Virus record (IMG/VR): IMGVR_UViG_3300025135_000496
Coordinates: 1-35,103 of that record
Direction: 5' to 3' (one strand)
DNA: 35,103 nt
Origin: a virus
How positions within the stretch are numbered: position 1 is the stretch's first letter; each line of letters opens with the position of its first letter. The position numbers were made by a program, and so were the translations under genes. The notes beneath the pieces were generated by a model. The model worked only from the letters and a program-made list of their open reading frames with translations. It was not told the origin of the DNA and ran no database searches. Positions 1 to 35,103 of this stretch are shown here, piece by piece.

Positions 1-240
1 TTAATTAACAAATAATATTTAATAAATTACTTGTCAATAAATATTTTTATTAATAATATCAATTATTTAATTATAAATTATATTTAATAAATACTATAAA
101 ATATTAATAACATATTGAAAATATTATATATTTATAAAAGATATTTTTTTCATAAAAAAGATATTTTTTTCATAAAAAAGATATTTTTATTATCTAATCA
201 ATTGATATTATTAATTAATATTATTAATTAATTATTTTTA
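1..240. other. Extremely AT-rich segment with 20-bp tandem repeat
   Basis: Only 16 of the first 240 bases are G or C by direct count (about 7%), far below the neighbouring genes. A 20-bp unit (atatttttttcataaaaaag) occurs at 141-160 and 161-180, with a partial third copy at 181-189 and a partial copy before 141. Two copies of the self-complementary ATTAATTAAT lie at 210-219 and 223-232. No gene is visible. Such segments often act as DNA unwinding elements or origins, or simply mark a contig or genome end. Any function here is inference. Confidence 0.6.
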
Positions 241-266
241 AATATTTTTTGTTCAAGGTAACAAAA

Positions 267-352
267 AACAGATAACAGACTATTTAAACAGATAACAAAT
301 AAAACAGATAAAACAGATAACAGATTATTAAAAACAGACAATAAAAACAGAC
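267..352. repeat. Short direct repeats, AACAGATAA/AACAGAC type
   Basis: The hexamer ACAGAT or ACAGAC recurs about eight times in 86 bp, near 268, 275, 288, 304, 313, 320, 334 and 347, usually preceded by an A-run. Spacing is irregular (7-20 bp). All copies are in one orientation, giving a purine-rich + strand. Arrays of short same-direction sites beside an AT-rich segment resemble replication iterons or protein-binding arrays. No initiator gene lies in this window, so the role is a guess. Confidence 0.55.
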
Positions 353-363
353 TATCAAAAAAT

Positions 364-416
364 AAGCTTTAAAGCTTGTTTTAAGCTTGTCTATTATTTT
401 TTGATATCAGATATCA
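364..416. repeat. Pair of perfect palindromes
   Basis: AAGCTTTAAAGCTT at 364-377 is a perfect 14-bp palindrome. TGATATCAGATATCA at 402-416 is an inverted repeat with 7-bp arms around a single base. Further copies of AAGCTTG and AGGCATT follow nearby (383-389, 431-437, 442-448). Both palindromes sit between the ACAGAT array and the 45-bp repeats. They could be operators or dimeric protein sites. Nothing in the sequence identifies the binding protein. Confidence 0.45.
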
Positions 417-565
417 ATCAATTGTTTTAAAGGCATTAGACAGGCATTTACTGGTCAAAAAATATGCACTCATTAAACAAGCAATGCATTAAACAATTTG
501 TATTGTCATGCCTGTTTAATATATTTCAAGGCATGGTCATTTTATAGCCATAGACACCCCCCCAC

Positions 566-770
566 AATTTTTTTTCCTATTTTCTATGAAAATTTTTTCA
601 TAAATTCTAAAAATTTTTTTCCTATTTCCCATGTGATAGGAATTATGGATAAGAAAATTTTTTTTCCTATTTTCTATGAAAATTTTCTTCTAAAACCTGA
701 AATTTTTTTTCCTGTTTCCCGTGTGATGCCCTTATTAAAACCTGAAATTTTTTTTCCTATCTTCTATAGA
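566..770. repeat. Five-copy 45-bp repeat with alternating A/B units
   Basis: The core ATTTTTTTTCCTAT (one copy CCTGT) recurs with its CCTAT at 576, 621, 666, 711 and 756, exactly 45 bp apart. Units 1, 3 and 5 continue with (T/C)TTCTAT(G/A), while units 2 and 4 continue with TTCCC(A/G)TGTGAT, giving a 90-bp A-B-A-B-A pattern. The frame through the repeats is open for 113 codons only because the period is a multiple of three, and its translation is a Phe/Asn-rich repeat, so I do not call it a gene. It lies about 420 bp upstream of the putative small terminase, so a packaging-recognition or origin role is possible. Confidence 0.7.
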
Positions 771-839
771 AACTTTTATTTAAAATTAAGTTCTCTCTCT
801 CAGGTAACTTTATTCTTAATCTTGAATATTCTTTTATAG

Positions 840-1140
840 ATATTTTCCTATCTTGTTTTTTCTTGTTTTTGGTGAAATTGCATTTTTTTATTTTTAACCC
901 TTCTTTTTTTCCTTTATTTTCTGATTTTTTCATTTTTAATAAACTATTGATTTTATTGAAAATACAAAATCGGTGGCTCTAGGCGGCAAGTTCATTTTTC
1001 ACTTCCTTTAATTTCATATACCTTTTATACGTAAGTGTTAATTTTTTGTTTTAAAAATCATTGATTATTTTCTTTAAATGGTTAAAAAAAATCTAAGGAA
1101 ATAAGAAAATAATGGGTACGTGGGTTAGGAATGTTTTTGT
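840..1140. other. Gene-free T-rich leader with one GC-rich islet
   Basis: No open frame with a plausible start is visible. The + strand is strongly T-biased from about 560 to 930, opposite in skew to the purine-rich array at 267-352. A short GC-rich islet, cggtggctctaggcggcaag at 971-990, stands out inside AT-rich DNA about 200 bp before the terminase genes. I see no tRNA, and no stem-loop strong enough to call a terminator. Confidence 0.5.
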
Positions 1141-1169
1141 TTGACGGATTTATTTTTCTGGTTTATTTA
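1141..1169 (+). promoter_or_regulatory. Candidate sigma70-like promoter for the late operon
   Basis: TTGACG at 1141-1146 matches five of six -35 bases. A 17-bp spacer leads to the weak -10 TATTTA (1164-1169). Alternatively, an extended -10, TGG followed by TTTATT (1159-1167), lies at a short 15-bp spacing. The element is immediately upstream of the first gene, whose TAGGAGG ribosome site is at 1181-1187. The -10 match is poor, so a phage-specific or activated promoter is equally likely. Confidence 0.3.
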
Positions 1170-1191
1170 AAGAGGGAACGTAGGAGGATTT

Positions 1192-1710
1192 ATGGAAAAT
1201 GGATTGGCTTTAAACAGACGTTCTTCTGGTCTGGCTTTATGCAGTAAGAATATTTTAGACATGCCTGTTATTGTTTGGGATAATATTATGCCTTGCAATA
1301 ACAGGTGCATGGTTTCTGATTCTTGTTCTTCTTTGAATAAAAGCGATAAATGTGTGAAAATGGCTGAATACTTCAGTCATGTGCTTGATTCGGCCTTGTC
1401 TGTCTATGGTTCTTATATGAATGAGAAGATCATGGTGCAGATTGGTCTGCATTTAATGCCTATGTACAGTCAGTTATTCAAGCTTAAACTTCTTGAATCT
1501 ACGGTTACAGTCAACCGTATGATCAAGGTGAATAAACAAGGTGTGCGAACCATGCACCCTATTTATAAGGAAATTCGAGAAACGGTCAAGTCTATTGATG
1601 AGTTGTGGCTGAAGATTGGGGGGAAGTCTGGTTTGGGCGAAGGGAATGTTTTTGGTGATCGTGGCGATTCATCTTATATTGATGCTTTGAGCGAGATTGT
1701 TGAGGAATAA
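1192..1710 (+). CDS. Putative terminase small subunit
   Basis: This 172-residue protein would recognise packaging-site DNA and deliver it to the large subunit. The assignment rests mainly on position, first in the operon and 18 bp before the large terminase. The C-terminal segment around residues 116-142 (HPIYKEIRETVKSIDELW) resembles the closing helix of P27-type small terminases. A cysteine cluster at about residues 35-54 (CNNRC, then SDSC and SDKC) could form a metal site, which is unusual for this role. The ATG at 1192 follows TAGGAGG by four bases. Upstream lies the repeat-rich non-coding leader, where its DNA target might be. I see no clear helix-turn-helix, so another DNA-binding role remains possible. 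Confidence 0.55.
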   Translation: MENGLALNRRSSGLALCSKNILDMPVIVWDNIMPCNNRCMVSDSCSSLNKSDKCVKMAEYFSHVLDSALSVYGSYMNEKIMVQIGLHLMPMYSQLFKLKLLESTVTVNRMIKVNKQGVRTMHPIYKEIRETVKSIDELWLKIGGKSGLGEGNVFGDRGDSSYIDALSEIVEE

Positions 1711-1728
1711 AGGAACAGAAATAAATTT

Positions 1729-3597
1729 ATGAAAGTCGTCAATGAAGCTGTTGAGGCTGATAAAAAGCGGAAAAAGCTTTTAGAATACAGGAATGGTGGG
1801 GAAGGGTGTGCGCTGTGGGCTGAGGAGAATGTGTGCGCTTCTATATACCGGGTTGGGAGTGTCATACCTGAGTGGATACCTATTTCTGAGTTGCCTAAGA
1901 AGAAGAACGAGATCACAGGACGCTCACCTTACGATATGTGGCAGAAGCAGAAAGAGGTTCTTCATGAAGCCTTAGAAATGAAAAATAACCGTTTTCTTTA
2001 CAGGTTGATTGTTTTATGCTGGATGCGGGGTGAAAGTAAAAGTTTTCTTGCCTGTTTGATTCAGTTGTGGAAATTCTGTTGCTGGCCTAAACAGACTATT
2101 GTTCTTGGAGCTAACTCTAAAGATCAAGTCAAATTTGTCCACTTTGACATAGCTCGTGATCTGGTTTTGAACTCCCCTAATCTTCGGATGATTGTTGGAG
2201 CTAAGAATGTTCAAGAGAAAGAAATCAGAATGAAGAATAAAAAGGGAGAGGTTGTTTCGTTTATTCGGCCTATTTCTTCATTTTCTGGAATTGTTTCTAA
2301 TATTACTGGGTTTACTTTTTCGGAAATTTTCGACATGAAGCGGCCTAAATTCTACGAACAGCTTTACGGCTCGATTCGTAACATACCTAACGCTCTCGGC
2401 ACTATTGATTCTACCGTCAGTGACAAGACACACATACTGTATAAACTGTTCACAACCTACCGAGATAAGAAAGACAAGACTTTGTTTTTCTCTCATCGTG
2501 AATCTGAGAATGCTCTGCAGGAAGATTACTGGAACCCAGAAATGACCCAAGAGCAATTAGATTCATACAAGCTCAATCTGGTCAATTTCGCTCAGTATTT
2601 CAAGAATACTTGGGATGCTGGAAGTGTTAAGCCTATTACTGATGCCATGATAGATGCCTGCTCTTACATCGGCTATGACGGCACACCTGTAGTCAGTGAG
2701 TCTTTGGTCAATCTGTGTGAAGAAAAGAATGAGTACCAGAAACGCAGTGACAAGGCTTTGCAGGTCTATGCCTATCATAAAGACAAGGCAGATAAGATGA
2801 GGTTGTACTACGATAAAAAGGTAAGAGAAATCGCTGAAAGAATGACGAAATTCCCGGAAATTGCTGGAAATTACTTGATGGACGTGTCGGAAATCGAGAA
2901 AATTAGCGATATATATGGAACTGATTTATGCATACTGATTGGCTTAGACCGAGCCGACCCCCTAAAAGATAACAAAGAACTAGGCGCAAGAACTATTCTT
3001 ACAGTTATAGCCAAAGGTCTGCCTGACAGCAGGCATATTTTCAGGTCTGTGTATGACGATAACTACATGCCAAAATATATTTATTTCCCAGTCGGCATCT
3101 TCAACATTAAAGATCATAGTTTAGAGTCAATAAAAGCTGTTTTAAATCACGTACACTTAGAAATAGGCATTGATGCTTTTTGTTCTGAAAGGTGGGGTGT
3201 TTGGGATATGGTGGAGTGGTTTGAGGCTAATGATGTTGATTATGAAATCTTGCACCCAACTTACGAAAAACAGCGTGCCGCTTTTTCGGCTTTCTTTGAA
3301 GTCATGGCTAATGCACGTTTTAAATTGAATCTGATCAACCTTGAAGGCGTTAAAGGCGAAGATCAGTTCACAGAAGAATGCCAGCATTTTGTTCATCATA
3401 AGCAGAAACGTCAGTACGTGTCTGATGAGAAAGAACAGTTGCATGGTGTTCAAGACGATTTGCTGTATTCTATTGGTTGGGCTTTGTATGGGGGGAGGGA
3501 GCTTGGGCCTTCTGATTTTCGATCTTTACAGAAAAAGACGTTTTTTGGCAGTTATTTGCCGCCAGATGATGATATTGTTAAGGGGAATTATGATTAA
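1729..3597 (+). CDS. Terminase large subunit (ATPase-nuclease)
   Basis: This 622-residue protein would be the motor that pumps DNA into the prohead and cuts it. The ATPase half has a variant P-loop MRGESKS at residues 99-105, a Walker B-like FTFSEIFD (about 196-202) with the likely catalytic Glu199, and a coupling motif GTIDSTVS near 224-231. The RNase H-like nuclease half shows the expected acidic residues in GLDRAD (Asp407), GIDAF (Asp482) and QDDLLYSIGWAL (Asp576/577). All core motifs are present, so the gene looks intact at the usual length. The last eight bases overlap the acyltransferase start, which ties terminase translation to the sugar cassette. Portal, normally the next gene, is displaced by about 4.1 kb. 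Confidence 0.9.
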   Translation: MKVVNEAVEADKKRKKLLEYRNGGEGCALWAEENVCASIYRVGSVIPEWIPISELPKKKNEITGRSPYDMWQKQKEVLHEALEMKNNRFLYRLIVLCWMRGESKSFLACLIQLWKFCCWPKQTIVLGANSKDQVKFVHFDIARDLVLNSPNLRMIVGAKNVQEKEIRMKNKKGEVVSFIRPISSFSGIVSNITGFTFSEIFDMKRPKFYEQLYGSIRNIPNALGTIDSTVSDKTHILYKLFTTYRDKKDKTLFFSHRESENALQEDYWNPEMTQEQLDSYKLNLVNFAQYFKNTWDAGSVKPITDAMIDACSYIGYDGTPVVSESLVNLCEEKNEYQKRSDKALQVYAYHKDKADKMRLYYDKKVREIAERMTKFPEIAGNYLMDVSEIEKISDIYGTDLCILIGLDRADPLKDNKELGARTILTVIAKGLPDSRHIFRSVYDDNYMPKYIYFPVGIFNIKDHSLESIKAVLNHVHLEIGIDAFCSERWGVWDMVEWFEANDVDYEILHPTYEKQRAAFSAFFEVMANARFKLNLINLEGVKGEDQFTEECQHFVHHKQKRQYVSDEKEQLHGVQDDLLYSIGWALYGGRELGPSDFRSLQKKTFFGSYLPPDDDIVKGNYD

Positions 3598-3976
3598 GGT
3601 TAAGCGTCATAAATTAGGAGAAAGTGCTTTTTCTATTGGTAAAAAAACAAAAATCGCTGAAAACGCCAATTTTGATTTAACTGGCAGTATTATTATTGAA
3701 GATGGAGTTATTGTTAGTGACGGAGTTTATATTTTTACTCACAGGCATTTTTGGCGTAATTCACGAGTGCCGATTATCAAACATAAAGAATTGGCTAGAT
3801 ATGATCTGGTTATTAAAAAATATGCGTTTATTGGTATTTATTCAGTTATTTTAGGAATTGAATATATTGGAGAAGGAGCTGTTATTGGAGCTGGATCTAT
3901 TGTGACTAAGAATATTGGTGATTTTGAAATATGGGCAGGTAATCCAGCTAAAAAAATAGGACTTAGAAATGCTTAA
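3590..3976 (+). CDS. Left-handed beta-helix acyltransferase (putative O-acetyltransferase)
   Basis: This 128-residue protein resembles hexapeptide-repeat acetyltransferases such as those that O-acetylate sugars with acetyl-CoA. Imperfect [LIV]-G-x4 turns run through residues 30-48 and 79-108 (IGEGAVIGAGSIV). FTHRHFW at 49-55 carries the likely catalytic histidine, and the terminal WAGNPAKKIG (115-124) is the classic family ending. The open frame extends upstream into the terminase, but ATG 3590 is chosen because it follows AAGGGG and overlaps the terminase stop as ATGATTAA. The next gene overlaps its stop in the same eight-base way. It is short for the family and lacks an N-terminal extension. 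The sugar acceptor is unknown, but its neighbours suggest a glycan hydroxyl. Confidence 0.8.
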   Translation: MIKVKRHKLGESAFSIGKKTKIAENANFDLTGSIIIEDGVIVSDGVYIFTHRHFWRNSRVPIIKHKELARYDLVIKKYAFIGIYSVILGIEYIGEGAVIGAGSIVTKNIGDFEIWAGNPAKKIGLRNA

Positions 3977-4658
3977 ATTTGTCTGTTATAAATGGTGTAA
4001 TGAACAAAGTAATAAGAATGTGTACGTTTATAAAGCCGATCATGTGAACAGGCTTTATAACATGCTTGAAAGAAAGTTAAGACAACCTTTTGAACTTTAT
4101 TGTATAACTGATGATTCTAATAACCTAAATCCATTCATTAAAACAATACCTTTGCCTGTTGAATATAAATTGTGGGGGGAAAGATGGTGTCTGGTCTGGT
4201 CGTTTTCTGAAGAAATGAAAGAACTGGTTGGTGACAGGTTTGCGGTTTTAGATTTAGATGTGGTTATAGTTGATTACATTGATGATTTATTTGATAATGA
4301 CCATGATATTGTTCTGATGAAAGGCACTTCAAAAAACAAGACTCCTTACAATACAGGCTTTATTTACATGAAAGCTGGCAGTAGACGGCTTATTTGGGAT
4401 TTTTTTGATGTTGAGCTTGCTGTCAGGCTTCAAGAAAAGACTCGGTATGTTGGGACTGCTCAATCATGGGTTGGAGCTTTTTTACGAGAAGAAGCGGTTT
4501 GGAGTAAGAAAGAAGGGGTTTATGCTTACCGTTTATTGAAAGATAAAGAAAACCTGCCTGAAAATGCAAAAATTGTCTTTTTTCCTGGAGCTAAAGATGA
4601 TCCTTCTCAAACAGAAGTACAAAAACAGAGTCCTTGGATACTAGAGCATTGGCGATGA
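3969..4658 (+). CDS. GT-A-type glycosyltransferase, family uncertain
   Basis: This 229-residue protein is probably a nucleotide-sugar-dependent glycosyltransferase in the cytoplasm. A hydrophobic strand ends in VLDLDVVI (residues 93-100), whose D95-x-D97 is the metal and sugar-nucleotide binding motif of GT-A enzymes. PYNTGFIYMKAG (126-137) resembles the acceptor-side loop of GT8-like enzymes, and a late FFPGAKDDP resembles their C-terminal motif. There is no signal peptide or membrane segment. Its start overlaps the acyltransferase stop (ATGCTTAA) and its stop overlaps the mutase start (ATGA). The donor cannot be read from sequence. UDP-galactofuranose from the next gene's product is an attractive guess. 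Confidence 0.7.
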   Translation: MLKFVCYKWCNEQSNKNVYVYKADHVNRLYNMLERKLRQPFELYCITDDSNNLNPFIKTIPLPVEYKLWGERWCLVWSFSEEMKELVGDRFAVLDLDVVIVDYIDDLFDNDHDIVLMKGTSKNKTPYNTGFIYMKAGSRRLIWDFFDVELAVRLQEKTRYVGTAQSWVGAFLREEAVWSKKEGVYAYRLLKDKENLPENAKIVFFPGAKDDPSQTEVQKQSPWILEHWR

Positions 4659-5764
4659 AAAGAGTGTTGATTGTTGGTGCTGGTCTGTCTGGTGCTGTTT
4701 TGGCTAGAGAACTGGCTGAATCTGGTGTCAGAGTTCTAGTTATAGATAAACGAGATCATGTGGCAGGTAATTGTCATATTGAACGTGATGAAGATACAGG
4801 CATACTTGTGCATAGATACGGCGCACATATTTTTCATACTGATGATAGAGAGGTTTGGGATTATTTGAGAAGGTTCTGCAAACTGTATCCATACGTAAAT
4901 AGATTAAAAACTTCAATTTCAACAGGTATCTATTCATTTCCAATTAATCTGCATACCTTAAATCAGTTTTTTGAATTGCATCTGAAACCGAAAGAAGCAG
5001 AACAGTTTTTAAAAACACAGGTCACTAAGATTGAAAAACCGCAAAATTTTGAAGAACAGGCATTGAGTTTAATCGGTGAAGATTTATACCGAGCATTTTT
5101 TTATGGTTATACTAAAAAACAATGGGGTGTGGAACCTTGTGAATTGCCTGCTTCAATTTTGAAAAGACTGCCTGTTCGGTTTAATTATAATGATAATTAT
5201 TACAATCATAGATACCAAGGCATACCGATTGAAGGTTACACAATTGCCGTGCAGAGAATGTTAGATCACAAGAATATTGAAGTATGGCTTAAAATGAACT
5301 GGTTGAAAGATATGCTGAATGAATATGAGCATGTTTTTTATACTGGTACTATTGATGGTTTTTACGATTATTGTTATGGGTATCTTGGGTATAGGACTGT
5401 TTTTTGGGATAGGTGTGTTTATAATGGTGATTTTCAAGGAACAGCAGGCATAAATTACCCAAGTGAGCATATACAATTCACACGTATACGAGAGCATAAA
5501 CATTACACACCGTATGAAAATCATGAAAAATCAGTTGTTTTTTTTGAATACAGTAAAGAAACAGGCAAAGCCGATGTTCCCTATTATCCAAAAAGATTGC
5601 CTCATGATTTAGAATTATACCAAAAATATGCTTTATTAGCGAATAATGATAAGAAAGTTACGTTTTTGGGGCGTTTGGGTGGCTATGAGTATTTAGATAT
5701 GGATCAAGCTGTACGAAAAGCTTTAGGTACTGCAAAGGAGTTTTTATGCGAAAGATATTCTTAG
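4655..5764 (+). CDS. glf: UDP-galactopyranose mutase
   Basis: This flavoenzyme interconverts UDP-galactopyranose and UDP-galactofuranose, supplying Galf for glycan synthesis. It has an N-terminal FAD-binding VGAGLSG (residues 7-13), then DKRDHVAGN, the signature HRYGAHIFHT (about 53-62), GYTKKQWG (about 151-158), KRLPVRFNYNDNYY (about 170-183) with QGIPIEGYT after it, and a C-terminal GRLGGYEYLDMDQA. At 369 residues it matches the size of bacterial Glf and appears intact. A TTG seven codons upstream (4634) keeps the frame open, but ATG 4655 forms an ATGA overlap with the previous stop and places the FAD motif at the normal position. No gene making UDP-galactose is present, so the substrate must come from the host or from outside this window. 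Confidence 0.95.
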   Translation: MKRVLIVGAGLSGAVLARELAESGVRVLVIDKRDHVAGNCHIERDEDTGILVHRYGAHIFHTDDREVWDYLRRFCKLYPYVNRLKTSISTGIYSFPINLHTLNQFFELHLKPKEAEQFLKTQVTKIEKPQNFEEQALSLIGEDLYRAFFYGYTKKQWGVEPCELPASILKRLPVRFNYNDNYYNHRYQGIPIEGYTIAVQRMLDHKNIEVWLKMNWLKDMLNEYEHVFYTGTIDGFYDYCYGYLGYRTVFWDRCVYNGDFQGTAGINYPSEHIQFTRIREHKHYTPYENHEKSVVFFEYSKETGKADVPYYPKRLPHDLELYQKYALLANNDKKVTFLGRLGGYEYLDMDQAVRKALGTAKEFLCERYS

Positions 5765-6327
5765 ATTGTGGTGGGTATGATGGGAGGGCGGCGGTAAAAT
5801 TCAGTAAGTTTTTTCCTAATTTCGAGATTTTCAGTTTTGAGCCAAATGCCACTCTGAATAAATTTTATAAACATACAAACATTGTTTTTCTGCCTTTTGC
5901 TGTTTGGGTTGAGAATTGCAATTTAGATTTTTATTTGGATGAAAAAGATTATGACGGCAGTTCGGTTTTTCAAGAAAAGAAAAATATAGTCGGTGGCAGA
6001 CACACAAGAGTACAAGGTATTGATTTCAGTTCTTACGTGAAAAGCTATTTTGATGAAGATGATTTTATCATTGTTAAAATGAATATCGAAGGTGCTGAAT
6101 ATAAAGTTCTGAATAAAATGATACGAAGTAAATCTATTAATTATATCAATGAATTGTTTATTGAGTTTCATTATAAAAAAATGGATATGCCTGAGAATGA
6201 ACATAATCAGTTGGTTGGTAAGTTGGAAAAATCTGGATTAGATGTTCAGCTTTGGGGTGGTGTTAAGCGAATTGATACAGTGGTAAATTATCTTAAAAAG
6301 AAACATGAAAATAATTTATACGGCTAA
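5746..6327 (+). CDS. FkbM-family methyltransferase
   Basis: This 193-residue S-adenosylmethionine-dependent methyltransferase resembles FkbM proteins, which usually O-methylate sugars or polyketides. Motif I is FLDCGGYDGRAA (residues 5-16), followed by FEPN at 31-34, AVW at 52-54, the family-typical DGSSVF near 70-75, and KMNIEGAEYKVL at 111-122, a hallmark of the family, then IEFH. AAAGGAG sits six bases before the ATG at 5746. The start lies 19 bp inside the mutase gene and the stop overlaps the next gene by 23 bp. With the acyltransferase it forms a pair of tailoring enzymes for the putative glycan. It is slightly short for the family but seems complete. Confidence 0.85.
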   Translation: MRKIFLDCGGYDGRAAVKFSKFFPNFEIFSFEPNATLNKFYKHTNIVFLPFAVWVENCNLDFYLDEKDYDGSSVFQEKKNIVGGRHTRVQGIDFSSYVKSYFDEDDFIIVKMNIEGAEYKVLNKMIRSKSINYINELFIEFHYKKMDMPENEHNQLVGKLEKSGLDVQLWGGVKRIDTVVNYLKKKHENNLYG

Positions 6328-6973
6328 TATAGGTGGTTATGATCAACCTATACCTCTTTGTAGTGAAATAAGGGGTGAGTGGGAGGCTTTTTATTTCACT
6401 GACGATGTTTCTTTAAAGGTTAAAGGTTGGCAGATGATTTATGTAAAATACAATTTGCCTAATGTAGCAGTATCAAAAGAGATTAAAATCAGACCACACA
6501 GGTATTTTCCTGGTGCTGATTATTTTTTGTGGATTGATTCTACTCATGAAGCTATTAGACCATTGAATGATTTTTTTCGTTTCTTTCAAGAAAGAGATAA
6601 GGATTGCACTGGATGGATGGCGAAAAGGCATACAAAGAGAAATTGTGTTTATGAAGAATTGTACGCACCTAGAGTAATGAAAAAAGTCAAATTAGCTACA
6701 TTGAAACAGTTAGAAAAATTCTACCGAAGAAAGAAAATGCCAAGAGATTACGGCTTGCCTGAAAATGGTGTGTTTTTTAAAGCAAATACTGAAAAAACGC
6801 AGAAGATTAGTGAATTGTGGTGGAAAATGATGGTTAGTAATAAAGCCTATCGAGATCAGATTTTTTTGCCTTATGCTATGTGGAAATATAATTTTATGCC
6901 TAGCTGGTACACAGAAGAAGAAAAAAGACAATATGTGGTTAAAAAATTTAAACACTTAAAGAAAAAGACATGA
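6305..6973 (+). CDS. DUF616 (TOD1/MUCI70-like) glycosyltransferase
   Basis: This 222-residue protein matches the layout of the DUF616 family of glycosyltransferase-like proteins. It has IYTANIGGYDQP at residues 4-15, FYFTDD at 29-34, KIRPHRYFPGADYFLWIDST at 61-80 with a DxD-like site, a KRHTKRNCVYEEL block at 107-119, and a late AYRDQIFLPYAMW. These blocks occur in the order and spacing I know for the family. It has no signal peptide and should act in the cytosol. Members occur in bacterial polysaccharide clusters and in plants, and most have no proven donor. It overlaps the methyltransferase by 23 bp and the next gene by ATGA. Confidence 0.75.
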   Translation: MKIIYTANIGGYDQPIPLCSEIRGEWEAFYFTDDVSLKVKGWQMIYVKYNLPNVAVSKEIKIRPHRYFPGADYFLWIDSTHEAIRPLNDFFRFFQERDKDCTGWMAKRHTKRNCVYEELYAPRVMKKVKLATLKQLEKFYRRKKMPRDYGLPENGVFFKANTEKTQKISELWWKMMVSNKAYRDQIFLPYAMWKYNFMPSWYTEEEKRQYVVKKFKHLKKKT

Positions 6974-7695
6974 TTATGGACATAGATGTTGTTTATTTTA
7001 ATATTCAGAAAAGTTACTCTCGTCATGCTGAATTGAGGTTCAGTCTAAGGTCGCTAGAAAAATATGTGTCAGGTATTAAAGATGTCTATGTAATCGGTTA
7101 TGCGCCTGAATGGTGCGAGAACATAGTGTTCATCAAGAAAAATGATCCTTACCATAAAAACAAAGATGCCAATATCATTCGCAAGATGATTCATTGTTGT
7201 CAGAATGATCAAATAAGTGATCCATTCTTATTTGTAAATGATGACCATTTTTTCAGCCAGCCAGTGAAAGCCGATAATTTTTTGTTCTATCATAAAGGCA
7301 CATTGTTTACTGATACTGTAAATGCCATGTATCGGCACAGAATAAACAGAACCAGAGAGTTATTGCTTGCGAAACAACTGCCTGTTTTTAATTATGATAT
7401 TCACACTCCTATTTTAATCCACAAAGAAAAATTACTAAATGCTTTTCAAGGCTTTGATTATATTGGTGATTATATAGTCATGAAAAGCTGGTACATGAAT
7501 AATTGGGAAGGATTTGACAAGGGCGTGGAAATAGTTGATTGTAAATTTAATTCTTCGGAAAGAAGAACTTTGTTAGAATTAAAGCCGAAAGTCAAAGCCA
7601 GACCTTGTTTTTCGGTTACTGATCAAATGTCTAAGCAAGTAATAAATCTCTTGCATTGCATGTATACTGAACCAAGTAAATACGAACAGGTGTGA
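6970..7695 (+). CDS. Stealth-like sugar or sugar-phosphate transferase
   Basis: This 241-residue protein carries blocks typical of the Stealth family, whose characterised members transfer sugar phosphates during capsule synthesis. It has DIDVVYFN at residues 4-11, ELRFSLRSLEKY at 21-32, DVYVIGYAPEW at 38-48 and LFVNDDHFFSQ at 87-97, containing the conserved Asp pair. It is shorter than full Stealth proteins, so it may have only the central catalytic region. The ATG at 6970 overlaps the previous stop (ATGA), and a second ATG two codons later could also serve. It is the last gene of the cassette and abuts the portal gene. A plain GT-A glycosyltransferase is the main alternative. Confidence 0.65.
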   Translation: MIMDIDVVYFNIQKSYSRHAELRFSLRSLEKYVSGIKDVYVIGYAPEWCENIVFIKKNDPYHKNKDANIIRKMIHCCQNDQISDPFLFVNDDHFFSQPVKADNFLFYHKGTLFTDTVNAMYRHRINRTRELLLAKQLPVFNYDIHTPILIHKEKLLNAFQGFDYIGDYIVMKSWYMNNWEGFDKGVEIVDCKFNSSERRTLLELKPKVKARPCFSVTDQMSKQVINLLHCMYTEPSKYEQV

Positions 7696-7697
7696 TA

Positions 7698-9422
7698 ATG
7701 AATGAACTTATGTTTTCTGACCAAGCTTTAGAAGCATTAGAACAGATACCAGATGATGTACTGCAACGCATTCAGTTTGCAATGCCGTGGCAAGAGCCGT
7801 CTGCTGATGAAATCAAGACACATAAGCCGAGAGTAGATGAAGATGGTTTCCCCTTAATAGGTGGAAAACATGGTTATGGCAACTTGCCTGAATTGCAGAT
7901 GATTTGTTGGGAAAAGTTCAATAAAAATCCCCAAATATCACTGCATGTCAGAGATATTATGGGTAGTTTGTGTGGGGCTGGATTTGAAGTTACTTCGGAA
8001 ATTGAAGAACTGAATGACACGATAGAAGAACTTTTTGAAGATGCTCGCAATAATTTATGGGTCAATCTGCCTAAGTATGTTGCCAGAGCAGAGGTTGAAG
8101 GCGAACTGTTCTTGCCGTTGGCTTGTCATAATGATGGTTTCGTAGAAATAGATTTCCTAGACCCCTCATCCTTAAATGGTGGTGAAAACGGTACAGGCAT
8201 AGTCTTTCACCCAACAAAAACCAATTTCGCATTAGGCTACCTGTTTTCAACTACAATCAATGATACTAAAGAAACCGTCTGTATACCTTCAATCAATATA
8301 GCCTACTTCCCAGAACTAAAACCAGTTCTTCAAAAACAACTCAAGAAATACACAGTTAATTTAAGTTTTTCAGAATCTAATGATAAACGGTTTAAAAGTC
8401 TTGGTGGTTTTTATCGGTTCATGATTAACTGGGATAAGGGATTTCTGACACCTAGAAATGTCAGTCACATCAGAACGACTATAGAATGGTTGAATTGGTA
8501 TGAAGAACTGAAGAAGTATGAGATTGATCATAAGAAATCGGCTGGATCTTATTTGTGGGTCGGTACTTTCACCGATCTGAAGGCTTTTCGGTTGTGGTTG
8601 TCTTTAAGTGAAACTGAACGAAAGGCTACTGGTCTGTTGCAGAAGAAAGCGCCTGGAGGCACATTGCTTGTGCCGCCGGGTATGGAATTTAAATGCGTAA
8701 ACCCGCAACTCCAGAAAATATCAGAACAAGACACTGACATTCTACAAATGGTCACTTCTGGCCTTGGTAAGCCTGAGGATGTTATGACGGGTATGGTTAG
8801 GGGCACACAGTCTGGGATACAGGCTGGACGTGGACCTGTTGTTGACCGTATTGTTAACGAGATTGAATACTTCAGGCGTTTTCTTCAACATACCTTTTTT
8901 AAGTCAATTTTTTATCTTAAACAGGAAATGGGTGTTCTGAAGAAGAATTTCAGGGTTCTTACGGTTGTTGGTTATGAGGATAAGATGAAGGAGGTTGAGG
9001 TTGTTGGTGTTGATGGTGAGGTGAAAAAAGTTAAGCAAGAGGTTAAGGAACCTAAAACTAAACTGAAGTACCGAAAACCCTATCAATTAATAGATTTCAG
9101 TTTCCCAACCACAGAAGTAAGCGACCTGCAAGGCAAAGCCAGAGCAATGCTTGGTGTGAAGCATGGTTCACTCGCTGAAACTCTTGGCATACCTAGAGAA
9201 GATATGGCTAAGAAACTTGGTTTTGGTAACTATAAGAAACTCAGATTGCGTAAATCTGAAGAAGATTTGAAATATCCAGCTTTATTGACAAATGTTGAAC
9301 AGGAATCTATACAGGAGAGAGCAGAGGGAGAAAGTCGGAAACCTCAGAATGTTGGCAAGAAAAATTCTAATGATCGGCAACGTGAAGCTGATGCAAAGAA
9401 AAAGCTAAATAGGAGATCGTAA
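7698..9422 (+). CDS. Portal protein
   Basis: This protein of about 574 residues would form the dodecameric ring at the capsid vertex through which DNA enters and to which the neck binds. Placement directly before the protease/scaffold gene and recognisable portal segments support this: an early NKNPQISLHVRDIMGSL helix region, a mid-protein block with RGTQSGIQAGRGP (about residue 370) and a following EIEYFRRFL helix. The C-terminus is highly charged (residues 510-574, rich in K, E, R and Q) and probably disordered. A GTG at 7692 overlaps the previous stop, but ATG 7698 is preferred because AGG at 7688-7690 is seven bases away. Confidence 0.8.
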   Translation: MNELMFSDQALEALEQIPDDVLQRIQFAMPWQEPSADEIKTHKPRVDEDGFPLIGGKHGYGNLPELQMICWEKFNKNPQISLHVRDIMGSLCGAGFEVTSEIEELNDTIEELFEDARNNLWVNLPKYVARAEVEGELFLPLACHNDGFVEIDFLDPSSLNGGENGTGIVFHPTKTNFALGYLFSTTINDTKETVCIPSINIAYFPELKPVLQKQLKKYTVNLSFSESNDKRFKSLGGFYRFMINWDKGFLTPRNVSHIRTTIEWLNWYEELKKYEIDHKKSAGSYLWVGTFTDLKAFRLWLSLSETERKATGLLQKKAPGGTLLVPPGMEFKCVNPQLQKISEQDTDILQMVTSGLGKPEDVMTGMVRGTQSGIQAGRGPVVDRIVNEIEYFRRFLQHTFFKSIFYLKQEMGVLKKNFRVLTVVGYEDKMKEVEVVGVDGEVKKVKQEVKEPKTKLKYRKPYQLIDFSFPTTEVSDLQGKARAMLGVKHGSLAETLGIPREDMAKKLGFGNYKKLRLRKSEEDLKYPALLTNVEQESIQERAEGESRKPQNVGKKNSNDRQREADAKKKLNRRS

Positions 9423-9423
9423 A

Positions 9424-10581
9424 ATGGAAAAAGTCATTTCTAAGGAGCAAAAGCAGGTTCCTAAGTCTGCCTTGTTTTTTGCAGATACAGCAGTTGTCGA
9501 ATTTGCTAATGCGGTAGAAGGGGAGTTAAAGAAAGGATCTATGCTTCTTTATTCAGGATCTAAGGTTGATCATTGGTATTGGGGGAAAACTATTATTGAT
9601 GTAGAAGGGATTGATTTTTCTCAGCACAAAAAATACCCAATACTAGAAAATCATGATACTGATAAGAAGATAGGTTTCTCTGATAAAGTAGAATTAAACA
9701 AAAATGTTTTTTTTCCTGAAATAAAGCTTCTCAGTAATGCCCACGCTGAGGAATTTTATAATAACGCTAGGGAAGGTTTTCCTTACCAAGCATCAATTTC
9801 TATTCGCCCAACCTTACTAGAGCGAGTAGAAAAGGAAGAATCCACCGAAGTAAACGGAATGAAACTCAAAGGCCCACTAACAGTGTTTAGGAAAAGTTTG
9901 TTCAGAGAAGGAAGTATCTGTGTCCATGGTGTAGATACGAAAACAGATTCTTCTGTGTTTGCTGAATCTGATGTTGATAATCTTGAATACGAGATTTTGT
10001 CATTTTCAGATGGAACACAATCTCTGAGTGACCACATTTTAACTAATCCAAATCAGGAGGATGTGATTATGGATTTGAAAGAACTGAAGGAAAAGTACCC
10101 AAACCTCGTAACAGAGGTTGAAAATTCAGTTAAAGAAGAAATGACCAAAGTTGTAGAGCAGAAAGATAAAGAGATTTCTGATCTGCAAACTCAGGTTGCT
10201 TCTCTTTCTGATGAAAAAACTGATTCAGCCAAGCGTATTGCAGACCTCGAAAAGAGGGAGGCTATTCGCACTGAGAAAGAAATGAAAGCCAGTGCTGATT
10301 CTGTACTGCAAGAAAAGCTTTCTCTGAGCAAAATACCCCAACGTCTGCATGAAAAAGTGACCAAGCATATCAATTACTCTGAATACGTGAAAGAAGGTGT
10401 GTTTGATAAGGCTGAATTTACTAAGGCTGTGGACGATGAGATTAAAGATTGGGAGTCTAATTTTGATTTTTCAGAACCAGTTGTGAAAGGCATTACTACT
10501 CATAAAGAGATAGACAATGTTGATCAAAGTGATTCTGATGCTGATGTTGACCGTCTGATGTCTTATCTGCCTAAACAATAA
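9424..10581 (+). CDS. Prohead protease fused to scaffold domain
   Basis: This 385-residue protein should process and shape the prohead. The N-terminal half looks like an S14/U35-type head maturation protease. ILENHDTDKKIGF places the likely catalytic His at 77, and YQASISIRP places Ser124 or Ser126 where the nucleophile is expected, followed by REGSICVHGVD. Residues 216-300 form a charged coiled coil (KEEMTKVVEQKDKEISDLQ) typical of scaffold proteins, with an acidic C-terminus. It starts two bases after the portal stop. The arrangement mirrors lambda C with Nu3 inside it, because a strong internal ribosome site precedes Met216. The catalytic assignments are by motif only. Confidence 0.75.
   Translation: MEKVISKEQKQVPKSALFFADTAVVEFANAVEGELKKGSMLLYSGSKVDHWYWGKTIIDVEGIDFSQHKKYPILENHDTDKKIGFSDKVELNKNVFFPEIKLLSNAHAEEFYNNAREGFPYQASISIRPTLLERVEKEESTEVNGMKLKGPLTVFRKSLFREGSICVHGVDTKTDSSVFAESDVDNLEYEILSFSDGTQSLSDHILTNPNQEDVIMDLKELKEKYPNLVTEVENSVKEEMTKVVEQKDKEISDLQTQVASLSDEKTDSAKRIADLEKREAIRTEKEMKASADSVLQEKLSLSKIPQRLHEKVTKHINYSEYVKEGVFDKAEFTKAVDDEIKDWESNFDFSEPVVKGITTHKEIDNVDQSDSDADVDRLMSYLPKQ
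10069..10581 (+). CDS. Nested scaffold protein (internal in-frame start)
   Basis: An in-frame ATG at 10069 lies eight bases after a perfect AGGAGG (10055-10060). It would give a separate 170-residue protein starting MDLKELKEKYPNLVTEVEN, which is how free-standing phage scaffold proteins commonly begin. It is the C-terminal coiled-coil part of the protease gene, so protease-scaffold and free scaffold would share a C-terminus. Lambda makes Nu3 from within C in the same way. The ribosome site and the protein-start resemblance are seen in the sequence; separate production is inferred. Confidence 0.65.
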   Translation: MDLKELKEKYPNLVTEVENSVKEEMTKVVEQKDKEISDLQTQVASLSDEKTDSAKRIADLEKREAIRTEKEMKASADSVLQEKLSLSKIPQRLHEKVTKHINYSEYVKEGVFDKAEFTKAVDDEIKDWESNFDFSEPVVKGITTHKEIDNVDQSDSDADVDRLMSYLPKQ

Positions 10582-10605
10582 ATATTAATTTAGGAGGATT
10601 GTAAT

Positions 10606-11271
10606 ATGCCTATAGGAATTGGAAAAACTACTGCTGGTAGAGCAGGTAATGTGCCACAGGTCAACATTACTGGCTACCACAGAGAAGTACAAAAAAGGCT
10701 TTTCTACTCCCGCAGAGAACAGGCTTTGCTTCTTGAAAAGACTGTTCGGGGCGGGTTTGGCAATTTGGAAATGGGCCAGGTAATGACTGAGGTTTATGTT
10801 GATGGAACAGCGGTCAGGGATTTCATTGTGCCTTATGGTGCTAACGGTAAAGCACTGCTTCTGGCTAACGCCACAAGTGGTCAGGCAACATTGACTATTG
10901 ATGGTGATGAAGCCGCCTGTTTTGCTGTTGGTGATCTGGTCAATGTTGGTGACAGCAATTCAAATGCCAATTATGAGATTGATGACATTTCAATCACAGA
11001 TGGCGTTGCTACTATTACTGTTACTGGTACTTGGGCTGAACATTACACTACTGCTAGGGATGCTTGGATTCAACATAGGAGAGGCGGAAAGTTCTATGTG
11101 ATGGATCAGCATGTGGATGCTGGTGGTGGAGATGCTGGTGTCGAAGGCGCACTGACTTCCGTAGTTATTGCCAATGCTGTTCTGTACCAGGATGCTGTTA
11201 TTGGTTGGGACAGTGATGTTGCTACTAACATGAACGCTTTAACAGATGGCGTTTATTACGTAATTAGATAA
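10606..11271 (+). CDS. Putative capsid decoration protein
   Basis: This 221-residue protein lies between scaffold and major capsid genes, where lambda has decoration protein D, so I infer a capsid-stabilising surface protein. Residues 43-80 (EKTVRGGFGNLEMGQVMTE and on) resemble the N-terminal part of phage head decoration proteins. Residues 88-156 form a beta-rich module with a central FAVGDLVNVGD that also appears in the capsid and a tail protein of this window. AGGAGG at 10592-10597 sits eight bases before the ATG, which predicts high expression. There is no signal peptide. Confidence 0.6.
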   Translation: MPIGIGKTTAGRAGNVPQVNITGYHREVQKRLFYSRREQALLLEKTVRGGFGNLEMGQVMTEVYVDGTAVRDFIVPYGANGKALLLANATSGQATLTIDGDEAACFAVGDLVNVGDSNSNANYEIDDISITDGVATITVTGTWAEHYTTARDAWIQHRRGGKFYVMDQHVDAGGGDAGVEGALTSVVIANAVLYQDAVIGWDSDVATNMNALTDGVYYVIR

Positions 11272-11284
11272 GGAGGTCGTTACT

Positions 11285-12538
11285 ATGGCTAAAGGTGTAA
11301 ATATTTTTAAACTTGAAACTCTTAACAAGTTTATACAAAAGCTTCCAAGACAGGAAAATCTGCTTTTTATAAACTTGTTTCCAACCGATCAGTATCCTTC
11401 AGATACTATTCGTTGGATGGTGGAGTACGGTTCTGTAGGAATGACCCCCTTTGTTGCTCCGGGTTCTCCGGCTCCTAATGTTGGGGATGAGCAGTTCTAC
11501 AGTGAAGGTTCAGCAGTTGCCGCATACTGGAAAGAAAAAACCTTTCTTGATGAAGTAATTCTGAATAACCTTCGTGAACCTCTGACTGAGCAGACTTACT
11601 ATACCGCTGAAAAACAGATTGCTCGTAAAATTCAAAGACTCAGAGCAAGATGTGACCGCAGAAAAGAGTGGATGATTTCTCAGATGTTGTTCAATCATTC
11701 TTTCTCTTACCAGATTAAGGGTGGGACTAAGTTCACTGTCAATTACAATGTGCCTTCACAGAATAAACAATCTTTGTCTGGTAATGATTACTGGCAGAGA
11801 TCAAATGGTGTTAAAGGTTCAACTGCTACACCTATTAAAGATGTGTTCGCTTTTCGTAAAGAGTATGTTGATGAGTTGGGACGTGAACCGGAATACTGCG
11901 TTATCACCAGTGATATGCTGACTTATTGGATGTTTGATACTGCTTTGCAGGATCTTCTGAAGAAATCAGCTTTTGGTGAAGGCGACCTGTTCACAAACCC
12001 ACAAGGCGTATTCTCAAAACTGCTCGGTCTTGGCAATCTTATTGTTTATGATGAGTTCTTTGACATTGCTTCTTGGACTACTGGAAATATTACTGGTGGT
12101 TCTTCTACTACTGTTACTGTTGAAGAAATCACTGATTTTGTGCCTGGACCTTGTCGTGTTTACAATATGTCTGAAATGTTCACCTATGAAACTGCTGAGA
12201 TTACCGCAGTCAACTACGCTACAAACACTCTTTCTTTTGCTGACGCTATTACCAATTCTTATTCTTCAGGTAAGTGCAGAATCGCTTTGAGAAAGAAATT
12301 TGCGGCAGATGACAAACTGATGTTCTTCTCTAAGTCTGTTGAAGGTGAAACTATTGCTGAGTTTATGGAAGCACCTTTTGGTCTTAACAGGAACTGGGGC
12401 ATGTATGGCGATACCAAGACTGAATGGGATCCTGATGGTCTGTGGATGAGGATTCAGAATAAGGGTCTGCCTGTCATGTACTGGCCTAATGCTGTTATGA
12501 CTTTCAAGGTTTTTGAAACTGAAAGTGGTTCGCCATAA
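11285..12538 (+). CDS. Major capsid protein (lambda gpE-like)
   Basis: This 417-residue protein is the probable shell subunit, HK97 fold. Gene order after portal, protease/scaffold and decoration, together with sequence character, point to the lambda gpE family: an early FVAPGSPAPNVG (residues 56-67), EKQIARKIQRLRARCDRRKE in the spine helix region (109-128), VITSDMLTYWM at 206-216, and a C-terminal GLPVMYWPNAVMTFKV. A Gly/Ser/Thr-rich beta module interrupts the fold at about residues 265-336. The ribosome site AAGGAGGT (11270-11277) is a full match to the 16S anti-SD and overlaps the previous stop. A strong hairpin follows just inside the next gene. Confidence 0.85.
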   Translation: MAKGVNIFKLETLNKFIQKLPRQENLLFINLFPTDQYPSDTIRWMVEYGSVGMTPFVAPGSPAPNVGDEQFYSEGSAVAAYWKEKTFLDEVILNNLREPLTEQTYYTAEKQIARKIQRLRARCDRRKEWMISQMLFNHSFSYQIKGGTKFTVNYNVPSQNKQSLSGNDYWQRSNGVKGSTATPIKDVFAFRKEYVDELGREPEYCVITSDMLTYWMFDTALQDLLKKSAFGEGDLFTNPQGVFSKLLGLGNLIVYDEFFDIASWTTGNITGGSSTTVTVEEITDFVPGPCRVYNMSEMFTYETAEITAVNYATNTLSFADAITNSYSSGKCRIALRKKFAADDKLMFFSKSVEGETIAEFMEAPFGLNRNWGMYGDTKTEWDPDGLWMRIQNKGLPVMYWPNAVMTFKVFETESGSP

Positions 12539-12564
12539 ACAGTGATAAATAAGGAGTCAATCTT

Positions 12565-12981
12565 ATGAAAATAAGAAAATTGGAAGCGTTGTACACTATT
12601 AGAACGTCTAAAGGTAAAATCGCCAAGGGAGTTTATTCTGTAGACTCCCTTGGTGGTATTCCAAAAGTTCTGCTTGAAGAAGCTAAAAGAGGCGCAAGCA
12701 CGGTTCGTGTGTTGTCTTATGATAAAGAGGTCGAAGAAGTTGTTGAGGCACAACCTGAAGGCCGTGAAGCAGGGGAAATGACGATGCTTGATGGTGGTGA
12801 AGGTAGTGTGAATTTGAATGAAGAACCAGAAGAAATTGAACCTGAACCTGAACCTGAAGCTGAAGAAGAAGAAATTGAACCTGAACCTGAAGTTAAACCT
12901 AAGATTAAACCAAGAGCAAAACCTAAAGCAGAACCAAAAGAAAAACCTGTAAGACGTGTTACTCGCAAGAAAAAGGAGTAA
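12565..12981 (+). CDS. Protein with acidic-then-basic low-complexity tail
   Basis: I do not recognise this 138-residue protein. Residues 1-50 look folded (MKIRKLEALYTIRTSKGKI, then GGIPKVLLEEAKRGA) and resemble a small beta-alpha domain. Residues 80-110 are Glu/Pro repeats (EPEPEPEAEEEEIEPEPE). Residues 111-138 switch to Lys/Pro/Arg repeats ending VRRVTRKKKE. Its place just after the capsid gene is that of lambda FI, an accessory packaging protein, but there is no sequence similarity I can see. The charge switch suggests a flexible linker that can bind both a basic partner and DNA. A GGAG lies before its ATG. Confidence 0.6.
   Translation: MKIRKLEALYTIRTSKGKIAKGVYSVDSLGGIPKVLLEEAKRGASTVRVLSYDKEVEEVVEAQPEGREAGEMTMLDGGEGSVNLNEEPEEIEPEPEPEAEEEEIEPEPEVKPKIKPRAKPKAEPKEKPVRRVTRKKKE
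12621..12655 (+). other. Strong stem-loop just downstream of the capsid gene
   Basis: CCAAGGGAGT at 12623-12632 pairs perfectly with ACTCCCTTGG at 12644-12653 around an 11-base loop. The stem extends outward by a G-U and a C-G pair. It lies inside codons 20-30 of the gene after the capsid gene. There is no T-tract after it, so it is not a canonical terminator. It could block 3' exonucleases and raise capsid mRNA level, or slow the next gene's translation. Confidence 0.55.
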
Positions 12982-12984
12982 ATC

Positions 12985-13428
12985 GTGATTTCTACCAGAG
13001 CAGAGTTACAAGAGATTGTTTTCGCTAGAATTGGCGAAGCGGCTGATCTATTGAGAGGCGATTATGAAGATGATGTTGATCATGATGTTGGTTACGCTGT
13101 AGCTACTGCAATTCTGGAACTTAACTTGACGTTCCCCCTCAACAACAGCACTTTAGAATATTGGGCTATTGAGAGGGGGAAACGTCATTGTTATGATATT
13201 ATAAGGTCTGGTGCGGCTAAAAAGTTTCGATACAAACAGATTCACATGCAACAAAGGTTTGAACAGTTCAATGTTTTGATTGAAAAAATGGATGCTGATT
13301 ATATGTATGCTCTTGAAACCAATGCGGTTCTGGCTGGCATTGATGGAGCAATGTTTACTACATATATTAAAGCAGGTTTTGTTTACGATGAATACGGCAA
13401 TGATGTTACTCATAAATTGAGGCAGTAA
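12985..13428 (+). CDS. Putative head-tail connector (head completion) protein
   Basis: This 147-residue, largely helical protein probably binds below the portal. The start is GTG at 12985, supported by AAAAGGAG at 12971-12978. Residues 1-60 (ISTRAELQEIVFARIGEAAD...) have the helical pattern of gp6/gp15-type adaptor proteins, and its position after the capsid group and before neck and tail genes supports that. Its DNA contains an unusually GC-rich inverted repeat (13128-13186). No catalytic motif is seen. Confidence 0.5.
   Translation: MISTRAELQEIVFARIGEAADLLRGDYEDDVDHDVGYAVATAILELNLTFPLNNSTLEYWAIERGKRHCYDIIRSGAAKKFRYKQIHMQQRFEQFNVLIEKMDADYMYALETNAVLAGIDGAMFTTYIKAGFVYDEYGNDVTHKLRQ
13128..13186 (+). 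other. GC-rich inverted repeat inside a coding region
   Basis: GACGTTCCCCCTC (13128-13140) is complementary to GAGGGGG-A-AACGTC (13173-13186), giving 13 base pairs with a single bulged A and a 32-base loop. It lies within the connector gene, where coding sequence could have tolerated other codons. No T-tract follows. Possible roles are mRNA processing, a protein-binding site, or chance. Confidence 0.45.
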
Positions 13429-13429
13429 A

Positions 13430-14095
13430 ATGAGCAGTGTTGGTCGTGATATAGCTGAAGTTTTTAATGATGTTGGTGCTAAAGTCTTTATAAATGAAAC
13501 ACCAACATTTGATTATATTGATTCAGATTTAAACACACAAGTATCAAACCCATTCATCAGAGAACACATGATTGAGGCTACATTGCCTTATGACACTATC
13601 ATTCAGCCTGGGGATATTATAAATTTTGAAGCTACACAACAGAGATTTTTAGTTGTTAATTATATACCAGATGTATTTGAAAATGAAGTGGCGGCTATAA
13701 GTGCCACTATTTATAAGTGCAATGTCTACGGTTATTTCTATCGAGAGAAAGAAATAGCGGCAGATGATAATACACCGATGAATTTTAAGTATAAACGGCA
13801 GGTTTGTTGGGAATTGGTTGATCAGAATTATTTAGTTTTCACTTCAGCATTGAGAGGGAATACTTCTGAAATGCTTGGAACACAAGATTTTGGCGATATT
13901 GTAGTCAAACGGCATATTGTCTATCTTCCTTCCTCCATGAATATTAAAACTAAAGACAGGCTTTATATTGACGATACTGAATACTATCAAGTCGGCAATG
14001 TTGAAAAACGCCGTTTTAATAATGTAATGGTCATTTCTTTGCATGAAGATACCAGACACGTGAATTACTGTTCTGGTGAAGGTGGTTCTTCTTAA
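13430..14095 (+). CDS. Putative head-tail joining (stopper) protein
   Basis: This 221-residue protein is assigned by position, between the connector and the tail completion protein, where phages encode the stopper or neck proteins. It is beta-rich. The N-terminal part (VGAKVFINETPTFDYIDSD) and the QPGDIINFEATQQRFLV block (residues 58-74) resemble the small beta-barrel of phage head closure proteins, and a second GD-type block (MNIKTKDRLYIDDTEYYQV) near 165-190 repeats that pattern. This may mean two tandem barrels and would explain the larger than usual size. It ends with TAATG, sharing one base with the next start. Confidence 0.5.
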   Translation: MSSVGRDIAEVFNDVGAKVFINETPTFDYIDSDLNTQVSNPFIREHMIEATLPYDTIIQPGDIINFEATQQRFLVVNYIPDVFENEVAAISATIYKCNVYGYFYREKEIAADDNTPMNFKYKRQVCWELVDQNYLVFTSALRGNTSEMLGTQDFGDIVVKRHIVYLPSSMNIKTKDRLYIDDTEYYQVGNVEKRRFNNVMVISLHEDTRHVNYCSGEGGSS

Positions 14096-14646
14096 TGGCT
14101 AATATCGGCACAAGAATTTTTAATATCAATGTTAAAGGTTTAGAAAGCCTTGAAAGATATGCCGCTAAATTACGTCATTATTATATTGATGTTTCTGACT
14201 CAGGTAAAGCCAGATTAAGCAGTTCAGCCGCCAGTGCTTTTTTGACTTATGTCAGAAATGCTTTTTTAACTGGCAAGTATGCTGGGAGAGTGCCTGGGCC
14301 TAAGAGCAGTTATGCTAAACAGTTTAGTGGTGTGCCGGGTGTTAAAACAGGAGAAATGGTTGGTGCTTTTGCCAAGTTCAGATCAAGGGCAGGTGGAGAC
14401 CCAACTCGCCGTGGTCACGTAGTAGGCATAGATGCTTCTCAAGTCAGACAGTCAGGCCCACTTCATCTGCGTTTAGAAGGCTTTACTTATGGCATCAAAA
14501 AGCATGATCAACCTGCCAGACCAATATTTATTTATGCTTTTCAAGATTTCGTAAAAGAAGAATTTCCAGCAATATTGCATTCATTCGATCCAATAATTCA
14601 AGGTTTCGGTGGTGCAGTTAAATATGGTGCATTTGAGAGAAAATAA
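14095..14646 (+). CDS. Tail completion / minor tail protein (HK97 gp10-like)
   Basis: This 183-residue protein resembles the HK97 gp10/lambda Z class, which completes the upper end of the tail so that it can join the head. Typical traits are a basic, helical N-terminal half with a Gly/Ser-rich loop (GRVPGPKSSYAKQFSGVPG, residues 64-82), a KTGEMVGAFAKF strand, and the family ending QPARPIFIYAFQDF with its PARPI motif (about 145-150). It starts on the stop of the preceding gene, indicating coupled translation. Confidence 0.6.
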   Translation: MANIGTRIFNINVKGLESLERYAAKLRHYYIDVSDSGKARLSSSAASAFLTYVRNAFLTGKYAGRVPGPKSSYAKQFSGVPGVKTGEMVGAFAKFRSRAGGDPTRRGHVVGIDASQVRQSGPLHLRLEGFTYGIKKHDQPARPIFIYAFQDFVKEEFPAILHSFDPIIQGFGGAVKYGAFERK

Positions 14647-14648
14647 TT

Positions 14649-14873
14649 ATGCCAGCAATCATATCAATTGAATCAAGAGATATTTTTTTTATTACTGAGT
14701 TTTCTTTTAAAGAACTGAAGATGATTTGTGATGCTATGGATATGGTGACGATTGATTTTGATGCAACTAAACCAGAGCAGGTTGAAGCAAAAGATTATTT
14801 TGTTGGTGATTTTTACTTATTCATTAAAGAGATAGTGGAAAAATACGAAAATGTTGAATCCAACAATAAGTGA
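14649..14873 (+). CDS. Small protein of unknown function
   Basis: I do not recognise this 74-residue acidic protein. It is a mix of strands and helices (SIESRDIFFITEFSFKELK at residues 6-24), with no cysteines in pairs, no membrane segment and no signal peptide. It starts two bases after the previous stop without a clear ribosome site and overlaps the next gene by 23 bp, so it is probably translated by coupling. Its placement inside the neck and tail-terminator genes suggests a virion assembly role. Confidence 0.5.
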   Translation: MPAIISIESRDIFFITEFSFKELKMICDAMDMVTIDFDATKPEQVEAKDYFVGDFYLFIKEIVEKYENVESNNK

Positions 14874-15315
14874 AACAAATCTTAAAACTTCATTAAGAAT
14901 GTTCTTCTATGAAGAATTTGAAAATAAAAGGGATACACCTGTGACTTTTGATAAAGGTTTGTCTATACCTTACACTTCTGGACAGGTTGGAAAAGACTCG
15001 GCTGATCGTTGGATAGCTATTTTTTTTAATATTCGCAGACATTCTATTTTAAGTGAGCAGATTGTTGATTTTTACTGCTGTACACGAAAGGATGTGGATC
15101 AAGTTATTTTGGATGAGGTTATGGATATAATCATTGAAACATTATATCCAGATGATCATAACTTAGTAATACCTTTTTATGATGTGCAATCTGAGGAAAT
15201 AATTGGGCATTTATTTCCTTTGAGAATATACCAGCAGTACGGCAATCAGACTGCTTTAGATGGAACTAACTTTAAAGTCATAAGTGTAGGTTTTCGGTGG
15301 GCGACTACGTTATGA
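14851..15315 (+). CDS. Putative tail terminator protein
   Basis: This 154-residue protein has the size and position of lambda U-type terminators that cap the tail tube once length is set. It lies between the tail completion and tube genes. The alternating pattern at residues 50-105 (DRWIAIFFNIRR, then QIVDFYCCTRKDVDQV) fits the alpha-beta fold of that family, and the C-terminal VISVGFRWATTL resembles the closing strand. Similarity is weak by eye. Its stop overlaps the next gene as ATGA. Confidence 0.5.
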   Translation: MLNPTISETNLKTSLRMFFYEEFENKRDTPVTFDKGLSIPYTSGQVGKDSADRWIAIFFNIRRHSILSEQIVDFYCCTRKDVDQVILDEVMDIIIETLYPDDHNLVIPFYDVQSEEIIGHLFPLRIYQQYGNQTALDGTNFKVISVGFRWATTL

Positions 15316-15509
15316 ATACTTTTATCTGCTGTGATAAGTGTGGAAAAAAATTATTACAGCGCAAGCCTAACGGAATCTTTGTGTTTCGTTTCGGCAGGAA
15401 TAATCAATCTGGTGAACCTGTGGTTGATATTGAAATACATGGTTCGCTCAGAATTAAGTGTTTTAGGAAGAATTGTGGGCATTTAAATTTAATCAATTAT
15501 TTTCCTTAA
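15312..15509 (+). CDS. Com-like zinc-ribbon protein
   Basis: This 65-residue protein has two metal-binding knuckles, CDKCGKKLLQR near the start (CxxC) and IKCFRKNCGHLN near the end (Cx4C), spaced like the zinc ribbon of Mu Com. Com binds mom mRNA and allows its translation. This protein could likewise bind RNA or DNA. ATG 15312 is chosen over an upstream GTG (15297) because it forms ATGA with the previous stop and leaves the first knuckle near the N-terminus. No mom-like gene is in the window, so the target is unknown. It sits just before the tail tube gene. Confidence 0.6.
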   Translation: MNTFICCDKCGKKLLQRKPNGIFVFRFGRNNQSGEPVVDIEIHGSLRIKCFRKNCGHLNLINYFP

Positions 15510-15521
15510 TAGGAGGCTGAT

Positions 15522-16160
15522 ATGGCTTTGACTAGAACTGGTCCAGTAACCAGAAATGCACAATCTGTAGCACTTGGTCTTGCGAAAATACTTGTGGGTC
15601 CTTCAGCAACTAATATTGCTAGTACCGCACAGGTATTGAACGAAACTACTGATTCTATGGGTGCTATGGCGAGTACTAACTTTGTGAGTGAAATTGAGTA
15701 TTGGAAACTTGAGTCAGGTTTTCCAATGCTGGAAGATTTGACTTTGCCTTTGCGGGAAACTGCCAGACTTGAATGTGAGTTCAAAGAAATCACTTTGAGA
15801 AACTTGGCTATTGCTCGTGGTATTGATGCTGATGAAGAAGATTATCCCCACGCAATGATCGCAGGCCCAGGGGAAGAAGATGAAATCAATCTTGGTTCTA
15901 TTAAAGCACCGGATTATGTACGTATGGAAGCTATTTACACTTATCCTGATCAACAGCATCAGATGATTATAGTGTTCCCTCGTGCAAACGTTACTTCTTC
16001 TGTTGAACTTACTCTTGCGGCAGAAGATAATGCCAATGTGCCGATCACCTTTGAAGCTAAACGTGCTGACAGTGGTTTGACTTCTGGTGGAAATGAGGCT
16101 TGGGATGATGCTCCTCTTGGCAAGATTTTCTTTGCGGCAGTAAGTGGTGGTTCACCATAA
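15522..16160 (+). CDS. Major tail tube protein
   Basis: This 212-residue protein should polymerise into the tail tube. It sits directly before the assembly chaperone and tape measure genes and has the strong ribosome site AGGAGG (15511-15516), as expected for an abundant protein. A run of SEIEYWKLESGFPMLEDL (residues 56-73), APDYVRMEAIYTYPD (126-140) and MIIVFPRANV (145-154), then an ITFEAKRADSG ending, matches the beta-sandwich layout of siphovirus tube proteins. It is followed by the largest non-coding gap after the leader, containing a strong hairpin. Confidence 0.8.
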   Translation: MALTRTGPVTRNAQSVALGLAKILVGPSATNIASTAQVLNETTDSMGAMASTNFVSEIEYWKLESGFPMLEDLTLPLRETARLECEFKEITLRNLAIARGIDADEEDYPHAMIAGPGEEDEINLGSIKAPDYVRMEAIYTYPDQQHQMIIVFPRANVTSSVELTLAAEDNANVPITFEAKRADSGLTSGGNEAWDDAPLGKIFFAAVSGGSP

Positions 16161-16172
16161 TTTGTTAATTGA

Positions 16173-16202
16173 TTGACAAACACTCAACCCTTTCTGTATT
16201 AA
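16173..16202 (+). promoter_or_regulatory. Candidate promoter before the tail chaperone gene
   Basis: A perfect -35 TTGACA (16173-16178) is followed by 18 bp and TATTAA (16197-16202), four of six for -10. It lies in the 135-bp gap between tail tube and chaperone genes. The -10 falls in the loop, and part of the spacer in the left arm, of a 14-bp inverted repeat, so the repeat could act as an operator. It would give the low-abundance tail proteins their own transcript. The match could also be chance in AT-rich DNA. Confidence 0.35.
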
Positions 16203-16223
16203 TACATATAGAAAGGGTTGAGT
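16182..16223 (+). other. Perfect 14-bp inverted repeat between tail tube and chaperone genes
   Basis: ACTCAACCCTTTCT (16182-16195) pairs without mismatch to AGAAAGGGTTGAGT (16210-16223). The 14-base loop contains the palindrome GTATTAATAC (16196-16205). A second small hairpin (TACTCA-TC-TGAGTA, 16233-16246) follows, then a T-rich run (AATTTTCTTTATT). The large stem is followed by TCTACAC rather than a T-tract. I favour an attenuator or processing site that makes tail tube mRNA exceed downstream message. An operator over the candidate promoter is the alternative. Confidence 0.65.
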
Positions 16224-16295
16224 TCTACACAATACTCATCTGAGTAATTTTCTTTATTCAACAACCAAATAATTTCTTTTTTTGGAGGCTTTTTC

Positions 16296-16694
16296 ATGGC
16301 AGATCAAAAACTAAATCCCCAGATACGAAAAGTACAGGTAGGTGTACGTGAACTTAAAGAAATCACCATTTATCCGCTATCAATAGCAGATCAAATGAAA
16401 ATGGTTGATATTCTTAAAAATGTTTTCGATGAAATTTTCAAAATGCTTGAAACAGAGGATCAGACTGTAGCAATAGCCAATGTTATTGTTGAGCAGGTTA
16501 AAGCCAACCTGCCTGAACTGTTGAAGTATGTAACTGATGAAATTGTTCAACTTGAAGATATGACGAATTTTCAGTTCACAACTATTGTTGGTCACGTTTA
16601 CAAGGATAATTTTGAGGACGCAGGAAAAAACGTGAGCAACCTCGTGGGGACGATGAAGAATCTGTTCAGCTCCACGAGGTCTTTACAGCAATAA
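16296..16694 (+). CDS. Tail assembly chaperone, upstream frame (gpG-like)
   Basis: This 132-residue protein should coat the tape measure during tail assembly, as lambda gpG does. It sits between tube and tape measure genes, has a mixed helical sequence (LSIADQMKMVDILKNVFDEI, residues 28-47) and contains near its end the slippery heptamer A-AAA-AAC at 16625-16631. Ribosomes that slip there by -1 continue into the downstream frame. Those that do not slip finish 63 bases later at TAA 16692-16694. GGAGG precedes the ATG by seven bases. Confidence 0.75.
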   Translation: MADQKLNPQIRKVQVGVRELKEITIYPLSIADQMKMVDILKNVFDEIFKMLETEDQTVAIANVIVEQVKANLPELLKYVTDEIVQLEDMTNFQFTTIVGHVYKDNFEDAGKNVSNLVGTMKNLFSSTRSLQQ

Positions 16695-17041
16695 TGCATT
16701 ACTACCCAAGCTACAGACTTGAAGATTTTTATCAAAAGAGTTTTAAGCAGGGTGGTTTAACGGCGGGTCAGATAAATGTTTTATATGGTAATTACATAAA
16801 ACAGATTAACAGTGAATTTAAATTTCAAGCGGCTTTACAAGGTATTGATCTTGATAAAACTGGCAAATCTACAAGTAGAGTAACACCAAAACAATCTTCC
16901 ACCAATGCTCTACCTTTATTTGGGTCACCTGAAGATTACGCCCATTTAAGTGAAGAAGAACGACAAGAAATGACACAAAAAATGATGGGAAAACATAAAT
17001 CTTGGGTGCAAAAGACAGTCCCCAAATCCATCACGAGGTAG
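16296..17041 (+). CDS. Tail assembly chaperone frameshift fusion (gpGT-like)
   Basis: This is the predicted -1 frameshift product of about 248 residues: 112 from the upstream frame, then 136 from the downstream frame. After the slip, the -1 frame reads CGT GAG CAA CCT without a stop and joins the downstream frame, adding an acidic linker (RGDDEES) before the MHYYPSYRLEDF domain. In lambda the T part recruits tail tube subunits to the tape measure. The downstream frame also has its own ATG at 16694 overlapping the upstream stop (TAATG), so some independent product is possible, but the complete frameshift signal makes the fusion the better reading. Confidence 0.75.
16625..16680 (+). promoter_or_regulatory. 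Programmed -1 ribosomal frameshift signal
   Basis: The heptamer A AAA AAC is at 16625-16631 in the correct phase (GGA AAA AAC). After a seven-base spacer, ACCTCGTGG (16639-16647) pairs perfectly with CCACGAGGT (16672-16680). The stem gains one G-U and one G-C pair inward (16648-16649 with 16670-16671). Slip site, spacer length and stem all match the standard X-XXY-YYZ layout. The stop of the zero frame lies 12 bases after the stem. Confidence 0.85.
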
Positions 17042-17044
17042 AGC

Positions 17045-20000
17045 ATGTCGGTCAGTGAACACCAATTATTAGTTGATATTGTAGGCAGATTAGATGCTAA
17101 TCTGACCAAAGCTTTTGCAACTTTAAATAGTAAACTTAAAGCTTTAACTGCACAAATAAAGTCTTTGAATACTGTTACTAAAGAGATGCCTAAATCTGCG
17201 GACAAAGCTACGCAGTCACAAACAAAATTAGGTAAATCTATTGATGATTCTTCAACAAAAGTAAATCGTTATAGTCAATTAGTTAAAAAATTCGGCAAAG
17301 ATACTGAATCTGGACTTCAGGCGGCTAGACCTTTGTTTAAAGCTTATGCTCAGGGTGCGGAACAGGCTGGAGAGTCTTTGGAACAGGCTAATAGACGAGC
17401 TACTAATATGGTTCGTGGTTTAGCCACCATGCAGAACCAGTTGACTCAAACTAATGAAAAATGGGCTAGGTGGGGAGAACGGACTCGTGCTGTTCAAATT
17501 CGTCAGGCTGAATTGAATGGGCATATTCGTGCCACTGCTCAAGGCATACAGATATTAAATCCACTTGCCTTAAAAAATCTTAATTTAACACAACAACAAG
17601 CTAAAGCAATTGGTTATTACACTGATCGTAATGCCGCTTTTCATAAATCTTTGATGCAAGTAGCTCAAGCTACTAAAGGTAATCAAGCGGCATTTGTTGA
17701 AAAAGAGAAAGCTTTATTAAAAGCTGATGATGCTATTCGTAAAACTGCCCAAGCTATGACTCGTGCAGGTAAAGATGGGGATGCTTTTGCTCGAACTGCT
17801 AATCGAGGCAGAATTGCTTTTCAGATGATGACTGGGGAATTAAAAACAACAAATGGTGTTTTAACTCCAACAGCTCAAAAATTAGGTTTAGTTGCTAAAC
17901 AAGGTACTTTAGTCCAAAGAGTTATTGGTTCAGTTGCAGAGTCATTTAAGAGTATGGCTAGGTATGCGGCTGGAGCTATGGTTTTTTATCAGTTGTTTAA
18001 TGTTTTTAGAACTGGTGTAAAAGCAATTATTGATTTCAGCCAAGGTATGCGAGATTTGCAGGCTATTATTAATGCTACTGATGATGATATGCGTAGATTA
18101 GCTGAAACGACTAAACAAGTTGCGGCTGATACTAAATATAGCACAACTGAAGTAGCTGATGGTATGAAACTGCTTGGTCAGGCAGGACTTGATGCTAGTG
18201 AGATTATGTCGTCTATTCAGCATGTGGCAGAATTAGCTACTGGTACTATGTCTGATTTTGCAATGGTTTCTGATTTGGTTACTACTACTGTTCGTGCTTT
18301 TCAGATGGATTTTCGTGAAACAGGTAATGTAGTTGATGTTTTTGCTAATGCGATCAACCGTTCTAAATTGACGGTTGATAAATTAAGAGTAGCATTTAAC
18401 TACATAGCTCCTTTTGCTCATGCCGCAGGCATATCATTTGAAGAAACTACTGGTTCTTTAATGCAATTGGCTAATGCTGGTATCAGGGCTTCTACGATGG
18501 GTACTGGTTTTAGGCAGATATTGATTCGTCTGCTGAACCCAACAGCAACTTTTAAAAAGGCAATTGAAGAAGCTGGTTATTCTGTGGATGATTTTAATCC
18601 AAGAACTCAAGATTTAGCTGATATATTTGATCGTTTAAGTGTAGTTGTGCCTTCTGCCGCTGAAGCTGTTCAATTCTTTCATGTACGTTCTTTGCCTGCT
18701 GTTATGGTTTTTGCTTCTCAGGGTGGGGATGCTTTGAGAGGGTTTTTAGATGTGATTTCAGAAGTTGGAGCGGCGGCTCGAATGATGGAAACACAGACTA
18801 AAGGTTTAGGTATTCAGTTTAAGCAAATTGCAGATAAATTTACTGTTTTGTCTGCTTCACTTGGTCAATCTGGATTAGAAGGATTACTTTTAGGTTTAAC
18901 TATAACAGTACGAAAATTTTTAGATATTTTAATCTTTTTAGCCAATAAAGGTTTTACATCAGTTATTATCCAAGTTGGTGTTTTGGTGGGTGTTTTAAAA
19001 ACATTACAAGCGGCTTTTCTTGCTTTAAGAGGGCCAGCTATTGCTACTGCTTTATTTGGATGGGGAGCAGGAATAAAAGGATTGATTGTTCATATTACTG
19101 CTTTAACTACCGCTATTATTACGCAGACAGGTGTTACTAAAGCGGCGACTGCCGCTTGGCTTGCTTTTAATAGGGTTCTTCTTGCTAATAAATTTATAGC
19201 TGTGGCTACGGCGATTGTAGCTGTTATTGGTGCATATCGTAATTTTTCTAATGCTAATGAAAACGCAAAAATACGATTAGAAGATAAGAAAAATGCATTA
19301 AGAGATACTATTGCTGTTATGGATTTGTATGTTGATAAATTAGAAGAAGCGCAAAGAGAAGAAAAAGGAACACAGCAAATTATCAATAGGTTGATTCATG
19401 AATTACCAGAATTAGCTAATGAAATTCGTATGGTTAATATTGAAGGTGGTGATCTTGTTCAGTGGTTGAAAGATATGTCTGCTGAAAAGACAGTTCAAGT
19501 TATGACGGCTGTTGGGCAACAAGCGGCACTTGCATTAAAAGATATTGAAAAATTTGGTTTTCGTTTAGAAATTTGGAAAGGCAATTTAGATGGTGTGTCA
19601 ACAGTTTTAGGAGAAATTAAGAATCCAATAAATTCATTATTAAAAAGATTAGGTTTTCTTGATAAAGCCATTGAAAAAAATACTCTTTTAGTTGAGAAAA
19701 ATAAAGCCCAATTTCGTGAATATGTTTTAGATACTATGACTTATTTACGGCAACAAGGAGATAGTTTTGAAGGCGCAAGAGAGAAAATTAAAAATATTTT
19801 GCGTTTATCTGGTGTTGATTTACAAGAACATGCTGAATTTATAGATGAAGTTTTTGCTTATGTTGAAGCGTCAATTAAAAGTTTTGAAAATGCAACTATT
19901 GAATCATTTCGGCAAATGCCGAAAATTTTGGATGATTTAAAAGATAAATATTCGGATGTAGCTGACGATATTTCAAAATCATGGGAACAGACTTTAAATA

Positions 20001-23000
20001 GTATTGAATTAGTTAATAAAGAACTTGAAGATAATATGATAGATGAGGAAGAAGCTAAAAAACGTATACTTAATATAATGAGGGAACTTACTAATTCAAT
20101 ACATGAATTAACAGGTGAAATACATCATTTTATGCACGCTTCTGAAAATCTTGATAGATTTTTAATGAATGCTACTGAAGAATTTAATAATTTTTTTAAA
20201 ACATTATCTGGTTCGGAATTACAAGATTTAGCAAAAGCTATTGACGATGCTAGTGATTCTTTAAAAGAAATGGAAGAATGGTTAAGAAAAGTATTAAATC
20301 TTTCAGAAGAACAAATAAAAGATATTATTGATGAAGAATGGGGACGGAGACAATTAGAAATTCTGATGAAATTTTCTGAGGAGTTTAGAAATCGCTACCG
20401 CACTCATCTTGATATAATTAAGGAAATGGAAGATCGGCATACTGAAATTCAAATCAGCAGATTAGAACGTCAGGTTGAGGCTAATAAAAGAACTCTTGAC
20501 CGTAGGCTAGAAGATGTAAAGCGCAATGCTGATCAAGAAATTGCTTATCTTGATTTAGGTGCAAAGTATTTTGCTCAGATTCAAGCTTCTAAACTTGAAC
20601 ATTTAAGGCAGGCAGAAATACAGAAAGTACAGATTATTCAAGGTGGTGTTTTAAAAGAACAGTCTTTTTTAAATGAAGCCAAGAATAATTTTGTTAAAGA
20701 TATTTATGATCGTGTTGAAGTGGTTCGTGGTGGTCAGCTTACCATTGAAAAATTTCTGAAAGAAGGTGTTACTGCTTTTGAGAAAGCTGAATATGAAAAA
20801 ACTTATGCTTTAAAAGGTATAGAAGATGAAAAACGCAGAATACGCCAAGAGGCTTTTGATCAGCAGTTAAAGCTTGTTCATGGTCATTATGTTAAAGAAA
20901 TGGAACTTGTCAGTCAGATGGAAGATGCTCTGCTTGGCAATTACGATAAGCGTTGGCAACGAGAGCAGGGTTATTGGGAAGCTAAGGGCAAGCTTTTAGG
21001 TGATCATTTAGATACTCATCTTAAAACTCTGAATACTGAAGAAACAATGACTGCCAGAAGTCAGGCAGAACTTGTTCAGATCAGATTGAGAACCTTTGAC
21101 CGTTATATTCAGGCACATCAGAATTATTTGTCTAATCTTGAAGGTATGCTTTCACAAGAGCGTTCTCATCATCAGAATACAGTTAATGAAATCATTAATA
21201 TCAGAAAATCATTGATTGATGATGAAATACGCAAATATGATAAATTACGTGAAATAGCCAGAGAATACATGACTGATGAGCAGAAGTTAGCTGATTCTCG
21301 TATGGAATATGAAAATCAGATGGCTAAAGCTAGAGCCGCTATTGCCGTGCAAGATTATGAAGCGGCTAAGAAGCATGTGGATGCGGCACTTAGGGCGGCG
21401 GGTGAGATAAAGAAAGAAGATGAAGATAAACTGACCAGACAGCAAAGAATCATTGATGCTGAGAATTTACTTGCTCAAGCCAAAGAAGATCAGATTAATG
21501 CTTTAGAAAAAGAAGCTGAAGCAAGTAAAAAACGCATGGAAGATTTAGAGGCCAGTATTCAAGGTGTTACTAAGAGATTGGAAGAAATTCAGGAAATGAA
21601 GTTTCAGGTTGAAGTTGAGAATATTACTGAATCTGTTGCTCGTGCTGAAGAAGAAATTGAAAAGATCAGAAAAAGACTTGAAGCTGAACCAATTGAAATG
21701 GATTTCAAGATTAATACTGAAGAAGCAGTTAAAGAGGCAGTTGAATCAACCAAAGAGGTACAAAAGACTATTTCTGACCTTGAACCTATTGTGGCTGAAC
21801 TTGCGGTTAGGGGTGAGGGTGGAGAAGAACTAAAAACTTATTTTGATAATGTTAAAGAGGCTTTTAATAATTTTTGGGAAGAATTTAAAAATCATGATTC
21901 AGTAATTACTACCATATTCTTTAAAGGTTCTGGTTCTGAAGAATTGCCCTTATCTGAAAAATTAGATGAGTTAAAACAAAAATTTGATGATTTTGTTGCT
22001 CATATTATTAGAAGTGAGGATGATGATAAACTTGCTGTTTTGATTGAATTTAAGGGACATTTTGGGGAAGAAAAGCCTTTGCTTGATACTTTTAATGATG
22101 TCGCTAAAATTCTGAAAGAATTTAAAAATCTTATTGAAGAACCTATTCAAATGGCAATTGAATTTGTCAGTAACGATGGCAGTACATCTATGGAATTAAT
22201 TAAAAAATTAGATATACTGGCTTATATGTTTGAATATTTACGAAGTAAAGTTGAAGAAGCAATCGTAATGAATGTTTATACTAAAGAAGCTATGGAAAAG
22301 TTGGAGGAATTACAAAAGAAAATTGATTCTATACCGAAAGAAACCAAATCTACTCATACAGTTAATGTCATAGGTATTGATCTGCTTGAAAAGGTTCTGG
22401 CTTTACATCAGAAATTAAATGGTATGAGTACAAGCTCAACTCATACTGTAACTGTTCGCAGAGTACAGGCTAGTAATACTGGTGGTGAAATAGGTTTTGA
22501 TTCTGATCTGAGAGGTTATGCCACTGGTGGTTACATACCAGAAGGCCGTTTTTCCCGCAAGCAGGGAGCGATACCGGGCCGTGGCACTAAAGATGATGTA
22601 CCTGCCATGTTGACAAAAGGCGAGTACGTACAGCCTGTTTCTACGGTAGATTATTATGGTAAGGGGTTTATGGAAGCTTTGAGGCAGAAACTTATACCAA
22701 AAGATGCTTTGCCTAAGTTTGCTACTGGTGGCTATGTTCATAAAGATTCTGTGCCTCATTTTTATACTGGTGGACCTATAGAGGATCAGCAGTTAAGAAT
22801 GGATTGGTATACTGAAGAATACTATCGAAGAAATTTTCCTAGATTGTACGAAACATTATATGGCACTAAAAGTACTACTTCACAAAGTTTAAAAATAAAT
22901 ATTCCAAGTGATGTTAATCAAGCTATAAAGGGTGGAGGGCATACTGAAACTTTACAAAATGAATTTCAAAATTATTTGGATCGTTTTAATGAATTAGGTT

Positions 23001-24127
23001 TAAATAGTTCAAGTCAATTACGCCAAAAAAATACTGATATAATGAGTATAGTTAGTGAATTAGCTACAGGTATGATTGATCGTGGCAATATGAGTGATAC
23101 GGCTATTAAACGATATGATTTTGCTTCTGAAACAATAGTTCAAGATTTACGTAATCAAGCTGATTATTTGCGAGATCAAGGTTTAGAAGATATTGCTTTT
23201 AAAGTTGATGAATTAGCTTATGATTTGCAAAATTTACTGCATGATTATCGTGAAAAAATAATTCAAGTAGCAGATGATATGGCAAATATAATTCAAAGAG
23301 CAGACGAAACAGCTTTACAGATGCAAACACAATTAGAAAATCAGATAGCTTCTTTGGAAGAACAAAAAAGAAGATTACGTGAAGAAGGCAAAGAAACTAT
23401 GTATCGGTATCACCGAACAGTTTATGGTGGATATAGTTTAGAAATGTATCGTGATCTTAATATGTATTCACCGAAAGGTATGGAAGCAATACGCCAAATT
23501 AGAGATATGGAGCGGCAAGTAAATGCTACAAGATCACAGACTTCTTCTAATTACAAATTATTGGAACAAAATACACAAAGACAGGTTGATTCTTTAGGAT
23601 CTCTTGTTGGCAGATACGCTAAAAAGACATCTTTAGATGGTGGTTTTACTTACCGAAAAGCTGAACATGATTTAAATTCTTATATGCATAAAGCTATTCG
23701 TGATTTTCGTGAGTTAGAAATACAGGCTAGGCGGGAATTGCAGAATTTAGTTGGTAGAGATGCACCTAAAGTTGGTGTTTCACATTGGCTGAATAAAGGT
23801 GGTTTGATTGATTACTCTGGTAATGCCAAGAGAGGTGTTGATTCTGTTCTGGCTAAATTGACACCTGGAGAATTTGTTATACGAGAACCTATTGTACAGA
23901 AGCTGGGTGTGGATTTCTTTGAAAAATTAAACAAGCATGGTGTAGCTGGTTTTAATCAAGGTGGTCTGGTCACTCAACAATCATCAGTTCCAAATACAAT
24001 TGATTCTGGTTTTAATGCCACTGTGAATATTAATATTGGTAATAAACTGTACCCAGCCAAAATGAAAGAATTTGATGCCAGAGAATTTGTCAAGAGTTTG
24101 AAAAATGCTGAACGAAGGATGCATTGA
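17045..24127 (+). CDS. Tail tape measure protein
   Basis: This 2360-residue protein sets tail length. At the common rule of about 0.15 nm per residue it predicts a tail near 350 nm. Residues 330-540 match the phage minor tail/tape measure domain (FSQGMRDLQAIINA, LGQAGLDASEIM, YIAPFAHAAGISFEETTGSL). Residues 615-745 are hydrophobic and may insert into the host membrane. Residues 1130-1560 are charged coiled coil. Residues 1583-1740 hold four 38-43-residue repeats. A Gly-rich block with GRGTKDDVPAMLTKGEYV (about 1850) recurs in variant form as GVDSVLAKLTPGEFVI near 2265. No lysozyme or peptidase motif was seen. The GAGGT ribosome site overlaps the chaperone stop. Confidence 0.95.
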   Translation: MSVSEHQLLVDIVGRLDANLTKAFATLNSKLKALTAQIKSLNTVTKEMPKSADKATQSQTKLGKSIDDSSTKVNRYSQLVKKFGKDTESGLQAARPLFKAYAQGAEQAGESLEQANRRATNMVRGLATMQNQLTQTNEKWARWGERTRAVQIRQAELNGHIRATAQGIQILNPLALKNLNLTQQQAKAIGYYTDRNAAFHKSLMQVAQATKGNQAAFVEKEKALLKADDAIRKTAQAMTRAGKDGDAFARTANRGRIAFQMMTGELKTTNGVLTPTAQKLGLVAKQGTLVQRVIGSVAESFKSMARYAAGAMVFYQLFNVFRTGVKAIIDFSQGMRDLQAIINATDDDMRRLAETTKQVAADTKYSTTEVADGMKLLGQAGLDASEIMSSIQHVAELATGTMSDFAMVSDLVTTTVRAFQMDFRETGNVVDVFANAINRSKLTVDKLRVAFNYIAPFAHAAGISFEETTGSLMQLANAGIRASTMGTGFRQILIRLLNPTATFKKAIEEAGYSVDDFNPRTQDLADIFDRLSVVVPSAAEAVQFFHVRSLPAVMVFASQGGDALRGFLDVISEVGAAARMMETQTKGLGIQFKQIADKFTVLSASLGQSGLEGLLLGLTITVRKFLDILIFLANKGFTSVIIQVGVLVGVLKTLQAAFLALRGPAIATALFGWGAGIKGLIVHITALTTAIITQTGVTKAATAAWLAFNRVLLANKFIAVATAIVAVIGAYRNFSNANENAKIRLEDKKNALRDTIAVMDLYVDKLEEAQREEKGTQQIINRLIHELPELANEIRMVNIEGGDLVQWLKDMSAEKTVQVMTAVGQQAALALKDIEKFGFRLEIWKGNLDGVSTVLGEIKNPINSLLKRLGFLDKAIEKNTLLVEKNKAQFREYVLDTMTYLRQQGDSFEGAREKIKNILRLSGVDLQEHAEFIDEVFAYVEASIKSFENATIESFRQMPKILDDLKDKYSDVADDISKSWEQTLNSIELVNKELEDNMIDEEEAKKRILNIMRELTNSIHELTGEIHHFMHASENLDRFLMNATEEFNNFFKTLSGSELQDLAKAIDDASDSLKEMEEWLRKVLNLSEEQIKDIIDEEWGRRQLEILMKFSEEFRNRYRTHLDIIKEMEDRHTEIQISRLERQVEANKRTLDRRLEDVKRNADQEIAYLDLGAKYFAQIQASKLEHLRQAEIQKVQIIQGGVLKEQSFLNEAKNNFVKDIYDRVEVVRGGQLTIEKFLKEGVTAFEKAEYEKTYALKGIEDEKRRIRQEAFDQQLKLVHGHYVKEMELVSQMEDALLGNYDKRWQREQGYWEAKGKLLGDHLDTHLKTLNTEETMTARSQAELVQIRLRTFDRYIQAHQNYLSNLEGMLSQERSHHQNTVNEIINIRKSLIDDEIRKYDKLREIAREYMTDEQKLADSRMEYENQMAKARAAIAVQDYEAAKKHVDAALRAAGEIKKEDEDKLTRQQRIIDAENLLAQAKEDQINALEKEAEASKKRMEDLEASIQGVTKRLEEIQEMKFQVEVENITESVARAEEEIEKIRKRLEAEPIEMDFKINTEEAVKEAVESTKEVQKTISDLEPIVAELAVRGEGGEELKTYFDNVKEAFNNFWEEFKNHDSVITTIFFKGSGSEELPLSEKLDELKQKFDDFVAHIIRSEDDDKLAVLIEFKGHFGEEKPLLDTFNDVAKILKEFKNLIEEPIQMAIEFVSNDGSTSMELIKKLDILAYMFEYLRSKVEEAIVMNVYTKEAMEKLEELQKKIDSIPKETKSTHTVNVIGIDLLEKVLALHQKLNGMSTSSTHTVTVRRVQASNTGGEIGFDSDLRGYATGGYIPEGRFSRKQGAIPGRGTKDDVPAMLTKGEYVQPVSTVDYYGKGFMEALRQKLIPKDALPKFATGGYVHKDSVPHFYTGGPIEDQQLRMDWYTEEYYRRNFPRLYETLYGTKSTTSQSLKINIPSDVNQAIKGGGHTETLQNEFQNYLDRFNELGLNSSSQLRQKNTDIMSIVSELATGMIDRGNMSDTAIKRYDFASETIVQDLRNQADYLRDQGLEDIAFKVDELAYDLQNLLHDYREKIIQVADDMANIIQRADETALQMQTQLENQIASLEEQKRRLREEGKETMYRYHRTVYGGYSLEMYRDLNMYSPKGMEAIRQIRDMERQVNATRSQTSSNYKLLEQNTQRQVDSLGSLVGRYAKKTSLDGGFTYRKAEHDLNSYMHKAIRDFRELEIQARRELQNLVGRDAPKVGVSHWLNKGGLIDYSGNAKRGVDSVLAKLTPGEFVIREPIVQKLGVDFFEKLNKHGVAGFNQGGLVTQQSSVPNTIDSGFNATVNINIGNKLYPAKMKEFDAREFVKSLKNAERRMH

Positions 24128-24519
24128 TGATTACTTTAGATTCAAGTCAAGGTTCGATAACATTACCAAATGAGTGTATTTGGTTTGATGAATTTGAATG
24201 GACTAATATTAAGGCTAAGAGTTTTTATTCAATCACTGGTGATTTGATTGTTGAACCTGCGTTTACGAGTAAGGGTCGGCCTATTACTTTAGGTGGTGAT
24301 AATGCGATTATGCAAAGGTCAGATTTATTGGAATTGATTGAATGGACTAATGTCTTGAATTTGACTATGGTTTTGACTTTGCATGATGGACGTTCATTTA
24401 ATGTGATTTTCAGGTATTGGGATGTGCCTGTGGTTCAAGGCACAATGCCGAAACAAGGTTATTCTGCACCTGAAGATGAATATTACTATATTTTAACTTT
24501 AAAACTGGTTGGTATATGA
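24127..24519 (+). CDS. Putative tail tip protein
   Basis: This 130-residue beta-rich protein lies directly after the tape measure, where siphoviruses encode the first tail-tip proteins. Visible blocks are ITLPNECIWFDEFEWT (residues 11-26), GRPITLGGDNAIMQRSDLL (about 50-68) and FRYWDVPVV (about 95-103). I recall similar small proteins in siphovirus tail modules, but the exact role is unproven. ATG 24127 shares its first base with the tape measure stop. An upstream TTG (24124) is less likely. Confidence 0.5.
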   Translation: MITLDSSQGSITLPNECIWFDEFEWTNIKAKSFYSITGDLIVEPAFTSKGRPITLGGDNAIMQRSDLLELIEWTNVLNLTMVLTLHDGRSFNVIFRYWDVPVVQGTMPKQGYSAPEDEYYYILTLKLVGI

Positions 24520-25337
24520 GCATTAAAAACAGCGTTTCTACTTACATAACTGTTACTTATGATTCTGGTACAGAAGATGGAGATTTAAGCCCTCATGTAT
24601 TATTTCACATACCAGATACAGGCATACCTTGTGGTCAGGTTATGCCTATGTTTCTTATTGCCGCTAATGAATCATATTTAGATGGTTATGTGCTGTTTTA
24701 CGAGCAGGAGTCTATGGGGCCTGGAACTAGAGTTGTTATGCCTAATGAAGTTACAGAAGAAGTTTTAAGTTTCGCTGAACAAGATTTGTTTCAGTTAGAA
24801 TTTCCAATCGCAAGCATAGTTTCAATCACAGGCAGGTTTATTAAAGGCATTTTTAATACCAGTAATGAATTAATTGATACAGCGATGTACGAAGGTGATT
24901 TTATTAAATTAGGTGGTTCGGCAGTTGGTCCAGAAACCAGAGATAAATTATATGGTGACGGTATAATTGAATACTATCCAGGCAGATACAGAACACGTTG
25001 GAATTGGACTGTTAATTGTTCGAGAGAGAAACATTGGTTCTTTTTAAAGAAGAACGGAATAATTGTTCGTAAGTTTGAAATAACCGTTGATGTTGATCAA
25101 ATTATTGCGGCTACTGGGGAAAGAATGGTGGTATTGCGTATACTCGAATTTTCTTCCCGTGCTCCAGTAGTAGGCGCTCAAGTTAGAGTTAATGGTAATT
25201 TACTTGGAAACACAGATGAATATGGAGAAGTAGATACTATTTTGAATGTTGGGACACATAATGTGCATATTAGTAAAGCTGGTTATGTGCCGTCAGATGA
25301 AGATGATATATCAAATGATGAAATTGAAGTAAGGTAA
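24516..25337 (+). CDS. Tail protein with C-terminal Ig/carboxypeptidase-regulatory-like domain
   Basis: The first about 205 residues of this 273-residue protein are beta-rich with no family I can name (HIPDTGIPCGQVMPMFLI, EYYPGRYRTRWNWTV). Residues 210-265 look like a carboxypeptidase-regulatory/PEGA-type beta-sandwich: RAPVVGAQVRVNG, a TDEYGEVDTILNVG turn and VHISKAGYVP. Such domains are common adhesive or spacer elements on phage tail tips. ATGA overlap with the previous gene indicates coupled translation. Role at the tail tip is inferred from position. Confidence 0.5.
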   Translation: MSIKNSVSTYITVTYDSGTEDGDLSPHVLFHIPDTGIPCGQVMPMFLIAANESYLDGYVLFYEQESMGPGTRVVMPNEVTEEVLSFAEQDLFQLEFPIASIVSITGRFIKGIFNTSNELIDTAMYEGDFIKLGGSAVGPETRDKLYGDGIIEYYPGRYRTRWNWTVNCSREKHWFFLKKNGIIVRKFEITVDVDQIIAATGERMVVLRILEFSSRAPVVGAQVRVNGNLLGNTDEYGEVDTILNVGTHNVHISKAGYVPSDEDDISNDEIEVR

Positions 25338-25348
25338 AGGAGTTTATT

Positions 25349-26320
25349 ATGAGCATTTTAAATCATGAGTTGAAATGGTACAGGTCGCAGGTTGTAAGCA
25401 ATACATCTGCAAATGGTGGAAGATTATCTATTAACCAAATTGTTGACAGCGTGAAAAACAATCTGTTTCCTGATGTAACAGAAACGGAAAGAACTGCTGG
25501 CCTGACTCGTTATCGTAAAGCATTTTTGAAAATTGTGAATACAGATAATGAAATGCTTTCTAATGCAATTGTGCATCTGCTTACTGTGACACCTGCTGAT
25601 GATTACATCACAATGTTTGAAGGCACTCATGTTGATACTCAGGCTAATATAAGTTCGCCTACAGAATATGGGGCTGGAGGTTTGGCATCGTCTGTTGAAT
25701 CTGGAGTTACTGAATTTGATGTTAATGTTAAACACACAGATATGATTATTTTTCGTACTGGTGATCGTATTTATATTAGTGACGGTGTTAATGAAGAATA
25801 CCATGATAATGTTTCTATTTCAAAGTCAGGCACAGTCGTCACTATAACTTTAGATACTGGTTCACAGTTGGCTAATGCGTATGCGGCTGATAGTGTAGTT
25901 GCCTCATGTATTGAAATTGGTGATATTGATTACAGTATTGACGATTTCAATGTTGTTTCTACTGGCGGCACTTATAATGAAACAAATAATATTGTTGTAG
26001 ATAATATTGGCGGAATTTTTGAGAATTGGACACTTACTTTTACTGGTGTGTCTACTTTCACTTGTGCTGGCAGTGTTATTGGTTCGGTTGGTTCTGGTTC
26101 TGTCAACAGCAACTACAGTCCTACAAATATCAATTTTGCTCGCCCTTATTTTACATTAAATTCAATAGGTTTTGGTGGCAGTTGGGTTATTGGGGACACT
26201 ATTACTTTTACAACTGTGCCAAGAAATGTGCCTATATGGTTTAAAAAAGTAGTGCCTGCATTGTCGGCTTCATACAGTGGCAATAATTTTGATTTCCGTA
26301 TTTTAGGTGAAACAGCTTAA
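25349..26320 (+). CDS. Tail structural protein with inserted beta module
   Basis: This 323-residue protein begins with a block (residues 1-65: ELKWYRSQVVSN, ANGGRLS, NNLFPDVTETERTAG, RYRKAFLKI) that I associate with a family of siphovirus tail proteins of unknown detail. Residues 116-189 form a beta module with FRTGDRIYISDG that resembles those in the decoration and capsid proteins. Residues 200-280 are Gly/Ser/Thr-rich (GSVIGSVGSGSVNSNYSP), like exposed fibre loops. An AAGGAG lies seven bases before the ATG. Probable location is the tail tip. Confidence 0.5.
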   Translation: MSILNHELKWYRSQVVSNTSANGGRLSINQIVDSVKNNLFPDVTETERTAGLTRYRKAFLKIVNTDNEMLSNAIVHLLTVTPADDYITMFEGTHVDTQANISSPTEYGAGGLASSVESGVTEFDVNVKHTDMIIFRTGDRIYISDGVNEEYHDNVSISKSGTVVTITLDTGSQLANAYAADSVVASCIEIGDIDYSIDDFNVVSTGGTYNETNNIVVDNIGGIFENWTLTFTGVSTFTCAGSVIGSVGSGSVNSNYSPTNINFARPYFTLNSIGFGGSWVIGDTITFTTVPRNVPIWFKKVVPALSASYSGNNFDFRILGETA

Positions 26321-26329
26321 AGAACTATT

Positions 26330-26899
26330 ATGACTATTGAACGATTCAGAATAGATACAAGTGATAGAACGAATTACAAAGATATTCGTTTTCAAAGTTT
26401 ACGTCCTTATATGTACGAATATCAATTTGCGATCATTGATGGCAATGTTGTTTTTATACCTGTTCAACCAGAAGAAGGTGAAGAATTTCCTGATTATGTG
26501 CCTGCTAAATTAGGTCATTCATATTATTATGTTAAAGATGCACAGGTAATGAATTACGACAATGTTCTTTATGAAATACCTATGCAGAGAAAATTAGGTG
26601 ATGTAATTGAACTTAGTATTTATTCATTATTGGCTGAAGGTTGGTATACGATTTCTGATTGGGTTACTAATCAGTATTATCCAACAATTGATTTTTCAGA
26701 TTTTATGGATAAACAATATCCTTGGGCAGTTGAATGGCGACTTAGGGAAGTAGTTTATGAAATTAATTATTTATATGGATTGGTTGGAAGCAGAACAGAG
26801 GAAGAAGAATATTATTTATTAGATTTGCCATGGAATTGGACAACAGGTTATTATTACGATGGTTTTATGGAATTGCAATTATATGTCTATTATGGATAA
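26330..26899 (+). CDS. Hypothetical tail-tip protein, aromatic-rich
   Basis: I do not recognise this 189-residue protein. It is unusually rich in Tyr and Trp (LYGLVGSRTEEEEYYLLD near 149-166, then LPWNWTTGYYYDGF), and acidic. There is no signal peptide or membrane segment. It sits among tail-tip genes with no gap to speak of, and its end overlaps the next gene as ATGGATAA. Aromatic-rich surfaces often bind carbohydrate, but this is only a suggestion. Confidence 0.45.
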   Translation: MTIERFRIDTSDRTNYKDIRFQSLRPYMYEYQFAIIDGNVVFIPVQPEEGEEFPDYVPAKLGHSYYYVKDAQVMNYDNVLYEIPMQRKLGDVIELSIYSLLAEGWYTISDWVTNQYYPTIDFSDFMDKQYPWAVEWRLREVVYEINYLYGLVGSRTEEEEYYLLDLPWNWTTGYYYDGFMELQLYVYYG

Positions 26900-27596
26900 T
26901 AATAAATCACACATGCCATTTTTAAACACAATAGATGGCAGACTCATTAAAATGTTCTGTGTAAGTCCATCATTAAATATTTGGAAAATTGTTGTGGGAG
27001 AAAATAAGAAACGTTTAGGCACAAATTCTGATACATCAACTGTTGAATGTTCACCTGTATTTTGGCAAGAGAATGGTTTTATTAAAGGCAGTTATGTCAG
27101 TGGTGATGTTAAACAAAAATATCATTTATATGCTTTTATAACTACAAATTTGCATGGTTTATTGAATAATTTAAAAACACAGCCAATTGAGCAGACAAAA
27201 GCAGGTTGTGTGTTCCCAAAAGGCCGAGCATTTGTACGTATGAAAATGATGAATAAAACAGAATATACATATTTATATGTATATTACGTAAATAAAAAAC
27301 ACATTTATGAATTACTTGATAATTATATTTATCGTGTATCTTTTAATCCACAAAACACATCAGAATTGTTTATTAGTGGTGGAAGCAAAGGAAATGTTTG
27401 GGCTATAAGTCTGAATTTAGATACTGATCAACAACAAGATATTAAATGTGACGGTTATCCAGCCTACAAAATGGCTTTTTTTAATAACAAAATTGAATAC
27501 GCTTTAAAAATCGGCACAGAGTTTGAAGATCGTCAAATTAAAACAGCTAAACATATTGAATATAAACCAATTCAATTATTACAAAGAGTTATGTAA
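26892..27596 (+). CDS. Hypothetical protein with propeller-like segment
   Basis: This protein of about 234 residues has a C-terminal half containing IYRVSFNPQNTSELFISGG followed by GNVWAIS, which reads like one or two WD40-type blades. The N-terminal half is basic and has no family I can name. The start is uncertain: ATG 26892 gives the same eight-base overlap with the upstream stop seen elsewhere in this operon, while ATGs at 26859 and 26883 are possible. It ends in TAATG shared with the big fibre gene and may be its partner. Confidence 0.45.
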   Translation: MDNNKSHMPFLNTIDGRLIKMFCVSPSLNIWKIVVGENKKRLGTNSDTSTVECSPVFWQENGFIKGSYVSGDVKQKYHLYAFITTNLHGLLNNLKTQPIEQTKAGCVFPKGRAFVRMKMMNKTEYTYLYVYYVNKKHIYELLDNYIYRVSFNPQNTSELFISGGSKGNVWAISLNLDTDQQQDIKCDGYPAYKMAFFNNKIEYALKIGTEFEDRQIKTAKHIEYKPIQLLQRVM

Positions 27597-30500
27597 TGTT
27601 TTATTTTAATATGGTTGATTACAGTTACAGAATACGTTTTACATTTGAACGTTCTGAAATAAGCAGTGAAGAATCTAATTTTCCTGTTTTAATTAAATTA
27701 AATTCTGATAATTTTGATTTTACTAAGACTCAGTATAATGGAATTGATTTGGTTTTTGTTTTGAGTGATAATGAAACTCTTTTAGATTTTGAACGAGTAA
27801 AATATGATGTTATTAATTATGAAGCTGAGTTTTGGGTAAAAATACCTGTTTTATCGAATAGTCCTTTATTAAGTTTTTATATGTATTTTGGTAATATTCA
27901 CCAAACTGAAGATTTGTCTAGTTCTGATGTGTGGCAGAATAATTATGAATTAGTTTATCATGGTGTTAAAAAAGTAACTTCAGCACAAATTGATATTGTT
28001 TCTACTGAATTTTATTTATTTTCTAAAGCACAAGAAGATGTTTACAAAGGTCTAGTATCTTTTGATAAAGATTTAAAAGTAATGTTTTTAAATAATTATG
28101 TGCCTAATTTAAATGAACATCAATTTTTAAGTGATGTTAAAGATTTTGAAATCAGTGAAGGCAAGTTTTATTCAGAATATGGTTTTGATTTAGAAAATCT
28201 CAGTTTTGATCGTACTGATGATGTTATTAATTGGGTGGCGGATAAAACCGAATTAAAATATATTGAACAAGATATTAATTGTGCCGTTGTTTACCAAGCA
28301 ACAAATGACCCACCAGAATCTACTGATCGTTTATTAATGTTGATTATATTTGAATGTGATGGTGAACAATTAGTAACAATACCTTTTGATACAACAACGG
28401 TTTTAGAAATTGATTGGGATTTAAGTATAGTAATAAATTCTTCTTTTATTTATTCTCCAACAATTAATTATCCTTATGATAATGCGGAAAATATTGCTTT
28501 AGATGCAGAAATTGAAAGTTCAGCTTTTTCAACTTTTAAAGAAGCTGACAGTCATATTGCTTCTGAATGGGAAATTTATCATAATGATGAATTAATACAT
28601 ACAAGCAATGAAGATCCGACAAATTTAATTACTTATACTTCACCATTCAGTGAAGTGCCTTTGGGGGAATTGTGTCAGGTTAGATGTCGGCATAAAGGAG
28701 TTGATTTAGGTTGGAGTAGGTGGGGGGATTTTGTCACTTATCGTTATGCTACACCTGTTCCTAATATTTGTTCAATTATCAAACCAGAAAATAATAAATT
28801 ATTGTCTAATGTTAATGTTTTAGTTAAAGGTTCTGTTTTTTCATCACCTATTTCTCAAGAAACGCATGAAGCTTCAGAATTTGAATTATATTTAAATGAT
28901 GATCTGATTGAAAGTGAGAGTCTAGAAGCTGGAGATTTAACTTTAGTTATTTTTCGAGGATTATCAGAAGATACTGAAGGGTATAAAGTACGAGTTCGTT
29001 ATAAAGGAGCTGTTCTAGGTTGGTCTGAATGGAGTGGGTTTGTTAATTTTTCAATTTCAGAACTTGGTTATATTTATGTAGGAGATGGATGGCACAATTA
29101 TAGGTTACAAAATACAGGAGAAGAATTAACCGAAAAAACCATTGCTCCTCGAAATTGGGGAGTTAAAAAATTTCTTTTTCATTCAAATGGCACTATTTAT
29201 TTGAATATAGATAGGGAAATACATCGTATAAATCCAACTACAAAAGAGGTAATAACTACAGCAAGTAAGTATGGATCTGTTACAGATCTAAACATTGATT
29301 ATCAAGGTTTTGTTTACGGTTCTTATGAAGAATTTAATGGTTTAGCTCGTTTCCATCCAGAAACTTTAGCTACTATAACTAATTATAGTTATAATTATGT
29401 TTATAGAATTTTAATTACTGTTGATAATTATATGTTTTTACTAAGTGATTCAGGTTTACGTAAATTGCATGTAGATAATTTAAATTTAACTTTAGGTTGG
29501 TTTGCTTTAACTCATTGGGCTAATTATGCGATAGTTTATAAAGGGGATTATGTATATATAGGAACAGATACTTTAATTTTACGGATTAATCGAAATACAA
29601 TGGAACAAAAAGGGCAGGCTTTTTCAAATCATATAGGAAGAATCACTAATTTAATCATTGCTGAAGATGGTTATTTATATAGTTTTTCTCTTGATTATAC
29701 TATTAAAAAAATTGATATTTCAAATCCTGAAGTGCCTATGCAAGAAATTGGTTCTTTATCTTCATATTATGTGCCAGCATTTACAGATATATTAAATGAA
29801 GATGGTTATTTATATTTTGTTTCTGATTTTGCAATTGGTAAATTAAGATTAAGTGATTTTACTGTGATAGGAGAATATGGATGCACAATTGGCACATACA
29901 CATTATCAACCCAACCTTATAGTTTTTATTTAGATTCTGAAAATAAATTATATGTATCATACAGTAATGATGGTATAGTTGTACTTAATAATGAAACATT
30001 TGAACTTATTGATGTAATTATTTCTTTTATTGCTAATTACACATTAAGTATGAATTTTTTAAAAAATAATGTTTATGCTTTTGAACGCACTAATTATTCT
30101 GGTCATGTACGAGTTATAAAATATGATAATAATTTAAATTTTAAAGAACTGCATTATGTTCAAACAGAAGGTTCTTATGTACCACGTTCAGTTTTATTGC
30201 ACAATAATTATTTTTATATAGGCAAAACTGCTGTACGTATAAGCAAAGTGCAATCATCTGATTTAACTGAAGTGACCTCTTTTGCTTCTTCGAGTACAAA
30301 TACATCTTATCATTCGTATGCATTAGCGGCAGATAAATATGGTTATTTATATTCTGGTGGTAGAACACTTCATTCTGGTTATTCTAGCACTTATGATATA
30401 ATGAAATTCAATGCTGTTACACTTGAATTTTTAAGTTTTATGTCAGGGCATACAAATTTAGTTTATGCTTTGTATTGTGATGATAATTATTTGTACAGTG

Positions 30501-30847
30501 GCGGACATGATGGAAGAATAATTAAATGGGATTTGTTGACAGGGACATTAGTTGATCAGTTTGCTTGGACAGCGGAACAATATTATTCTTTGGTTGGGGA
30601 TGAGGAATATTTGTATGCTGGTTTAAATACTGGTATTATACGGAAAATTCGTAAATCTGATTTAGAACAAATTACTTTTATTTCGCCTCATTCTCAAGTT
30701 ATTAATTGTTTATATTTAGATGTTGATGGTTTTTTGTATTCAGGTTCATCTGATTATACAGTAAAAGTTTTCGATACTTTAACTATGGCACAAGTTATAC
30801 CAACATATACATGCCATTCAAATGTTTATTCGATTACAGGTAATTAG
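27596..30847 (+). CDS. Large tail fibre with DUF2341-like, FN3-like and beta-propeller regions
   Basis: This 1083-residue probable adhesin has, in order, a DUF2341-like domain (NFPVLIKLNS near 28-37 to FYMYFGN at 94-100), a tail-appendage domain (159-275) also found in the gene at 30871, two FN3/Ig-like domains (about 285-385 and 390-485) with paralogous VRCRHKGVDLGWSRWG and VRVRYKGAVLGWSEWS, and a C-terminal array of 14 propeller-type repeats (490-1083). The repeats centre on YLYSGG-like strands, the last four closest to WD40/PQQ blades (YLYSGGHDGRIIKWD). It probably contacts the host receptor. No endosialidase or lyase signature is evident. The ATG overlaps the previous stop. Confidence 0.65.
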   Translation: MFYFNMVDYSYRIRFTFERSEISSEESNFPVLIKLNSDNFDFTKTQYNGIDLVFVLSDNETLLDFERVKYDVINYEAEFWVKIPVLSNSPLLSFYMYFGNIHQTEDLSSSDVWQNNYELVYHGVKKVTSAQIDIVSTEFYLFSKAQEDVYKGLVSFDKDLKVMFLNNYVPNLNEHQFLSDVKDFEISEGKFYSEYGFDLENLSFDRTDDVINWVADKTELKYIEQDINCAVVYQATNDPPESTDRLLMLIIFECDGEQLVTIPFDTTTVLEIDWDLSIVINSSFIYSPTINYPYDNAENIALDAEIESSAFSTFKEADSHIASEWEIYHNDELIHTSNEDPTNLITYTSPFSEVPLGELCQVRCRHKGVDLGWSRWGDFVTYRYATPVPNICSIIKPENNKLLSNVNVLVKGSVFSSPISQETHEASEFELYLNDDLIESESLEAGDLTLVIFRGLSEDTEGYKVRVRYKGAVLGWSEWSGFVNFSISELGYIYVGDGWHNYRLQNTGEELTEKTIAPRNWGVKKFLFHSNGTIYLNIDREIHRINPTTKEVITTASKYGSVTDLNIDYQGFVYGSYEEFNGLARFHPETLATITNYSYNYVYRILITVDNYMFLLSDSGLRKLHVDNLNLTLGWFALTHWANYAIVYKGDYVYIGTDTLILRINRNTMEQKGQAFSNHIGRITNLIIAEDGYLYSFSLDYTIKKIDISNPEVPMQEIGSLSSYYVPAFTDILNEDGYLYFVSDFAIGKLRLSDFTVIGEYGCTIGTYTLSTQPYSFYLDSENKLYVSYSNDGIVVLNNETFELIDVIISFIANYTLSMNFLKNNVYAFERTNYSGHVRVIKYDNNLNFKELHYVQTEGSYVPRSVLLHNNYFYIGKTAVRISKVQSSDLTEVTSFASSSTNTSYHSYALAADKYGYLYSGGRTLHSGYSSTYDIMKFNAVTLEFLSFMSGHTNLVYALYCDDNYLYSGGHDGRIIKWDLLTGTLVDQFAWTAEQYYSLVGDEEYLYAGLNTGIIRKIRKSDLEQITFISPHSQVINCLYLDVDGFLYSGSSDYTVKVFDTLTMAQVIPTYTCHSNVYSITGN

Positions 30848-30870
30848 TTTCAATTTAAAAGGAGAAGTTT

Positions 30871-31335
30871 ATGGCAATTTCAATTAATTTTTATAATGAA
30901 GCTGGGGTTTATACTAAGACTGGAATTGTCAGTCTGACTAACGTGAATCTTAAATTGGCTTTGTTGACTAAAGATTATGTGCCAGATTTAGATGGTCATG
31001 CTGTTTGGGCTGATGTGTCTAATGAGGTTGCTGACGGTAATGGTTACAATACAGGTGGCAAAGCTCTGACTACTTTATCTGTGACTAGAATTGGCTCTGT
31101 GGTTACTTGGAAAGCTGATGATGTGGTTTTTCTGAATCTTTCTAAGACATTTAAATACGGTTTGCTGTATTTAGATGAAACTGTAAGTGCAATTGTTAAA
31201 CCATTGGTTCTTTTAATTGATTGTGATGACACAGATCCAGCCAACGATGTAACAGTAGCCAACACAAATTATGCTTTTGAGTGGCACACCGATGGTATTT
31301 GGGAATTTGGGCCTGTAGCTGAAATATGCATATAA
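30871..31335 (+). CDS. Small tail-appendage protein
   Basis: Residues 27-145 of this 154-residue protein match a domain I know from phage tail and fibre proteins: LLTKDYVPDLDGHAVWADVS, then NGYNTGGKALTTLSV, VVTWKADDVVFLNLS and KYGLLYLDET. The same domain, more diverged, is residues 159-275 of the preceding fibre. The GGAG ribosome site is seven bases before the ATG, and there is a 23-bp gap upstream. It likely forms a trimeric or multimeric tip element, by family resemblance only. Confidence 0.6.
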   Translation: MAISINFYNEAGVYTKTGIVSLTNVNLKLALLTKDYVPDLDGHAVWADVSNEVADGNGYNTGGKALTTLSVTRIGSVVTWKADDVVFLNLSKTFKYGLLYLDETVSAIVKPLVLLIDCDDTDPANDVTVANTNYAFEWHTDGIWEFGPVAEICI

Positions 31336-31345
31336 GGAGTTTATT

Positions 31346-31939
31346 ATGGCTTTAAAATCATACAGCATACCTAATTTTGAGTTGATCAATCTGGTAGATA
31401 ATGAAGGCAGTCCAGTTGTACCACAATGGGCTGAGAGTGGCGAAGGCACTAATGAATATTATCTGCTTGATGGCTTAGATAACCAACCAGAGATTTTGTT
31501 TGTTGATAATCAAGATTTTGGTATACCTGAAACAGTTGGTAGTTTGTCTGAAGATAGTTGGGGATGGGGGGATAATGACAGTCTTGGTTATGATACTGTT
31601 TATATTCGTTTTGCCGATGGCGCAAACCCAGATACTTTAGAATATAATTCTATTCAGGCATATTTAGGCATACCTACTATATTGTTAGAAGCTGATGGTG
31701 TCAGAATAGTTCTGTTTTCATTGTTGATAAGCAATTATTCAAGTAATCTTGATGCCAGAATTACAATTCAGCATTTAGACAGTGATGATAATATGCTGTT
31801 TAAGTGGGTACTTGATCTTGATGCAGGCAATAGCCCCTTCGCCCTAGATTCAATGCTGGTGTTTGCTAATGGTGAAAAACTAGCTGTTTCATCTAGTGGT
31901 GAAGAAGTTTCTGTTTATGCTTCGGGGGAAGAAAAGTAA
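31346..31939 (+). CDS. Virion protein, probable tail appendage
   Basis: Central and C-terminal blocks of this 197-residue protein, TILLEADGVRIVLFSLLISN, DARITIQHLDSDD and a closing KLAVSSSGEEVSVYASGEE, match a type of small phage virion protein I have seen beside tail fibres, of no known activity. It is acidic and beta-rich. It follows a 10-bp gap with AAGGAG before the ATG and shares one base with the next start (TAATG). Confidence 0.5.
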   Translation: MALKSYSIPNFELINLVDNEGSPVVPQWAESGEGTNEYYLLDGLDNQPEILFVDNQDFGIPETVGSLSEDSWGWGDNDSLGYDTVYIRFADGANPDTLEYNSIQAYLGIPTILLEADGVRIVLFSLLISNYSSNLDARITIQHLDSDDNMLFKWVLDLDAGNSPFALDSMLVFANGEKLAVSSSGEEVSVYASGEEK

Positions 31940-32691
31940 TGGCGTTCTTTACTTTTGATCGTAGAATCATAGACCCTACACTAAGACCTTGGGGAAGAAC
32001 ATTTGATTGGAATCCAGAATACTTAGAAACTTTAGTTTGGTTAGATGCTTCAGATAAGAAAACAATTATATTGAATGAATCGAATACTATTGATCAATGG
32101 AGTGATAAGTCTGGAAATGGTAATCATTTCACTGTGCCTTCAACTTGGAATAGTCCATCGGTGTTTGAGAAAGGAATCAATAATTTAGATGTGGTGAGGT
32201 TTGTTAAAGCAAGTAAACATGGATTAGGAAGAGCTAGACCAGGAAATCATATTTCTTTTCATGTTGTCTTACAAAGACAAAGCAGTGCTCCTGATTCTAT
32301 TCTTCTTAGCAATGGTGGCTCTTCTGGAAATTATTGGGCTTGTATGGCGAATAATACTTCTGCAGGAAGTGCGGATATTTCAAGTTTAATAACTTATTTT
32401 GATGGCACATTAATAAGTAATCCAAACAGAGGCCAATTTTACACAAGTACAAATGGCAGAATTGCCATGTGGTCTTTTTCAGGAAGTCTTTCTTGGATTA
32501 ATTTTTATTTAGGTGGTTATAATAATTCTGCTTGGTATTTAACTGCTGATTTAGCTGAAATTATAATTACTGATGGTGTTTTATCTACTGAAGATAGACA
32601 AAAAATTGAAGGTTATCTTGCTCATAAATGGGCAATAACTGCTAATTTGCCAAGTGATCATCCTTATAAAACTTCAAAACCACAAGTGTAA
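31939..32691 (+). CDS. LamG-like (concanavalin fold) tail protein
   Basis: This 250-residue protein carries a LamG-like beta-sandwich from residue 30 to the end: LVWLDASDKKTI, IDQWSDKSGNGNHF, NNLDVVRF, and the family ending ADLAEIIITDGVLSTEDR with YLAHKWAITANLPSDHPYK. The N-terminal 20 residues (MAFFTFDRRIIDPTLRPWGR) resemble those of the next gene and may be a docking sequence. LamG domains bind carbohydrates or proteins, so a receptor-binding or accessory adhesion role is likely. Confidence 0.65.
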   Translation: MAFFTFDRRIIDPTLRPWGRTFDWNPEYLETLVWLDASDKKTIILNESNTIDQWSDKSGNGNHFTVPSTWNSPSVFEKGINNLDVVRFVKASKHGLGRARPGNHISFHVVLQRQSSAPDSILLSNGGSSGNYWACMANNTSAGSADISSLITYFDGTLISNPNRGQFYTSTNGRIAMWSFSGSLSWINFYLGGYNNSAWYLTADLAEIIITDGVLSTEDRQKIEGYLAHKWAITANLPSDHPYKTSKPQV

Positions 32692-32701
32692 GAGCTAGAA
32701 T

Positions 32702-33388
32702 ATGGGTATTTTTAAATTTGATGATAAGATTGTAAAAGCAAATGATTGGCCTCATGGCTGGCCTGACATGCAGAAAAAAGAATACGGTTTTTCAGCAAAT
32801 ATTTACTTTTATCATCGTTATACTTCATTACAAAATTATGATACTGGTTTTATTACACGAATGGAAGCTTTGGGGCATACTTTTACTTATGGTAATGGTT
32901 TACCTGCTGGTAGTTATCGTGAGTACGATATTATTGTTATTGGTGCACTTGGAACAACTTATGGTTTAATTTCTGAATTAGCTACTCTTTTAGCGGCAGT
33001 GCCACAGGTATTTTCTTTTTGTCGAGCAACAAGCCAAAACTGCAATATGAGTACAAGTAATGGAACAAGAAGTTCTACTGTACTGCGTAAATTGATTGAT
33101 CATGAAAAATTAACAACTGAAGCAGGTGGTAACATAACTTTCACCCAATCAAATACTGTGAATGAATTAAGAACTTTAACTTCAGATACGGTTATGGTTT
33201 ATGATAACGGTACAGCAACTTATCCAGGTTTAGCATATAAACAATTAACAGATAAACGTTATATTGTGCATTACAGTCATTATTATTCTTTTGCATATAA
33301 TGACCAAATTCATCCACTTGAAGCTACTGAGTTAATGAACAATACAATTCAGTTTTTAACTTTTGCTAGAAGATTTGGAATAAAATGA
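32702..33388 (+). CDS. Alpha/beta-domain tail protein (amidotransferase/ThuA-like fold guess)
   Basis: This 228-residue protein has an N-terminal MGIFKFDDKIVKANDWPHGW that mirrors the previous gene. The rest looks like an alternating alpha/beta domain: ANIYFYHRYTS, a helix with TRMEALGHTFTYGNG, the strand YDIIVIGALG, then VPQVFSFCRA. This pattern suggests a class I glutamine-amidotransferase-like or ThuA-like fold, often non-catalytic in extracellular proteins. No clear catalytic triad is identifiable, so activity is not claimed. It ends in ATGA with the next gene. Confidence 0.4.
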   Translation: MGIFKFDDKIVKANDWPHGWPDMQKKEYGFSANIYFYHRYTSLQNYDTGFITRMEALGHTFTYGNGLPAGSYREYDIIVIGALGTTYGLISELATLLAAVPQVFSFCRATSQNCNMSTSNGTRSSTVLRKLIDHEKLTTEAGGNITFTQSNTVNELRTLTSDTVMVYDNGTATYPGLAYKQLTDKRYIVHYSHYYSFAYNDQIHPLEATELMNNTIQFLTFARRFGIK

Positions 33389-34848
33389 ATAACTACAATC
33401 GTTATGAGATAAATCCTTTTATTTTCAGTACCAGACATTATGTTCTAGCTGAGTATGCCAATTTTTATCTGCCACCTTTGGTTTATATTGGGCCAGAAAA
33501 ATGGGCAGATAGAGCTTTTGAATTTAAAATAGTTGCTCATGCACCGATTGATCAAATTCAACATGCTTACGATTTGAATGCCGTTACCAATATAGAAGTT
33601 GGCGATGAAACTGCAAATGTGCCTTTAATTCAATACGCCTCTGCTCAAGGTCCTATCAGTCTTAGTGGCGCTCTTAAACTGCCTTCTGTCGCTGGTTTCA
33701 GAATTGATTTAGATTCATCATTAAATTTAATTAATAATACAGTTTTAAAGATATATGACAGCACAAATAATGAAAATCACGGTGTTAAAATCACTGATGA
33801 TCTGAACAAAGATCAGTTCGTTTTTGATGGTGTTAATGACTACATCAGAGTTTTGAATGATATTTTTGAATCAGATCAAGATTTTACTATTCAATTATGG
33901 TGTGCGTTAGATATACCTAACGCAAGTCAGATATTGATTGGTAGTGGACAAGCACCACCAGATCCATGCTTGTTATTGTATTCAAATACAAGTTTAGGCA
34001 GTGCTGATCAACAGATAAGAGTTTTTGCTGAATCGTCAGAGAAATTGGTTGGCTCTGATATTACTGAAGCTGATGGAACTTTGATTACTTTGACTAGAGG
34101 TGGTGGTACATGGAAACTGTATGAAAATGGTTTAATAGTAGCTACTGAAACTGAAGATTACGATTTAATTGGTAATGATCTGGTTATTGGTGGTCATTTA
34201 TTCTTAGACGATTTGTATAAAGGCACGATTAAATCAGTTCAAGTTTCTGATGTTGTTCGTAGCGCTGAATGGATTTATTTAGATTACTTATCTCAGAATC
34301 AGGAATTATTGATTTACAGTGATATTGAGGATGAATTTTTTATAATTGCGGATTATTCAATTCTGTACTGCATTGGGAAAATAAGGCATAGAAATCTTAA
34401 AGTCAGATACAGTTTACGTGCTAAAATTAATGAAGCAAATCAAATTGTTTATGATCTTGAAGAAGTAACTGCAAGCAATGAAATTAGTGAAATTATCAAG
34501 ATTGCCTATGATATTCAAGAAACAACTGTAATTACAGATGTGTTTCAATTAACTAAAATTATTTACAATATTTTTGAAGCAGTTATAAATAATGATTTAA
34601 GTGTTACTTATAACTTGAATCTACAGACAGATACGGAAATTATTTACTCATTGGTAAAAAGTGCAAGCCGTACTTTAAATATTAACTACTCTCTGTTCAC
34701 TGATGTTATTGCTGATACCAAAGTAAGGTACACTTTGATACCTGAAAAAACGGTAAGAAAGAACACAAAAGTTGTTTACAGTTTAAGAACTGATCAATTT
34801 ATGTGGAGCAACCCTACATTTATTTTACAGATTGAGGGTGACAAATGA
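33385..34848 (+). CDS. LamG-domain tail protein with short C-terminal YxL repeats
   Basis: Residues 143-300 of this 487-residue protein look like a LamG/concanavalin-like domain (DQFVFDGVNDYIRVL, FTIQLWCALD, GGGTWKLYENGLIVATE, NDLVIGGHLF). Residues 339-473 consist of about nine copies of a 13-19-residue unit centred on (I/V)xY(S/D/N/T)(L/I), for example KVRYSL, IVYDLE, IAYDIQ, IIYNIF and KVVYSL. The first 140 residues are unfamiliar. The repeats predict a beta-stranded stalk or fibre shaft. Coupled to the upstream gene by ATGA and to the next by ATGA. Confidence 0.55.
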   Translation: MNNYNRYEINPFIFSTRHYVLAEYANFYLPPLVYIGPEKWADRAFEFKIVAHAPIDQIQHAYDLNAVTNIEVGDETANVPLIQYASAQGPISLSGALKLPSVAGFRIDLDSSLNLINNTVLKIYDSTNNENHGVKITDDLNKDQFVFDGVNDYIRVLNDIFESDQDFTIQLWCALDIPNASQILIGSGQAPPDPCLLLYSNTSLGSADQQIRVFAESSEKLVGSDITEADGTLITLTRGGGTWKLYENGLIVATETEDYDLIGNDLVIGGHLFLDDLYKGTIKSVQVSDVVRSAEWIYLDYLSQNQELLIYSDIEDEFFIIADYSILYCIGKIRHRNLKVRYSLRAKINEANQIVYDLEEVTASNEISEIIKIAYDIQETTVITDVFQLTKIIYNIFEAVINNDLSVTYNLNLQTDTEIIYSLVKSASRTLNINYSLFTDVIADTKVRYTLIPEKTVRKNTKVVYSLRTDQFMWSNPTFILQIEGDK

Positions 34849-35103
34849 TAGATATTGAAGCTTTGTCTTTAAATATTACAACTGACCAAAACAGTTATTG
34901 CCTGTCGTTTGAAGCAGAAATAAAACGACCTGAAGATTTTCATCTTCTCAATCCAGGCACTGAAATCAATGTTACTTTTTACGGTACTGAATATAAGATG
35001 ATCATTGATGAACGTAGCCGTAGTCAAGTATTTGTTGATAAGACTTACCATATTCAAGGCAGATCAATAACTGCTAAATTAGGGGAAGGTTGGGGGGAAA
35101 CCA
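34845..35103 (+). CDS. Partial gene, possible baseplate hub protein (N-terminus only)
   Basis: The gene starts at ATG 34845, overlapping the preceding stop as ATGA, and runs off the window with 86 complete codons. Residues 15-35 are mixed strands. Then PGTEINVTFYGTEYKMIIDE and YHIQGRSITAKLGEGWGE resemble the beta-barrel of tail hub proteins, in which a GRS-x-TA-x-L segment is typical. If correct, it is the tail-tip hub that holds the fibres encoded upstream. Confidence is limited because most of the protein is outside the window. Confidence 0.45.
   Translation, partial: MIDIEALSLNITTDQNSYCLSFEAEIKRPEDFHLLNPGTEINVTFYGTEYKMIIDERSRSQVFVDKTYHIQGRSITAKLGEGWGET

Follow-up and report, generated by a model that had tools for sequence, protein, structure and literature searches.

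Directly upstream of a tape-measure gene, the 35,103-base IMG/VR virus record IMGVR_UViG_3300025135_000496 (analysed here over its whole length and called the window) carries two overlapping frames on the + strand, and the question that they raise is whether they specify two separate proteins or are joined during translation into one. The first of them, the zero frame, is an ORF of 132 aa (16296..16694, +), and the second is a -1 frame whose extension of 136 aa plus stop lies at 16631..17041 (+). An earlier note, made from the letters of this DNA, had described at this place a textbook -1 frameshift signal in a tail assembly chaperone gene. That signal is real, as was confirmed from the sequence. 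Our reading, to which we give a probability of roughly 0.94, is that the two frames probably constitute a long-tailed phage's gene for the G/GT tail assembly chaperone, and that they would be expressed by a programmed -1 ribosomal frameshift.

The zero-frame codons at the site are GAG GAC GCA GGA AAA AAC GTG AGC, so that the slippery heptamer A AAA AAC (16625..16631, +) stands in the X XXY YYZ phase, i.e., it is read as GGA AAA AAC GTG within the ORF 16296-16694, just as the earlier note had stated. The seven-base spacer that had been claimed is GTGAGCA (16632..16638, +), and in the relatives this spacer measures 5-7 nt. It is followed by the predicted stimulatory stem, whose 5′ arm (16639..16649, +) and 3′ arm (16670..16680, +) are supported by folding, by covariation and by a covariance model. 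This stem had been given as 9 bp, or 11 with one G-U; it is an 11-bp stem with nine Watson-Crick pairs, one G-U and one G-C, and it closes a loop of 20 nt. The zero-frame stop codon TAA (16692..16694, +), which overlaps an ATG at 16694-16696, does come after the stem, but at a distance of 11 bases and not of 12 as had been written. The minimum free energy of the region 16632-16694 was -23.5 kcal/mol (z = -3.7 against dinucleotide shuffles), and none of 200 shuffles equalled it.

The heptamer by itself is common in this A-rich genome, in which AAAAAAC was observed 27 times against 23 expected. When the 87 in-phase X XXY YYZ heptamers in the ORFs of the window were screened, site 16625 had the strongest downstream stem of all, and it was one of only four sites with a -1 frame that extends beyond the zero-frame stop. 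A stem equal to this one or better was found at only 9 of the 10063 in-ORF positions of the window, and none of 1000 synonymous recodings in which the -1 frame protein was kept reached the score of the stem. A second in-phase heptamer with a long -1 frame, T TTA AAA, was noted at 24498-24504, 22 nt ahead of the end of the ORF 24124-24519, and there the -1 frame extends for 277 codons, into the ORF 24516-25337; since that site has no strong stem and the two genes share a plain ATGA overlap, it may be due to chance.

Relatives were then collected from IMG/VR. Two of them were retrieved with the downstream protein as query, and 41 loci with a profile built from three sequences of the upstream protein, of which 36 non-redundant ones, window included, were left after the removal of duplicates and of one truncated locus. 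The sole match obtained with the upstream protein alone, locus L001, lies in a replication region and was rejected as a chance match. A query with the N-terminal part of the tape-measure protein found no relatives in IMG/VR, and no relative of the family was found among the INPHARED phages or in the GTDB genomes. The earlier note had proposed that the heptamer and the stem be looked for in relatives, and both proved to be conserved: an in-phase X XXY YYZ heptamer is present at the junction in 35 of the 36 loci, with a -1 frame that is open well beyond the zero-frame stop, and a stem of 7-13 pairs, with compensatory changes, starts 5-7 nt past the heptamer in 28 relatives and the window (29/36 loci). 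The heptamer has the form A AAA AAN in 32 of the 36 loci (A AAA AAC in 24, A AAA AAA in 5, A AAA AAG in 2 and A AAA AAT in 1), and three others carry different slip sites, namely G GGA AAG in L041 (4396), C CCT TTC in L029 (4336) and C CCT TTA in L031 (4330). L026 is the only locus among the 36 in which a canonical heptamer was not found (4301-4361). In the 32 loci with an A6 heptamer, which were picked for having it (the four exceptions being L026, L029, L031 and L041), the codon ahead of AAA encodes nine different residues and yet ends in A at 32 of 32 sites (background 27%). At the same sites the lysine codon is AAA in every case (32/32, background 59%), and the asparagine codon is AAC in 24 of 25 (background 38%).

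The hairpin was analyzed in the same way. Among 33 sequences, stemless ones included, 89.6% of the cells in the stem columns were paired, and both sides had changed at six of the nine stem pairs (in 33 cells, compared with 8 for shuffles). When the arms were slid by one column the pairing dropped to ~52%, and it collapsed for slides of 1-3 columns. With 21 ungapped sequences RNAalifold returned the same stem, as 8 bp with compensatory changes at five of the eight pairs; with all 33 sequences, the stemless and long-insert ones included, it returned no structure, but the named stem still scored well there. In addition, a covariance model built from 20 relatives, with the window excluded, matched 16622-16691 of the window (50.6 bits, E = 5e-8), and no second match to it was found anywhere in the window. 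In hairpin-stimulated -1 frameshifts of the dnaX or Loki type the stem lies 5-9 nt past the heptamer, and the covarying stem of the family lies within this range; the slip site and its signal are under selection at the nucleotide level. The hairpin lies in another register in L038, none comparable to the family stem was found in L011, L036 and L041, and in L026, L029 and L031 no more than about five pairs form. A simple search for a pseudoknot gave no recurring loop-to-downstream helix across 21 sequences, and Rfam had no match at the site.

The -1 frame of the window is open at 16616-17038, and so also from the slip site on, as had been claimed, and the fusion comprises 112 + 136 = 248 residues, in agreement with the earlier figure of about 248. 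The -1 frame protein can be aligned throughout the family from the slip site on (motif ExxVTxVCExYGYRLEDFYxKS...GGxT...), and nearly all family loci have only a short +1 frame. The acidic linker that had been ascribed to the fusion is present in the window (REQPRGDDEES), but all that the relatives retain there is a P near residue 4 and a polar stretch that varies between them. The zero frame ends 67 nt after the heptamer in the window and ~130 nt after it in many relatives, in which the later stop falls at the conserved GG(L/V)T codons (read directly in L003, TTA ACA). These frames could also be explained by two separate proteins, the downstream ORF being translated from the ATG at 16694 by termination-reinitiation at TAATG and the heptamer being incidental, and this alternative survives best, although we consider it very improbable. 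The overlap of TAA and ATG in the window is indeed a geometry that permits reinitiation, and a GAGG sits 14 nt upstream of this ATG. However, conservation of the -1 frame starts at the slip site, ~21 codons ahead of the ATG at 16694, which is codon 22 of that frame and lies within residues 14-24, where the first helix of the T domain is predicted, so that a start there would cut the helix. Furthermore, an ATG at this position is absent from all relatives, the first ATG being at codon 46 or beyond in all but one of them, and the conservation of heptamer and stem at the nucleotide level would be left unexplained. The downstream frame is thus coding in continuity with the upstream frame, without a conserved start of its own.

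A still smaller probability was given to transcriptional slippage, in which the RNA polymerase would slip on the A run and produce mRNAs of altered length, so that a ribosomal shift would not be needed. There is an A run at the site, which is longer in L011 and L044 (8 A) and in L036 (9 A), and the long-run loci L011 and L036 (both at 4312) are without a stem. The window and most relatives, however, have only 6 A followed by C, and the phase, the constant spacer and the covarying stem are needed by a ribosomal mechanism and not by a polymerase one. It is conceivable, but in our judgement unlikely, that the recoding route was swapped more than once in this family, with the hairpin and A6C in most loci, loss of the hairpin and long A runs in others (8 in L011 and 9 in L036), where the polymerase possibly slips, and C CCT TTC/A or G GGA AAG elsewhere; if true, this would resemble the contrast between the dnaX genes of E. 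coli and Thermus, inside a single phage gene family. That the two frames come from an error in sequencing, or from the decay of one gene, has a negligible probability and is refuted by the relatives. A single contig by itself could hold an indel error, but 35 other non-redundant loci, taken from many metagenomes, show the same two-frame layout, and in the relatives the zero frame is also open beyond the slip site.

The surroundings of the gene bear on what the frameshifted protein may be. The tape-measure gene (17045..24127, +; 2360 aa; phrog_1533 'tail length tape measure protein', E = 4.7e-65) lies directly downstream of the two frames, and it was the next gene in five of five relatives tested. 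Upstream lies the gene of a probable major tail (tube) protein (15522..16160, +), a weak assignment made from phrog_2729 (E = 4e-4), from Phage_TTP_17 (E = 0.025, below the cut-off) and from position. In L003 (1891-2520) and L004 the chaperone is preceded by a gene that resembles the putative tail-tube protein of the window and that has about ten threonines in a row at its end. The upstream proteins of the family matched phrog_1442 'tail assembly chaperone' (PHROGs) in 13 of 35 cases, with a best E of 1.7e-7. The G protein of the window had no significant family match, its best being PF23789 Pre_tape_measure (E = 3e-4, below the cut-off). An AlphaFold model of this protein (pLDDT 81) gave weak fold matches to several proteins named tail assembly chaperone and to the 'Pre-tape measure frameshift protein G' of Xylella phage Sano; a PDB fold search with the same model gave no tail chaperone match, and a fold search with the T domain gave no match. 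The earlier assignment as a tail assembly chaperone gene is supported by the phrog_1442 matches in 13 of the 35 family members and by the tape-measure gene directly downstream, and we retain it as the probable identity of the protein. Two other regions of the window were noted. A block of sugar-related genes at 4634-7695, between a terminase-like gene (1729-3597) and the head genes, encodes a UDP-galactopyranose mutase (PF03275, E = 1e-66), an FkbM methyltransferase, a glycosyltransferase and a Stealth_CR2 protein, and in the tail region a 1083-aa protein (27596-30847) combines a DUF2341-like N-terminus with C-terminal WD40-type repeats, which is unusual for a phage tail protein.

Under the programmed frameshift that we propose, most ribosomes would stay in the zero frame and produce the 132-aa G chaperone, and a minority of them, with their tRNAs on AAA AAC and delayed by the hairpin 7 nt downstream, would slip back by one base and read on for 136 residues, so that the 248-aa G-T fusion would be a minor product. 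By analogy with lambda, the tape-measure protein may carry a coat of many G copies, and the few G-T copies may recruit the tail-tube protein through their T domain. The earlier word textbook suits the signal as far as its phase, spacer, stem and conservation are concerned, but less so its strength, as E. coli ribosomes slip less readily on A AAA AAC than on A AAA AAG (PMC5009743), and the fusion itself is deduced from the sequence. From these data we infer the occurrence of the shift, its efficiency and the functions of the chaperones, and the weaker A AAA AAC would fit a low-level shift.

The slip site of lambda is G GGA AAG, and its G/GT shift is not known to require a stem. The family of the window differs from lambda in that A AAA AAC is combined with a hairpin that is conserved, and also in the zero frame, which in most relatives runs ~130 nt beyond the heptamer; a tblastn search of the phage collection gave no match. 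In both systems two overlapping frames lie between the major tail and tape-measure genes, with a -1 shift near the end of G that gives a short G and a longer G-T. The frameshift in the lambda G/GT tail assembly chaperone is credited to Levin 1993 and to Xu, Hendrix and Duda 2004, as cited in PMC5009743, and a G protein accompanied by a minor G-T fusion made by -1 slippage is known from lambda and many phages (PMC5009743). The tail chaperone gene of Acinetobacter phage Loki (LN890663) has A AAA AAC (PMC5313236), and in this analysis an 8-bp hairpin was found ~8 nt downstream of it, so that heptamer and hairpin are shared with the window; unlike in the window, the Loki slip site lies directly at the zero-frame stop codon and a further gene stands between the chaperone and the tape measure, and the Loki chaperone protein is not detectably related to that of the window (hhalign probability 2%). 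Caulobacter phage phiCbK, which was compared by its published description, also has a tape-measure chaperone with a -1 shift at A AAA AAC (PMC3556154), and the same heptamer is used in the tail chaperone of haloarchaeal HCTV-2 (PMC5009743). In Caulobacter phage Seuss (KT001914, annotated 'ribosomal slippage') the -1 shift in the tape-measure chaperone combines T TTT TTC with a hairpin, the zero frame runs ~150 nt beyond the slip site, and the protein is unrelated by sequence to that of the window. E. coli dnaX resembles the window in that a stem-loop follows an A-rich heptamer within a few bases, but its heptamer is A AAA AAG and a Shine-Dalgarno-like stimulator lies upstream of it, whereas the GAGGA present upstream in the window is not conserved in the relatives. 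Since A AAA AAC is known from phiCbK, Loki and HCTV-2, and hairpins occur in Loki and Seuss, the architecture as such was already known. What is added here is a protein family of which, at the sensitivity used, sequenced phages have no member, together with the depth of the covariation evidence. The analysis brings together two frames that would be split in annotation, gives a name to a chaperone family that goes undetected by standard libraries in the phage of the window, and provides a comparative, covariation-backed example of a probable -1 shift in tail chaperones that is stimulated by a hairpin, in which the conserved, weaker A AAA AAC with its hairpin offers a natural series for how phages tune the ratio of G to G-T.
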